Positions 1 through 53,544 of a DNA stretch of 53,544 nucleotides are shown here, one piece after another. Below the pieces are notes generated by a model. The model did no database searches, had not been told where the DNA came from, and saw only the letters and a list, made by a program, of their open reading frames with translations. The stretch comes from a virus. Every line of letters starts with the position of its first letter. Within the stretch, counting starts at the first letter, position 1. The stretch is from positions 1 through 53,544 of IMG/VR virus record IMGVR_UViG_3300028025_005543; one strand, 5' to 3'. The position numbers and the translations under genes were made by a program.

Positions 1-1
1 G

Positions 2-136
2 TATGCGCTGCTTGAGAACTCTATAGACGAGGATATCCACCGGCTCCTAGAGCGAAAGCTATCAGTTGTTACTGAAGCAATCGATGGAGCCAGTGGGCAG
101 GAGGTTATCCTCTCCCTACTAGGTAGGAGAAATTAG
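2..136 (+). CDS. C-terminal end of a SNF2-like helicase (partial)
   Basis: An open frame runs in from the left edge and stops with TAG at 134-136, leaving 44 residues of a C-terminus. The tail has the pattern NSIDEDIHRLLERK followed by AIDG, which resembles the end of SNF2/DEAD-like helicases, where an I-E/D-E-x-I helix is followed by K and a terminal DG. The ATPase motifs lie outside the window, so the family call is an inference from this short tail. Its stop overlaps the convergent minus-strand gene by four bases (TTAG). Confidence 0.55.
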   Translation, partial: YALLENSIDEDIHRLLERKLSVVTEAIDGASGQEVILSLLGRRN

Positions 137-357
137 TCCAAGACCTCGACGGCAATAGTTTTTTCTTGGACTTCGGTATCCATTGACTTGTCAAACTCAT
201 CGTCAAGGAATTCAGCATTTTCGTTTAGCCAATAACCCTTGTCGTCAATTGGCCACTCGTCCCACTTAGACGGAAGTGGTTTGGTCAAGTGGTATCGAAC
301 GTATCGAGTTTCCTCAACAGTACGAGTTTCAATGTTGGTTACAAGGTACAGAGCCAT
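133..357 (-). CDS. Hypothetical 74-residue acidic protein
   Basis: The protein is acidic and I do not recognise it. It has no membrane segment or cysteine motif. The ATG start is preceded by GAGGA eight bases upstream, a good ribosome binding site. The start sits directly after the stop of the gene transcribed before it (TAA then ATG), so the two are probably coupled in a short minus-strand operon covering 133-785. Its own stop overlaps the convergent helicase-like gene by four bases. Confidence 0.75.
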   Translation of the reverse strand: MALYLVTNIETRTVEETRYVRYHLTKPLPSKWDEWPIDDKGYWLNENAEFLDDEFDKSMDTEVQEKTIAVEVLD

Positions 358-561
358 TTAGTAGTCCTCTCGTGGCGGCATATCGCGCTTGATTACATAT
401 GATAACCAAGCCAATGGTGCAATTCCAATTATGCCGAAAAGCATAATGACTGGTGCTACTTCAGGTGCTTGGTACATAAAGAACCAAGACGACAAGATGG
501 TTGTGAGTATGCCAATGCGAACGACACTTTGCATACAGTTATAGAGCATTCTGTCGGTCAT
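358..561 (-). CDS. Small two-helix membrane protein
   Basis: The 67 residues contain two hydrophobic segments, roughly residues 14-30 (IGILTTILSSWFFMY) and 36-57 (VAPVIMLFGIIGIAPLAWLSYVI), then a short charged tail KRDMPPREDY. It is therefore an integral membrane protein of unknown role. Its ATG overlaps the stop of the preceding gene (ATGA at 558-561), indicating translational coupling. The two-helix layout would also fit a holin, but the lysozyme-fold gene is 1.7 kb away in another unit, so I do not assign that function. Confidence 0.75.
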   Translation of the reverse strand: MTDRMLYNCMQSVVRIGILTTILSSWFFMYQAPEVAPVIMLFGIIGIAPLAWLSYVIKRDMPPREDY

Positions 562-785
562 AGTGCGATACTCTCGCCCTCTGTGTCAATTCCAAACCAA
601 ACCCCACCACCGTTGCCCTCGTAATCCTGTGACGGGTACAACTTTACCCCATTGGACAGAACCATAACGATAGGTGTGCCGTTTCCGTACCCAACTTCCC
701 AACCCTCTGCCTCAATTTCAGCAGGGGTCATTTCACGAAGTTCGGTAATGGTCATTCCCTCAATTGCTATCTGTTTAGTAGTCAT
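558..785 (-). CDS. Hypothetical 75-residue protein, leaderless start
   Basis: I do not recognise this protein. It begins MTTKQIAIEGM and ends in a Gly-rich, acidic segment. A longer frame reaches 869, only three bases from the divergent gene at 873, leaving no room for promoters. I chose the internal ATG at 785 because a TATACT hexamer lies exactly six bases upstream (792-797 on the minus strand). That is the leaderless layout seen at several other genes here. It is the first gene of the small minus-strand operon 785-133. Confidence 0.7.
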   Translation of the reverse strand: MTTKQIAIEGMTITELREMTPAEIEAEGWEVGYGNGTPIVMVLSNGVKLYPSQDYEGNGGGVWFGIDTEGESIAL

Positions 786-791
786 AATTAC

Positions 792-797
792 AGTATA
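792..797 (-). promoter_or_regulatory. -10 element of a leaderless promoter (TATACT)
   Basis: On the minus strand TATACT is followed by GTAATT and then the ATG at 785. With initiation about seven bases after a -10 box, the transcript would start at or next to the start codon. No clear -35 box is visible. Confidence 0.55.
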
Positions 798-860
798 GAA
801 ACCCGTCAGTACCATTTTGGCGATTTCCGGAGCATCGCCAAAATAACCCTGACGACTGGT

Positions 861-866
861 TACTAT
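861..866 (+). promoter_or_regulatory. -10 element of a leaderless promoter (TACTAT)
   Basis: TACTAT lies six bases before the ATG at 873, mirroring the divergent promoter at 792-797. No Shine-Dalgarno sequence precedes the ATG, which supports leaderless translation. Confidence 0.5.
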
Positions 867-872
867 CACTTC

Positions 873-1088
873 ATGGAAAAACTACCTAAATACATCAACG
901 TCACCCGCGTTATTACATTTGATGTTCAGGACATATCTGACATACTTCATGAAGTAAAGCCCGATGGAGAAGAAGTCACAATGGAAGAAATCATGGACTA
1001 CATCTCAGATGATTTGTCTGACTGGTTTGTTGGCAACTTTGGCGATTTGATTTGGAAAGATGAAAACGGAGAAGACATTGACAACTGA
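873..1088 (+). CDS. Hypothetical 71-residue acidic protein
   Basis: This is a small acidic protein (MEKLPKYINVTRVITFDVQDI) rich in Asp and Glu, with no recognisable domain. It reads divergently from the operon at 785 and has a -10-like hexamer six bases before its ATG, so it is probably translated from a leaderless message. Its 3' end overlaps the next gene, suggesting the pair is cotranscribed. Small acidic phage proteins can be host-inhibitory or nucleic-acid mimics, but nothing here supports a specific role. Confidence 0.7.
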   Translation: MEKLPKYINVTRVITFDVQDISDILHEVKPDGEEVTMEEIMDYISDDLSDWFVGNFGDLIWKDENGEDIDN

Positions 1089-1557
1089 TTTTGCAACCAC
1101 CATTGTTTCTACTGACGGGTTTACCGTTGAGTACTCTGACCCGCTGCGACTAGATAGGCTCGACCCTGCTTGGTTTGTTTGGGGTTACAACCACACATTT
1201 GTCGCCCGTGTGAGCAAGCAAGGCCACTCCATTGATGTCTTTTGTGATGGAGAAATGCGAATCCACGTTTGGGACGATGGTTCTATGAAGTACAAAGACT
1301 CAAACTTCACAGTCATTAGGTACTCAGACAGACTTGAGGAATACGGTTTCAACAATGACCTTGACCTTATTGCAGCTGAACCACGAATTGAGTGGGAGAA
1401 CAATGCTTGGTTTGACCTCTACTGGTCATTTGGTGTGAAAGATGAAGAGGGAGAAGACTGGTTGAACTGTGTTACTCATGAATTGAGTGATGCCGTGAAT
1501 CAAGCAAAGGCTGTCATTGACGACAGAATCGCACAAAACCTCCCCGTACTCGATTAG
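1060..1557 (+). CDS. Hypothetical 165-residue protein
   Basis: I do not recognise the protein. It is rich in Trp and aromatic residues (AWFVWGYNHTFVARV, WENNAWFDLYWSFGV) and probably globular, without signal peptide or membrane segment. The ATG at 1060 overlaps the preceding gene by 29 bases and has a purine run directly against it. An in-frame TTG at 1078 has GGAG six bases upstream and overlaps only 11 bases, so it is a credible alternative start giving 159 residues. Confidence 0.75.
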   Translation: MKTEKTLTTDFATTIVSTDGFTVEYSDPLRLDRLDPAWFVWGYNHTFVARVSKQGHSIDVFCDGEMRIHVWDDGSMKYKDSNFTVIRYSDRLEEYGFNNDLDLIAAEPRIEWENNAWFDLYWSFGVKDEEGEDWLNCVTHELSDAVNQAKAVIDDRIAQNLPVLD

Positions 1558-1566
1558 GATAGGACT

Positions 1567-2064
1567 ATGGCACTAAAAAGAAGCATCAAAGAAGCAGACG
1601 TAGACAAGAAGCACCACGAATTGTGGGCAGACTTAGAGCAAGAGTTCGGAAGCAAGTACCGTATCCCCTCTGAGAAGCAGTTTGAGATGAGTGCATACAC
1701 CCGTGGTATGTATTGTTTGATGAGTTGGGACGGCAAAGGCTCGCCGGCCCGATACTTGGCATCGTATTCCATTGATGAAAAGACGATTATCAAGCTCGTA
1801 GCAGACTTCTGCGGCGAAGAAATCAGCGAAGATGACCTCTCTGTAACCAAAGAGAAGCGTGCAGATAAGTACGATGCTCTAGTTTCGTATGCGAAAGAGA
1901 ATATCTTCCGTCAATGCACTACAGAAGAACTTGTAGAAGTCGGTGGTTTCTCGTATCAGACCACTCTGAAGTACTTACAAGAGTCTGCTTGGTACAAGAA
2001 AGTGAAGAAAGGCTTGTGGGAGTGCCGCGATGCAAAGGCCGATAGAGAAGCAGAGAAGAATTAG
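1567..2064 (+). CDS. Putative winged-helix-like protein, 165 residues
   Basis: The first half is charged and helical. The C-terminal part, about residues 115-155, reads as a helix (CTTEELVEVGG), a turn, a second helix (SYQTTLKYLQES) and a possible wing (WYKKVKKGLWEC), consistent with a winged helix-turn-helix. A DNA-binding role is inferred from this pattern only. AGGA seven bases before the ATG is a good ribosome binding site and overlaps the end of the preceding gene, so the three plus-strand genes 873-2064 look like one unit. Its stop overlaps the convergent gene by four bases. Confidence 0.75.
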   Translation: MALKRSIKEADVDKKHHELWADLEQEFGSKYRIPSEKQFEMSAYTRGMYCLMSWDGKGSPARYLASYSIDEKTIIKLVADFCGEEISEDDLSVTKEKRADKYDALVSYAKENIFRQCTTEELVEVGGFSYQTTLKYLQESAWYKKVKKGLWECRDAKADREAEKN

Positions 2065-2237
2065 GCTTGCCATTTGTCTAATGGACACTCTGAATCAACG
2101 AATTTGACCTTCATTGGCATAAAACAACCACACTCCAAGCAGGCTCGAGTCTCTTTATCAAGTGATTTACAGCCTAAGCACGTCTGAAAACGCGCCATAG
2201 AGACATCGGTGGGTACTGTTTCTTCTAAGTTGTTCAT
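2061..2237 (-). CDS. Small zinc-ribbon-like protein
   Basis: This 58-residue protein has cysteines arranged as C-x2-C, about eleven residues, C-x2-C-G-C, then CP near the end (CLGCKS, CLECGCFM, SECPLDKW). The pattern is that of a compact zinc-binding fold common in small phage proteins of unknown role. A longer frame would start at 2261, but AAGG lies just before the ATG at 2237 and nothing comparable precedes the longer start, so I use the internal ATG. It lies just downstream of the lysozyme-fold gene on the same strand. Confidence 0.7.
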   Translation of the reverse strand: MNNLEETVPTDVSMARFQTCLGCKSLDKETRACLECGCFMPMKVKFVDSECPLDKWQA

Positions 2238-2270
2238 AAGCCTTCTGAATAAACGCGTCACAAAGCGAGT

Positions 2271-2831
2271 TTAGTTCTTCTTTTTGCACCTATGCGCATA
2301 CTCCGGACCCCATTGGCAAGGGTCCCAAGGTCCCCAACCCGAAGCTTTGAACATAATGAAGCCTGCTTTGAGGTTTACGAGTGGGTCAAAGAGTGGTTCT
2401 TGTGTACAAATATCCATTTCGCGGCAAATAAGAGCCCATTTATTGCGAGATGGGTCGTAGTTCACTCCATTTATCTGCAACAAACCCGTATCAGAACGGT
2501 GAGAGTAGGTAGAAACACCCGTGATATTGCAGTTCTTATCCACAATGTCGCCACCACGTCTGTTAGGACAGCCACCTGATTCTCTCAGAACGATTTGTGT
2601 GAGTCGAGGGATTGCTTTCTTGGGCCAACCTGCTGCCAAAGCGAGTTCAGGAAGCCACGAGACATCGCCGTGTCTGAAAACTACCGTCTGAGAGAGGGTT
2701 AGTGGTTCAGTCCGGTCGGCAACAGCCGATGAAAACAGCGATATTTGGTCACCCCCTATCGGTGTGCTAGGTGCTAAAGCACCAAAGGCAAAAAAAACTA
2801 AAGAGGTAACCCAACCAGCAATGATTCTCAA
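2271..2831 (-). CDS. Secreted lysozyme-fold cell-wall hydrolase (endolysin candidate)
   Basis: The 186-residue protein starts with a hydrophobic stretch (residues 1-20, MRIIAGWVTSLVFFAFGALA) that fits a signal peptide or signal-anchor. The catalytic part resembles lysozyme/SLT transglycosylase folds: IVLRESGGC places the likely catalytic Glu at about residue 84, and SDTGLLQING (about 113-122) matches the G-L-x-Q-I-N motif. The C-terminus is Trp- and Cys-rich (GWGPWDPCQW). The start is a TTG at 2831, supported by a strong AGGAG site six bases upstream. The likely role is cleaving peptidoglycan at lysis or entry. The export signal suggests holin-independent translocation, which is inferred. Confidence 0.8.
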   Translation of the reverse strand: MRIIAGWVTSLVFFAFGALAPSTPIGGDQISLFSSAVADRTEPLTLSQTVVFRHGDVSWLPELALAAGWPKKAIPRLTQIVLRESGGCPNRRGGDIVDKNCNITGVSTYSHRSDTGLLQINGVNYDPSRNKWALICREMDICTQEPLFDPLVNLKAGFIMFKASGWGPWDPCQWGPEYAHRCKKKN

Positions 2832-2959
2832 ACTGTTCTCCTGAAATAGGTGGATAAGGTACAGGTTTAGTAAATCCTGCTTATGTAGTTCAGTAACTCA
2901 GTACTTCAATGTTATCAGATTGCAGCACAAAATGACACTATTACGTTACCCGTGGGTAA

Positions 2960-3232
2960 TTAGTCCTTCACAATTGGCTGAGTTGCAAGCCTATCAACGA
3001 ATTCATTGGGGTTCTCCAGCTTCAGAGAAACCATATAAGTCCCGTTGTTCTCCGAGACTGGCATCAGTCCCATTGAGTCAATGATGTAGCCGGCCAAAGT
3101 CAGAGAATCGTTCTCGACCTCAATGATTTCCTTGTCAGTCATCTCGTTGACGTTCTCGTCGGTGATTTGCAAGTCGGTCAAAAGCTCCTGAATATGCTCA
3201 AGAATAGCCATTCTTACTTCTGTTGCGTCCAT
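2960..3232 (-). CDS. Hypothetical 90-residue acidic protein
   Basis: This is a helical, acidic protein beginning MDATEVRMAILEHIQELLTD, with no recognised domain. It is the upstream minus-strand neighbour of the lysozyme-fold gene and reads divergently from the single-stranded DNA-binding protein gene. The ATG at 3232 has no obvious ribosome binding site; a second in-frame ATG at 3211 has a weak purine-rich site and would give 83 residues. Confidence 0.65.
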   Translation of the reverse strand: MDATEVRMAILEHIQELLTDLQITDENVNEMTDKEIIEVENDSLTLAGYIIDSMGLMPVSENNGTYMVSLKLENPNEFVDRLATQPIVKD

Positions 3233-3307
3233 ATGGTTGCGTAGCCCTTTCGTAGGTGTTAGGCTGACACTCTAGCAAGAAACCAACCCGATATCTAAGG
3301 AGAAGAA

Positions 3308-3739
3308 ATGAATCTTTCACCAATTACTGTGATTGGAAATATCACAGCAGACCCGGAACTCACGTTCCTTGGAAGTGGAACACCAAAACTGACATTCTCA
3401 GTTGCAGTGAATCACGTCTGGTATGACGACAAGAACGAAAAGCAAGAGAAAGTTTCTTTTGTGAACGTAACTGCTTGGCGTTATTTGGCAGAAAACATTG
3501 CACGTTCGGCAAGCAAGGGTGTAGGCGTAATTGTTTACGGCCGCCTCGAGCAGAGAACGTATGAAAAAGATGGCGAAAAGAAGTCAATCACTGAAATTGT
3601 CGCCGAAGAAGTAGGAATCTTGGTTCGTTCGATTGAGTCAATTGAGCGTCGCAAGAGTGCAGAGAACGGAACGAAGCCTGCTGCAAAGCCTGCGCAACGT
3701 CCACTCGCACGAGTTGGCTCTGAAGAAGAGCCTTTCTAA
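3308..3739 (+). CDS. ssb: Single-stranded DNA-binding protein
   Basis: The 143-residue protein has the SSB OB-fold: VIGNITADPELTFLGSGTP at the start, AVNHVWYDDKNEKQEKVSFVNVTAWRYLAENIA in the middle, then KGVGVIVYGRLEQRTYEKDGEK. A Pro/Ala linker leads to the acidic tip EEEPF, the counterpart of the bacterial tail that recruits replication proteins. It coats single-stranded DNA during phage replication. AAGGAGAAG before the ATG is a strong ribosome binding site, unlike the leaderless starts elsewhere. A terminator follows at 3774. Confidence 0.93.
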   Translation: MNLSPITVIGNITADPELTFLGSGTPKLTFSVAVNHVWYDDKNEKQEKVSFVNVTAWRYLAENIARSASKGVGVIVYGRLEQRTYEKDGEKKSITEIVAEEVGILVRSIESIERRKSAENGTKPAAKPAQRPLARVGSEEEPF

Positions 3740-3773
3740 CAAATTCGCCATTCCCTTGGCGTAGGTAGGTGTG

Positions 3774-3822
3774 TCCCATCAGTTGTTTCCGGAACGTGCA
3801 GCTGATGGGATTACACTTTTTA
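3774..3822 (+). terminator. Rho-independent terminator after ssb
   Basis: A 12-bp stem (3774-3785 with 3799-3810, one G-T pair) closes a 13-base loop and is followed shortly by a T-run at 3817-3821. It ends transcription from ssb. Its 3' part overlaps the -10 element of the next gene. Confidence 0.75.
3812..3817 (+). promoter_or_regulatory. -10 element of a leaderless promoter (TACACT)
   Basis: TACACT is six bases before the ATG at 3824, with TTTTAG between and no Shine-Dalgarno sequence. It sits immediately downstream of the ssb terminator stem, so one short segment ends one transcript and starts the next. Confidence 0.55.
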
Positions 3823-3823
3823 G

Positions 3824-4228
3824 ATGACAACAGAACACCGAAAGTCGCCTCGACGCAAAATAAAGTCGATTGAGCGCATCGGGACTTGGGGAAACCTCAA
3901 GTATCACCACTTATTAGAGTGCGGCCACACAGAAGTTCGAGCAAGAGCATCTTCAGCTCCCAAATTAGCTTGTGCCTGGTGCTTGCGTGTCGAAGATAAA
4001 AAAGATGAACTTTCTGCGCTTGTTTCGACTGGCAATCGAACTGATGAAAACTTTGATGAAATGTTTATAAAACAACTCGATAATGAATCACGTGTTCGAG
4101 CAGAAATATCGAAGCGGCTGCAGGTCCCGGTCGACGCGATTGACGTAACAATTGACGAAATTACCGGAATTAGAGCTGCGCGCATTTTCTTTTCTCCCTC
4201 AGACGTGTCTAGAATGACGGGACAATAA
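3824..4228 (+). CDS. Hypothetical protein with a His/Cys cluster
   Basis: The 134-residue protein starts with a basic patch (HRKSPRRKIKSIER), followed by KYHHLLECGHTEVRARASS and LACAWCLRVEDK. The CGH and CAWC elements could bind one metal ion. The C-terminal half (residues 75-134) looks alpha/beta and ends SPSDVSRMTGQ. I do not recognise the family. It lies between the ssb terminator and whiB, and its ATG is placed for leaderless translation. Confidence 0.75.
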   Translation: MTTEHRKSPRRKIKSIERIGTWGNLKYHHLLECGHTEVRARASSAPKLACAWCLRVEDKKDELSALVSTGNRTDENFDEMFIKQLDNESRVRAEISKRLQVPVDAIDVTIDEITGIRAARIFFSPSDVSRMTGQ

Positions 4229-4249
4229 CCGTTCCGACACAAAGGGGAA

Positions 4250-4651
4250 ATGTACGTGGCCAATCTTTGGGGTATTCCTGTTAAAGACCAGCTCTTTCCA
4301 AGAGGACGTGCAGCTTGCACCGGGCATAACACTGAAATGTGGTTCCCGGATTACACAGTCAACAAAGATTCACACACAAAACGTGAACTTGTTGCAAAAC
4401 GCAACAAAGATATTGCAGCAGCAAAAGCAATTTGTGAAACGTGTGAGATTAAACAAGAATGTTTGATGTGGTCACTGAAGTATGAGCCGTTTGGTATATG
4501 GGGCGGCCGTGATGAACGTGAGCGTTTCTGGGACAGACGGGACTTAAAGGTTGAATGCGTGATTAATGAGCGCTTATTCATTCCGGGTCTTGGCCGTGTT
4601 TCTACAGCTACAGTAAAAACGGAGACGCGCGTCATTGGACGTATGAAGTGA
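4250..4651 (+). CDS. whiB: WhiB-family iron-sulfur transcriptional regulator
   Basis: The 133-residue protein has the four WhiB cysteines at about residues 23, 62, 65 and 71 (C-x38-C-x2-C-x5-C), which hold a 4Fe-4S cluster, followed by the G-I-W-G-G turn at 82-86 that contacts the sigma factor. WhiB proteins occur in Actinobacteria and their phages; in mycobacteriophages they can redirect host transcription or block septation. Here it sits directly ahead of the primase-helicase, overlapping its GTG start by four bases, so it is likely early. AAAGGGGAA before the ATG is a good ribosome binding site. The C-terminus carries a basic tail. Confidence 0.9.
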   Translation: MYVANLWGIPVKDQLFPRGRAACTGHNTEMWFPDYTVNKDSHTKRELVAKRNKDIAAAKAICETCEIKQECLMWSLKYEPFGIWGGRDERERFWDRRDLKVECVINERLFIPGLGRVSTATVKTETRVIGRMK

Positions 4652-6351
4652 TAAACATTGAGGACTTTTTAAGCCGCTTTGAGGGAGTGAAAGGCGGCAA
4701 CAATCAGTGGCAAGCTCGATGCCCGTGTCGAAATGATGACGAAAACCCGTCGTTGGCCATTGCATACAAAGATGAACGTATTCTTGTCAACTGTTTCCGT
4801 GGTTCTAGTGCGTGCAGCGCGCAGGAAATATGCAAAGAAGTAGGTCTAACTATCAATGACTTGTTCCCGGACAAGCCAAAAGAGAAAAAACTCTCAAAAG
4901 TTGCAGAATATAACTACTACGACGAAGCTGGGGAGCTGTTATTTCAGAAAGTACGTTACGTTGACCAAGATGGAAGAAAGACTTTCCGTCAACGCCGTCC
5001 CGTAGATGGTGGTCAATGGGAGTATTCACTCGGTGATACGCCAAAAGTTCTTTATAATCTGCCGGCAGTACGTGCAGCTATCGCAAACAACACGTCTATC
5101 TACGTCGTTGAGGGAGAAAAGGACGCTGATGCACTGATTGCACGTGGATTAGTTGCTACAACAATGCCCGGAGGGGCTGGAAACTGGCTTGATATCCACA
5201 CAATGGCTCTTGCAGGCGGGACTATTGACATTGTTGCAGATAATGACGAAGTTGGCCACGAACACGCTGCTGATGTTTTCAGAAAGTTGCAAGAAGTTGG
5301 TTGCGACGTAGCTTTATGGCGCTGCCCATCAAAGAAAGATGTGTTTGACCACCTTGCAGCCGGGCTGAACTTAGATGAACTTGAGCCGCTTGACCCGGAC
5401 GGACTTACGGAGCTTGTATCGGCTGAAGTCCCGAGTGAAGAAACGCCATTGACGCAAGCAATCGAGAGAATTGCGGCCACGTTGCTCAACCCGGACCTCA
5501 CGCCGCAACAAAAGTTGCTAAAAGCAGCGCTTATTTCGACTAGCGCAGCAACAGAGCAGCCGCTGTATACCGGGCGTCTTGTGAAATGGCAAGATTTCAT
5601 CAATGAGGAACAGTCGAGTGAGCCTAAATGGGTAATCGACGGCGTGTTGGAAGCACAAGAACGTGTAATTGTTGTTGCAGCTGAAGGCGTTGGTAAAACA
5701 ATGTTGATGCGGCAGGTTGCAATTCTTACCGGGGCCGGCATTCACCCATTCACTTTTCAACCAATGCAGCAGCGGCGTACATTGTTTGTTGACTTGGAGA
5801 ACCCGGAACACATTATTCACAAAATGTCATCACAAATCTTTGCTGATGTTTTCAAAATGGGTTGGGTCAAGGACGTTGAGGCTCAAATTTGGATGGAGCC
5901 ATCGGGACTGAACCTGCTGAACAAGGCTGACAGGCAAAAACTTGAGGAACAGATAGAAAAAACACGCCCGGAACTCATTTGTATGGGGCCGCTGTATAAG
6001 AGCTTCGTTGACCCCGGCGGCAGAACGTCTGAATCAATCGTTGTTGAGATTGCTAAGTACCTTGACTACATCAGAACTGTATATAACTGCGCATTATGGC
6101 TAGAACATCACGCACCACTCGGTACGACGATGGCTACACGGGACTTGCGCCCGTTTGGTTCAGCAGTATGGTCACGTTGGCCGGAGTTTGGTATTGCATT
6201 ATCACCCGTACCAACCGGGGAACCTTACGTTTACGACATTAGACACTTCAGAGGAGCGCGTGATGAACGTGCGTGGCCGTCACTTATCAAGCGCAGCCCA
6301 CGTCCCGGCGGCCGTTTCCCATTTACAGTGTTAGAATATCTAAAGGTATGA
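4648..6351 (+). CDS. Primase-helicase: zinc finger, Toprim and RecA-like ATPase
   Basis: The 567-residue protein has an N-terminal CHC2-like zinc region (ARCPCRNDDENPSL, then VNCFRGSSACSAQEIC, residues about 24-62). A Toprim-like domain follows, with YVVEGEKDADAL (about 150) and DIVADNDEVG (about 195). A RepA/RecA-like ATPase comes last, with Walker A VAAEGVGKTM at about 343-351 and TLFVDLEN as the Walker B-like strand. This combination suits primer synthesis and unwinding at the fork. GTG is the start codon, overlapping the whiB stop. The next gene begins inside its stop (ATGA), so whiB, primase and the HTH protein form a coupled operon. Confidence 0.87.
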   Translation: MINIEDFLSRFEGVKGGNNQWQARCPCRNDDENPSLAIAYKDERILVNCFRGSSACSAQEICKEVGLTINDLFPDKPKEKKLSKVAEYNYYDEAGELLFQKVRYVDQDGRKTFRQRRPVDGGQWEYSLGDTPKVLYNLPAVRAAIANNTSIYVVEGEKDADALIARGLVATTMPGGAGNWLDIHTMALAGGTIDIVADNDEVGHEHAADVFRKLQEVGCDVALWRCPSKKDVFDHLAAGLNLDELEPLDPDGLTELVSAEVPSEETPLTQAIERIAATLLNPDLTPQQKLLKAALISTSAATEQPLYTGRLVKWQDFINEEQSSEPKWVIDGVLEAQERVIVVAAEGVGKTMLMRQVAILTGAGIHPFTFQPMQQRRTLFVDLENPEHIIHKMSSQIFADVFKMGWVKDVEAQIWMEPSGLNLLNKADRQKLEEQIEKTRPELICMGPLYKSFVDPGGRTSESIVVEIAKYLDYIRTVYNCALWLEHHAPLGTTMATRDLRPFGSAVWSRWPEFGIALSPVPTGEPYVYDIRHFRGARDERAWPSLIKRSPRPGGRFPFTVLEYLKV

Positions 6352-6992
6352 ACGATAAGAATAAAGTAATGAACCGGGAGTTCTTGGCTGAACGGGACTA
6401 TCGCATTTTTGCGATGAAGAAAGCCGGGCTTGGTGTTCGAGAGATTGCTCGACGTTTCGATATGACCACAGCGGCCGTAAACAAGGCAATTCAGCGGCAA
6501 CTGGCCAAGATGAACCAAGAAGCGCAGCTAAATTACTCGGAAGTTCTACGTTTGGAGCTTGAGCGGCTCGATGCGCTGCAGTCAGCTATCTGGCCAATGA
6601 CACAAAATCGAAAAGTTACGTCAGATGATGGCAAAGAAGTGCAAATCGAACCAGAAATCAAGGCAATTCAGCAAGTTTTGTCGATTATGGACCGGAGAAC
6701 GAAGCTGCTTGGTATGGATAATGTCAATATCAATGTACAAATGGACGTTCAGGAGAAGCAAGGCAACATAATCAAGGCAACTCTCGCCGGCCAGCAAGGA
6801 ATGGCGGCTGGTGCAAACCAATTTAGTCCCGAAGAGGACGCGAAGAAGCTGCTCGAACTGATGGCGGCCTCCGGGGTTCTCCCGGAAGCTATCGTGCGTC
6901 AACTAATGTCTGAAGGTGAGCCTATCCAAGATGCAGAAGTGGTGGAAAACGATGTCGAACTCAGACAAATCAATTCAGGAAGCGATGAATGA
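6348..6992 (+). CDS. HTH protein resembling a terminase small subunit
   Basis: The ATG at 6348 overlaps the primase-helicase stop (ATGA); a longer upstream frame exists but lies wholly inside the primase gene. The 214-residue protein has a helix-turn-helix at about residues 15-45 (AMKKAGLGVREIARRFDMTTAAVNKAI). A helical region follows, LELERLDALQSAIW then QQVLSIMDRRTKLLGMDN, a pattern typical of small terminase or packaging-initiation proteins. The C-terminus is acidic. Small terminases bind the packaging site and stimulate the large subunit. The large subunit here is 46 kb away, so this is a moderate-confidence call; a phage regulator is the alternative. Confidence 0.6.
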   Translation: MNDKNKVMNREFLAERDYRIFAMKKAGLGVREIARRFDMTTAAVNKAIQRQLAKMNQEAQLNYSEVLRLELERLDALQSAIWPMTQNRKVTSDDGKEVQIEPEIKAIQQVLSIMDRRTKLLGMDNVNINVQMDVQEKQGNIIKATLAGQQGMAAGANQFSPEEDAKKLLELMAASGVLPEAIVRQLMSEGEPIQDAEVVENDVELRQINSGSDE

Positions 6993-7278
6993 CGTGGCCG
7001 ATGAAATGAAGCCGCAAGATATGAATGTCAAACCCGTTGCCCCGGTCGAAGAAGGCGACAGTCCCGCAGATAAGCAAGTGATTGTGCGGCTGACACTCGA
7101 AGAACGTGAGAACTGGAAGGCCGCCGCAGACAAGACTGGCCAAACTTTGTCAGCTTTTATCCGGGACCTTTGCAATGCGCGGGCCGATGAAGTGCTTGTC
7201 TGTTCACACCCGGTAAATCAACGTAGATTTTACCCGTGGGCCGAGTTTTGCCTGAAGTGCAATACTCGTATGAGGTAA
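6952..7278 (+). CDS. Ribbon-helix-helix protein with C-terminal zinc motif
   Basis: Residues about 43-80 (QVIVRLTLEERENWKAAADKTG, then SAFIRDLCNA) match a ribbon-helix-helix DNA-binding fold of the CopG/MobC type. The C-terminus has VCSHP and FCLKC, a possible C-x-H / C-x2-C zinc site. DNA binding is inferred from the fold pattern. The start is uncertain: ATG at 6952 has a GGTGG site six bases upstream, while ATG at 6985 has AGGA four bases upstream and overlaps the preceding gene by only eight bases. I list the longer form (108 residues). Confidence 0.65.
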   Translation: MSNSDKSIQEAMNDVADEMKPQDMNVKPVAPVEEGDSPADKQVIVRLTLEERENWKAAADKTGQTLSAFIRDLCNARADEVLVCSHPVNQRRFYPWAEFCLKCNTRMR

Positions 7279-7304
7279 TCGCCAGAATACATCTGACGAT
7301 TTTG

Positions 7305-7310
7305 TACCAT
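7305..7310 (+). promoter_or_regulatory. -10 element of a leaderless promoter (TACCAT)
   Basis: TACCAT is six bases before the ATG at 7317. The intervening TGAGGT could look like a ribosome binding site but directly abuts the start codon, too close to act as one. Confidence 0.45.
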
Positions 7311-7316
7311 TGAGGT

Positions 7317-7850
7317 ATGACATCAGAACTTGTGAATTGCAAGAAGTGTGGTCTTGAATGTTTTTGGGATACCAATCGTCACGGCAAGAAGTATTTGGCC
7401 GTGAAAATGGTTCAGGAATATGCAGGTGGCACGGGTGTTTGGAAACAACCCCACTATTGCACGGCTACCCCAGAGCAGGCCGCGGAGTATCAGGCCCTTG
7501 TCAAACTTCAGAAAGACGAGGAAGCCAGAGTCAGGTTGGAAGCACTTGCTAATGGCGAAATTGTTGTTGGCCAAACGGTCAAGGTTTATCGTGGTCGCAA
7601 GGTCCCACAAGGAACGATTGGTGTCGTGTTTTGGGTTGCAGAGGAAGCAGACGATTTCGGTACTTACAAGATTGGTATCAAGTCGGCAGACGGAACTAAG
7701 CACTTTGTTGCAATCAACAATGTTGATTTCTACTTTGACGGTGCTGATGAACTCAATGCCAAAAGAGTTGCTACAGAAAAAGCAGAAGCAAAGGCACGAC
7801 GCGAAGCAGTAAAAGCATTTATTGCTTCAGGAGAGGAACTGGAAATCTAA
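7317..7850 (+). CDS. Hypothetical protein with zinc ribbon and KOW/SH3-like region
   Basis: The N-terminus carries CKKCGLECFWDT and a later Cys (PHYCTA), a probable zinc knuckle. Residues about 84-130 (VGQTVKVYRGRKVPQGTIGVVFW) have the basic beta pattern of KOW or SH3-like barrels found in nucleic-acid and ribosome-binding proteins. The C-terminus is a charged helix. I do not recognise the family. This gene and the next lack the TCGA and CCCGG words that crowd the flanking genes, which hints at a separate origin. Confidence 0.75.
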   Translation: MTSELVNCKKCGLECFWDTNRHGKKYLAVKMVQEYAGGTGVWKQPHYCTATPEQAAEYQALVKLQKDEEARVRLEALANGEIVVGQTVKVYRGRKVPQGTIGVVFWVAEEADDFGTYKIGIKSADGTKHFVAINNVDFYFDGADELNAKRVATEKAEAKARREAVKAFIASGEELEI

Positions 7851-7851
7851 T

Positions 7852-8037
7852 ATGAAAACGTACGAGGTGTCTCTTACTACTTCTACTTCAGTCATTGTTC
7901 GTGTTCAGGCTGAGAACGAGCAAGATATGGCTGACAAGATTGCTGACCTTGACGTGATGAATGCGTTACAGGACCAGATAACGCAAGGCCAGACCTATCT
8001 TGACTGGGTTATTGATGACTGGGAAGAAATAGTTTAG
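7852..8037 (+). CDS. Hypothetical 61-residue protein
   Basis: The protein MKTYEVSLTTSTSVIVRVQAENEQD looks like a small beta-alpha domain ending in an acidic Trp-rich tail (LDWVIDDWEEIV). I do not recognise it. The longer frame from 7822 lies inside the preceding gene; ATG at 7852 follows that gene's stop by one base and has GGAAA seven bases upstream. It ends tail-to-tail against the minus-strand gene at 8038. Confidence 0.7.
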   Translation: MKTYEVSLTTSTSVIVRVQAENEQDMADKIADLDVMNALQDQITQGQTYLDWVIDDWEEIV

Positions 8038-8589
8038 TTACTTCTTCTTTTTAGTGTTTTCGTAGCGCTTCAGTAAGTTCCGGCCCTTAGCTGCAAGACG
8101 TGCTGCATCTTGTGCATTCTTCGGGACTGGCTCACCCCACGCGGCTGCGCTCAATGCAAGTCGAGTTGGTTCACCATTTGGCTTTTGCAACGGCCCGGAA
8201 GGGTTTGTGAAGAAACGTGTGAGGAAAGAACCTTTTCTACGCATCTTCTGCGGCGTATCAGCTGCACCCTTGACACCCGGACGCAAGTTGCCGCCTGATT
8301 GTCGATTGAAATGAGCTCGACCAGCTGCGGTTAGGCCGCCTTTTGGGTCTTTTAGTGGTTTTTTTGATTTAGTACTAACTGGATTTTCTGATTTAGTACT
8401 AATTGGAACGCAGTTAGGGACCATCTTCCCGGATTTTCCACGCTTCATACCAACTTGTTCGTATCCGGGCCAGCAAGGACCTGCTGCTTTACGGGACTTT
8501 GGCCGCATATCCTGCGCACGTACGGCTTCTTCTATCGAGTTTTGGTCGCGCTTACGTCGAGGAACGCCGCGTTTCTTGCGGCCATTCAT
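8038..8589 (-). CDS. Basic phage structural-type protein (DUF6321-like)
   Basis: The 183-residue protein is very basic. It opens with MNGRKKRGVPRRKRD, then has a Cys pair in CWPGYEQVGM...MVPNC (about residues 39-61), and a conserved-looking block GGLTAAGRAHFN, QSGGNLRPGVKG, KMRRKGSFLTRFF, NGEPTRLALSAAAWGEPVP. From memory this block resembles DUF6321 proteins of cyanophages and pelagiphages, whose function is unknown. GGAG five bases before the ATG sets the start. It is the last gene of a minus-strand unit beginning with the 2055-residue protein, so a head-associated role is likely but not shown. Confidence 0.75.
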   Translation of the reverse strand: MNGRKKRGVPRRKRDQNSIEEAVRAQDMRPKSRKAAGPCWPGYEQVGMKRGKSGKMVPNCVPISTKSENPVSTKSKKPLKDPKGGLTAAGRAHFNRQSGGNLRPGVKGAADTPQKMRRKGSFLTRFFTNPSGPLQKPNGEPTRLALSAAAWGEPVPKNAQDAARLAAKGRNLLKRYENTKKKK

Positions 8590-8636
8590 ATCTACTCCGT
8601 TGGCAGTAGTGCCACGAAGAATACCGAAGTCAGACT

Positions 8637-9173
8637 TTACTTCTTGCCTTTTCCCTGACCCGGCTTTGGTGCTTTTGGGCGCTGAACACCGGCCTTTGGT
8701 TTGCCGAAGAGCTTCTCCATCAATTCGTCCCGTGTAAGCGGCTTCACTGGGTCAAGTCCTGCAGCGTCACCCATTGGCTTCTTTTTCATCATTGGGCCTT
8801 TTGGCATTGGTCGAGCAGCACCCGGCATTGGTCGAGCGGCACGCGGCATCATTGGACCTTTTGGCATTGGCTTGTTCATACCTTTTTCACGCATTGGCAT
8901 CTTGCGCATTGGACGACGTGGAGCTGCGAGTTCTTCCTCAGTTGGCTCCATTACTTCTTCGTCATCAACGAGTTCTTCTTCAGTTGGCTCAATGGCTTCT
9001 TCGTCCATCTCCATATCTTCACCCATGAGGTCCATGCCACGCTTCTTCATCTTGCGCATGCCGGAGCCCATCTTTGCTTCCATGTCGAGGAGCTCTTGGA
9101 GCTGCTTCTCAGCAAAATCTGCGTACCACTCTGCTGTGTGTTCTGCGTCTTGTGGGTTATTGCTTTGAGTCAT
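8637..9173 (-). CDS. Low-complexity Met/Pro/Lys-rich protein
   Basis: After a helical start (EWYADFAEKQLQELLDMEAKMG), the 178-residue chain becomes low complexity. An acidic duplicated segment (EAIEPTEEELVDDEE / EVMEPTEEELAAP) is followed by basic Met-Pro repeats (RPMRKMPM, ARPMPGAARPMPKGPMM), and it ends KPGQGKGKK. The alternation of acidic and basic repeats suggests a disordered scaffold or DNA- or capsid-binding tail. AGGA eight bases before the ATG supports the start. Its start overlaps the end of the 51-residue gene upstream. Confidence 0.75.
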   Translation of the reverse strand: MTQSNNPQDAEHTAEWYADFAEKQLQELLDMEAKMGSGMRKMKKRGMDLMGEDMEMDEEAIEPTEEELVDDEEVMEPTEEELAAPRRPMRKMPMREKGMNKPMPKGPMMPRAARPMPGAARPMPKGPMMKKKPMGDAAGLDPVKPLTRDELMEKLFGKPKAGVQRPKAPKPGQGKGKK

Positions 9174-9312
9174 TGTCGTTTTCCTCGCTGGAGTCCCGTT
9201 CTACCGGGACTTCTGGTTCTTTTCCGAATACGGATTCTTTTACGATTTTGGAATAAGCACGCGCTAATGCGAATACTTTGTTTGGGTCATCAAAACTCTT
9301 CGGAGTCACCAT
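9157..9312 (-). CDS. Small 51-residue protein, overlapping gene
   Basis: An open frame of 51 codons (MVTPKSFDDPNKVFALARAYSKI and onward, ending DNDSKQ) fills the space between two neighbours. It overlaps the upstream 59-residue gene by 23 bases and the downstream gene by 17. The protein is a helix followed by an acidic tail; I do not recognise it. No strong ribosome binding site precedes the ATG, so translation would depend on coupling with the upstream gene. Support is positional and from the intact frame. Confidence 0.55.
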   Translation of the reverse strand: MVTPKSFDDPNKVFALARAYSKIVKESVFGKEPEVPVERDSSEENDNDSKQ

Positions 9313-9469
9313 ATCTTTGGCTCTTCTTCTTTCGGTTTGTACGTTTTACTAATCGATTGTCGATTACCCAATCATCATACTCGTCTGGCACACCCGGATG
9401 GGCGCGACAATACGCTTGATACTCACTAAATAATGATAACTCATCATCTTCTCGTGGATTGTAAGCCAT
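9290..9469 (-). CDS. Small 59-residue protein, coupled to the giant gene
   Basis: This 59-codon frame begins with an ATG that overlaps the stop codon of the 2055-residue gene (TAATG at 9467-9471), a classical coupling arrangement. The sequence MAYNPREDDELSLFSEYQ is followed by AHPGVPDEYDDWVIDNR and a basic tail NRKKKSQR. It is small, charged and unrecognised. Its coupled position suggests near-stoichiometric production with the end of the giant protein. Confidence 0.65.
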   Translation of the reverse strand: MAYNPREDDELSLFSEYQAYCRAHPGVPDEYDDWVIDNRLVKRTNRKKKSQRYGDSEEF

Positions 9470-12400
9470 TATTTTCCTTTTCTTGCTCTTTTGCCGGCCT
9501 TAGCCGCAGACTCAGTGTTTGGCACGAACTGTCGTCCCGCGCGTGAGCCTTCGACTTTCTTCCGATTTGTTGCTGCACGCTGCCCCGGAGTGAGTTTTTC
9601 CCACGCTGAGTCCGGGAGATAGCGGCGTGTGCCGCCGGGTCTTTCAGCTGGCTTTCCATCTGAGGTTCTCCAACGTTCTTTTGTCCACTTTTTGAGTGAG
9701 CGCTGCGTCTTTGAGGGCTTTCCTCGATAGCCGCCGCCTGCAGCTCGATATTTTTGTGCAACAAGTTGTGCTTTTCGAGCAGACCACTGTCCCGGCTTGC
9801 CGCCATCACTGCCGGCCATCACTTGGTTCTTGATACGTTCCCGGAGTGCTGGTTTCGTATAATTCATCGACTTTGTGAACTGTTCTGGCGCGTGTCTGGT
9901 GAAGTCCCGTACTGCAATCTCGGCCCATTGAGCTGATTTCACAGAAACAAGCTCTGGCACGTCGGCCATACGCCCGGAAGTCGAAAGAATTATGCCGCCG
10001 AAGTCCGGGTCTGGTTCATTGAGTGGGATAAAGCCCTTTGGTCGCCGCTTCATTCGACTTGCAACAGCTTCCCAAGCTTCACCCATACGTCCTATCATCT
10101 CTCTGCTCATCTGGGTAATTGCTTCAGTTCGTTCAGCGAGTGCTTCCTTCACGTTGGCAAAGATTTCCTTAGCGCGTTCTCTGTCAATGACTTGGTTAGC
10201 AACGAAGTCTTTGAGTAGGAAACCCATCATCTCGATGCCGCCAATGCGTAGTGCGTCCTCTAGTCCCGAGTCAACGAATGCAGCAAGGAGGTCCACTTGT
10301 TCCGTGTTTACCGGGACGTTGCCAAGTTGTTTAGCAATAGCCATCTTGCCGGCCATCTTTGACAATTTGATTCCAAACTTTACAACGTCTCGTACAGTCT
10401 TGTTCTTTTTGTACTTCTCCCAGTTCCTGTCAACGTCATCTACTACTTCGTCCCATTGGTCACGCAATTTACCCGTGAGGCGCGAGCGAATATCGGCCAA
10501 TGCATCAAGCGCTGCTTGCTTTCGATTTGCATCAGTAACTTTTGGACCGGCAGCTGCTCGTGTAGCAATGTCCCGTCCATCAAGCGGCTTCTCGACTGTT
10601 CCTCGACTTGCAAAGCCCGGTTCAGACGCGGCCTTTCTCTTAGTTTCTCCAATGTCAACCATTGTTGACTTCCACTCGGTGTGTTGTCCTTGCCACGTTG
10701 AGTGGTTGTATTTATGAATACCATCGGTCTTATCGGTATCAAGTAGTGTGCGCTTGACGGGACTACCAGTTCGACTGTCCTCCCGGTCTGCAGCTCGACG
10801 AATAGCAGCTTCGACTACTGCCCAAGCTGCTTCAGCATCTGCATCTGCGCTGTGCCAGTTAGTAAGTTCTACACCATAATGGTCTGCAAGCGCGCCAAGC
10901 CTGTTTGACTTAGGTCTATCAACGTCATTGTCCTCGTATAAGTGGTCGATAATACCCTTTGAGTCAATGAACCCGGCTGGCTTCCATCTGCCCTCTAGTC
11001 CCGTGCCTTTGAGTGCTTCTTCCATTACACGTTGGTCAAAGATTTGGTATTGGCCGCCCATAACTTTGTTTTCACCAATGAAGTCGAGTGCTTCTGCCAT
11101 AGCTTGTGCAATCGAAGGCTGCTGCTGCAACCACTCGTCAGTCAACGGGACTTCTATGCCGTTCTCGTCGGTACGTTTGAGATTATCTTTCGACCAACCA
11201 CCAAGCGGCTGCCCCGGATTGATGTACATATTCTTTCTTTCGACGACTTTGCCATCGACTACTCGAATAATTCCCATTTGCACCGGCTTGCCGCCGTTTG
11301 TCATAATGCCGTTTTCGTCTTGTTCGATACCCGTAGTCTCAAAATCGAAGAATACAAGTTCTCCTTGCGTAAGCCGCTCGTAAACTTGTCGAAATGACGT
11401 AGCTCCCTCGAATATGTCTGCTGCTTTCCCGGTGTATGGGGCTACAGGCTCACGCGGCTCTTTAGGCGGCTCGACTGTTACTGCGTCCTTGCCAGTCCCG
11501 ATAATTGTGGCTGCTTCCATTCGGTCAACCCGGAATGTGCGGCCTGCACCACGTGTCTTGTCGAAGCCCTCGACATACGTTATTCCATCTTTTTCGTAAA
11601 TATTCTTTACTTCGACTCGACGTAGCGCGCCGTTGTACATAAAAGTTGCAGTTTTATTGTCATCTTTGCTGCGTTGTAGCTGCTCTTTGACTGCGCTAAT
11701 CCCGGCTGGAGTTGTGACATCGACCTTTTCCAACGGGACTTCGTTGTCTCCTCGTGAAGCAAAGCCGCGCACTTCGACTTTACGTACAGTTTTAGTCTTT
11801 CCCTCCGGGCGTCGAGCATTAGGGAAGTACTCTTTTACGTAGTTTGTGAGTTCTGACTCGATTTGTTCTGCGTCGTATCCGGGGTCAATATTCATTACGG
11901 TCATTTTTGGTAGGCCGTTACTATCCTCGACTACAGATACCCGTGCAACACCTTTTCCTCTTTGTCGAACAACGAAAGTATTTGTTGTCGAGTCAACATG
12001 GTAAAGCTCTAATTTTTCACCATCTGCTGTCTCGAAGTAACGCGGCTTTAGTTTCTTGAAGCCTCGACGTTGTTTCGTATCAGCAATAGTTTGTGCTGGG
12101 ACGCTTGTGTCGATTGCGCCGCGTGAAGCAAAGCCTCGAGGTACTTCTGGTTGTGGAGTGAAGTCCCGAATCCACGGCACTCGACGGTCTTTCTTGCCGC
12201 CGGGAGCATCGAACTCCGGGACATCAAGGAAGTCATAGGCCGCATCTTGCAGCGGCTTGTTCATTACGTCAAATACGTGTGGATTACCTGAAAGGATTGC
12301 GCTAATCGACTCAGCTATCAACTCATCAGCGTTGTAGTTTCCATACGTTGTATCAATGGTAGGAAGTACATCGCTAGTCCAAGTAGGGTTCTCTCGTCGA

Positions 12401-15400
12401 AGTCTTAGCCCTGTTGCTACATCTCCTGAGTGCAGTAGATTCCAAGCTTTAGCAATACGTGAGTCCTTATCGATTGTGCCGCGCTTTAGTCCAATTTCGA
12501 TTTGGTTATCGAGGAAGTGTGCGTACTCGTGTAGGAAGATGGATTCGGGACTTTCGTCGAGTACAAGTAGGTCACCTGCTTTTGGTACGTGGCCGAGATT
12601 GACACGTCGACCTTCATCGAGGTTCTTTACTACTCGCGTACCCGGAAATATCTGAACATTGCCAGTTCCGGGAAAGAAAGCGGCCCCAAATGGGAAGTTA
12701 TCGTTCTTTAGGAAAGGGCCGATTAGCTTATCGAGCTCTGCCGGGTTATCAAGTATTTCCTCAACTGCCTTGCTAACTCTCCCCATCTGAAAGCCGCCAA
12801 TGAGTGAGGAAGTATCAACATCTTTAGCCAAAGCGTGCATCAACAACATACGGTTGCGTGAGCGTTCGCTACCCATCACCAGTGGTGGTAAGCCAAACTT
12901 CTCTGCATAGTGACGTAAAGCCGGCGAAGAATCAAGCGAGTCCCGAAGAATTTGTTGTGCTTTTGCCACTGCTTCTGGAGATAGGTCTGGTGGGTGGTGC
13001 TTTACTATCTTGTTTACGTGAGCAACCAATGGCGCAATCCAAGTTCGACGTGCCTTGATATTGTCAAGGTCTTTCATATCAATGAGCTTGCGAATGTCAC
13101 CAATCTTTAGTCCTGCATCAATGAACATTTGCTCTAGACCAGCATCTTGGATAGTCTGGTCAAAGGTCATCATTATGTATTCCTCACGCGTGGTGGGTAC
13201 GGCGTAAGCAATCTTTTGTTCGGTACTCGTGTTAGCAAAAAGTTCAGAACGCTTGACTGTTGCTTCCTCTCTGAACGGCCCCCAGCCGGTCTTTGTCGAG
13301 CGGCCATCAAGGAAAGGTATGACTTCCTCTTTTTCTACCTCTGGAGTCCCGTCTCTTGAGGCAAATCCAACGTTGAGCTGCTCTACGCTATCTTGTGCAG
13401 GGTCATTGCCGAAAACAATGTCCATTGCAGTCCTCATACCCGGAGAAAGCAACGCTTGTTCGTCTTCGTATGGAGACGTGTATGCAGAATAGGCTTCAGC
13501 GAACATCTCTCTAGGTTCAGTCCACCCATACATCGAGTTCACTTCAGGGTAGTCGGGACTCCGGAGTTTTGTCTTTCTGTTGTCGTATTGCTCCTTCCAT
13601 TGCGGCCAATCGAGCATCTCAAAGAATTCTTCCCAAGTATCAGCCATAAACGCACGAGTAACTCTGTAAGCTTCGCCATCCATCCCTTGCGATGCATACA
13701 AGTCGTTCATTAGCTTGTGGTGAAGGAAGTGACCGTATTCGTGACGAACTGTTCCATCACCATCACCATCAGCGTGGGTCCACTCAATTCCTTTTGGTGC
13801 CTTCGTGACCCACTGTGCGTACCTTGACAGAAGTCGGCTCATTCTTGAAGGTTTTCCAAATCCGACAAGTGGTTCTCTTTGGTTGAGACGAATTTCGCCG
13901 AGATAATCAGGTGGATATATAATTAGTCCAGTTGCCCCATTTGTTCCGGGCAGGTGAGCACCATTGAAGCCATCGAGGCCGAGTTCTTTCAATCTTTCTA
14001 AGCCTTTTTCTGAAAGCACTAACGTTGGTGGCGCACCATACATTTGGTGGTGACGTAAAAAAGCTGGTTGGTTTTCGAGTATTTGTTGTAGTCCTACTTT
14101 TAGTAGCGCTGCATCTTGGAAGTCAAAAAACTCTGCAAGTTCATCAAGCTCAAGTCTTTCCTGTTTACCATCTTCGTCTCTAGTCCCGAAATATCGTTGA
14201 AAAAATAAACGTAGTTCTTCTTCTTTTACGAGTTTTGGGTCATCAGGATTTTTGTAATCAGACATCATTCGGTTGAATAATTCATCAAAGTCGCTTGGCA
14301 CTAGTTCATCAGCAATTTCAGAAGCATTCAGGTTTTTGTAGACTGGATGCCACTTATCCTTGTTTCCTGCTGGGGTAAGTACATCAGCACCTCTAGAAGC
14401 AAAGCCTTGTATTTCTACTCTTGCTTGAGGTGTGTGCGACTGCCTCTCTTGTAGTTGTTCCACAAGTCCTGCATTTTGGTCTAGTTCCATCAGTTCAGAG
14501 ATAATGCCTTTTAGGCCACTACTTACTAAGTCATCATCATCTTGTTCAGGGGAGAGTATGGCACTCATTGCCTCTGCGAACTGTTCTACTGGAGAAGTCT
14601 CACCATATACGGTGCGAACAAAGGGCATATCGTCTGGTAGTTCACCTCTATCAAAGAAGGCAGTATCCCACTCAGGCTTACCAAATAGTCCATTGAATAT
14701 GTCGCCTGCTTTACCAAAGGTCTTTAGGCCATTGTTAGTCCATTCGTGAGAGTTGATATATCTTGCAAGGTTCTTTAGCCTGCTGTCACCACTATCCTTG
14801 TGTATGTCACCTAGTGTTCTACCTACGTGGTGACCAAATTCGTGGAGCATTGTGTGTCGTAAGCCTTCTTGTACGACCCACCTTCTGGAGTTCTTGTGAC
14901 CACCTGATTGGTGCTGTGGTGTGAGGCGAGCAAGTATCTTGCCTAAGGTGACATTGCTAAGCTTTCTTACAATGTTGTTCTGCTTTACGCCATCTTGTGA
15001 GAAGCCAATACCAAAGTCGCTTGAGTAGATACCTTGAAAGCTTGCTGCCACATCTTTACTGAATACGAACATAGGTGGCATACCAAACTCATCTACCAAT
15101 TGTCTGAACTGTGGTGAACTATCTAGGTTCTTGGCAAGGGTTTCTCGTACTGCTCTTATCTTGGTAGGTGAGAAGTCAAAGGGTATATCGTTACCCATAT
15201 CCTTACCCGTGAGCTCTTTTATTTGTTCTTGTATATAGGCAATAACTGCTTCTCTGTCTACTGTTCCACGTTTGTTACGAAATGGATTAGCAGTGAGGTA
15301 TGCAACGGCTTGCTCTGCGAACTGTGCCATCAGTCCTTCTAGTGTGTCTGGTACTACACTCTCTACTATCTCTGCATTAGACATACCTTTATGTCTGTTG

Positions 15401-15636
15401 CGATGGACTTGCTTCTTGTTATCAGCAATTGCCTTGCCTGCTTCTAATGCTTTTTTTGTTTTCTCAATGGCAGCATCTATTGCACCAATGACTGCAGGTC
15501 GTTCAAATGGTGTGTTGTCTTGCACCATACCATCGCCATCACCATCTATTGCATTGGCATCAAATGATTGGTTGAGTGCTTTTCGATTGTAACGATTGAG
15601 TTCAGTTACATCAGCGACATAAGACAAGTTATTCAT
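9469..15636 (-). CDS. Giant modular protein: three metallopeptidase domains, WYL-like domain, DEDDh exonuclease
   Basis: The protein has about 2055 residues from the ATG at 15636; an upstream TTG at 15678 is unlikely. Near the N-terminus, about residue 35, is an Asp-rich loop (AIDGDGDGMVQDNTPFERP). Three HExxH units follow: LHEFGHH (~264), RHEYGHF (~630) and LHEYAHF (~1035). Each is followed by a Glu-containing element (QFAEAMSA, MFAEAYSA, LIAESISA) that could be the third zinc ligand. Near 1335 is a WYL-like segment (FMYNGALRRVEV...RTFRVDRM). A DEDDh exonuclease covers ~1420-1620 (VFFDFETTG, then WHSADADAEAAW). The C-terminus is helical and basic. GFASRG-like hexapeptides separate the modules five times. 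It is probably a capsid-internal or virion-associated multienzyme. The domains are seen; the role is inferred. Confidence 0.85.
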   Translation of the reverse strand: MNNLSYVADVTELNRYNRKALNQSFDANAIDGDGDGMVQDNTPFERPAVIGAIDAAIEKTKKALEAGKAIADNKKQVHRNRHKGMSNAEIVESVVPDTLEGLMAQFAEQAVAYLTANPFRNKRGTVDREAVIAYIQEQIKELTGKDMGNDIPFDFSPTKIRAVRETLAKNLDSSPQFRQLVDEFGMPPMFVFSKDVAASFQGIYSSDFGIGFSQDGVKQNNIVRKLSNVTLGKILARLTPQHQSGGHKNSRRWVVQEGLRHTMLHEFGHHVGRTLGDIHKDSGDSRLKNLARYINSHEWTNNGLKTFGKAGDIFNGLFGKPEWDTAFFDRGELPDDMPFVRTVYGETSPVEQFAEAMSAILSPEQDDDDLVSSGLKGIISELMELDQNAGLVEQLQERQSHTPQARVEIQGFASRGADVLTPAGNKDKWHPVYKNLNASEIADELVPSDFDELFNRMMSDYKNPDDPKLVKEEELRLFFQRYFGTRDEDGKQERLELDELAEFFDFQDAALLKVGLQQILENQPAFLRHHQMYGAPPTLVLSEKGLERLKELGLDGFNGAHLPGTNGATGLIIYPPDYLGEIRLNQREPLVGFGKPSRMSRLLSRYAQWVTKAPKGIEWTHADGDGDGTVRHEYGHFLHHKLMNDLYASQGMDGEAYRVTRAFMADTWEEFFEMLDWPQWKEQYDNRKTKLRSPDYPEVNSMYGWTEPREMFAEAYSAYTSPYEDEQALLSPGMRTAMDIVFGNDPAQDSVEQLNVGFASRDGTPEVEKEEVIPFLDGRSTKTGWGPFREEATVKRSELFANTSTEQKIAYAVPTTREEYIMMTFDQTIQDAGLEQMFIDAGLKIGDIRKLIDMKDLDNIKARRTWIAPLVAHVNKIVKHHPPDLSPEAVAKAQQILRDSLDSSPALRHYAEKFGLPPLVMGSERSRNRMLLMHALAKDVDTSSLIGGFQMGRVSKAVEEILDNPAELDKLIGPFLKNDNFPFGAAFFPGTGNVQIFPGTRVVKNLDEGRRVNLGHVPKAGDLLVLDESPESIFLHEYAHFLDNQIEIGLKRGTIDKDSRIAKAWNLLHSGDVATGLRLRRENPTWTSDVLPTIDTTYGNYNADELIAESISAILSGNPHVFDVMNKPLQDAAYDFLDVPEFDAPGGKKDRRVPWIRDFTPQPEVPRGFASRGAIDTSVPAQTIADTKQRRGFKKLKPRYFETADGEKLELYHVDSTTNTFVVRQRGKGVARVSVVEDSNGLPKMTVMNIDPGYDAEQIESELTNYVKEYFPNARRPEGKTKTVRKVEVRGFASRGDNEVPLEKVDVTTPAGISAVKEQLQRSKDDNKTATFMYNGALRRVEVKNIYEKDGITYVEGFDKTRGAGRTFRVDRMEAATIIGTGKDAVTVEPPKEPREPVAPYTGKAADIFEGATSFRQVYERLTQGELVFFDFETTGIEQDENGIMTNGGKPVQMGIIRVVDGKVVERKNMYINPGQPLGGWSKDNLKRTDENGIEVPLTDEWLQQQPSIAQAMAEALDFIGENKVMGGQYQIFDQRVMEEALKGTGLEGRWKPAGFIDSKGIIDHLYEDNDVDRPKSNRLGALADHYGVELTNWHSADADAEAAWAVVEAAIRRAADREDSRTGSPVKRTLLDTDKTDGIHKYNHSTWQGQHTEWKSTMVDIGETKRKAASEPGFASRGTVEKPLDGRDIATRAAAGPKVTDANRKQAALDALADIRSRLTGKLRDQWDEVVDDVDRNWEKYKKNKTVRDVVKFGIKLSKMAGKMAIAKQLGNVPVNTEQVDLLAAFVDSGLEDALRIGGIEMMGFLLKDFVANQVIDRERAKEIFANVKEALAERTEAITQMSREMIGRMGEAWEAVASRMKRRPKGFIPLNEPDPDFGGIILSTSGRMADVPELVSVKSAQWAEIAVRDFTRHAPEQFTKSMNYTKPALRERIKNQVMAGSDGGKPGQWSARKAQLVAQKYRAAGGGYRGKPSKTQRSLKKWTKERWRTSDGKPAERPGGTRRYLPDSAWEKLTPGQRAATNRKKVEGSRAGRQFVPNTESAAKAGKRARKGK
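10597..14407 (-). repeat. Five GFASRG linker repeats in the 2055-residue protein
   Basis: Copies lie near 10597-10622 (GFASRGT), 11748-11775 (GFASRGD), 12117-12140 (GFASRGA), 13347-13372 (GFASRDG) and 14386-14407 (GFASRGA). They fall at module boundaries. Codons differ between copies (GCT or GCA for Ala, AGG, CGA or CGT-type Arg), so the conservation is at protein level and not recent DNA duplication. Confidence 0.85.
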
Positions 15637-15960
15637 TGTCTGTCTATTGTAAAGTAAGGGTATGAGGGGGTATAGCAACTAAGGGGTATTGGGTATGGTA
15701 TCCGGTTAGATACAGACTAAATAGTCCCGATTTTGCATCACATTGCGATACGAAGTGAATTGTGTGAGTGCAGTTACTTATTGAGCTATTAGTCGTGTTG
15801 TGCTAGGGTGTGCAACCAAATACGTTGTCATATAGACAAGTCCGTATCCGGGTTACCTGTAGAGGTGCTTACGGGACTTTTTTGAACGACCTTATGCATG
15901 CGCGCCCCCTCTGTGCCAAAAAATAAGGGTGGCAGAATCCTGATTAGATTTATCCGTTTC
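15637..15960. other. Intergenic region upstream of the giant modular gene
   Basis: No open frame with a credible start was found in these 324 bases. On the minus strand a TACAAT hexamer lies nine bases before the ATG at 15636 and may be its -10 box; no -35 is clear. The segment shares the TCCCG/CCGGG-rich wording of the 3.8-13.5 kb region. A weak hairpin with a T-rich loop (TGCCA/TGGCA) lies near 15916-15936 and could end the oxygenase transcript. Confidence 0.4.
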
Positions 15961-16752
15961 CTACAGGGTTGTGGTGATGACATTCCCATTTCGCTGGTCT
16001 GGTGGTGGTAGTTCCTTTACCACTAGGGCTCTCTGTAGCCATCTATCAGTTCCATCGTATCTTGGCTGGAAAGGTGCTCTCCCATGTACACAAGTGTGGT
16101 TGTTGATAACCAAGATGTCTCCAGTCATGAGAGCAATCTTTCGTGTAGCAAGTTTGATTGCTTTGTCTAGATGCTCTAAAGCAAGTACTGCTTGTGGAGT
16201 TGTTCCCTTCATCAGGGTTTTGTCGTAAATAAGCGAATTTCCATTGAGGACAGAAGTAGTGATTGTCCTATCTGGTTGTTCGTCATTTTGGAAGGAGATG
16301 TCTAGGGAGGTAGTGAAGATTTTCTCTCTAAGAATTTCTTTGATGCCGCCGCTGAGATTTCTTAAAATATTGGAAATCGTTGCAATCGTGGTAAAAGCAT
16401 CTGGGTCGCCCCTTAGACACATCAGCAAAACATAGTCAGGTCGATAAGGATGGAAAGCAGTCTCAGTATGGAGTTCTAATTGTGCTTTAGAAGACGTGGA
16501 AATCTGTTGGTATTCAGTCTTATGGTTAGGCACAAGATTCTGAATCATCATTCCGTTTTGTTCCTGCTTGTAGCCAATTAAATGTCCAAATAGCGCCGCT
16601 TTTTCTCGGAGAATATTTGTTTCAGGCAGAATGACATTCTGTGGCGTGAGTGGAGTTGGTGGCACGTCATCACCGGTGAATTGGTAGGGGTACAACTCAT
16701 ACTCAAACACGTGGAATTGATTTAGATTTAACTGAGGGGCTCTGAATATCAT
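15961..16752 (-). CDS. Fe(II)/2-oxoglutarate-dependent oxygenase (clavaminate synthase/TauD-like)
   Basis: The 263-residue protein has the double-stranded beta-helix oxygenase signature: HTE (His95, Glu97) within LELHTETAFHPYRPDYV, and a second iron-binding His223 in GDILVINNHTCVHGRAPF, followed by RWLQR, whose arginine would bind 2-oxoglutarate. The LHTE-FHPYRPD form resembles clavaminate synthase-like and amino-acid hydroxylases, so the substrate may be an amino acid or amino-acid-like compound; this is not resolved by the sequence. It stands alone, with no biosynthetic neighbours, as an auxiliary metabolic gene. No ribosome binding site or -10 layout is clear before the ATG. Confidence 0.85.
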   Translation of the reverse strand: MIFRAPQLNLNQFHVFEYELYPYQFTGDDVPPTPLTPQNVILPETNILREKAALFGHLIGYKQEQNGMMIQNLVPNHKTEYQQISTSSKAQLELHTETAFHPYRPDYVLLMCLRGDPDAFTTIATISNILRNLSGGIKEILREKIFTTSLDISFQNDEQPDRTITTSVLNGNSLIYDKTLMKGTTPQAVLALEHLDKAIKLATRKIALMTGDILVINNHTCVHGRAPFQPRYDGTDRWLQRALVVKELPPPDQRNGNVITTTL

Positions 16753-16847
16753 AAAATCGTTTCTATTTCTGTTTAGATTTATCCATTATTAATAGATACT
16801 AGTCCCTCTTAGACCACGCTGACAGCAAAGGTAATACAAGGAATAAA

Positions 16848-16907
16848 ATGCAGGGAATCAACTGTCGCAATAGCTCGCCTCTCATGGGCGCAGGGAAATC
16901 TGCGAAG
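16848..16907 (+). CDS. Possible 19-residue mini-ORF or leader peptide
   Basis: ATG at 16848 follows AAGGAA with good spacing and opens a 19-codon frame, MQGINCRNSS then PLMGAGKSAK. The end resembles a P-loop (G-x-G-K-S) too short to function. It could be a regulatory leader peptide, a remnant of an ATPase gene, or chance. Confidence 0.25.
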
Positions 16908-16943
16908 TAAAACTATACTACATTTAATATTAAAAGCGATAAT

Positions 16944-16999
16944 TCCGTGCAGGGTCACAGCCCACGCTTAACGGAGTTACCGCATCCTCGACCAGGATG
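16944..16999 (+). ncRNA. Candidate structured 5' leader RNA of unknown class
   Basis: Three hairpins can form in a row. CGT/GGG pair with CCC/ACG around a TCACAG loop (about 16946-16966). TAAC pairs with GTTA around GGA (16969-16979); TCCGT at 16944 can alternatively pair with ACGGA at 16971. CATCCT pairs with AGGATG around CGACC (16983-16999). The alternative pairing and the position just before an 81-codon gene suggest a regulatory leader. I could not match it to a known riboswitch. Confidence 0.35.
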
Positions 17000-17016
17000 G
17001 GGATAAGGTAGCAGAG

Positions 17017-17262
17017 ATGAGCACAAACTTCAATTCCAGAGAACTCTATCCATTGGTAGTTCGTCAGTCTCGGTATTCAGGCGTGTACGAGGGCGGCGAA
17101 TGGATTGCTATCCCAAATTACGATGAGTCGGATGAAGCATTGGCTGATTATTTACATGGAGATGATGAGTACTTTTACATTTGGGCAGAACAGACAACAT
17201 TTGGTGCTGGTTCAACGCCATCTTCGGCTCTTGCTGACCTCTATGAGAAGTTGAACTACTAA
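17017..17262 (+). CDS. Hypothetical 81-residue acidic protein
   Basis: The sequence (SRYSGVYEGGEWIAIPNYDES, then DYLHGDDEYFYIWAEQ) is acidic and aromatic-rich and looks like a small globular domain with a C-terminal helix (SALADLYEKLNY). I do not recognise it. It follows the candidate structured leader, and AAGG about ten bases upstream of the ATG acts as ribosome binding site. Confidence 0.7.
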   Translation: MSTNFNSRELYPLVVRQSRYSGVYEGGEWIAIPNYDESDEALADYLHGDDEYFYIWAEQTTFGAGSTPSSALADLYEKLNY

Positions 17263-17349
17263 TCTCAATACACGATTAGATATATCTATTTTAGAGATAC
17301 TTATGATTGTTGTATCTCATTGTTAGATTGCGATGTCATACTCATTGCC

Positions 17350-17508
17350 ATGGAATTCATCTTATTTTTCGTAATTGCACTTGGCATCATTGGTTCACTT
17401 CATGCATTTGTCATGAGGTCTGTGGAGAGCTTTGAGGGTTATGGTTCACAGAACACTCGTCAAGAGTGGCGTGAATTTGAGCGCCTCAAGAACGGCGCCC
17501 GTTTCTAA
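17350..17508 (+). CDS. Small single-helix membrane protein
   Basis: From the ATG at 17350 the 52-residue protein has one membrane helix (residues about 2-21, EFILFFVIALGIIGSLHAFV) and a polar, charged tail. A longer frame from a TTG at 17320 is less likely. A CATACT hexamer seven bases before the ATG fits, weakly, the leaderless layout. It ends tail-to-tail against the small minus-strand membrane gene at 17509. Confidence 0.6.
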   Translation: MEFILFFVIALGIIGSLHAFVMRSVESFEGYGSQNTRQEWREFERLKNGARF

Positions 17509-17652
17509 TTATTCCCACATATCCTTATTGGGTGGCTGAATATCTTTTCGTATTTTAATTAGGCGAGATATTCCAGCTGCAGTAACCAATGGAAGCAGTA
17601 AGAAAAACGTGATTAATTTAACCGTTTCTTCAGTACGAGATTCGTTGCTCAT
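17509..17652 (-). CDS. Small 47-residue membrane protein
   Basis: This frame of 47 codons (MSNESRTEETVKLITFFLLL and onward) has one membrane helix at about residues 11-28 and a basic then polar C-terminus (SRLIKIRKDIQPPNKDMWE). AGGGAAG seven bases before the ATG is a strong ribosome binding site, which makes this a credible gene despite its size. It abuts the stop of the convergent gene at 17508. Its role is unknown; it may belong with the membrane proteins at 18.3-19.2 kb. Confidence 0.65.
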   Translation of the reverse strand: MSNESRTEETVKLITFFLLLPLVTAAGISRLIKIRKDIQPPNKDMWE

Positions 17653-17689
17653 TTTGCTTCCCTAAATGATTTGTGCATGAATAATGGTA

Positions 17690-18328
17690 TCACCGAACCC
17701 ATATACCCAACCTCTCTGACTCAGTGCCTTCATCACTAATAAACCTGTAACCATCTCTAATTAAATGGGTGTACTGGAAGTTGATGTCAAAATGCTCTGG
17801 GTGTTCGTCCTTCCAAACTGGAATCATTGATGAGTTCCCATGGGAGAAATCAGCATTGCCACGAAGGTGGATTTCGATGAGCTTCCCATCAATGAATTCA
17901 CAGTTTATCTTGCTATATCTAAGCGGAATAAACCCTAGGAACTGTGGCAATGGATATGTCTTTTCGGTCTTTTCCCAATAGGTGAACCTACTGTATGGGT
18001 GTTGCTTGTGTTTTGTGCCAACCACTGAAAGAATCGGTTCATATTTGACGTAATCAATGCTTAGATGCTCACCAGTAAATATCTCACACCAGAATTCACT
18101 TGGATGGAGATGCAGGGTTTCGTGTTCAATGTATTCCACCCGTGCTTTTTCGCCCATCCCCTCAATATTGATAATTGGTCTAACAAAATAATTGCCCGGT
18201 TTTGGCACTGGTATTCCACGCGGCCCACACAGATGACCTGATTTTTTAGCGATGATTAATTTATCAAAAATCCAGAGGTCATCTAATGCACAGTTTTGCC
18301 ATGCAATCATTTCTGGAGATAAATCCAT
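17690..18328 (-). CDS. Conserved phage hypothetical protein, 212 residues
   Basis: The protein begins MDLSPEMIAWQNCALDDLWIF and has segments that look familiar from marine phage genomes: KSGHLCGPRGIPVPKPGNYFVRP, NIEGMGEKARVEYI, and LHPSEFWCEIFTGEHLSIDYV. The layout faintly suggests an ATP-grasp or carbohydrate-active fold, but I see no decisive catalytic motif and give no function. It lies three bases after the membrane protein gene at 18332 and is probably cotranscribed with the lysis-like cluster. Confidence 0.75.
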   Translation of the reverse strand: MDLSPEMIAWQNCALDDLWIFDKLIIAKKSGHLCGPRGIPVPKPGNYFVRPIINIEGMGEKARVEYIEHETLHLHPSEFWCEIFTGEHLSIDYVKYEPILSVVGTKHKQHPYSRFTYWEKTEKTYPLPQFLGFIPLRYSKINCEFIDGKLIEIHLRGNADFSHGNSSMIPVWKDEHPEHFDINFQYTHLIRDGYRFISDEGTESERLGIWVR

Positions 18329-18331
18329 TAT

Positions 18332-18613
18332 TTACTCTTCGCTGTCTGGAATTCCGTTCCCGTTTTTGTCTTCTGCATTGCGACCAGTTGAAATCATCAA
18401 ACCAGCGAGTGTTCCAGTAATAAATGTTGCAACTGAAGAGAGAACACTAAAGAACATCTTGTCGTTTTCTGCCTGAGCTCCAATTGGCTGTGTTACGAAT
18501 ACAAGTGCATATAGAACTCCAACTGTGGTAAGTGTTAGAACTCCTGCGAGTACACATCCAACAACGAACTTGAGTCGTGCGTCTAGGTCTTGTGGTGTAA
18601 GGCGATTTTTCAT
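18332..18613 (-). CDS. Two-helix membrane protein with Asp-rich tail
   Basis: From the ATG at 18613 the 93-residue protein has two membrane helices (about residues 15-40, FVVGCVLAGVLTLTTVGVLYALVFV, and 54-73, FFSVLSSVATFITGTLAGLM) and a tail EDKNGNGIPDSEE resembling a calcium-binding loop. The longer frame to 18739 overlaps the lipoprotein gene, while the ATG at 18613 overlaps its stop as ATGA. Two helices next to a lipoprotein and a holin-like protein suggest a lysis role (holin or spanin partner); this is inference from context. Confidence 0.7.
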   Translation of the reverse strand: MKNRLTPQDLDARLKFVVGCVLAGVLTLTTVGVLYALVFVTQPIGAQAENDKMFFSVLSSVATFITGTLAGLMISTGRNAEDKNGNGIPDSEE

Positions 18614-18846
18614 GGCGCGACCGTCTCCTCTACTGGAACTATTTCTATTGTTGTTTCTGTTGGATTGAAACCGAGCAAAGCTTCCGTGCAGTTTCCATCT
18701 ACCATGCATGTTGGGGGGTTGCATTCTTTTGTCTCCCAATTTTCAGGGTCTTGGCATGAATATCTGTAGTGGCCGTCATAACCACAGGCTGAAACTACAA
18801 TCAGCATGAATGGAAGCAGTTTGATTAATCGTGTTGACTTGTACAT
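18610..18846 (-). CDS. Small lipoprotein (possible spanin component)
   Basis: From the ATG at 18846 the protein has a lipoprotein signal: basic n-region MYKSTRLIK, hydrophobic core LLPFMLIVV and lipobox VSAC, leaving an N-terminal lipidated Cys at about residue 21. The mature part has paired cysteines (YSCQDPENW, KECNPPTCMVDGNC) and a Thr/Glu-rich tail. Similar CGYDG-x-YRYxCQDPxNW lipoproteins occur, to my memory, in other phages. The setting between membrane proteins suggests a spanin-like role. The longer frame to 18891 would mask the signal peptide. Confidence 0.75.
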   Translation of the reverse strand: MYKSTRLIKLLPFMLIVVSACGYDGHYRYSCQDPENWETKECNPPTCMVDGNCTEALLGFNPTETTIEIVPVEETVAP

Positions 18847-18950
18847 GCACTGTAACCCATTAATTCGTTGCAAGTACAACCGTTCAAGCATGAAGTTTCA
18901 CATTCGCAGTACAAGCATTTGCACTCAGACTTTTCGTGATTTTGATGCAT
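18825..18950 (-). CDS. Cysteine-rich 41-residue microprotein
   Basis: The ATG at 18950 overlaps the stop of the holin-like gene (TAATG). AGG six bases upstream lies inside that gene's 3' end. The protein has eight cysteines in 41 residues (at about 10, 12, 15, 17, 21, 25, 27 and 36), for example ECKCLYCECE then CLNGCTC. This dense C-x-C/C-x2-C pattern is metallothionein-like or could form a small metal or disulfide cluster. Its 3' end overlaps the lipoprotein start by 22 bases. Function unknown. Confidence 0.6.
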   Translation of the reverse strand: MHQNHEKSECKCLYCECETSCLNGCTCNELMGYSACTSQHD

Positions 18951-19213
18951 TATTCGCCTGCTTTTTGTGCTGGTGCTTTCTTGTCAACCTTGTTGAAGAC
19001 TTCATTGATTTCCGAAGAGGACAATTTCCCATCTTCAAGAAATGCGCGCGAGAGTCCTTCGACTACGACTGCAACCCCTGCAATTCCAGCCATGAAGACA
19101 GCCTTGAGTACTGGAACGCCAGCAATAGTTCCTGCACCGATAACACCGAGGCCAGATGCGGCAAAAGTAGCCAGAATTCTAAGGAGTACATTTACAAACA
19201 AATCTTTTTTCAT
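18950..19213 (-). CDS. Holin-like membrane protein
   Basis: The 87-residue protein has two hydrophobic segments (about residues 8-30, NVLLRILATFAASGLGVIGAG, and 34-54, PVLKAVFMAGIAGVAVVVEGL) and a charged C-terminus (FLEDGKLSSSEINEVFNKVDKK). Two helices followed by an acidic DGKL-x-S/T-x-x-EI tail resembles holins of actinobacterial phages. A GATAAT hexamer six bases before the ATG fits a leaderless promoter at the head of the cluster 19213-17690. Holin activity is inferred. Confidence 0.65.
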   Translation of the reverse strand: MKKDLFVNVLLRILATFAASGLGVIGAGTIAGVPVLKAVFMAGIAGVAVVVEGLSRAFLEDGKLSSSEINEVFNKVDKKAPAQKAGE

Positions 19214-19219
19214 ATGAAT

Positions 19220-19225
19220 ATTATC
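19220..19225 (-). promoter_or_regulatory. -10 element of a leaderless promoter (GATAAT)
   Basis: On the minus strand GATAAT is followed by ATTCAT and the ATG at 19213. The identical hexamer and spacing recur before the thermonuclease gene at 25856. Both lie just downstream of a terminator. Confidence 0.55.
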
Positions 19226-19235
19226 TCATAAAATT

Positions 19236-19271
19236 AAAAGCCGCCAGCGAACTTAATCACTGGCGGCTTTT
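19236..19271 (-). terminator. Rho-independent terminator after the decoration-like gene
   Basis: A perfect 12-bp stem (19236-19247 with 19260-19271) encloses a 12-base loop, with T-rich sequence following on the minus strand. The symmetrical A/T flanks would let it work in both directions. Confidence 0.85.
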
Positions 19272-19292
19272 ATAATCCGAGGAGGGATTTAG

Positions 19293-19721
19293 TTAGGCTT
19301 GTACGCCACCTGGGTGGGTGCCACGGAGAGTTGCAATGTCGTAAACATTGTCACCCGAGTCAGCTGGAACCATGTCGTAGGTTACGAGCACGGAGAGGTT
19401 TGCACCTGCAACTGAAGAGCCAACTTGGTCAACATCGACCGAGATGACATCGCCTGCTGCGAAGGTGCCTGCTTCAACATCTCCACTGTTGTCAGAGAAG
19501 CCGCTGATTGCAATCGAAGGGCGATTTGCTTGGGTTGTGAACACTGTCGTACCAGCAACATTTACGTCGCAGACGAGAGCAGCACCAGTTGGTGCAGTTG
19601 TTACAGCCGTTGTAATTGAACGAATGGTTCCAGCATGTGGCATGCGAACTGCAGCCTTGCTGGTTGTTGCGATAGTTCCGGTTACTGAAAGAACGATTGA
19701 GGCTGGTGCCGATTGTGCCAT
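19293..19721 (-). CDS. Head decoration-like protein
   Basis: The 142-residue protein is beta-rich, Ala/Thr/Val-rich and nearly free of charged clusters: MPHAGTIRSITTAVTTAPTGAA, VCDVNVAGTTVF, ISVDVDQVGSSVAGANLSVLV. The pattern (TIxSI-TAPTGAAL-DVNxxGTTVF-GDxISVDVDQVGS) recalls beta-sandwich proteins that decorate phage heads or fibres; I rely on pattern memory. A strong AAAGGAGAA site four bases before the ATG and its own terminator suggest high expression, as expected for a virion protein. It could instead be a tail or fibre component. Confidence 0.7.
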   Translation of the reverse strand: MAQSAPASIVLSVTGTIATTSKAAVRMPHAGTIRSITTAVTTAPTGAALVCDVNVAGTTVFTTQANRPSIAISGFSDNSGDVEAGTFAAGDVISVDVDQVGSSVAGANLSVLVTYDMVPADSGDNVYDIATLRGTHPGGVQA

Positions 19722-19789
19722 TTAATTCTCCTTTAAAGAATGTTTAGATAGCCAATAATAGCAGACGATTATTTACCGTATTGGAATAT

Positions 19790-20242
19790 CTAGGGCTTCC
19801 TACCCTCTTCCGACTCCATTTTGTAGATTTCATCAGCAATTTTCTTGGAATAGCGCTTTCTGAGATTCCAGATTTTTTGGTTCATCTCGAACATTGCCTC
19901 AGTTTGGCGGGCTTTACGCATTACATCGCTTGAGAATGTGCCGTACTTGTTGAAAAGGTGATTATCAATATCTGAGGCTTCAATCAGGATGTCGGAAACC
20001 CAGTTTGCACGGTTATCAATGGCAATAAGCATCTCGCACATGCCCTCATACCCAAAGTCGTTATAGGCACGGCTCACGCTCATCTGGCAGAAGTTTTTCC
20101 GGTACGTGGTTTCTGCATCAGATGCAGTGGCAATGAATTCTGCAATAAAATTCGTCAAACCCTCGCGTGTTACCTCGTGGATTTCTGGTGAGTCTTCCTC
20201 CCACTCATCGCCCATTTCTCCATCTGGATTAAAGTCGCTCAT
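19790..20242 (-). CDS. Hypothetical helical protein, 150 residues
   Basis: After an acidic N-terminus (DGEMGDEWEEDSPEIHEV) the protein is almost wholly helical (LTNFIAEFIATASDAETTYRKNF, ANWVSDILIEASDIDNHLF, and a basic RKRYSKKIADEIYKMESEE). I do not recognise it. GGAG seven bases before the ATG is a clear ribosome binding site. It sits between the decoration-like and DUF932 genes on the minus strand. Confidence 0.75.
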   Translation of the reverse strand: MSDFNPDGEMGDEWEEDSPEIHEVTREGLTNFIAEFIATASDAETTYRKNFCQMSVSRAYNDFGYEGMCEMLIAIDNRANWVSDILIEASDIDNHLFNKYGTFSSDVMRKARQTEAMFEMNQKIWNLRKRYSKKIADEIYKMESEEGRKP

Positions 20243-20293
20243 GAGAGTCTCCGTTCGATTTTGTTCACTTGTTAATCATCTCACGATTCGTGT

Positions 20294-21316
20294 TTAGGCC
20301 ATTGAAAGGATGAGTTCCTGGGCGGCTGTCTTTTTCTTATTAACCCAAGAATATGTGTTCATTGAGGCAATGGCTCTTTCGTCTTTTGTTGCCTCTCTGT
20401 AGTGGTCAAGATACTCAGCAATCGTGTTGTACATTGCCCAACCATTTTGACCAACGCCACCAGCATTTGTCTTCTTTGGGTAGAGGACCTTCATCGCTTC
20501 AAGAATCAGTTCTCGATTTTTGCGTTGAGTTTTACTCTCTGTTTTTGCTTGAGTGAACAGGGTGTTGACAATATGGTCAAACTTTGCTGATGACCTATCA
20601 ATTGGAATTTGCATCATTTTTTCTGCTGTTTGGGTGAACAGATGCGACCAAGACTTTGACAGTCTCAAGACCTCTTGTGCATCACTCACAATGAAGTCAG
20701 CATTTTTTGTGTGACGTGCCGTAACCTTCATTGATGCATCTTGAATTGCTGTGAAAACAGTGTTTTTACATACAGCACGAATTGGTGTGTTTGCAAATGT
20801 GATTGGTGTCTTCCCATCATGACCATTGCGGACAACGATGTATCTATCAATTCTGTCGTTGATTCCATTTGGGTCAACATAAACAGCACCGAGGTCTAGT
20901 GTTGCGAAAAACTCACGACCTTCATCCAGAACTCCACATGTATCTACAAGTGCATCGCCCTTTGATGCCCCAACAACAGCGAGAGCCCTTTCAAGAACCT
21001 CTCTGTTTTGTTGAACTACATATCGTGTTCCAACTGTTGACAATGCGTTGAAAGTGCCATCACCATTTACACGAATTGTTGCACGAGAATCCTTGACGAT
21101 AATTGGTGTTCCGTCTGGATTTAATACGAAGTTTCCTTCAGCATCTACAACTGCAACACCGGCTGTAACCACATCAAAGTCTGCATGGGCAGCACGAAGC
21201 ATGTCTGGAATTGTCTGTAAACCCTTTACTGGGGTTCCCAGTTTGTGCCAAGGAATTGAATGGTCGGCATAGGCCATCCTCGCCTGCATATTTGTGATTT
21301 CAATTCCATGTGCCAT
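20294..21316 (-). CDS. DUF932 (phage/plasmid-like) protein
   Basis: From the ATG at 21316 the 340-residue protein begins MAHGIEITNMQARMAYADHSIPWHKLG and continues with VGTRYVVQQNREVLERALAVVG, YIVVRNGHDGKTPITFANTPIRAVCKNT and WAMYNTIAEYLDHYR. These match the DUF932/TIGR03299 family, common in phages and plasmids of Actinobacteria and other bacteria, with no proven function. A frame extension to ATG 21334 would abut the divergent gene; the 21316 start has TATCCT six bases upstream, matching the leaderless layout. The -10 elements of the two divergent genes overlap in a CCTATAGG palindrome. Confidence 0.85.
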   Translation of the reverse strand: MAHGIEITNMQARMAYADHSIPWHKLGTPVKGLQTIPDMLRAAHADFDVVTAGVAVVDAEGNFVLNPDGTPIIVKDSRATIRVNGDGTFNALSTVGTRYVVQQNREVLERALAVVGASKGDALVDTCGVLDEGREFFATLDLGAVYVDPNGINDRIDRYIVVRNGHDGKTPITFANTPIRAVCKNTVFTAIQDASMKVTARHTKNADFIVSDAQEVLRLSKSWSHLFTQTAEKMMQIPIDRSSAKFDHIVNTLFTQAKTESKTQRKNRELILEAMKVLYPKKTNAGGVGQNGWAMYNTIAEYLDHYREATKDERAIASMNTYSWVNKKKTAAQELILSMA

Positions 21317-21334
21317 GCCTATAGGATAGTGCAT
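21317..21334. promoter_or_regulatory. Overlapping divergent leaderless promoters
   Basis: TATCCT on the minus strand (21323-21328) lies six bases before ATG 21316. TAGGAT on the plus strand (21322-21327) lies seven bases before ATG 21335. The two -10 elements share a CCTATAGG palindrome, so the two genes can hardly be transcribed at the same moment. Confidence 0.5.
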
Positions 21335-21799
21335 ATGGGACGTCTATCTGATTTTGATATTGAATCTTTAGGAAAAACATTTGACTTTGAAAAGGATTTA
21401 GCATTTGGTCAAAATGGTGAAAAATCCATTATTGAATTTGCTAAAGCAATTGGCTCTGGTGCTGTTGAGGTAAAGACCGACAGGTATAAAAACGGCAAAA
21501 TGGTTGTTGAAACTCATCAAAGTCCCGGCAATCGAAAAGGAACTGATGGAAAAAACATTTGGGTTCCTTCAGGACTGAACGTAACGAAAGCTGAATGGTG
21601 GGTTTACATCTATTCAGTTGACCAATCGTTTGTGATGTTCAAGGTTGACCGACTAAAGAGATATTTGCGAGCTCATCCAGAGATGTACAACAGCAATACA
21701 AAGCGAGTTATGGCACCAAACTCAGACAATCCAGCACTCGCTTGGATTATTGAGAAAAATGATGTCATCAACATGATTAGTTCTGCTCAATACGATTAA
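21335..21799 (+). CDS. Putative PD-(D/E)XK-like nuclease
   Basis: The 154-residue protein has the core IGSGAVEVKTDRYKNGKMVVETHQ, in which EVKTDR then VVET resembles the E-x-K core of PD-(D/E)XK nucleases. WWVYIYSVDQSFVMFKVDRLKRYL follows, similar to small phage nucleases or Holliday-junction resolvase-like folds. An upstream acidic residue (FEKDLAFGQNGEKSIIEFAK) could complete the site. Family assignment is by motif only. The start at 21335 follows the promoter noted above; the longer frame runs into the divergent gene. A terminator follows directly. Confidence 0.65.
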   Translation: MGRLSDFDIESLGKTFDFEKDLAFGQNGEKSIIEFAKAIGSGAVEVKTDRYKNGKMVVETHQSPGNRKGTDGKNIWVPSGLNVTKAEWWVYIYSVDQSFVMFKVDRLKRYLRAHPEMYNSNTKRVMAPNSDNPALAWIIEKNDVINMISSAQYD

Positions 21800-21837
21800 A
21801 ACCTTTATCCATAAGGGTTTTAAGAGTTATTTTTTTT
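21798..21837 (+). terminator. Rho-independent terminator after the putative nuclease gene
   Basis: A stem of about ten pairs (AAAACCTTTA-type arm at 21798 paired with its complement ending at 21821) overlaps the stop codon and is followed by a run of eight T at 21830-21837. Confidence 0.75.
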
Positions 21838-21848
21838 ATTAAAAAAGG

Positions 21849-21878
21849 TTGTTGTTGTGCTTTTTAACTGCGTATAGT
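21849..21878 (+). promoter_or_regulatory. Sigma-70-like promoter (TTGTTG, 18 nt, TATAGT)
   Basis: TTGTTG at 21849-21854 and TATAGT at 21873-21878 are 18 bases apart and 41 bases before the ATG at 21919. Unlike most promoters here it leaves a leader with a ribosome binding site. Confidence 0.55.
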
Positions 21879-21918
21879 AAATGTTAGTTAGAAATCATTA
21901 CTAAGAAAGGCAACCATC

Positions 21919-22134
21919 ATGTCGGATTACACCAAACTCAAAAAAGAAGGTCTCAAGCGCGGTCGTCCTCGTCTTCCAGAAAACGAACGACAGCAGCGTA
22001 AGCAACTTGTTTTGATGCGCGCAGAAGCACGTCGTCGGGCAATGCTTGTCATTTGCGACAGGCACTCCGAAGAACTCAAGAGTCAAGTTGAAATTGAATT
22101 GAAAGAATTGCTCAAGCAGAGCAAGAAGAAATAA
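21919..22134 (+). CDS. Small basic protein with AT-hook-like motif
   Basis: The 71-residue protein contains KRGRPRLPENERQQRK, in which GRPR is an AT-hook core able to insert into the minor groove of AT-rich DNA. The rest is a charged helix ending KQSKKK. AAAGG upstream of the ATG and a recognisable promoter suggest good expression. A nucleoid-like or host-DNA-binding role is an inference. It ends back-to-back with the Lys/Ala-rich gene at 22135. Confidence 0.7.
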   Translation: MSDYTKLKKEGLKRGRPRLPENERQQRKQLVLMRAEARRRAMLVICDRHSEELKSQVEIELKELLKQSKKK

Positions 22135-22386
22135 TTACTTCTTCTTTTTCTTGCCAAAGAGTCGTTTCCAGAACGGACTCTTCTTTGCAACAGCAACAGT
22201 GATGTTCACGCTTTCAGTGAGTTCATTTACGAACTTCTGAGCATCAACAAAATGCTTGTCAATGGCAGATGTGTCAATCAAGTCGTCCTTTTTTTCAGCT
22301 TTTGGAGCTGTCTTTTTAGGGGCGGCTTTTTTGGCTGGTGCCTTCTTTGCTGGAGCCTTCTTTACTGGTTTCTTGTTTGTTGTCAT
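22135..22386 (-). CDS. Lys/Ala/Pro-rich histone H1-like protein
   Basis: From the ATG at 22386 the protein begins MTTNKKPVKKAPAKKAPAKK, a histone H1/Hc1-like basic repeat. It continues with an amphipathic central region (DLIDTSAIDKHFVDAQKFVNEL) and ends FGKKKKK. Such tails bind nucleic acids nonspecifically, so a DNA-condensing or virion DNA-associated role is plausible but unproven. A TAAGAT hexamer eight bases upstream of the ATG loosely fits the leaderless layout. Two opposed DNA-binding-like genes (21919 and this one) meet tail-to-tail. Confidence 0.7.
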   Translation of the reverse strand: MTTNKKPVKKAPAKKAPAKKAAPKKTAPKAEKKDDLIDTSAIDKHFVDAQKFVNELTESVNITVAVAKKSPFWKRLFGKKKKK

Positions 22387-22470
22387 AGGTACGAATCTTA
22401 GCCACACTCAAATACGCTGTAGTGGAACTACATCCCCTGCAGGAAATCATTATCGTTTAGGCTTTCTTGA

Positions 22471-23115
22471 GTGGAAGACGACTACATTGACGATGTTCAG
22501 AAAATGGCATTGATTGCAACGTCGTCCCAGTTGGCAAAAGAGGCTTCGGTATCAGTTGAGGGAGTCGGGGAAGACCTCAGTTTTAATTTCTTTGGCTGGG
22601 TTGGTGGCTCGCTCAGGATTATCTGCCAGATGAGTAAGCAGGCAATGAGGGAATCGCACCCAGATAGGTTTGCTGCCTCCACGCACCTCTGCATGGCTCT
22701 CAGACGCTACTGGGGAGTCACGGACATAACCATGGTTGCAGAAGGCTTTATATCCCTAGACCCTCTTACAACGCGTGGGAGAGACCTTAAACGGCTCTTT
22801 GCTGATACGGGCGATATCGGAGAGTGCATAACTGTGACTCATGCCTATATGGACCCAATGAGCGAACCCTCAAAGCCAGCAGTGAGCCTTGTGGCGATTC
22901 CCTATGTTTATGGGCTAGGCAGGAAGGTCGAATGGCAAAAGATGCTGGCCGCACCAGATGACGGAGTAAAAATTCTTAGAGAAAGCATGTACCCACAAAT
23001 GTTAATGAGGGTGCTCACTGAAAAAGCGGAAAAAGATGTTCCAGATGATGCTCTCTATTCAATTATCCAGCAGATGATGGAAAATGGTTTTGAAGTATTT
23101 GAGTTTGAGATTTAA
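22471..23115 (+). CDS. Hypothetical protein, 214 residues
   Basis: I do not recognise the protein. It is mixed alpha/beta with segments such as NFFGWVGGSLRIICQMSKQAM, VTDITMVAEGFISLDP and PAVSLVAIPYVYGLGRKVEWQKML. No cofactor motif is evident. The start is a GTG at 22471 with no ribosome binding site but with TAGGCT seven bases upstream, fitting a leaderless transcript. It is followed after 14 bases by another leaderless-type gene. Confidence 0.7.
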   Translation: MEDDYIDDVQKMALIATSSQLAKEASVSVEGVGEDLSFNFFGWVGGSLRIICQMSKQAMRESHPDRFAASTHLCMALRRYWGVTDITMVAEGFISLDPLTTRGRDLKRLFADTGDIGECITVTHAYMDPMSEPSKPAVSLVAIPYVYGLGRKVEWQKMLAAPDDGVKILRESMYPQMLMRVLTEKAEKDVPDDALYSIIQQMMENGFEVFEFEI

Positions 23116-23117
23116 TG

Positions 23118-23123
23118 TAAACT
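23118..23123 (+). promoter_or_regulatory. -10 element of a leaderless promoter (TAAACT)
   Basis: TAAACT, six bases (TTTAAT), then ATG at 23130. No Shine-Dalgarno sequence is present. Confidence 0.5.
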
Positions 23124-23129
23124 TTTAAT

Positions 23130-23462
23130 ATGGATTATCCACAGCATCCGTTCCATAATTCAACCATTGGTGTTAACAATGGGATTTCAAGCATCGGAAG
23201 TATAAAGATATCCACAGCCGACCGGCAAAAATGTCCAGTGTGTGGTCACAAGACCGGAGATTGCACTGGGGAATCACCTGCGCCAAAACATATTGCAGGC
23301 TTCAACCAAATTGAGTCGTTGAAAAAAACACAAACATTGCTTGTTGAAGAAGATATTTACGAAGAAAGACAAATTACACCTTTTAACAAGATTCGTGTAG
23401 TTATTCACCATAAGGGGAGTTATATTTCCCTGGATGAGGCCAAGAAATTCGGTCTCCTCTAG
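23130..23462 (+). CDS. Hypothetical zinc-knuckle protein, 110 residues
   Basis: The centre has KCPVCGHKTGDCTGES, a C-x2-C-G-H...C zinc knuckle, and the C-terminal part (RQITPFNKIRVVIHHKG, SYISLDEAKKFGLL) looks like a small beta-alpha domain. I have the impression that similar CPVCGHxTGDC proteins are frequent in environmental phages, but no function is known to me. It immediately precedes the ribonucleotide reductase gene and may be cotranscribed with it. Confidence 0.75.
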   Translation: MDYPQHPFHNSTIGVNNGISSIGSIKISTADRQKCPVCGHKTGDCTGESPAPKHIAGFNQIESLKKTQTLLVEEDIYEERQITPFNKIRVVIHHKGSYISLDEAKKFGLL

Positions 23463-23534
23463 GATATTTCACTATTCATTTGTGAAGTAGAATAGTTAAC
23501 TCTAATCGTAACTACTTAATCTACAAGGGGCTTT

Positions 23535-25460
23535 ATGGCTTATATTGACGACTCTTTCGTTGCTTCCTACTCAACTCAAACGCCTCCTTGGGGATTTAGT
23601 GGTCTTGGGGAAATTGTTTATCTTCGCACCTATTCACGCAAGAAAGACAATGGTGATTTGGAGAGCTGGTCAGAGACATTGCAGCGTGTTATCAACGGCG
23701 CAATTGAAGTTGGCGCAAAACTTTCACAGGAAGAAGCAGAAAAACTGTTTGACCACTGCTTTAATTTGCGAGCATCTTTTTCTGGTCGTTCGTTGTGGCA
23801 ACTTGGGACACCGCTTGTCAAGAAACTTAATGCAACATCGCTGAATAACTGCTACTTCACAAACATTGAAAAAATTGAAGACTTTGAGATGCTGTTTGAG
23901 TACCTCATGCTTGGTGGCGGTGTTGGATTCTCCGTTGAGCGAGCAAAGATTCACGACTTGCCAAAAGTTAGAGAGAATGTTGTTATTACCCATGAGCGCA
24001 GCAATGATGCAGACATTATTGTTCCTGACTCACGTCAAGGTTGGAAGCGTCTTCTTCATTCAGTTCTTAAGTCCTACTTTGAGACTGGCAAATCGTTTAG
24101 TTACTCAACCATTTTGATTCGTGAATACGGCGCTCCACTCAATACATTCGGTGGCACCGCTTCTGGTCCCGGCGCATTGATTGAGGGCATCAAAGATATT
24201 TGTGGTGTTATGGAAAACCGTGTTGGGAAGAAACTTCGCTCAATTGATGTTCTTGACATCTGCAACATCATTGGTCGAATTGTCGTTTCAGGTTCTTCAC
24301 GTCGTTCCGCGCAGATTGCAATGGGTGACCCAGACGATGTTCTATTCCTCCGTGCAAAAAATTGGGGTTCAGGAAATGTCCCTGCATGGAGAGCAAACTC
24401 AAACAACAGCATTTATGCTGACTACTACGAAGAAATCCAGCCAGAACTCTGGAAGGGTTACGACGGAACTGGCGAGCCATACGGTTTGTTGAATCGTCGT
24501 CTCGCAAGACGTTTTGGTCGCACTGGAGAAGTGAAAGTAGACAACTCAATTGAGGGATTTAATCCATGTGCAGAAATTGCACTTGCTGATGGAGAGTCGT
24601 GCAACTTGGCAACACTGTTTTTGCCAAACATTGACTCCTACGAGCAGTTTGTGGAAATTTCTACACTCCTCTATAAGGTTCAGAAACAGATTACGCAGAT
24701 GTCGTACCCATATGAGAAGACGACAAACATTGTTCGCAAGAATGCTCGCCTCGGACAGTCTGTAACCGGAATCCTGCAATGCGGTGAAGAGAAGTTGAAG
24801 TGGCTTTCTGATGGTTATGAAGCATTGGTTGATTACGACGCAAAGTTCTCTAAGGAAAACGGTTTGCCAACCTCTGTGAGACTGACAACAGTTCAGCCTT
24901 CGGGAACGCTGTCACTCCTGCCTGGTGTGACGCCTGGAATTCACCCTGCATATGCGAAGTATTACATTCGCCGTGTTCGCTTCGGTTCTTCTGACCCACT
25001 CGTAGAGGCATGTCGCAAGCGTGGCTACAAAGTTCAGTGGGACATGGGTCTTGATGGAAGAGAAGACCACACTAGATATGTAGTGGACTTTCCATGCGAG
25101 TCGCCAGAGGGTTCAATCCTTGCAAAGGACATGACTGCAGTTGAGCAGTTGGAGTGGGTAAAGAAGATGCAAACGGAATGGGCAGACAATGCTGTTTCGG
25201 TAACCGTCTATTATCGCAAGGAAGAACTTCCAGCCATTCAAGAGTGGTTGTCAAAGAACTATGACAAGAGCGTGAAGTCTGTTTCATTCTTGTTGCATAC
25301 TGACCACAACTTTGTTCTTCCTCCATACGAGGAAATTACCGAGGCAGATTATAAGAAGGCTGCAGCAAAGATTGATACCAGTATCCCAATGGTTCAACGC
25401 TCATTTGATGGTGATTTGGATTTGGACAACTGCGCAACAGGAGCATGTCCAATTAAGTAA
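23535..25460 (+). CDS. nrdJ: Adenosylcobalamin-dependent (class II) ribonucleoside-triphosphate reductase
   Basis: The 641-residue enzyme reduces ribonucleotides to deoxyribonucleotides using a B12-derived radical. Visible motifs are LNNCYFTNIEKIEDF (first redox Cys, about residue 106), GGGVGFSV, IVVSGSSRRSAQI, FNPCAEIALADGESCNLATLFLPN (about 343-366, with the radical Cys, catalytic Glu and partner Cys), and LTTVQPSGTLSLLPGVTPGIHPAY. The C-terminal pair CATGACPIK re-reduces the active site. It is shorter than the roughly 740-residue Lactobacillus enzyme and resembles the monomeric phage form. Depends on host cobalamin. AAGGGG before the ATG is the ribosome binding site. Confidence 0.92.
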   Translation: MAYIDDSFVASYSTQTPPWGFSGLGEIVYLRTYSRKKDNGDLESWSETLQRVINGAIEVGAKLSQEEAEKLFDHCFNLRASFSGRSLWQLGTPLVKKLNATSLNNCYFTNIEKIEDFEMLFEYLMLGGGVGFSVERAKIHDLPKVRENVVITHERSNDADIIVPDSRQGWKRLLHSVLKSYFETGKSFSYSTILIREYGAPLNTFGGTASGPGALIEGIKDICGVMENRVGKKLRSIDVLDICNIIGRIVVSGSSRRSAQIAMGDPDDVLFLRAKNWGSGNVPAWRANSNNSIYADYYEEIQPELWKGYDGTGEPYGLLNRRLARRFGRTGEVKVDNSIEGFNPCAEIALADGESCNLATLFLPNIDSYEQFVEISTLLYKVQKQITQMSYPYEKTTNIVRKNARLGQSVTGILQCGEEKLKWLSDGYEALVDYDAKFSKENGLPTSVRLTTVQPSGTLSLLPGVTPGIHPAYAKYYIRRVRFGSSDPLVEACRKRGYKVQWDMGLDGREDHTRYVVDFPCESPEGSILAKDMTAVEQLEWVKKMQTEWADNAVSVTVYYRKEELPAIQEWLSKNYDKSVKSVSFLLHTDHNFVLPPYEEITEADYKKAAAKIDTSIPMVQRSFDGDLDLDNCATGACPIK

Positions 25461-25856
25461 TTACTTAAATTCCGCCCAAGTCTTATCGCCTACACCGAAA
25501 TACTCTCTGGCATAGCCAGATTGAATGATGTCTTTATTCAGGCAAGCCGTAGATGGGTCATCTACCTTGTCTGAACTAAAGATTCTTGCAAGAACACGAC
25601 CGTATTTGTCATTCTTGTCGGGGATTGTGTTTACAAAAACCCACTGGTGATTTGTCAGCCAGTCTTTGGTAAATGACTTCGCCTTCAATCCCATTTCTTT
25701 TTCTGCGAGGTCTTTTGTTCTTGATTCTGGTGTATTTACTCCGTAGAGTCGTACACGAATTTTGTGATGGATATTAAATCCAAGGTCAATCATGAGGTCG
25801 ATTGTGTCACCATCAATGACATTTAAAACAGTTGCTCCGTACCAAAATCTTTGCAT
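25461..25856 (-). CDS. Thermonuclease-like (staphylococcal nuclease family) protein
   Basis: The 131-residue protein has the SNase hallmarks: VIDGDTIDLMIDLGF (Asp15, Asp17, Thr18), IRVRLYGVNTPES with the catalytic Arg and Glu44, and DKYGRVLARIF with the second catalytic Arg. These bind calcium and cleave DNA or RNA. There is no signal peptide, so it acts in the cytoplasm, probably degrading host nucleic acid to supply nucleotides for phage synthesis next to the reductase gene. GATAAT six bases before the ATG indicates a leaderless promoter. It lies just after the capsid gene terminator and ends tail-to-tail with nrdJ. Confidence 0.87.
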   Translation of the reverse strand: MQRFWYGATVLNVIDGDTIDLMIDLGFNIHHKIRVRLYGVNTPESRTKDLAEKEMGLKAKSFTKDWLTNHQWVFVNTIPDKNDKYGRVLARIFSSDKVDDPSTACLNKDIIQSGYAREYFGVGDKTWAEFK

Positions 25857-25862
25857 TTAATA

Positions 25863-25868
25863 ATTATC
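25863..25868 (-). promoter_or_regulatory. -10 element of a leaderless promoter (GATAAT)
   Basis: On the minus strand GATAAT, TATTAA, then ATG at 25856. Same hexamer and spacing as before the holin-like gene at 19213. Confidence 0.5.
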
Positions 25869-25882
25869 CCACATAATACAAA

Positions 25883-25916
25883 AACCCCGCCCCAACCTTT
25901 CGGCCAGAGCGGGGTT
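25883..25916 (-). terminator. Rho-independent terminator of the capsid operon
   Basis: An eight-base-pair GC-rich stem (25883-25890 with 25909-25916) encloses a loop with its own short GGCC/GAAAGG structure. A run of T follows on the minus strand. It lies just beyond the capsid gene stop. Confidence 0.85.
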
Positions 25917-25934
25917 CTTGTTACTTGCGGCTAA

Positions 25935-27242
25935 TTATGCGCTTGGTGCTGCGTCAAAGTTTACCTTGACGAAGGACTCTGGACGCTTGACAGCAAGGGC
26001 GAGTCTCTGCTCGGCCAAGATGACAATCGCGTTGCGGATAAAGAAGTCTGCATGCTGTTCCGAAATGCGGATGCTTGCTTGTTCACGGTCGTAGAGCTGT
26101 GCTCCCTGACCAAATGAACCAACAAGTGCAACACCCTCGGTCATTGCTGGGGTTTCAACGATTGGCAGACGCCATACCTTTGGCTCGCCACCCATTGCAA
26201 CCGAAACTGCGATGAGGTACTGGCCATTGCCGTCCTTGGTCAATTCGATGTCTTCCCAGTCGTTTGGATGCATTACTACACCCGATGGCTCGTAGTAAGC
26301 CAAGAACGAAAGGGTTGCTGCACGACGAATTGCATCAGCCTTGGTGTCGCTCATACCAGCAGTTGCTGAATAAGCACCATCAGACCAGTCGTAGGTCTGA
26401 ATGCCTGATGTCTGAAGAATACCAGTGAGGTTTTCTCCCGTGCCATCGCCATTGAGGATTTGAGCATCTTCCTGAAGACGGAGACCGTACATCAGTTCGT
26501 TGTCAATGATTGAGCGTAGTTGTGGCTCATCAGCAAGAACGTTTCTGTGTGCTGCTTCCCAGTGTGCAAGGGTCTTGACCGAAGTCTGTACACCCTCAAA
26601 CGACATGCTTGACTGTGGCTTCACACCAAAGGTTGCTGAAGCTGAACGCTCTGCAACTGCTGCGGCATTGTTCGTGAAACCGGTCATGCGGAAGTATTCA
26701 ATGATTGCTGCAGTCGTGGTACGAACTGGGAACAAGTCACGAACTCTCTTCGTACGCTTTGGCTGAACGATGATTGGGTCGCGCTGTACGGTGCCAAACT
26801 GAGTTGGGAAACCGCTAGGCATCGAGGTGAACACGTCCTTTACGTTGTAGTTGTTTGCAAGGCTTGAGCCGTACTGGAAAGGTGCTGGCATGTTTGCGCC
26901 ATTCTTTCCACCATTCAACGACTTGAATTCTGCTGAAGCAAGGAATGCCTCACCAATTGATTCAAGCTGACGGGTTGGGATTGCGTAACCAGCAGCAGCT
27001 GCGGCAGCAACTGACTGACCACTTGCTTCCGAACCCCATTCCTTTACGGTGTTCATTGCTTCCATGCCGTCAATCAAAGACTTGAGTTCCTTGATATCGG
27101 TCATGTTCTTGTCGAATGCTGACTTCTGCTTTGCATCAACAATTACGGTGCCGTTTTCGACTTTGAACGAATCGGCGATTGCTTTGTTTTCCGCCATCTT
27201 TGTGCGGAGAGCTCCTTGAAGCTCCTTCAGGTTTTCTGACAT
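25935..27242 (-). CDS. Major capsid protein, HK97 fold
   Basis: The 435-residue protein has an HK97-type layout: a charged helical N-terminal delta-like region (residues 1-75, LKELQGALRTKMAENKAIADS), an Ala-rich junction (SVAAAAAAGYAIPTRQLESIGEAFLAS), then the capsid fold. Fold segments include VRDLFPVRTTTAAIIEYFRMTGFTN, HWEAAHRNVLADEPQLRSIIDNEL, GDGTGENLTGILQTSG, VVMHPNDWEDIEL and the C-terminal VGSFGQGAQLYDREQ. AAAGGAAAATC before the ATG is a strong ribosome binding site and a terminator follows the gene. The delta region is the part normally removed by the prohead protease; no GFASRG motif is present in it. Confidence 0.92.
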   Translation of the reverse strand: MSENLKELQGALRTKMAENKAIADSFKVENGTVIVDAKQKSAFDKNMTDIKELKSLIDGMEAMNTVKEWGSEASGQSVAAAAAAGYAIPTRQLESIGEAFLASAEFKSLNGGKNGANMPAPFQYGSSLANNYNVKDVFTSMPSGFPTQFGTVQRDPIIVQPKRTKRVRDLFPVRTTTAAIIEYFRMTGFTNNAAAVAERSASATFGVKPQSSMSFEGVQTSVKTLAHWEAAHRNVLADEPQLRSIIDNELMYGLRLQEDAQILNGDGTGENLTGILQTSGIQTYDWSDGAYSATAGMSDTKADAIRRAATLSFLAYYEPSGVVMHPNDWEDIELTKDGNGQYLIAVSVAMGGEPKVWRLPIVETPAMTEGVALVGSFGQGAQLYDREQASIRISEQHADFFIRNAIVILAEQRLALAVKRPESFVKVNFDAAPSA

Positions 27243-27362
27243 GATTTTCCTTTTGTTTGTGGAAGGTTGATTATTGAGGTCAGCTCAGGTAAGCACCCAA
27301 CCGATACCTATCAAAAATAGCAGAGGATTTCTATTAGTTAGGGGAACTAGTAATAAATACAG

Positions 27363-27986
27363 TTATTTAAGTTTGCGCTTTTTTAATTCCTCATTGACAA
27401 TCGTCCTGACCGCCCTGCGCTGTCCTTCAAGTTGACCGCGTCGTCCAAGTGCAGTTGACCCAGCAAGACGGGCATAATCGCTCATATTTGTGCATGGTGT
27501 CCATACGGTTCTTCCGTTTTTTGACACTCTTCTAGCGATTCCAATGCAACCAAGCTGGCGAGACCGTTTTCTTGCAGATTCTGGCTCAAGGAAGACATCT
27601 GGGTCATTATCTTTCGGTGCTGAGATAGGTAGAGCCTTGCCTCTGATTCCATAAAGACCACCACTTGGTAGCGTCCCTATTCCCGAAACTGGTTTTTCGT
27701 CTAAATCTTCAAACTTTTTCTTTCTTGGCTTCCGTTTTTCCCCACGCTCAGAAGCCTCAACCAATGCCGACTTGCCACGAGCCAATTTTTCCCTACGGCG
27801 AAGCGATGAAATCGTATTGCTCCCATACCAAGAGTCGCTTTCTGCCTCATTTGATATGCGAACCATCTCTTCCATGTTTTTACATGGATGCCACTTTCCG
27901 TTCTCGTCCCTGTGAGCACCAGAGCATCCCATGTTGATAGCCATTCTCAGTGCATAAGCCTGAGCTTCCTTATCTTTGCTTAACAT
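27363..27986 (-). CDS. Basic protein with duplicated GC-x-PC motif
   Basis: From the ATG at 27986 (GGAGGG eight bases upstream, strong) the 207-residue protein has two copies of a short motif: GCSGAHRDENGKWHPCKNMEEMVR near the N-terminus and GCIGIARRVSKNGRTVWTPCTNMSDYAR near the C-terminus. Each carries two cysteines about 15 residues apart with W-x-P-C-x-N-M. Between them lies a very basic stretch (ERGEKRKPRKKKFED). Similar Cys-pair motifs appear in other proteins of this head operon. The role is unknown, possibly a metal- or nucleic-acid-binding head-internal protein. The longer frame to 28013 lacks a ribosome binding site. Confidence 0.75.
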   Translation of the reverse strand: MLSKDKEAQAYALRMAINMGCSGAHRDENGKWHPCKNMEEMVRISNEAESDSWYGSNTISSLRRREKLARGKSALVEASERGEKRKPRKKKFEDLDEKPVSGIGTLPSGGLYGIRGKALPISAPKDNDPDVFLEPESARKRSRQLGCIGIARRVSKNGRTVWTPCTNMSDYARLAGSTALGRRGQLEGQRRAVRTIVNEELKKRKLK

Positions 27987-28470
27987 TGCTGCCCTCCAAA
28001 ATTTTTGTCTCAATATAAAGGTTCTGATATAGGCGCTGTTGCTTTACTGCCAGAATCGGATAAACCATTGTTTTTGATTTAGTCATCCTTCTTCTTCGGC
28101 GCCTTCTTCTAAGAACATTTCGTGTTACACCAAAAATAAACTCACCAGGATACTTAACCGAAATCTCTTCTTGTGTTGTAAGAGATTTAACCCTTCTGTT
28201 AAGTCTCCTAGAACTTGATAGAAGATTCGCTTTTTCTTTCGGAATACTAAAAGCAGTACTGAACTCATCCAAGAGTTCTGGTGTTGCTTGAAGCATTTCT
28301 GTCATTTTCATTCCATATGGAACATTGATGGATTTATTATTTAGATTCTCTTGAGCAGCCCATTTTTTTGACTGCTTACTGATGCCGTATACACGCTTAT
28401 GCTCCCCTTCGGAGAGGACAATTGCATAAGGTTCATTGCGAGCAACATCAATAAGTACTGAGTAATTCAT
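27970..28470 (-). CDS. Hypothetical protein with an eight-Arg run
   Basis: The 166-residue protein begins MNYSVLIDVARNEPYAIVLSEG, a beta-rich start, then has a helical middle and an unbroken run of eight arginines at about residues 121-128, followed by MTKSKTMVYPILAVKQQRLYQ. The Arg run could act as a DNA-, RNA- or capsid-lumen-binding element. Its ATG directly follows the stop of the preceding gene, and its end overlaps the next gene by 17 bases. Unrecognised family. Confidence 0.7.
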   Translation of the reverse strand: MNYSVLIDVARNEPYAIVLSEGEHKRVYGISKQSKKWAAQENLNNKSINVPYGMKMTEMLQATPELLDEFSTAFSIPKEKANLLSSSRRLNRRVKSLTTQEEISVKYPGEFIFGVTRNVLRRRRRRRRMTKSKTMVYPILAVKQQRLYQNLYIETKILEGSNVKQR

Positions 28471-30453
28471 CTATTTACCAAGCGAATCTCGTATTAGTTG
28501 ACCAGAATTTGACAGTTGTTCTACTCGTTGTTTGAATAACTTTGAGATGATTTCAACGTGTATTTTTTCTCCCTCAGAAAGTTTTCCGTCAGTTGATAAA
28601 CGTGTCCGGTACTGAGAAAGATTAAACTTTTTAGCACGAGCCAATAATTGCGAAATATACTTTCGCATCTGTGCTTGTTGGTCTGCTTTTAGTTGCTGGT
28701 AATACTTTGAGTATTCAGACATGATTGATTGACTGAGCAGCTCATCTACCTTCATCTTCTGTCTTTTTGAGATTTCAATATTGTCCAATGACATGAGCGA
28801 ACCAGAAACATTCATGGCTGACATTGGGACAACCCTGTCGCCCCTTCTCATTGCAATAACGGAATCAGGTGTTCTGACTCGCTGGTCAGTAACCAAGTCT
28901 GCAACTAGTAGTTTTGCCACATCTTCTGGGGAGAAGTCTTTCCATGAAGCATTCCTGTCAACAGTCGCTCCGAGCATTGCACTTTGAACATCTTCTCGAA
29001 GGTATTTTCTTCTGTCACCAGAACCAACCAAGAAAACGTCCGGTGATTCAAGTCCAAGGAATTGTTGAACATCTTCAGAGAATCTTTCTGAAAGTGCTTC
29101 ATATTTTCCAGGTCGTTTGTTATAGATATATTTGCGCGAACCCAAATCAATCATTGATGAATTTGCTGACAGTTTTGTCTCTTTGAAAAGTCCGTTAGTT
29201 GCTAGAACTTTTGCGAGAATTGCAGGGCTGATATCAGCCATATTCCCGCCACCGTTAATGTGGGCAATCGCTTCGTCAATGTTGGTAATTTTCCCAGAGA
29301 TACCTGCAAAAGTATCGGTTTCTCGTGTTGAAAGATTTTGGGTTCCAATTGGTTTCATTCTCTTTTTTGTAGAACCAAATGTTTCTTCAACCCATTTTTC
29401 ACGATTCTTGCCACCACGGAAAATAACTTGATGTGGATTTTTTATGTTAGGGAAATTTTCCGTGTATTTAATTCCGTCGCCAGTTTCATTTGCAACGTAC
29501 TTTAGTCTTGCTGTTGGGTCTAATGAAACATCAATAGAATTAGCCGTATTTACGGTTCTTCCAAGTTTTCTTCTTTCACCAACGGTTAACTCACGAACTT
29601 TTTGCAGAGAGAAAGTGTTCCCACCCGGTGTTACATAAAGTAATTGATTTACTCCAGTATTTGAAAGCAAACCAAGTTCATCTCTACCGAATTCGGTTTG
29701 ACCAAGTGCTGACTGAATGTAGGTTGCACCTTCCATGTCTCTGTTGTCTGGAATTGTCCGAAGAACAGAAGCAGGAACTACTGGTTGAAGTACGAATCCA
29801 TCTCGTCTCACCAATCTAAAGTTTCGTGTATCAACACCACCCAACTGTCTAACCATCTCGGCTACGCCTTTAGAACGAGCAGCCCCGTTTGCTGTTGAAA
29901 CTTTCGGAATTTGCACGTTTGGTGCACGACTAATTACAGGGCTATCAATATATTCACCTGGACCAAGAATTCTTCCTGAAGCTGGTTTCGCTTTAGGTCC
30001 TCTTGATGCCCGAGCCAATGCTCCTATTGCAAGACCAATTGGGCTTGGAATATCAAAAAGTTTTGCTCCACATGTTGAAAGGCGTGAGTCAGTAAATCTT
30101 CCACCGTACTGATATCCCTCTGGGCATCTATACCCACGATTTTCTCCCGGTCTAGAACCACCGACGCCAGGTTTTCCTGGAGTTAGTGTTCTGTAAACTG
30201 CAGAGCGAACAGGCGAACGGAATGGGTCAGAGTCCCCCGGAATTGCAAGACTAAGAAGCGTGTGTCCAAGTCTCTTTACCTGCATGCCACGCTGTCTTCT
30301 GCTGTAGCCAGTGACCATTGCTATGGCTTTAAACTCCCTTATTTCTGCCCTACCGAGAGTTTTGGTGCGAAGAATATTGTTGGGCGTTGATTCCGTGCTC
30401 TTTTTTAGAATTACACGAGTCTTCTTCGCTTGACCATCAGATTGATTCGTCAT
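28471..30453 (-). CDS. Large head-operon protein with RCPEG-FTD-STC motif
   Basis: From the ATG at 30453 the protein has 660 residues (a TTG three codons earlier is possible). A basic N-terminus is followed by YRCPEGYQYGGRFTDSRLSTCG (about 107-128), a Cys-pair motif also found in the 1480-residue protein. The large central domain ends with DVQQFLGLESPDVFLV, SPEDVAKLLVADLVTDQRVRTPDSVIAMRRGDRVVPM and a helical tail. The LL-x-DLVTDQ...DSVIAM segment faintly recalls HipA/PI-kinase-like folds, but the expected catalytic residues are not clear and I do not assign a function. Likely a head-associated protein by position. Confidence 0.75.
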   Translation of the reverse strand: MTNQSDGQAKKTRVILKKSTESTPNNILRTKTLGRAEIREFKAIAMVTGYSRRQRGMQVKRLGHTLLSLAIPGDSDPFRSPVRSAVYRTLTPGKPGVGGSRPGENRGYRCPEGYQYGGRFTDSRLSTCGAKLFDIPSPIGLAIGALARASRGPKAKPASGRILGPGEYIDSPVISRAPNVQIPKVSTANGAARSKGVAEMVRQLGGVDTRNFRLVRRDGFVLQPVVPASVLRTIPDNRDMEGATYIQSALGQTEFGRDELGLLSNTGVNQLLYVTPGGNTFSLQKVRELTVGERRKLGRTVNTANSIDVSLDPTARLKYVANETGDGIKYTENFPNIKNPHQVIFRGGKNREKWVEETFGSTKKRMKPIGTQNLSTRETDTFAGISGKITNIDEAIAHINGGGNMADISPAILAKVLATNGLFKETKLSANSSMIDLGSRKYIYNKRPGKYEALSERFSEDVQQFLGLESPDVFLVGSGDRRKYLREDVQSAMLGATVDRNASWKDFSPEDVAKLLVADLVTDQRVRTPDSVIAMRRGDRVVPMSAMNVSGSLMSLDNIEISKRQKMKVDELLSQSIMSEYSKYYQQLKADQQAQMRKYISQLLARAKKFNLSQYRTRLSTDGKLSEGEKIHVEIISKLFKQRVEQLSNSGQLIRDSLGK

Positions 30454-31069
30454 CGTTATCAAGCAATCCGTCTAGTCCGCCACAACAATCATTATCACTT
30501 GATGCTGGGAATGGAATTGATTTTTCTCCCATTCCAGCAATTGGGTCACCAACGATTTCCCAGTTGTCATGATTTCTTAAATACTCTGTAAAGTCTGGTT
30601 CCATTTCACAGAATTCCTTGAGCGCCTTTGTGGCCATTCTGTAATCGTCACCAGTAACAATGCTGTCTTCAACTGGTGGCATTCCTTTAAACTCTGCAAA
30701 AAATACATCATCAGATTTTTTACCACTAAGACGTCTGGAAAAATCTGCATCACTCCAGTTATTCTTCTTGAGTTTTCCTCTGCAGTTCTTCATACCTGGA
30801 TGGTGACATCCTTCATTTGGCCATAATCCAGTTGTCTCATGATGGAGCCATGCACAGATTCTTTCAAGTGGGTACAATTCTGGGTGGTCTGCAAGAATCA
30901 CGCGGCATCGACGGAATCCACCTGGCTTACGCATAATTGGTCGCCAGTAACGCAGAAGCCTCTCAAGATTTCCACGGCGGGGACCATAACCACGGGTACG
31001 TGCAGTTACGATTTCTTGCGGAACCAAGCCACCTAGCGGCCCACCAGCCTTTACCTCAAAATCCGACAT
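30437..31069 (-). CDS. Conserved-looking head-operon protein, 210 residues
   Basis: The core GYGPRRGNLERLLRYWRPIMRK and RRCRVILADHPELYPLERICAWLHHETT, followed by NEGCHHPGMKNCRGKLKKN, looks conserved and includes a Cys/His cluster (C-H-H-x4-NC) that might bind zinc. The C-terminal half is acidic and ends SDNDCCGGLDG. AGAGG seven bases before the ATG sets the start. It overlaps the next gene slightly, consistent with one long transcript. I do not know its function. Confidence 0.75.
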   Translation of the reverse strand: MSDFEVKAGGPLGGLVPQEIVTARTRGYGPRRGNLERLLRYWRPIMRKPGGFRRCRVILADHPELYPLERICAWLHHETTGLWPNEGCHHPGMKNCRGKLKKNNWSDADFSRRLSGKKSDDVFFAEFKGMPPVEDSIVTGDDYRMATKALKEFCEMEPDFTEYLRNHDNWEIVGDPIAGMGEKSIPFPASSDNDCCGGLDGLLDNDDESI

Positions 31070-31468
31070 TTATTGCCTCTCGTTCATTTGCATCATTAAT
31101 ATTGCCACCTTTGTCTGCATCTCCATTGCACCACTTGGGTTCTTGGCTTTTGCAGGTCCAACCTGAATGGTCTGAATTGGTGTATCGCCGAGCATTTCTT
31201 GGCTGAAAGGGATTTTTCTATTTACAAAAACATCAACCCAGGTTCCATCATCATTTGACTCATCTTGATTCCAAAGGGTTTGTTGGAACTCGTTTTCCTG
31301 CAATTGCTCCAAATCCCTCGCAGAACTAACCCAACTCCAAAATGGAACAGGGAACTTCTTCCCCGTCTTTGATACGACCAGACCAGTATTTTCTTTTGGG
31401 GTATTTTCGTCAACTACAAAATATACGGAATCACCATTGCCTGTTCTGCCAACGAGTATGCAGTTCAT
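31070..31468 (-). CDS. Hypothetical protein, 132 residues
   Basis: The protein MNCILVGRTGNGDSVYFVVDE then GKKFPVPFWSWVSSARDLEQL and WVDVFVNRKIPFSQEMLG is mixed beta/alpha and unrecognised. It ends in a Met-rich helix (KVAILMMQMNERQ). Its ATG overlaps the stop of the 1480-residue gene (ATGA), so it is translationally coupled to it. Confidence 0.7.
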   Translation of the reverse strand: MNCILVGRTGNGDSVYFVVDENTPKENTGLVVSKTGKKFPVPFWSWVSSARDLEQLQENEFQQTLWNQDESNDDGTWVDVFVNRKIPFSQEMLGDTPIQTIQVGPAKAKNPSGAMEMQTKVAILMMQMNERQ

Positions 31469-34400
31469 ATCTTTATCTCAGCAAGTTCGTTTCTGGTCTT
31501 CTGTATCTTCTTCAATGCCGCCTTTAGTTCGTTATCAATCTCTGCTTGGATTCTTTCCTTAAGAACATCCTCGACATCTCCCTCGTCATTGTTGGTGATT
31601 GAGTATGACCTTGGTGAAAGCATGTCTAATCCGTGTTTATGGGCGAACTGAACTTCGGGAATGCCCATTTTCTTGTACTTATCGCTAATTTCCTGACTCT
31701 TCCTATATGCCCTTAATTGTTGCATTGCTGATGTATTGATTGAGCCAAGAGAGTTCCCATTGAGTGAGTAGAAGTACTGAATTTCTTCAGGTGAAAAACC
31801 AAGGCGCGAGAGTTTCTCTGAAATTGGCTCTTGTTCAATGGCGTCTGAAATGTCAACATCTTTTGATGCCTCTTGAATCTTGCTCCATGGATGAACAACA
31901 GCAGAAATTTCTTCTTTTTTGAAACCACCCATAATGTGTGCACCGAGTGGTTGCTGACCAGACAGGTCTGATTTAAAACTGTCAAGTTTTGACTCGTAAT
32001 CTGAATTAAGTTTTGATGGCTTGATTGACTTGGAGTTCATAAACGAGGCAATATCGTTATCGTCTGCAACAATCATTGCATTAGCAAATCGAGTCTTGTA
32101 GTTATCGCTTGTGGGGTGTAGCAGAGCATCCATGATGTCATCTGGGTCATCTGAGTTCATCCACACTGGTCTGGTCTGTTGTTCTGGACCACGACCAAAT
32201 CCATATGCAGTTCTTCCAGAAACCTCTGGGCGAAGAATAATTTCAATGTCTCCATCAACACCAACATTTCCCATTGGCGTATCTTCTGATTCGTACTCAA
32301 ATGGCATATCGCCAGCAACAATGCCCTTTTTCTTCAGTGCGTCTACCGTCATGTCTCTCTGTGATTTATGAACAACATAACCAGAAACAGGTCTATCGCT
32401 ATCTGGGGTGTCTGGGTGAATTCCAATCCGTGATTGATATTCAACTGCATACTTTTTTGCAGAACCAGTTTGACCGAACGAGTAGTAACCAGGTTTCCTG
32501 TCAAAATCCATATCCTTCAATGCTTCTTGAATTTGTTCTGGCGTCAATCCAGATGGTGTTGGATTTGGTTTTTCTGTTTCAGTTAGTTTTAAAGCATCCC
32601 TGATTTGTTCTGGGGTTAAGTCAGTCAGTCCATACTTCCTCTTATTATCGGGATTACCAGACCCATCAATAGGCTGTACGCGTGGAAACGACATATCCAT
32701 CATTGAGTCAATGTCTAATTCACTCATTCGCAAACGTGGTCGTCGGTCAATTGAGTCGTGGATATCAAAAACAACCCCTTCAAGTTGTTCTTGAATCTCT
32801 TGTGGTGTCATTGATGAAATCATTTCCGCTAGTTCTGGATTGTCTGGAAAACCACCTGCCGAGATGTCACTAATCACCTCATTGAGCATGATGTCTCTAT
32901 CAATTCTTCGTTCAATTGGGGTTGAAGCAACACCAAAAGCGTTGTCGTAACCAGCAGTAGATGCATCTGATTGCGATGCAAGCCCATCTACATAATCCCT
33001 ATTTGGTTTTGTTGGTCTTCCACCATTACGACGGAGCCTGTCTACAACATCTTCATTGTTCCTTCTGATTTCCCTAGCAAGAACCGGACCACTTCTTCCA
33101 TCTGGTAGCACTTCTCCACCACCAGCGCGCACTTTCTCGTTGTGATTGTCAACTAGTTTTTGTGCATTTGCTTTTTCTCTTCGTAAAATTCCGTCCTCAA
33201 GTTTTGAGTTCCCCTTAGTTGGCCAATTATCAACCATTCTCTGCAAAGATTCACTGCTGGACTCTTGGTCAACTAACCGTGCGGTAATGCGACCATCGGC
33301 ATCAGTTCCCGTTATGAAAATTCTTCCAGGTGGCAACATGACTCGACCAAATTTTCCTGCTTCATCTACAGAGGAATCAAATGGGTCTGATGGAACAAAT
33401 ATTCCACTAGCGTCTGGGCCGAGTTCAATAGCGATTGTTCCAGGTGGTAAACCGAGCTCATCGTGTTCTAATTGAAAACTTCTAAGTTCTGGAATTGAAA
33501 GCATCTCGCCGGGATTGGCTGTTGACTTGGGCTGAAATCTTACAACAAGATTTGAAGGGAGTTTGCTCTTCTCTAGTGCTGTCAATGTCGGAATTAGGGT
33601 GTGTTCAATTTGTTCTGCAACAGAGCCTTCGTGAATATCAAACTTATCTGGTAGTTCGCCGATTCTTCTTAGTCGCTTATGGTCACGGTGTATGGCGAGG
33701 ATTTCTTGAGTTGGGTCTCCATCAAGAAGGGATGCGACACGAGTTGTTGCTGGGTCGCCAATCCTCTCAATGGCTCCACCCTCCTGTTCGTTGAGTTTTT
33801 CAATCTGTTTTCTTCGTGTAGATTTACCGAATGAATCAGAGTCTTTCTTTGAGGTAAACACTCGTGGTGGTTTTCTAGGCTTAGGTGGTTTTCCGCCATC
33901 TTCTGGCTCAATTGGATAATCAGGTCTGTCCCCATCCATTAATGGCTTTGACATTTCTTTTGCGACAAGAGCCATTTGACGCTTACGCGTGTTTGCACGA
34001 TGAGTTGCATCTTTTGCTTTAGCTGTTTTGTCCATCCACTCAAGGGCTGCATCAATATCATCACCCTCAAGGATTCCCATGTCACGAAGTGCATACAGTT
34101 CAGCAGATAGTTCTATTGCCCACAGTTGCGACATGCCTTCGGCCCTGTATAGGTCAAGTGGGTATTTACCACCAAGTATTGCTACTGCTTCCATTGATTC
34201 ACGGGTTACACCTAAATCAACAAAATCAATTCCATCGCCCAAATCAATCATACTGTCAACGATTTGACCACTTGTTAATTCATTAAGTTCTTTATTAGAG
34301 TACTTCGCCATCATCAATTTTTTCCATCGCATCATTTGAATAACATGACCGATTTCGTGGGCAGCAGTATGTACGCCTTTGCCTTTTCTGCCATCAACGG

Positions 34401-35907
34401 CAATGGCCGCTGCCATACCACCAGCAAACATCTCTTGACTTGCAACAAAGTCGGCTATAGCAGCCGCTCTTTCTTCTTCGGTGCGAGCGCCAGTTACATT
34501 AATTCCAAGTCTTTGACCCTTTTTCACTTCTGGAACCTGAGAGGCTGCGTTCAGGGTCATTTTACCAATGTCAAAATTTATATAAAATTTAGTATCGGCT
34601 AATTTTGACCCGCCCAATGGTCCAGCCATCGCCTCTTCATTTCCTCTAAGCGGATATTTTTTGAGGTCGTTAGATAATATGCCAGAAAATCTAACTTCAG
34701 AAATTTCTCTTGCTACATGTGGGTCACGAAGGTATGTTTCAAGAAGCCTTGTTAGAACTCCACGTTCTACTGCAAGTGCTGTTTCTGGAGTTAGACCTCG
34801 TGCTTTTGCGGCTTCAAGTTCTTCTTCTGACAGTGTTGCAAAATATCTTTTAAAGTCAAGACTTTGATTGGATAAATCAATATCCCACAAACCCATCTGT
34901 TTAAGTTTTGCAAAAGCAAGAAAAAGATGTTCGTTTTGTGCTCGTTGTTCTGGCGTTACTTCAATCCCCAGTTCTGAAACAAGATTGTCTACAGCGTCTT
35001 CCATCTCGACCATGCGAGCCTGACCGCGTGTACGAGCATTCTTCAACCATCTTGCTTTAGGTCGCTCTAATTGCTCTCTGTATCTGTTGGCCGATGTTAA
35101 AGAAGAGCCAGACCTATCACGAATGAACCTACTGCCAAAACCAGTTGCTCTTTGATGCCCCCACCATTCAGCAATTGAATCAAGACCTTGTTGTGCTAGT
35201 TCACGTATTTGAGCCGCGGAAATAGCGAAGCATGTGCTTCCAAATTTGTCGGTAAACTGATTGGCTTGAGGAGTGCCCGGTGGGCACCGGAATTTTCCCA
35301 AGTCGTCCACCACCACCTTAAATTGCTTAGCTGCTCTTTGTGCAAGACCACCAGCAGGATTCATTTGGCGAATTGAGCGACCAATTGATTTTACTGATTC
35401 AGCATTTTGTTCAGCAACTTCACGTTCGCTTAGTTTTCTTGTTGGTTCTCCATCTTTGTCAACCTCGTACACATCGAGGGTGACTTGTGGTTCCTTCATT
35501 AGCTGTTGAATTGCTTCTTTAAATGTATTTGCTGTAGGCGGTGCTGGTTCTTCAACCCAACCAAAGTTGGCATGTTTATCCAAGCCTTTGCGAACATTCA
35601 TTGGAGGGAATAGGCGGAGTTCCATGCCAGGACCGCCCTTTGCGGAAGGGTCGTATCTCCATCCGTCAATATTCTTAATTCCCGGAAGTTCTTTTTCTTC
35701 CTTCTTTGGTGCTTTATCTTGTTCGCTCTGAGCAACAGTCTTGCCAATCCCCTTGACCATTATTTCGTCACTATTAGAGATTGACTTTGTTGACAGTTCA
35801 AGCCCATCCATGAAATCAGCAACGGCTTCTTCCAGCCTGTTTTGGTCGTGCCCAATTACACGTCTAGAGGTGATGAACCTATTCTTTGGTTGTTCGTTGC
35901 TGTCCAT
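31465..35907 (-). CDS. Giant 1480-residue head-operon protein with metallopeptidase motif
   Basis: The N-terminal 200 residues are charged and carry no obvious fold. A Cys-pair motif follows, FRCPPGTPQANQFTDKFGSTCF (about 206-228), similar to that in the 660-residue protein. A helical region and then a zinc metallopeptidase signature AAHEIGHVIQ (about residue 515) come next; a later IELSAELYALRD could supply the third ligand. The remaining 900 residues are modular, including NLVVRFQP, TPEQIRDAL / TPEQIQEAL duplications (about 1090-1130) and a degenerate GLASQSD near 32970. ATG is preceded by AGG. Probably a virion or head-internal multidomain protein; the peptidase motif is clear, the role inferred. 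Confidence 0.8.
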   Translation of the reverse strand: MDSNEQPKNRFITSRRVIGHDQNRLEEAVADFMDGLELSTKSISNSDEIMVKGIGKTVAQSEQDKAPKKEEKELPGIKNIDGWRYDPSAKGGPGMELRLFPPMNVRKGLDKHANFGWVEEPAPPTANTFKEAIQQLMKEPQVTLDVYEVDKDGEPTRKLSEREVAEQNAESVKSIGRSIRQMNPAGGLAQRAAKQFKVVVDDLGKFRCPPGTPQANQFTDKFGSTCFAISAAQIRELAQQGLDSIAEWWGHQRATGFGSRFIRDRSGSSLTSANRYREQLERPKARWLKNARTRGQARMVEMEDAVDNLVSELGIEVTPEQRAQNEHLFLAFAKLKQMGLWDIDLSNQSLDFKRYFATLSEEELEAAKARGLTPETALAVERGVLTRLLETYLRDPHVAREISEVRFSGILSNDLKKYPLRGNEEAMAGPLGGSKLADTKFYINFDIGKMTLNAASQVPEVKKGQRLGINVTGARTEEERAAAIADFVASQEMFAGGMAAAIAVDGRKGKGVHTAAHEIGHVIQMMRWKKLMMAKYSNKELNELTSGQIVDSMIDLGDGIDFVDLGVTRESMEAVAILGGKYPLDLYRAEGMSQLWAIELSAELYALRDMGILEGDDIDAALEWMDKTAKAKDATHRANTRKRQMALVAKEMSKPLMDGDRPDYPIEPEDGGKPPKPRKPPRVFTSKKDSDSFGKSTRRKQIEKLNEQEGGAIERIGDPATTRVASLLDGDPTQEILAIHRDHKRLRRIGELPDKFDIHEGSVAEQIEHTLIPTLTALEKSKLPSNLVVRFQPKSTANPGEMLSIPELRSFQLEHDELGLPPGTIAIELGPDASGIFVPSDPFDSSVDEAGKFGRVMLPPGRIFITGTDADGRITARLVDQESSSESLQRMVDNWPTKGNSKLEDGILRREKANAQKLVDNHNEKVRAGGGEVLPDGRSGPVLAREIRRNNEDVVDRLRRNGGRPTKPNRDYVDGLASQSDASTAGYDNAFGVASTPIERRIDRDIMLNEVISDISAGGFPDNPELAEMISSMTPQEIQEQLEGVVFDIHDSIDRRPRLRMSELDIDSMMDMSFPRVQPIDGSGNPDNKRKYGLTDLTPEQIRDALKLTETEKPNPTPSGLTPEQIQEALKDMDFDRKPGYYSFGQTGSAKKYAVEYQSRIGIHPDTPDSDRPVSGYVVHKSQRDMTVDALKKKGIVAGDMPFEYESEDTPMGNVGVDGDIEIILRPEVSGRTAYGFGRGPEQQTRPVWMNSDDPDDIMDALLHPTSDNYKTRFANAMIVADDNDIASFMNSKSIKPSKLNSDYESKLDSFKSDLSGQQPLGAHIMGGFKKEEISAVVHPWSKIQEASKDVDISDAIEQEPISEKLSRLGFSPEEIQYFYSLNGNSLGSINTSAMQQLRAYRKSQEISDKYKKMGIPEVQFAHKHGLDMLSPRSYSITNNDEGDVEDVLKERIQAEIDNELKAALKKIQKTRNELAEIKI

Positions 35908-35920
35908 AGGACTCGCCTAA

Positions 35921-37330
35921 TTAGATGTCTTGTGATTCGTCGCTAAGAAGTTGAAACTCCAGCAAAGAGCGCTTGAAATCTTCATCCTCAATGTTTGCTG
36001 ATTCATCTTTTTGACCCATTACCCAGTTTGAAGGAATTAGTTTTTCAAGACCCAGTGCTCGTGCTCGTTTCATGATGTGACGCTTTGCTGCTTCTTTGTC
36101 TTTTGCTCTTCCAAATGCTTGAATAGCATTCTTCAAGTCTGATTCAGTCTTGATTGGATACGAGCCATCAGGAAGAGCCATACCGCTTTCAGCAAGTTCT
36201 TGTCTGCTCTCTTCAGAGAATGCTCGTTTTAGTGCAATTTCGGCAGCCTCAGCCTCAATCTCTTCCGCTTCTTCCTTGGGGTAGCGGTCATGACCAAGAA
36301 CTTCGCCATCAAGAGAAACGAAAACATCATAAGAGTATCCATCAAGCGCTTCAACTTCAACTGCATAGGTATCTACTCCCTCAAACCAATCTGGCTCAAT
36401 AGCGACAACTTCTCCCGGAACTGACTTGGTTGCAATGTCTCCAGCCTCATCAAATGTAATAAGCATTAATTCATCTGACTTGGTTTGAATATTTCCATAA
36501 CTATCAGTCAATCTATGACCGTGGATAATTCCAGTAGTTCCATTGATGAACACATCAAATGTTCGACCATCTTTGCGTTGAATGCTCACTGCATACATGT
36601 CAGCTTTTGCTACATAACCAGAATCTACAACCTCGCCTTTGACAAGAGTTTGTGCATAGCCTTCTGCATGTAGAAGAGTCATTTGACCTTTTGTACCCAT
36701 GCAGCCACCTGGGCATGTTGCACATGCTGGAGTTCCACCTGGATACACCTTCGCATCCATTGCGCACTTGTATCCGCCTGCACCAGCATCCATTGCCTTG
36801 ATTCCCATTTGGTTCAGACGTGCTTGTCGGAATTTTTGCATCATTCCAACTTCTTCATCTTCTAGGATGTCTTCATCCTCTTCGTCCTCTTCGTCTTCTT
36901 CGTCCTCGTTTGCCATCTCGCCTTCAGCATTTTCCTCTGCAGCGAGTTCTCCTTCTGAAAGATTCTCTTCTTCGGACTCTTCCTCTTCTTCGTCCTCTTC
37001 CTCGTATGGAACTTCAGCAGTTTCATCGTCTTCGGTCATTGCGTCTTCCATTGCGCGAGGACGTGGCTTCTTCTTTTTCTTATCGTCTTCTTCTTCCATT
37101 GAAGCCATTGCTTCATCAGCTGCTTTTTCGTTCAATGCTTTTTGGAGCATCTCGTACTCTTCGGCACGGAGAACTTTCATTTCAATGGGCAATGCTCCGC
37201 ACTTACCGCAAACTGGCGCTCCTGCGCTGTATCCACAATCTGCAGTTCCAAGTCCCTTGGCGCACTTAAGGACATTGCCCTCTGCATCAATGCTGACACC
37301 GGCTACTTGATTTGGGCTATTTGAGTCCAT
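35921..37330 (-). CDS. Acidic Cys-motif protein, scaffold-like
   Basis: The 469-residue protein has an N-terminal Cys cluster (LKCAKGLGTADCGYS, VCGKCGALPIEMKVLRAEEY), a long Glu/Asp-rich disordered stretch (about residues 79-165), and a second Cys cluster (YKCAMDAKVYPGGTPACATCPGGC, about 187-212). Two tandem PepSY-like repeats follow (MYAVSIQRKDGRTFDVFIN and TYAVEVEALDGYSYDVFVS). The C-terminal block DGSYPIKTESDLKNAIQAFGR, HIMKRARALGLEKLIPSNW is a motif I associate with phage capsid-region proteins (DUF6582-like). Position between protease and capsid genes, with strong acidity, suggests a scaffold or capsid-internal protein. Confidence 0.8.
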   Translation of the reverse strand: MDSNSPNQVAGVSIDAEGNVLKCAKGLGTADCGYSAGAPVCGKCGALPIEMKVLRAEEYEMLQKALNEKAADEAMASMEEEDDKKKKKPRPRAMEDAMTEDDETAEVPYEEEDEEEEESEEENLSEGELAAEENAEGEMANEDEEDEEDEEDEDILEDEEVGMMQKFRQARLNQMGIKAMDAGAGGYKCAMDAKVYPGGTPACATCPGGCMGTKGQMTLLHAEGYAQTLVKGEVVDSGYVAKADMYAVSIQRKDGRTFDVFINGTTGIIHGHRLTDSYGNIQTKSDELMLITFDEAGDIATKSVPGEVVAIEPDWFEGVDTYAVEVEALDGYSYDVFVSLDGEVLGHDRYPKEEAEEIEAEAAEIALKRAFSEESRQELAESGMALPDGSYPIKTESDLKNAIQAFGRAKDKEAAKRHIMKRARALGLEKLIPSNWVMGQKDESANIEDEDFKRSLLEFQLLSDESQDI

Positions 37331-37406
37331 GAAACCAATCCTTTTGGAAAACTAATTTATAACACACTAGTATAACTCACTCATTTATAGTGGATTAATG
37401 AAATTG

Positions 37407-40400
37407 CTATTCTGAACGGAACTTCTCAAATTCCTCTGCACTAATTCCGAGTTTGTCAAGCAACAGTCGAATCTGGGCTGGGGTGATTGTTAATGGGCTT
37501 TTTCCACGTGAACCACTTGCAGAACGCGGATTATTAATGAAGTTTTTGGCGGCAGATATTGAAGGTCTGCGACCAGTTATTTCAGCAATTGCCTCTACTA
37601 CTTTCTGTGGGAATCCGCGTCTACCTCTTGCTGAGTCAAATGCTTGATTTTTGAAAACATCGGCAAGTGGCATGCTGTCTGTTCGTCTTGGCTCAGGAGC
37701 AACATTTAGTTCTTCTGGGCTGTAAATATCGGCACTGCGCTTATTTGACTTCTTTGCCTTGAGAAGGGTGTCAATCTCATCTGCAGTAATTCCTTCTGCA
37801 AAGATTCTCCTCCATGTGTCACGACCGAATATCTTGGCATTTTCTCTTGCACTTGGCGTGTTGCCTCTTGAAACTGAGTACACCGGTGCATCGGGGTCAA
37901 TTCCAACCTCTTCAAATACTGCCCTTGGGTCAATGTATTTCCGCTTACGGCTTGTTCTTGGACCTCTTGCACCCGGAACATCTGGTGCTGTATCTTCAAC
38001 ATCTGGAATTTTGTCGTAATCAGTAATAGGGTTGCCTGATTCGTCATAGTAGGCAAGGGGGTCATTATTTACACCCCACAATGTTCTGTCTTCACCAGCA
38101 ACTCGTATCCGCAGGTTGTCAAGCAAGTAAATATCGCTTGTTCTTGCACCTGGTTTTCTCATTTTTTTCGCAACAGCGACATCAATACCAAGTTCATCAG
38201 CAAGTTGGGCATCAGACATACTTCCTCTGTCTGTACCACCGAACTTTTCGGCAACCCTAGCAATGATTGGTTCAAAACCCCATGAGCGACCACTTCTTTC
38301 ACCTTCAAAGAAGATGTCTCGCTCAATCATGTCAATCGGGTTCTTTTGGTCTCCCCGTGAAGCAAAACCATATTCCGAAGCATCTGGACCACTGCGACGC
38401 TTTCCTGGGCGCTTCTTTGAGCGGAGTCTGTCTCCATCTGCAAATCGCTGACGGTCTTCAGGAGACCAACGCGCCTTGGGGGTGCGAGGACCTTTGTCGC
38501 CACGAGATGCTAGACCACCGCCACGATTCATGCGAGATTCAGAAATCATTTCATCATGAAGTTTTACAGCTCTATCCAGCGCCCATTTTGGTGGTGGTGC
38601 ATAGCGGGAACGTTCATCTTGCATATCATTGACGATTTTGTCTATGCGTGGCTTGTATTTCTTATTAAACTCGTCATTACCTATGATTTCTTTCATTGCA
38701 CTTGAGATGTATTCTAGATAGGCGCCAATTTCCATTTCCGTATCTTCAAATGCATCAGAACTTGTTCTATTTTCGTTATATTCAACAGGCATCCTTGGTG
38801 TTGCAATTTTTTCAAGTTTTGAAACAGAACTTTGAGCATCACCCCGTGAAGGGAAACCGCCCCTATTTCCACGTAGTGTCATTCTGTTCAGTGCATCCCA
38901 CTGTCTGTCGGACAGTTCGCCATTTCGGTCGTACTGTGCAACGACGCTTCTCGTGAACGGGGTGTTCATTCTTCTTGCAATGGCAATGATTTCGTTCTTC
39001 TCTGGGGTGCTGAGATTCATTCTGCTTGCAAAACCATCCTCTGGAGATGGCTCTTCAGGCATCATGTCTTCTTGTTCCATTAAGTAGTCTTGAGCGGCAT
39101 CGTATGCCCAGTCCATTGCATCAAGTTCATCTGGGTCCATTGAGTCACCACCAGAAGCAAAGCCACCCTCATAGACCTGACCGTTTTCATCAAGCAATGA
39201 ACCAGTTTGTGGGTGGTCAAATGCTTGAGCCCATACGGTCTTGTTTTCATCACTTAGCATTGAAGGCTTGAGCGATGCTTGGTATGCAGTTTCGCCAAGT
39301 TCATCAGCATAAACATTGTCCCATTGACCAAGAACTCTGGTCTTGCCTTTGTCCTTGCCATTGGTGATGATTTGCTCTGCTCTTACGAAGTATGTATCGC
39401 TTCCGCCGTCGTAGCCAACGATTACTTGCTGGTTTCTGTTGACCGGAAGAACCATTTCGTTGTTACGCTTCTTCGCTCTTGTTCCAGAAATTGCCATAAG
39501 GTTTCCACGGCCAATTTGAGAGAGTGCTGTTCGCATGTCAAACTCACTTGGCTCGTATCCACCTGGTGTTGGCCAGTCTCCACGTGATGCAAAACCTTCA
39601 ACGGAAACTACTGGTTCGCCAACAACGGCGATTTCTGGTGTTTCAAATTCTGCCTTTTCACCATTGGAGAACTTACTCTTTGCATTTGGTGAAATATCCA
39701 GAATGTAATTGACGGCTTTTTGTGCATCAGTCATTGCTTTCTGAAGGGCATCTGGGTCTTGCTTTAGAGCCTTCAACCATGATGCAAGGTAAGGTCCATG
39801 ATTTTCTTGAATGTCTGGCTCAATATTGTGAGAAGACATGAATATGGCCGAAGCGATTTCTGCTACAAGTTCTTCGTAAGCATATTCAGGTGTTCCAAAT
39901 GCGCCCATCTGCTCTCTGTCAAGACGACCCTTGCCACCCGTCCAGTGCATCAACTCATGGCCTACTGTTGAGTAGTAACTTCTAGCATCATTGAAATTCT
40001 CAAAGTTCGGAACTTGGATAAAGTCACCGCTTGGTTGGAAGAACGCTCTGTCTCCACCATTTTTGATAACAGCAGGAATTTCTGAAATAGTTTTTTCTAG
40101 GTCAGCAACTCGTTCTGCTTCTGGAAGGATTTCCTTCTTGTCAAAGTCAGCTGGCATTCCATCAATCTGTTTAAGGTTGAACACTGTTGCAGCCTTAAAA
40201 ATGATTTTGCCTTCACCCATTGTTCCGTCGGCTTTTTCTTTGCCTTTCATGAACATTGGAACAAAGATTTGTGTTCCTTTTTCGCCCTTGCGAACTTGTC
40301 CGCCAAGACCCTGCCACTGGTTATATGTTGCCCACTTATTGGAGTCGTAACCTTTTATGTCCGACATTACGGACAAGAAGAACCAGTTAGAACCTGAGTA

Positions 40401-43400
40401 TTTTTTACCAGTTGCACCGTTTTCTGGCATTCCGGTTCTTCTCCATGGGAGTTTCCATTTGCCAAGATTTTCAGGGTCTTCTAAGGCATCAATGAGTTGC
40501 TTTTGCATATCTGCAAAAACATCTTCCTTTGTCCTTCTCTTTACACCGCTCTCTCCTCTTGAAGCAAATCCACGAGGGGTCAGTCCAATGACGTCACCAT
40601 CTGAATATCCTCCAAGAATCGAGAGCGGGTCAACTTTTGGGCGGTCGCCGCCAGTCTTTGGGGTTGCACCATCAAGAATGTCTTGAGCGAGTATTTCTTG
40701 CATCTTTCCTGCAACCAATGAATTCGGCTCACCATACTCATTGGTTAGTCTGTAACCAGCAATACCTTCTTTTGAAAGAGCATCTTTCGCTCTTTGCATT
40801 AGATTGTCGTACTCTGGGTCGCCAGAATTTGCCATTTCAGCAAGCCTGCGTTCTGCAGTCATTCTTGCTCTGTTCTTAGGAGTGTTTCTTAAACTTGGGT
40901 CACCTGTTCTTCTTGGCTTTTTAGGACGAGATGGAATATTTCCATATCTGTCAAAATCAACTCCACCTGAAGCCAATCCGCCAGTCCTTTGGTTGGAGCC
41001 CTTAATGATATTCTCTATAATTTCTCTGCGCTTATTCTCAAGGTCAGACGCTACTGCAGCCATCTCAAAGGCATCCATGTTCTTTGCAAACAGTCTTTCA
41101 AAATCTGTTTCTGAAAGACCCAAGTCAACAAGCATGTCATCAATTTCTTTTTCGCTCATTGTTGGGTTCATTTCCTCTGCTTTTTGTCTTGCCCAGAAAG
41201 AGTAGTCATCGCTGGCCCTCTTGAGGTCTCGTTCAAGGGTAATCAAATTTGCCTTTGCCTCTTCGTCGTAAAGTCTTCCTATTTCATCGTCAATTTCTCC
41301 CAATGATGCACCATCTCGTTGCATTTTATTGAAATATGCACGATTATTGTCAATCATGTCGTCGGCAACTCTTCTTTTTTGACCTCTTGTCATATTGGAC
41401 CACGGTACAGTATTGATTGATGGCTTATATTCAGCCGAATCAGCCCAAACTCCACCCCCAGCTGGTGGAAGAACTCTGTCAAGAGCATTAAAGATTGAAG
41501 GATTTCTATCAAGTTCTGTGTCAAGAAGGGTCATAGGGGCATCTGGATTGAATGCAGATGTTTGACGTGAAGCGAATCCGTCCATTGGTTCTTCGTCCAT
41601 ATAGTCATATTCTTCGGGCATGTCGGCAGCAAGTTGGTCAATTGACCGCTTCATTCTGCTTACATAATCTTCTGCTTCACTAATATCTGTTGAATCGCTT
41701 TCAAGAGGATTGTCAATTAGTGACTCAGCAGTTAAGAATGCTGCTCCGTCTAGACCGTATGCGCCAAGTTCTCTATCGCTTATGCCGAGAGCATTGACTT
41801 CGTCTCGTAGACTAGAGAATGCATCCATGAGCGAATTAGAACGTTCCTCACGGAGTTCTTGTGCCCGTTGAGCCCAAAACTCGTACGCATCTTCAATGCT
41901 TGGTGCTTCTTCATCAAATTCATTAAAGTATGCTTCCATGACCATTTCGTCATTCTTGGCTTTGTCTTCAGGACTGTAACCAAATTCTCTTAAATCGTCG
42001 TACTCTTCATTAAGCACACCACCTGAGGCGAAGCCATCTTCAAAGTCTGCTGGTTTTCCGTCCGGACCAACCCAAAAACCATTTTCGTCTTGGGTTTGGA
42101 CTATTCTCTTGCGCCTTGGCGATGAAGGCTTGGCGAATATTCTTGGTCCGTAGAACTCAATCAATTCATCAATCCGTTGCTTTCGCTCTTCTGGGTCGGT
42201 GATTTCAGCAAGGGCTTCTCTGTCATCAGAGTGCATTCTTGAAGGAACGATTCTTTGACCAGTACTGCTCTCATTGATTGATGCACGTGAAGCTAATCCG
42301 TCTTCAACGCTGTAATCCATTGGCTCACCATCACGGTCCATGTTCCCAATTGGATTTGTTGCATTGCGTCCAGCCGCTCTATCTCTTGCTCTTTGGGCTG
42401 CGAGTTCGCGTCCGTATTCTGCATCGTCTGGCGGTGGTCCAAGTCGACCTGAAGCGAATCCATCACGACCGTTTCGTCGTCCATTTATCTTCTGAATATC
42501 AGAAGTCGTGTATGCGCGCTTGTTGTAGTTTGTTGCCCGACCATTTTCATCAAGGTAGAAACCATTTGCGTTTGTACGATTGGTGATTTTTGGATTTGAC
42601 CTCTCGCCCATATCACCCATTGAGTAAAACGCTGATTCAGGGATTGCTGTTTCTGTTCTGAATTCAAAGTCGTCGCGCACTCTACGAAGAGTTGCTCCAC
42701 GACTATCAGATGCTTCAATGTCGTCAACTACAGACTGTGGAACATTCTGGTAAACATAGAATTCTCCGTTGCCCTTGCCGTCACGTCCACGATACTCAAC
42801 TCGCAGTTCACGCTTGTCTGGGTCGTATTCAACACGGTTGAGTGCGGCGCTTGAGCCAACATCAATTTTGCGGTAACCCATACCAAGTTCTTCTGCTTGC
42901 ATTTCCATCATTGCAATCTGACGGTCGTCATAGGCTCGTGCTTTTGCATCAGCAGTAATTTCATCTGCTGAAGTGCCTGTACCAGCATTGATTGCTGAGT
43001 CAACAGCACGTGCAAAATAAGCACGTTGTTCTTCTGGTCCAATCTTGTCCCAGTGTGCATCAACTTGTGCTTCGTATCCACCAGCACCGAGGTCGTCTTC
43101 TGCGCCTGGAGTACGCTCCATTCTGTCGTTTGCCCCAGCGCGTCGAACCGACTTTGACGCCTTCAGTCTGTTGATTATTTTGCCCTTAGAAGAAGCCGAG
43201 GCAAGTTCATTTGCCTCATCTGCTGTTACACCTTCGTAGATATAACTTCCAGCAGCATTTCCGTCTTTGTCCTTGAAAGTGACAACGAGTTCTTCTGCAT
43301 TTGGGTCGTAATACGACTCGTAAAGAGCAGCACTTCTGCGAACATCAATGTCTTGAATTGCCGATGAACGACCACCAGCAGATGGAGTCATATCTCCACG

Positions 43401-46400
43401 ACCATTGATTGCATCAACTGTTCTTGGGTTCGTTACTTCAACATCGTAATTTTTCTTTACGTCATTGATTACACGACCAATTGAGTTTGAACCACGAACT
43501 TCGTTGTCAAAGTAGTCTGCAGGAACACCAGAGTAGGTGTAATACCTTGCTTCACCACCAGTCTGTCCAGGCTTAAATGCAACATGGAGTTCACCGGTAT
43601 TGCGGTCGTAGTGAACTGCCTCAATCGCACTTGAGTTTGGAGTTTCAAAAGTATCAAAGCGTGAACCGCCACGTGATGCAAATCCAGACCGTGAATTTCT
43701 GAGTGTTTGACGTGCAGTTTCATCTGCGCGAGCATTTCTTCCACCAAATGCTTCTCGTGCTGTAAGTGGGTTTGTTCTACCTTCAAACAATCTGTCTTCT
43801 GGGTAGTTTTCATTCCAATCAAGTTCATCAAATGGCTCTGGAACACTATTGAGGTCTGATTCTGCTACTTTATAATTTTCTTCTTCTCTGCGCAGGCTTT
43901 CATCAAGAGCAGTGCGGAGAAGTTTTTTTGCTCGCTCATTATTTGTAGTACTTGGGTCTTCAAGAAGCGATGCAATCTCATCTGCATCTGATTCAGAATC
44001 AAAGGCTCCATACTTGTCTGGATTCGTAAATGCTCTTAAATCATCAAGAATGCTCCTTAATGAACCAGCCTCGTCTTCAATGTCTTCTTCGTCACTTATA
44101 GAGTCAACGCGATTCAAAGATTTTTCAATATCTTGGAGTTCATTCCATGATGCAGAGTAATCATCCATCCATGATTTCATCCGTGCATAGTCATCACGGT
44201 GACCTTGAATCAAGCCATCAATTTCTTCAATTGCACTATCCATGCTGTCAAGCATGTTGTAATCATCTTCGTCAAAATTTGGATTATCAGTACCACCAAG
44301 AACATCGTAGATATCTGTATTTGGGGTAATGGTAATACCGTTTGCTTCTGCAATTTCCGTAGCAATTTCTCGACGTTTTTTAATTAATTCTGTTCGTTGC
44401 TCCATGAGATTGTAATAGGCGCGCGGGCCATACGCATCATCAAGGGATGCCATGTCACTTCCACTTATGGTGGTCAGTTTCGCAACATCTTTTTCGTAAT
44501 CTTCAGTTGATTTACGAGCTCCACGTGATGCAAGACCGAAGTCCTCTTCACCTAGCGTGTTGGCATCATCTTGATTCTTTTCTCTCTTGAGAACATCTTT
44601 ACTCAAAGAAGCCCTCATGGAGTCCATGGTTTTTCTGGCTTCTTCGTAATCAGAGTAATCCGCACTCATTGGATTCTTGATTATTTCTTCAACATAGGCA
44701 AACTCAGAACCGTCGTAAGCCGTTCCTCTACGCTCAGTCGTGGTAAAACCTTCAGCCAAAGCTTCCATCTCGTAAAGTTCCGAAAGCATCTCGTCGGTGT
44801 ACTTTTCGCGTGTGGTTAAACCTCTTCCATCCCACTCTTCTGCAGCCAACCGAAGTTTTTCGTCATCGCTGTATGTATCGCCATCAAAATAGCCATCTGC
44901 ATCTAGTTCGTCAACGAAATCTTTTTGAGTTTGACGGTCAAGTTCTTCATATCTAAAAATTGTAGGAATGTCAAATTTACTGATTCTTACAGGTTCTCCA
45001 AGACCCATTGCAGCATCGCTACTGCGTGAACCAAATCCCATGTCTCCAGCATCACCAAAATCGGCGAAGTCTGGGTGGAATTCTGGGTTCTGCTGGAGGA
45101 AGTCGTCGTAGTCAAAGCCGCCTTCTTCTAGTTCATTCTTAATTCTTGCCCAGTCTCCACGACCGTTGAGATAGTTCTCAATTGACTCATACAAATCTTC
45201 TTGTTCTTTGCTTGTCAAATCATTGTATGGACGCATTTCTGGTGTCGCATCTCCACTGGATGCAAAACCATTCCTAAAGTAAGGTCGCATGAGGTCTTGG
45301 TTTTCTTGCACGAATTTGTTTTTGCCGTTAGCAAATTTTTCAAAATCACCCCACCAAGTCCATTGAGGTGTGACGCGTGTGTCGCCATCATCATCAACTT
45401 CATATTCAATTTCACCGTTGATTGCTTCTTTAGCAAAATCTTCAAGTTCTGTAATGAAATATTTTCCGTCACTGCTCTTCTTGCCTGTATATTGTTTGTT
45501 TCGGAACGATTCTTCTAAAACGCGCAATGCACTAGGAGCATCATCAAGCATATCCAAGGTTTGCATATGCTCATATCGGGTTCTGTTTCCGTCCCCAGTA
45601 TTAAGGTCACGACTCCGTCTATTTGCACTATTGGTTATTTCTACGATTTTATTTCGAGATTTTCTAAATTCATTAATAAAATCACTTTGTGGATTATCAA
45701 GAATTGATTTGATTTTTGCAAATTCTTCGTCAATGGCATCTGCTTCTTCTTTTGTTAATAAGCCATTGTTGCGTCCTTCAGATACTGCATCCGAAGATTC
45801 TTTTATTCTTCTGAATAAATCTTCTTTACTAACACTGCTGTATCGCCAATCCCGTTCGCCACTTTCAATTAACTGTTTGAATAAATCTTCATCCTTTAGT
45901 GCTGGTGTTGCAACATATTCAATGCCATCTATCTCAAGAATGAAAGAATCTTCTCTTATATCAAGACCCTTTTCATCGTCTATCTGTAGAGCCACATTGT
46001 CGGCAGCAGACTTATCACGCTTCGCTATGTATTCCTTGATGTCGTTGATTATTTCTGTTTGCACTTTTTCAGGGATATTGTCCCATTCATCATCGGAAGT
46101 TGCATCGTAGTCTGGTTCTCGTTCGTCAAAATCAAAATACGGGTCTGAGTCTGGGTCGTACATTCCATCTCTGAACGAAGCAAAACCCCTATCCTCACCA
46201 CGTGAACCAAAACCATTATCCTCAAAAGGACTCATCTTGTCAATGGTGAATGTCTTTTTTACACCCTCTGAATCTTGACCAACCATGTTGACTTTGCCCG
46301 TTTTTGGGTTTTTAAAAGTCTGGACTGGGAAAACTTCTCTGTTCTTGCCGTTGTAATTGAATCTAAGTGTCTGACCGTTGTATCGTGCATCGTTAACTAA

Positions 46401-49400
46401 TTTTTCGAGTGCATCTGCATCAGCAATTTGTTCTGCCGTTGGAGTGACAATTGATTCTTTTCCAGCAGAAACCACTGGTCTCGCACCCGGAGCAATAGTG
46501 TCACCAGTCCGTCTACTATCAACAAAACCACTTGGCTTTTTGGCAGCATTCTTTTTCTTTTCTTTATCTGCTCTATTCTTTAGAACACTCCACTGCTTGT
46601 CTGAAAGGCGCCCACGCTTTCTATAATCCCCCAACAGTTTCTGAATGAATTCATCTGATGAACCATCAAGGGTGTCAATGATTTCTTTTCGCTCTTCAAG
46701 CGATAGACCACCGCCACTATAGGTCGCTGTTGACTCTGGGTATCTCCGGCGACCACCACCGCCACCGCCAACTTCTCTAACTATGCTGAAACCGTCTCTT
46801 GTTGCATCATAGATTCCGTCCCCATCTTCAGCAGCAAATCGTATTTCGGTCTGACCGTCGGACATCACGACATAGCCATCACTTGAAGTGCCGTCTGGGT
46901 TGGTTCGGTATGAACGTGAACCAAATCCAATTTGACGTTCGTTGTAATCATCAGCCGCTGCTTCAATGTAGTTATCGTAAGCAAGAGCCATTGCATACAG
47001 AGAGTCTCCGTCTGCTTCTTTCAGATACTCATCGTGTAGAGCGTCGTTGTTCATCCAGTATTCAGTAACATTTCGTGCATCGTCTTCACGTGCACCGTTT
47101 GCTTTCAAGGCTTCGATTGCTTGCTTTTCAAAGTCTTTTGCATATCCATATTTTTCTGGATTTGCTTCAAAGTCACCTTGTGCAACTTCTGGGTTATAAT
47201 CACGTGAACCAGGACGCTCGCTTCCTGGATTGTTCTCAAAGTATGCCTGCTCAATGTCAGACTTATCGTCATCAGATAATTCATCGTATGAAGACCACCA
47301 CTTACCAAGTGATGCAAATCCATCTGTTGCATTTTCTGCGTCTACCATTGCATCCGTTAGGTCGTCTAACTTGTTCTCGTGTTTACGAATCTGTCTGGTA
47401 GTTGCATTTGCTTCACTGCGAGTCATTGCATAACGTTTCATCAAGGTTTTCTTGAGTTCCTCGTCATCCATTTGGGTGTAATCCATGAAATAATCGCCGT
47501 ACTCACGGTCAAGGAAGTTTTTGAATTCCTCTAACTCCTCTAGTGGCGTTGGTTTTTGTAGCGATGGTGGAAGACCACGTGAGGCAAAGCCGTCACGACT
47601 ACGCATGTAGTCTTCGTAGTCTGGTTCAGGAATGGTGTCCTCAACCATGTCATCGTAGTAATCTTCTTCTAGTTGTCTGAAGAACTTAGAAAGTATTTCG
47701 TCACCTGCTTCGTCACTAATAGTCTTGTCATCAGACAAGTACCTATTATGCAAATCTTCAAGTTGGGAGTCACTTAACTGACTTCCGGTTCTACTGTTGT
47801 ACTTTTCCAACTGGTCAAATGTGATGTCTGTATCAAACTTGACTTTGTCAGTCAACCACTGTTCTATGTATTCATCACTGAGTTCTTCATCATCTGGCTC
47901 AATTGACCTTCTAGGGTCACCCCAAAGTCCATCTCCACGCGATGAAAGACCACGGGCAGAATCTCTTCCTTGTTCGAGAATTGAGTCTTGTTCATCTGCC
48001 GACAAACTGTCCCATCTTGACTTCTCTGTTTCAAGGTCTGCTGGATTTGCAAGGTCAGCAAACTCTTTGTCAAGTTGACCATAGAAGCCTTCTTCGTATG
48101 ATGCAAAAATATCTTCAGCATCTGCCTGCAACCCAGAGTCCGTTGACCAGTCGCCTTCTGGCAACAAATCGCCAATTCGTTCTGCTGGTGAATCGCCAGC
48201 CCATTCACCACTAAGCGGACCGCCGGTTCCATCTTCAAGAAGATATGCAACTATTCCGTTTTCACGAATAAAGTCTTTATCTTCATCACTTAGATTCTTC
48301 AGATTGTCTGCAAGAATCTGCGCTCTTCCTGATGCAATATCTGAACCACGCTTGCGCGATGCATCAATTCTGCTTTGTTGTTCTGGGGTTACATCTCCAC
48401 GGCTACTAAAGCCACGCTTTGAGCGATTTTTTTCGTATTCAGCGAGAAGTTCTCCGTATTTTGGTTTCTCGTAGCGTGGATTGTTGCGACCAGTAAAACC
48501 ATATCCGGGACGAAGGTCTTCTGGAGCATTTCCTTCTTCCAAGATGTCACGAACTCCACTGACATCAAATGTTTCTCTACCAGTTGATTCCGTTCTCTTT
48601 GGTGGAACGAATTCTTTTCCGAACTGATTCTTGTATGCTTCGCGGCGTGAGAATTCATGAGAAATCTTAAAGAGTTCTCCATCTGTTGCTTCTCTTGCAG
48701 AGCCAGTTTGTCCACGTCGAGCAGCAACAAGTTTCTGTCCTTCTGCACGGAGACCCTCTTCAGACATGTCCCAATACTTAGCAAGTCCTTCATTTTCTGG
48801 TCGGCGATTAGCAAGGAATGAAATATCATCCATTGTCCGTGGTTGAAGTTCGCCTGCAGCAAGTGCTTCTTGGCGCTCTTGACCTTGAAGAAGACTTGGG
48901 TCTTTCGTTGGCTTCTTGCCGGTTCTAATTGTTGGCTTGTCAAGAAGTTCAGATGAATTCCTCTTCTTTCCACCAACTTCTGGCAAGTCCATGTCTGGCT
49001 TCTTGATAGGAATATATGGTCTTTGGAATGCAGTACCGTCTTGTGCAAATCCGTCGTTGTCACCGTCAATTGCATACGGGTTGAACGACTGTGCAAGGGT
49101 TCGCAGGTTTCCTACGGATTGACCAATCGTTTGGCCGATTGCTTTAACTGCATTCTGAAGCGCATCAATTGCTTGTGCAGAGATGCTTCCATTAACAATG
49201 ATTCCATTGTCAGAGTCAGTTGTTGAGAGTTTATGGTAATTAAATACTGGCTGGAGCATGCTCTTTGCTTGCACCATATGAATTTGAGGAATTTCAATAA
49301 GGTGTGCATATGCAGACTTGCCAACACCAACTTGACCACCAAGCATCGTGTTCATTTCATCTTGGTCATCATCACGGTATGGAATTTGCTGTGGTTGCAT

Positions 49401-50330
49401 AGGAACCATTGATGCATCAGCAGGTTTGACTTCAATTTCTTGCTGAATTTGTGGCTTGTTGTCACTTCCAGAATATGCTTCTGGTTTTCCAAACATGAAT
49501 GTGTTGTAACCATCTGGTGTGTGGTATCCAACTCTGTACATTGAAACTTTTCCATCAGTGGTTGTTCTACGGAAAACGATAAAGCTATCTGTTGCTTCAA
49601 CAATGTCAACTTTTGAACCAGTTCTTTCACTGAGTTCTGCTTGGATTTTTTGAACTTTGTCTGCTTCTAGTGGTTGTGCAAGACCTTCTGCAAAAATGTT
49701 AAATGGTTCGTCTTGTTCTTGTTCTTTTTCTGGGGCAGCAATTACAATCATTCTTGGCTGTTGCTGTTCGCCCATCATTGGCATGCCAGCAATAATTGGC
49801 ATCATGTGATTCTTCTGTTCGCTCTTTACTGAGATAGTTCCAGTCAATTGGTTTGCACCATGAAGAACTGGAGAAACTTCGTAGAGTTCAACTTCCTTCA
49901 AAACATTTGCTTGCTGGGCTGGGTCAAATGCACCATTGATTGTCTTATAACCAATTGACCACTCTTGCTCTTCGCCGAAGAATGCAACGCTTGCAAATGC
50001 TTCTTTACCTTTTTCTGATTGAAGGTTGAATTGAACCTTTGCATACAAACCACCGATTCCAGCATTTCTCATCTTTGCTGGAAGACGTGAGTCTCCTGGT
50101 GGAACTTCGTACATCTCAAGTACTTTTCCGATTGGGTCATTCCAACTGTGCGCCCAAACAACTCGTGGCTTGCGACGAGTAAGGCTCTTTGCAAATGCAC
50201 CTGTTACAACAATGTCGCCTACTGAGTCTTTGTTGCCAATACCAGCAACGAAACACTCGACAATTCCTTGCATTTCATCAAGAGAAATTGCACCACTAGC
50301 AGCAGATTTGAATTCAAATTGTTCGTTCAT
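37407..50330 (-). CDS. Giant polyprotein: prohead protease fused to about 4000 residues of GFASRG-punctuated modules
   Basis: This single 4307-residue frame has no internal stop. Residues 1-175 are an HK97-type (S78) prohead protease: VVWAHSWNDPIGKV with the catalytic His (~60), EWSIGYK with the catalytic Ser (~125), and the LYEVSPVLHGANQLT end. An Asp-rich loop (AIDGDNDGFAQDGTAFQRP) lies near 424. From about 635 onward, some 23 GFASRG-like hexapeptides separate modules: many short acidic repeats, a WYL-like domain (~1313-1365), three KTSC domains (~2230, ~2330, ~2490), an ArdC-like domain with GHELMHW (~3250-3560), and HTH-like units near the C-terminus. The usual protease is about 200-250 residues. 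Whether it is cleaved is not shown. GGTG upstream is a weak ribosome binding site. Confidence 0.85.
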   Translation of the reverse strand: MNEQFEFKSAASGAISLDEMQGIVECFVAGIGNKDSVGDIVVTGAFAKSLTRRKPRVVWAHSWNDPIGKVLEMYEVPPGDSRLPAKMRNAGIGGLYAKVQFNLQSEKGKEAFASVAFFGEEQEWSIGYKTINGAFDPAQQANVLKEVELYEVSPVLHGANQLTGTISVKSEQKNHMMPIIAGMPMMGEQQQPRMIVIAAPEKEQEQDEPFNIFAEGLAQPLEADKVQKIQAELSERTGSKVDIVEATDSFIVFRRTTTDGKVSMYRVGYHTPDGYNTFMFGKPEAYSGSDNKPQIQQEIEVKPADASMVPMQPQQIPYRDDDQDEMNTMLGGQVGVGKSAYAHLIEIPQIHMVQAKSMLQPVFNYHKLSTTDSDNGIIVNGSISAQAIDALQNAVKAIGQTIGQSVGNLRTLAQSFNPYAIDGDNDGFAQDGTAFQRPYIPIKKPDMDLPEVGGKKRNSSELLDKPTIRTGKKPTKDPSLLQGQERQEALAAGELQPRTMDDISFLANRRPENEGLAKYWDMSEEGLRAEGQKLVAARRGQTGSAREATDGELFKISHEFSRREAYKNQFGKEFVPPKRTESTGRETFDVSGVRDILEEGNAPEDLRPGYGFTGRNNPRYEKPKYGELLAEYEKNRSKRGFSSRGDVTPEQQSRIDASRKRGSDIASGRAQILADNLKNLSDEDKDFIRENGIVAYLLEDGTGGPLSGEWAGDSPAERIGDLLPEGDWSTDSGLQADAEDIFASYEEGFYGQLDKEFADLANPADLETEKSRWDSLSADEQDSILEQGRDSARGLSSRGDGLWGDPRRSIEPDDEELSDEYIEQWLTDKVKFDTDITFDQLEKYNSRTGSQLSDSQLEDLHNRYLSDDKTISDEAGDEILSKFFRQLEEDYYDDMVEDTIPEPDYEDYMRSRDGFASRGLPPSLQKPTPLEELEEFKNFLDREYGDYFMDYTQMDDEELKKTLMKRYAMTRSEANATTRQIRKHENKLDDLTDAMVDAENATDGFASLGKWWSSYDELSDDDKSDIEQAYFENNPGSERPGSRDYNPEVAQGDFEANPEKYGYAKDFEKQAIEALKANGAREDDARNVTEYWMNNDALHDEYLKEADGDSLYAMALAYDNYIEAAADDYNERQIGFGSRSYRTNPDGTSSDGYVVMSDGQTEIRFAAEDGDGIYDATRDGFSIVREVGGGGGGRRRYPESTATYSGGGLSLEERKEIIDTLDGSSDEFIQKLLGDYRKRGRLSDKQWSVLKNRADKEKKKNAAKKPSGFVDSRRTGDTIAPGARPVVSAGKESIVTPTAEQIADADALEKLVNDARYNGQTLRFNYNGKNREVFPVQTFKNPKTGKVNMVGQDSEGVKKTFTIDKMSPFEDNGFGSRGEDRGFASFRDGMYDPDSDPYFDFDEREPDYDATSDDEWDNIPEKVQTEIINDIKEYIAKRDKSAADNVALQIDDEKGLDIREDSFILEIDGIEYVATPALKDEDLFKQLIESGERDWRYSSVSKEDLFRRIKESSDAVSEGRNNGLLTKEEADAIDEEFAKIKSILDNPQSDFINEFRKSRNKIVEITNSANRRSRDLNTGDGNRTRYEHMQTLDMLDDAPSALRVLEESFRNKQYTGKKSSDGKYFITELEDFAKEAINGEIEYEVDDDGDTRVTPQWTWWGDFEKFANGKNKFVQENQDLMRPYFRNGFASSGDATPEMRPYNDLTSKEQEDLYESIENYLNGRGDWARIKNELEEGGFDYDDFLQQNPEFHPDFADFGDAGDMGFGSRSSDAAMGLGEPVRISKFDIPTIFRYEELDRQTQKDFVDELDADGYFDGDTYSDDEKLRLAAEEWDGRGLTTREKYTDEMLSELYEMEALAEGFTTTERRGTAYDGSEFAYVEEIIKNPMSADYSDYEEARKTMDSMRASLSKDVLKREKNQDDANTLGEEDFGLASRGARKSTEDYEKDVAKLTTISGSDMASLDDAYGPRAYYNLMEQRTELIKKRREIATEIAEANGITITPNTDIYDVLGGTDNPNFDEDDYNMLDSMDSAIEEIDGLIQGHRDDYARMKSWMDDYSASWNELQDIEKSLNRVDSISDEEDIEDEAGSLRSILDDLRAFTNPDKYGAFDSESDADEIASLLEDPSTTNNERAKKLLRTALDESLRREEENYKVAESDLNSVPEPFDELDWNENYPEDRLFEGRTNPLTAREAFGGRNARADETARQTLRNSRSGFASRGGSRFDTFETPNSSAIEAVHYDRNTGELHVAFKPGQTGGEARYYTYSGVPADYFDNEVRGSNSIGRVINDVKKNYDVEVTNPRTVDAINGRGDMTPSAGGRSSAIQDIDVRRSAALYESYYDPNAEELVVTFKDKDGNAAGSYIYEGVTADEANELASASSKGKIINRLKASKSVRRAGANDRMERTPGAEDDLGAGGYEAQVDAHWDKIGPEEQRAYFARAVDSAINAGTGTSADEITADAKARAYDDRQIAMMEMQAEELGMGYRKIDVGSSAALNRVEYDPDKRELRVEYRGRDGKGNGEFYVYQNVPQSVVDDIEASDSRGATLRRVRDDFEFRTETAIPESAFYSMGDMGERSNPKITNRTNANGFYLDENGRATNYNKRAYTTSDIQKINGRRNGRDGFASGRLGPPPDDAEYGRELAAQRARDRAAGRNATNPIGNMDRDGEPMDYSVEDGLASRASINESSTGQRIVPSRMHSDDREALAEITDPEERKQRIDELIEFYGPRIFAKPSSPRRKRIVQTQDENGFWVGPDGKPADFEDGFASGGVLNEEYDDLREFGYSPEDKAKNDEMVMEAYFNEFDEEAPSIEDAYEFWAQRAQELREERSNSLMDAFSSLRDEVNALGISDRELGAYGLDGAAFLTAESLIDNPLESDSTDISEAEDYVSRMKRSIDQLAADMPEEYDYMDEEPMDGFASRQTSAFNPDAPMTLLDTELDRNPSIFNALDRVLPPAGGGVWADSAEYKPSINTVPWSNMTRGQKRRVADDMIDNNRAYFNKMQRDGASLGEIDDEIGRLYDEEAKANLITLERDLKRASDDYSFWARQKAEEMNPTMSEKEIDDMLVDLGLSETDFERLFAKNMDAFEMAAVASDLENKRREIIENIIKGSNQRTGGLASGGVDFDRYGNIPSRPKKPRRTGDPSLRNTPKNRARMTAERRLAEMANSGDPEYDNLMQRAKDALSKEGIAGYRLTNEYGEPNSLVAGKMQEILAQDILDGATPKTGGDRPKVDPLSILGGYSDGDVIGLTPRGFASRGESGVKRRTKEDVFADMQKQLIDALEDPENLGKWKLPWRRTGMPENGATGKKYSGSNWFFLSVMSDIKGYDSNKWATYNQWQGLGGQVRKGEKGTQIFVPMFMKGKEKADGTMGEGKIIFKAATVFNLKQIDGMPADFDKKEILPEAERVADLEKTISEIPAVIKNGGDRAFFQPSGDFIQVPNFENFNDARSYYSTVGHELMHWTGGKGRLDREQMGAFGTPEYAYEELVAEIASAIFMSSHNIEPDIQENHGPYLASWLKALKQDPDALQKAMTDAQKAVNYILDISPNAKSKFSNGEKAEFETPEIAVVGEPVVSVEGFASRGDWPTPGGYEPSEFDMRTALSQIGRGNLMAISGTRAKKRNNEMVLPVNRNQQVIVGYDGGSDTYFVRAEQIITNGKDKGKTRVLGQWDNVYADELGETAYQASLKPSMLSDENKTVWAQAFDHPQTGSLLDENGQVYEGGFASGGDSMDPDELDAMDWAYDAAQDYLMEQEDMMPEEPSPEDGFASRMNLSTPEKNEIIAIARRMNTPFTRSVVAQYDRNGELSDRQWDALNRMTLRGNRGGFPSRGDAQSSVSKLEKIATPRMPVEYNENRTSSDAFEDTEMEIGAYLEYISSAMKEIIGNDEFNKKYKPRIDKIVNDMQDERSRYAPPPKWALDRAVKLHDEMISESRMNRGGGLASRGDKGPRTPKARWSPEDRQRFADGDRLRSKKRPGKRRSGPDASEYGFASRGDQKNPIDMIERDIFFEGERSGRSWGFEPIIARVAEKFGGTDRGSMSDAQLADELGIDVAVAKKMRKPGARTSDIYLLDNLRIRVAGEDRTLWGVNNDPLAYYDESGNPITDYDKIPDVEDTAPDVPGARGPRTSRKRKYIDPRAVFEEVGIDPDAPVYSVSRGNTPSARENAKIFGRDTWRRIFAEGITADEIDTLLKAKKSNKRSADIYSPEELNVAPEPRRTDSMPLADVFKNQAFDSARGRRGFPQKVVEAIAEITGRRPSISAAKNFINNPRSASGSRGKSPLTITPAQIRLLLDKLGISAEEFEKFRSE
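39690..40560 (-). other. ArdC-like antirestriction module within the giant protein
   Basis: Between two GFASRG linkers lies a complete ArdC-type unit. The N-terminal ssDNA-binding part has KWKLPWRRTGMPENGATGKKYSGSNW and YNQWQGLGGQVRKGEKGTQIFVP. The metallopeptidase part has YYSTVGHELMHWTGG and YAYEELVAEIASAIF, with HExxH and a downstream Glu. ArdC proteins protect incoming DNA from restriction and are delivered with conjugating plasmids. Confidence 0.75.
42640..43665 (-). other. Three tandem KTSC domains within the giant protein
   Basis: Three related units start with S-x-A-(I/L), then VHYD, SYYD or VEYD, LxVxF or LRVEY, a Tyr-containing strand (YYTYSGVP, SYIYEGV, FYVYQNVP) and end GRVINDVKKNY, GKIINRLKAS or GATLRRVRDDF. 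This matches the KTSC domain, a small fold seen at the C-terminus of lysyl-tRNA synthetase-related and phage proteins. Function here is unknown. Confidence 0.65.
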
Positions 50331-50340
50331 TTTGCACCAA

Positions 50341-50378
50341 TCAAATAAGAGTATTTAAATCATAAGACACTTATTTGA
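50341..50378. repeat. Inverted repeat upstream of the giant polyprotein gene
   Basis: A perfect nine-base inverted repeat (50341-50349, TCAAATAAG, with 50370-50378) with a 20-base spacer lies 11 bases upstream of the ATG at 50330. It could be an operator or an RNA hairpin controlling the largest gene. Confidence 0.5.
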
Positions 50379-50412
50379 TGAGCGAATGCAACTAATCGCC
50401 AAAAAGTCTTCG

Positions 50413-50436
50413 TTTCACTATATGCATATAGTGAAA
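50413..50436. terminator. Perfect 24-bp palindrome after the portal gene
   Basis: The segment 50413-50436 is a perfect palindrome (arms TTTCACTATATG and its complement) directly adjacent to the portal stop codon. On the minus strand it is followed by CGAAGA and five T, so it may be a terminator or a processing hairpin between portal and polyprotein genes. A protein-binding operator is the alternative. Confidence 0.5.
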
Positions 50437-52458
50437 TTAGTAAATCGAATTCCAGGCTCCGTGAGTTTCTTCAAATGCAATTTCATGGCGGACTTTTCCA
50501 TGCAAGTTCGTGTACATCTCAATAATTTCTTTCTTGAGCGACTCGTGTCTTGCTTCTTCACCTGGGGTGTTGATTGCATTGATGATGGCATTCTTTACTT
50601 GCGAGTACATATCGGCATTAATCTGCTTAATGTTCTCAATGTGGCGGTAAACCTTCACACTGATATCAAGCGAACTCCAGTTTGCATTTGGCTGTCTGAT
50701 TTCAATGGCATCTTTGACGATTGCTGAAAGCACTGGTTTGATGTCATCTTCTAGTTGCTTATCCCAGACATCAGGGTTGATGATTGACTCGGCATCAAGT
50801 GTCCCTGCAAATAGTGCTTTGCGTGACTTAATCCCATTTGCCTTTTCCATGACAACACGTTGTTGTCTTTCAAGAACTCGCTCAAGGGAGCGGTCAAGAA
50901 TTTCAACCCATCTGTCAAGAGTTCTAGACAAGTCCTCAGACTTGAACTGCATCGGCCCACTTGCTGAAGCCATCCCCTCTGGGAGAGGTGCTGTTGCAGT
51001 TTCGGGTGCGCCCATAGGTGGAGCGATTTCTCCGGGATTTGCACCCATTCCACTTGTTGCTGCAGCCAATGCACCAGCCATCGTGTTCGGGTCAAGACCA
51101 CTTGGAGGTGCTCCCTCAACTGGTGGCATTCCCGGAGGCATTGCCCCTTCTGGCGGTGGCATTCCAGGTGCTCCCGGCGCCCCAGGTGCTCCACCAGCCA
51201 TCATCGGTGGCTCTTCCATCTTCTTCTTAGTGTTGGCAATTGGCGTCAAGTTTGGATTCAATAGAAGCGAGTCAGCAAGGTCAGCTTCAACTTCCTTGCG
51301 ACCACTAAGCAATCTGTATTCATTGACACTGATTACACCCTGTGATAATTCTTCTTTCAAATATCTTTCACGCTCTTGTTTGTAGAGCATGAGGACAGGA
51401 ACCTCGCTTGTATCAAAGTCAACGTAGTTGACAGGGTCAAGTTCGTCAAGTGCTCGTGCAAGAGGCTCAAGGTGGGGAAGCATTGTCTCTGTCCAGAACA
51501 CGCGGATTTCTTCTCCAGCATTGCTGAAGGTTCTTCCTGCAGCATTGCCGATTACCGTTTCAGGAACACCGAATGCAGCGAGAATTTCTTCTTTTGTAAT
51601 CTGGCGCATCTGAATATAAGCGGCATCTCTTGGACTAGCAGAAACATCAACAAAATCAACTCCATCGTCTGCTGACAGAACTGTCGTTCTGCCCGTTGTT
51701 GCAAGGTTTCCTCTGAATCGACTCTTCAATTCTTCTTTATCGTCGTCATCAATTTCGCCCTTAACAACCAAGAGGCTTCCCGGACGACCATCATTCATTA
51801 GGAAGTTTCTGTTGTACAACTTTGCAAAGTTCTCAATTTCAATTGCAATTCCAGCTGATTCCATTGGTGTTAATGAGAGGTATGGGTCAAGTGGGTGTGG
51901 TCTTCTTACCCATACAACATCTTCAGGCTTGAGAATTACTGGCTCTCCGTTTGGCATCATCACTTCGTAACCAGAAACGAATTTCTTTGGACACGGGATT
52001 GGTGATGTTGCTTGAGGTGGCAATAGGTTTAGACCAATAATGTCTCCATCGCGCCCACGAACCTTTTCAATGAATGCCCCACGAGTTCCAAGGAGTAATT
52101 GCGATGAAAGTCTGTAGCGGAAGATAAATGAGTTTTCGCCAATGTTTGACTTAGTGTTAAGAACTTCAAGCAGGGTTGAATTTTCTGCCTTCTTGCCAAC
52201 AAGGATTTCTCCATCTGGAGAGTTGTCTTTTCTCAAAATAATTGGAAGTCTTGCTTGGTTGCCTGCAATTACGTCAATGCATCTGGCCACCCAAGTAACT
52301 CGTTGCATTCCTTCTCGGTACGCACGTTCAATGTCCCATGAGTCCTTGTATGGCTTGCCGGTAAAAGACTGATTTTGCGCTACGGGCGCACCGGGTCCAA
52401 TGAGTGCCTTGGAGTTAATATTGTTGAGGGCTTTATTTGAACCTGTGTTCCATGCCAT
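50437..52458 (-). CDS. Portal protein, HK97 family
   Basis: The 673-residue protein forms the dodecameric DNA-entry channel at the head vertex. It matches HK97-type portals: WDIERAYREGMQRVTWVARCIDVIA, RLSSQLLLGTRGAFIEKVRG, LPPQATSPIPC, VVWVRRPHPLDPYLSLTPMESAG, FLMNDGRPGSLLVVKG, and the conserved AFGVPETVIGN with AGRTFSNAGEEIRVFWTETMLPHLEPLA. A Pro/Gly/Met-rich linker (about 405-480) separates the core from a helical C-terminal extension (DRWVEILDRSLERVLERQQR...). Stands first in the minus-strand head operon, followed by the protease fusion. The ATG has only a weak AGG site upstream. Confidence 0.92.
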   Translation of the reverse strand: MAWNTGSNKALNNINSKALIGPGAPVAQNQSFTGKPYKDSWDIERAYREGMQRVTWVARCIDVIAGNQARLPIILRKDNSPDGEILVGKKAENSTLLEVLNTKSNIGENSFIFRYRLSSQLLLGTRGAFIEKVRGRDGDIIGLNLLPPQATSPIPCPKKFVSGYEVMMPNGEPVILKPEDVVWVRRPHPLDPYLSLTPMESAGIAIEIENFAKLYNRNFLMNDGRPGSLLVVKGEIDDDDKEELKSRFRGNLATTGRTTVLSADDGVDFVDVSASPRDAAYIQMRQITKEEILAAFGVPETVIGNAAGRTFSNAGEEIRVFWTETMLPHLEPLARALDELDPVNYVDFDTSEVPVLMLYKQERERYLKEELSQGVISVNEYRLLSGRKEVEADLADSLLLNPNLTPIANTKKKMEEPPMMAGGAPGAPGAPGMPPPEGAMPPGMPPVEGAPPSGLDPNTMAGALAAATSGMGANPGEIAPPMGAPETATAPLPEGMASASGPMQFKSEDLSRTLDRWVEILDRSLERVLERQQRVVMEKANGIKSRKALFAGTLDAESIINPDVWDKQLEDDIKPVLSAIVKDAIEIRQPNANWSSLDISVKVYRHIENIKQINADMYSQVKNAIINAINTPGEEARHESLKKEIIEMYTNLHGKVRHEIAFEETHGAWNSIY

Positions 52459-52460
52459 AA

Positions 52461-52643
52461 TTATTCAAGACCTAACAAGAATCCGACTATTCCACATGCC
52501 AAACCTGCGACTATCAATCCAGCTGGAGGGAATATGAAACCAGCACCGATTGCTGTTAATAGTATAAATGACAGCATTAAAAAATTAGCGATATAACTAC
52601 GGTTTATTAAAACAAGCCTGAGTCTTGCAAATATTCTTTTCAT
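52461..52643 (-). CDS. Small two-helix membrane protein
   Basis: From the ATG at 52643 (AGGA eight bases upstream) the 60-residue protein starts MKRIFARLRLVLINRS. Two hydrophobic helices follow (about residues 18-34, IANFLMLSFILLTAIGAG, and 36-57, IFPPAGLIVAGLACGIVGFLLG). A GTG two codons earlier sits too close to the ribosome binding site. Topology resembles a small holin, but it lies next to the portal gene and I leave its role open. Confidence 0.7.
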   Translation of the reverse strand: MKRIFARLRLVLINRSYIANFLMLSFILLTAIGAGFIFPPAGLIVAGLACGIVGFLLGLE

Positions 52644-52711
52644 GCGCACCGTCCTACATTACCCGATTAGTGTGTTCTAATCTAGAACAACAATTTTTAT
52701 TTGGAGATTAA

Positions 52712-53544
52712 ATGCCTAACTGGGGTGAAATTCTTGAATACCTCGAACCGAAGGAGCCTTTGTATTGTCCTGAAGAAGGTTCACTTAATCAGCGAGCATT
52801 TCTAAGATACTACGGATTAGAAGCATTATTCGGTGGTGCTGCTGGTGGTGGTAAGTCTTCAGCCTTATTAATGGCTGCCCTTCAGTATGTTGATGTCCCT
52901 GGTTACTCAGCAATTCTTTTCCGTCGAACATTTGCCGACTTGTCACTCCCTGGTGCTCTTATGGACCGCTTTAAGTCTTGGGTTTCCAATTATGACGATG
53001 TTCATTGGAATAACAACAGCTTTCAAGCCACATTTCCATCTGGAGCAAGAATTTCTTTCGGTTATTTAAATAACGTCGGTGACTATCTTCGTTACAAGGG
53101 TTCTGAGTTCCAATTCATTGGAATGGACGAGGTAACCGAAATTCGAGAATCTGACTATCGCTACCTCTTCTCCCGTTTGCGTCGTCCTGCTGGTGGTCCA
53201 CTTTCTCAGGTTCCTTTGAGAATGCGTTCTGCATCAAACCCTGCCCCCAATTGGGTTAGACAGCGTTTCATCGTTGAGGGAAAGAGCGAGGGAAGAATTT
53301 TCGTCCCCTCAAGACTGACGGATAACCCTGGAATTGATGCTGAGTCATATCGCCAAGCACTATCCGCCCTTGACCCTGTGGAAAGAAGAAGACTTGAAGA
53401 AGGAGACTGGTGGGCTACGACCCTAGGAAGCCTCTTTGACCGTACTGCAATGGTCATTCTTGATGAAAATGAAATTCCCCAAATAACTTCAGCGGCACGA
53501 GTTGTGAGATTCTGGGACTTGGCAGCCACAGAGCCATCTCCAAC
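52712..53544 (+). CDS. Terminase large subunit (partial, right edge)
   Basis: This is the first 277 residues of the DNA-packaging motor. The ATPase domain shows Walker A FGGAAGGGKSSALLMAALQYV (about 41-49) and Walker B QFIGMDEVTE (about 134-143), with the coupling RLRRPAGG and SASNPAPNW segments. The frame continues to the edge, where RFWDLAATEPS begins the RNase H-like nuclease domain with its first catalytic Asp (about 269). GGAG five bases upstream of the ATG is a clear ribosome binding site. It reads divergently from the portal operon, an unusual arrangement, as terminase normally precedes portal on the same strand. Confidence 0.93.
   Translation, partial: MPNWGEILEYLEPKEPLYCPEEGSLNQRAFLRYYGLEALFGGAAGGGKSSALLMAALQYVDVPGYSAILFRRTFADLSLPGALMDRFKSWVSNYDDVHWNNNSFQATFPSGARISFGYLNNVGDYLRYKGSEFQFIGMDEVTEIRESDYRYLFSRLRRPAGGPLSQVPLRMRSASNPAPNWVRQRFIVEGKSEGRIFVPSRLTDNPGIDAESYRQALSALDPVERRRLEEGDWWATTLGSLFDRTAMVILDENEIPQITSAARVVRFWDLAATEPSP

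What the first reader, a model, noticed from the sequence alone, without database searches (positions are those of the whole stretch)
37407..50330. Prohead protease fused to a 4300-residue GFASRG-punctuated polyprotein
The frame starts as an S78/HK97-type prohead protease (WAHSWNDP, EWSIGYK) and runs on without a stop for about 4100 residues. From residue 635 roughly 23 near-identical hexapeptides (GFASRG, GLASRG, GFASGG, GFGSRG) separate distinct modules. The modules and motif copies are visible. That prohead proteases cut virion proteins during maturation is established (HK97, T4). The inference is that this is a self-processing or protease-processed cargo polyprotein packaged in the head. 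A point against: the same motif is absent from the capsid protein's N-terminal delta region, so if GFASRG is a cut site it differs from the capsid site. Alternatives are a capsid-targeting peptide or a plain linker.
Basis: partly seen in the sequence, partly recalled or inferred. Interest (0 to 1): 0.92.

Follow-up and report, generated by a model that had tools for sequence, protein, structure and literature searches.

The report
Phage protease leading a punctuated cargo polyprotein
In a widespread group of uncultured phages, probably infecting actinobacteria, the enzyme that matures the virus head is fused to a giant chain of cargo proteins separated by a short repeated word that probably marks where the chain is cut, and the word changes from one phage lineage to the next in all of that phage's cargo proteins at once.

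Summary
A 4307-aa ORF on the minus strand (37407-50330) starts with an intact S78 prohead protease and carries 23 copies of G[FL]xS[RG]-type words. It is not a one-off: the protease has at least 597 relatives in IMG/VR, and many head ORFs of 2000-5500 aa. The words lie between modules: 0 of 28 Pfam domains contain one, shared modules end at them, and all 7 words in a modelled 811-aa stretch fall in disordered linkers. The word is lineage-specific (GFASRG, LGSRS, R[LF]SSG, KLSSG, GFxSST and others, core [FL]-x-S). It follows the protease tree, and the same word recurs in trans in the phage's other cargo ORFs and, in several lineages, the tape-measure protein (69 own-word against 18 foreign-word hits; 0 of 20,000 permutations). 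Homologous modules, such as ArdC, carry the word of whichever phage they sit in. This is what a set of cleavage sites co-evolving with one sequence-specific protease should look like. The most likely reading is a head-packaged 'polyvalent' cargo polyprotein, delivered by its protease and cut into ejectable effectors. Cleavage itself and virion packaging are inferred, not shown; the conserved zincin next door is a rival cutter. I rate it a new variant of a known kind.

The parts
37407..50330 (-). Giant polyprotein ORF, 4307 aa: S78 protease plus about 22 punctuated modules
   Evidence: homologues in 36 related contigs
49806..50273 (-). S78 prohead protease domain (aa about 20-175), active-site regions WAHSWNDP and EWSIGYK intact
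   Evidence: Pfam PF04586 E 1.8e-10; PHROG 80 head maturation protease E 9e-26; near-invariant in 34 rows
49017..49073 (-). AIDGDNDGFAQDGTAFQRP element (aa 420-438), also at the N-terminus of the second giant ORF
   Evidence: Read directly; DGDxDG pattern in many relatives
38352..48413 (-). Stretch holding the 23 punctuating words (first at aa 640, last at aa 3988)
42681..43667 (-). Module with three KTSC domains (aa about 2222-2550)
   Evidence: Pfam KTSC E 6.6e-23, 3 stretches
40179..40520 (-). ArdC N-terminal antirestriction domain (aa 3271-3384), in a module flanked by GFASRG at aa 3254 and 3579
   Evidence: Pfam E 3.3e-24; AF2 model matches solved ArdC 6i89, E 3e-17
39732..40100 (-). MPTase-PolyVal zincin metallopeptidase domain (aa 3411-3533)
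   Evidence: Pfam E 1.1e-37
9469..15678 (-). Second giant ORF, 2069 aa, no protease, 5 copies of the same word (aa 425, 771, 1182, 1305, 1688); three HExxH zincin motifs, WYL, RNase_T exonuclease, DUF5872
35921..37330 (-). 469-aa acidic ORF; its C-terminus resembles that of Gordonia phage GMA6's protease protein (by eye), so possibly a detached scaffold-like part
31465..35907 (-). 1480-aa ORF with a HExxH zincin motif and a class-specific word near aa 250 (GFGSRF here); relatives of up to 3490 aa are punctuated
   Evidence: no match in cultured phages
50437..52458 (-). Portal protein, immediately upstream of the polyprotein
   Evidence: Pfam Phage_portal E 6e-50
25935..27242 (-). Major capsid protein (HK97 type); no clade-covarying word in its N-terminus
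   Evidence: Pfam Phage_capsid E 1.7e-49; alignment

Best explanation
This is a head-cargo polyprotein. The S78 prohead protease at its N-terminus carries a tail of folded effector modules (ArdC antirestriction, zincins, KTSC and many unknowns; in relatives also a UvrD helicase, RNase_T exonucleases, NUDIX, GNAT and sigma-70 region-4 domains). Because prohead proteases are built into proheads, the fusion takes the cargo inside in fixed proportion to protease copies. During maturation the protease cuts at the linker words, with core [F/L]-[small]-S, probably after the Ser (P3-x-P1, like L-x-E in T4 or A-x-E in SPN3US). The cuts are made in cis and also in other cargo ORFs carrying the word in trans, and free the modules to leave with the DNA. 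SHOWN by computation: the architecture, the word, its position at module borders in disordered linkers, its lineage specificity, and its agreement in cis and trans. INFERRED: that it is a cleavage site, that S78 is the cutter, the scissile bond, packaging and ejection.
For: Word far above chance. De novo words found in each relative's protease ORF differ by lineage, and the same word recurs in trans. Trans agreement: 69 own-word against 18 foreign-word hits, 0 of 20,000 label permutations; class-by-class table diagonal-enriched. In G000 all 25 hits lie in two ORFs and none in 47 others; in the 140-kb G009 all 22 LGSR hits lie in two ORFs and none in 170 others. Word class follows the protease tree: 9 changes against 23 when shuffled, 0 of 200. 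With words masked, 32-35% of module-alignment ends lie within 15 aa of a site against 13% by circular shift, 0 of 500; 29 sites deep inside alignments against 303 expected. The same ArdC, 3582 and other modules are flanked by GFASRG, LGS, RLSSG or KLSSG words according to the genome they sit in. 0 of 28 Pfam domains contain a site, 12.1 expected. All seven sites of AF2 model 1 lie in pLDDT<50 stretches. Gene order portal-polyprotein-...-capsid is conserved. Precedents: prohead proteases with P3-x-P1 motifs that shift between related phages (PMC5694885, PMC10052503).
Against: No cut has been observed. The capsid N-terminus, the classic S78 substrate, shows no class-covarying word. The tape-measure protein, not a head-interior protein, also carries the word. 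A conserved HExxH zincin in the 1480-aa ORF family is an alternative cutter. Motif copies share codons more often than the ORF's codon usage predicts (0.45 against 0.335, sd 0.026), so linkers have partly spread or recombined as DNA. P1 Ser is not the Glu of the T4 and phiKZ proteases. Some relatives have only a short protease ORF and no recognisable word (G029-G031, L202, L203).
Confidence: 0.72

Rival explanations
1. The words are cleavage sites, but of a metallopeptidase (MPTase-PolyVal, or the HExxH zincin of the 1480-aa ORF family), cutting in the virion or in the host after ejection, as Iyer et al. proposed for other polyvalent proteins.
For: MPTase-PolyVal is in this polyprotein. HExxH is seen in o1480 relatives of every lineage inspected. 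Iyer et al. predict processing by zincins (PMC5512222).
Against: MPTase-PolyVal is absent from 11 of 17 contigs, including two of 132-136 kb with clear words. The S78 domain is the constant partner, is fused to the substrate, and its tree follows the word. The zincin route does not explain why the protease leads the chain.
Confidence: 0.15
2. The words are capsid- or scaffold-targeting (docking) peptides repeated along the chain, not cut sites.
For: T4 and P1 use short targeting peptides. A docking partner would also explain cis and trans agreement and lineage specificity.
Against: About 20 internal copies at every module border, in disordered linkers, are more than docking needs. The N-terminal protease already supplies a route into the prohead.
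Confidence: 0.06
3. The words are plain flexible linkers or recombination seams that spread by duplication, homogenised within each genome, with no recognition.
For: Modules are shuffled between phages. Codon identity between copies is above expectation.
Against: Codons still vary widely. The word also appears in unrelated contexts (1480-aa ORF family, tape measure) in the lineage-specific form. Orthologous junctions carry different words in different lineages. A plain linker does not need a fixed [FL]-x-S core.
Confidence: 0.07

Closest known systems
Polyvalent proteins of phages and conjugative elements (Iyer et al. 2017, PMC5512222)
   Same: Giant multidomain late-gene cargo with ArdC-N, MPTase-PolyVal and nuclease domains beside virion genes; predicted to be packaged and injected
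   Different: N-terminal S78 prohead protease (their assemblin-like peptidase is always C-terminal); far larger; a lineage-specific repeated word at module borders, shared in trans. A text search of that paper finds no 'linker', and no paper in the library contains GFASRG
Prohead-protease-processed ejection proteins of SPN3US, phiKZ and T4 (PMC5694885, PMC10052503)
   Same: One phage protease cuts many head proteins at a short P3-x-P1 motif whose specificity shifts between related phages; large internal protein mass
   Different: There, mostly N-terminal propeptides are removed at Glu sites from separate proteins; here about 20 cut-like sites lie between folded modules of one chain led by the protease, and the core ends in Ser
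Phage P1 Dar system (DarA, DarB, Ddr; PMC12810830)
   Same: Antirestriction proteins packaged and ejected; DarA cleaved by the prohead protease
   Different: Separate genes, one cut, no repeated word
Gordonia phages GMA6 and DalanDe, Brevibacterium phage Cantare, Streptomyces phage Gilgamesh
   Same: Closest cultured relatives by protease (37-42% identity) and capsid (36-54%); DalanDe's protease sits in a 1633-aa ORF and Gilgamesh has a 4624-aa ORF between portal and protease
   Different: No repeated word found in their large late ORFs
Fused PolA polyprotein of Aquificae viruses (PMC7689252)
   Same: A tailed phage with a multidomain fusion called a polyprotein
   Different: Replication enzymes, no prohead protease fusion, no punctuating word reported

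Membership tests
Peptidase S78 prohead protease | S78 fold profile with catalytic His and Ser regions | tested here: met
   Pfam E 1.8e-10, PHROG 80 E 9e-26; His and Ser regions invariant in 34 rows. AF2 model of this region was poor
Peptidase S78 prohead protease | Located in a head-gene block between portal and capsid | tested here: met
   Portal directly upstream, capsid downstream on the same strand
Peptidase S78 prohead protease | Proteolytic activity on virion proteins | not testable with these tools
   Needs protein expression or virion proteomics
Polyvalent proteins | Several distinct effector-type domains (ArdC-N, MPTase etc.) in one polypeptide | tested here: met
   ArdC-N, MPTase-PolyVal and 3 KTSC in one chain; richer sets in relatives
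Polyvalent proteins | Encoded with portal/terminase virion genes | tested here: met
   Portal, capsid and tape-measure context
Polyvalent proteins | Packaged and injected | not testable with these tools
   Inferred from context only
T4/phiKZ-type proteolytic head maturation | Cut C-terminal to Glu at an x-x-E motif | tested here: not met
   The recurring word has core [FL]-x-S with no Glu; works like it, but is not a member by motif
T4/phiKZ-type proteolytic head maturation | One motif in several head proteins of the same phage | tested here: met
   Own-word trans hits 69 against 18 foreign
Viral polyprotein processed into several products | Protease in the chain and sites between folded units | tested here: met
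Viral polyprotein processed into several products | Demonstrated products | not testable with these tools
   No proteomics available

The most novel reading that the evidence does not exclude
A head-maturation protease has become the leader of a modular, shuffleable polyprotein delivery system. A lineage-specific password at every junction, in cis and in trans, co-evolves with the protease, so any effector gains head packaging and release simply by acquiring the password. Relatives would thereby pre-load antirestriction proteins, helicase, exonuclease and even a sigma-like transcription domain into new cells.
Probability: 0.6. Interest if true: 0.92.

Novelty: new variant of a known kind. Interest (0 to 1): 0.82.

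Why it matters
Dozens of natural lineages, each with its own word repeated 10-30 times per genome and its own protease, form a ready data set for how a protease and all its substrates change specificity together. [quoted passage not shown] The words also parse thousands of residues of phage dark matter into discrete candidate effectors (antirestriction, antidefence, transcription) for testing one by one, and suggest a portable tag for loading proteins into phage heads.

Tried and rejected
Chance or low complexity: rejected by Markov and shuffle controls. DNA repeat: codons vary, though copies are somewhat more alike than codon usage predicts, so partial DNA spread is kept as a caveat. Capsid delta cleavage at the same word: no covarying word in capsid N-termini; the conserved FLxS in capsids does not follow lineage. 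Portal C-terminal EGMASASG: present in G000 and G001 but not in other lineages, treated as chance. MPTase-PolyVal as universal cutter: missing from 11 of 17 contigs. The words in cultured relatives: not found. Host from cellular genomes: the scan gave only metagenome bins with doubtful phyla, so the host guess rests on the WhiB gene and on Gordonia, Brevibacterium and Streptomyces phage relatives. AF2 of aa 1-800 was too poor to use. Scans not tried: PADLOC, NCBIfam, Rfam, metagenome contigs.

Full report
OBSERVATION. The ORF at 37407..50330 lies on the minus strand, starts with ATG and encodes 4307 aa without an internal stop. Pfam finds Peptidase_S78 at aa 23-173, three KTSC domains, ArdC-N (3271-3384) and MPTase-PolyVal (3411-3533). 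The hexapeptides start at aa 640. The pattern G[FL][AGS]S[RG] occurs 19 times; a first-order Markov model of the same protein gives 0.27 (maximum 3 in 1000) and shuffling gives 0.08. With looser forms there are 23 sites at irregular spacings of 9-408 aa. A second giant ORF (9469..15678, minus strand, 2069 aa) carries five copies, and the 47 other ORFs carry none under the stricter pattern. Codons at the copies vary, although identity between copies, 0.45, exceeds the 0.335 (sd 0.026) expected from the ORF's codon usage. Selection therefore acts on the peptide, with some DNA-level spread.

CONTEXT. The window is an IMG/VR contig. It carries portal, capsid, SSB, a B12-dependent ribonucleotide reductase and WhiB. 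WhiB, together with the closest cultured relatives (Gordonia, Brevibacterium and Streptomyces phages; protease 37-42%, capsid 36-54% identity), points to an actinobacterial host; this is inferred. In IMG/VR at least 597 stretches encode a relative of the protease. I fetched 36 contigs whole. The order portal - protease-headed ORF - 469-aa ORF - 1480-aa ORF - 663-aa ORF - capsid is conserved, and the protease-headed ORF ranges from 720 to 5494 aa, the shortest being cut by contig ends.

THE WORD IS LINEAGE-SPECIFIC. A de novo search for repeated words in each protease-headed ORF finds different words in different lineages: GFASRG (window and near relatives), LGSRS (G009), R[LF]SSG (G012-G016, G027), KLSSG/RLSSG (G025, G026, G028), GFxSST (G018, G021, G022, G032, G033, G036), GLASSS (G023), FASSS (G024, G034, G035), and GLxSRR in a marine contig. 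The best word occurs 10-20 times in the large ORFs, against 3-6 in shuffles. About 94% of the sites contain a common core, [FLM]-x-S. On a maximum-likelihood tree of the protease domain the word class needs 9 changes against 23 when shuffled (0 of 200 as low). G009 is instructive: its protease matches the window's at 84% identity, yet its junctions read LGSR.

THE SAME WORD RECURS IN TRANS. Lineage PWMs applied to all other ORFs give a diagonal-enriched table (the related classes A, D, E and F cross-hit). With four strict words and 18 genomes, own-word trans hits number 69 against 18 for the three foreign words together; no label permutation of 20,000 reaches this. Genomes were treated as independent although they are related, and the classes were defined from the same contigs, so the p-value is indicative only. 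In the 140-kb G009 all 22 LGSR hits lie in two ORFs and none in 170 others. Trans carriers include the 1480-aa ORF family (a lineage-specific word near aa 250) and the tape-measure protein (near aa 35-55 and again near 580-745 in several lineages). That second carrier was unexpected and is unexplained.

THE WORDS ARE MODULE BORDERS. Modules are shuffled between phages. With all words masked, 32-35% of BLAST alignment ends fall within 15 aa of a site, against 13% after circular shifts (0 of 500), and only 29 sites lie deep inside alignments against 303 expected. No site lies inside any of 28 Pfam domains (12.1 expected). For example, in G012 sites at 1642/1808, 1891/2544 and 3136/3418 bracket KTSC, a UvrD helicase and RNase_T. 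An AlphaFold2 model of aa 3200-4010 puts all seven sites in pLDDT<50 stretches between folded parts; about 31% of that model is below 50. Its ArdC-MPTase part matches solved ArdC (6i89, E 3e-17). Most telling, homologous modules carry the word of their present genome: the ArdC module is preceded by GFASRG in the window, by an LGSRA word in G009, by RLSSG in G012-G016 and by KLSSG in G026 and G028. Orthologous junctions of the second giant ORF read GFASRG here and LGSRG in G009.

MECHANISM. A repeated, lineage-specific peptide in disordered linkers, agreeing between unrelated proteins of one genome and tracking the protease fused to it, is best explained as the recognition site of one phage-encoded factor; I hold that at about 0.9. 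The S78 protease as that factor, cutting during head maturation, I hold at about 0.72. The steps are: (1) the protease takes its fused cargo into the prohead (inferred; established for prohead proteases in general); (2) it cuts at [FL]-x-S, in cis and in trans (inferred); (3) freed modules are ejected with the DNA (inferred from the polyvalent and Dar precedents). The main rival is a zincin: MPTase-PolyVal is absent from 11 of 17 contigs, but an HExxH motif occurs in the 1480-aa ORF family in all lineages inspected.

KNOWN RELATIVES. By content this is a polyvalent protein (PMC5512222). That paper places assemblin-like peptidases only at C-termini and stresses zincin processing. By mechanism it works like T4/phiKZ/SPN3US head processing, where the motif is x-x-E and shifts between related phages (AXE; S/A/G-X-E), but it fails the Glu criterion and is not a member of that set by motif. 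No paper in the library contains GFASRG. Cultured relatives have large late ORFs without the word.

VERDICT. The finding is real, widespread, well structured and untested at the bench: a new variant of known kinds (polyvalent cargo plus prohead proteolysis), with a striking and directly testable co-evolution of protease and cut-site word.

Noticed in passing
G012 protease-headed ORF (L119:472-14682), aa 1234-1500 and 1891-2544; G023 ORF (L172:7282-13551), aa 1058-1232: In relatives the prohead protease is fused in one chain to sigma-70 region-4-like domains and, in G012, a UvrD-type helicase and an RNase_T exonuclease, each bracketed by the lineage word: possible virion-carried transcription and DNA-handling effectors.
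   Followed up: partly
Tape-measure proteins of G004, G006, G007, G009, G012-G016, G018, G022, G023, G032, G034: A lineage-type word near aa 20-55 and another near aa 580-745 of the tape-measure protein; if it is a cut site, a head protease acts on a tail protein.
   Followed up: partly
window 35921-37330 (-) and GMA6 Orf19 (L083:10389-11843): The C-terminal sequence of GMA6's protease protein (DLKNAI.A.GRAKDKEAAKKHI) is found here in a separate downstream ORF: the scaffold-like part seems to have separated from the protease where cargo was added.
   Followed up: partly
window 31465-35907 (-), N-terminal 400 aa: A family with KFRCPPGTPxANQFTD and an HExxH zincin motif, no match in cultured phages, adjacent to the head block and sometimes extended to 3490 aa of punctuated cargo.
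   Followed up: partly
window 49017-49073 (-) and N-terminus of ORF 9469-15678 (-): Shared calcium-loop-like element DGDxDGxxQDxTxFxRP at the start of the cargo in both giant ORFs; possibly a docking or packaging element.
   Followed up: no
Streptomyces phage Gilgamesh MN234216, gene 48 (31978-45852): A 4624-aa unannotated ORF between the portal-MuF fusion gene and the protease gene in a cultured phage, without a repeated word: a culturable analogue.
   Followed up: partly
window 15961-16752 (-) and 20294-21334 (-): A TauD-type dioxygenase and a DUF932 protein encoded among the late genes.
   Followed up: no
L201 (marine metagenome bin), ORF at about 9940: A 2698-aa protease-headed ORF with yet another word, G[LF]xSRR, placing the system in marine phages too.
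   Followed up: partly
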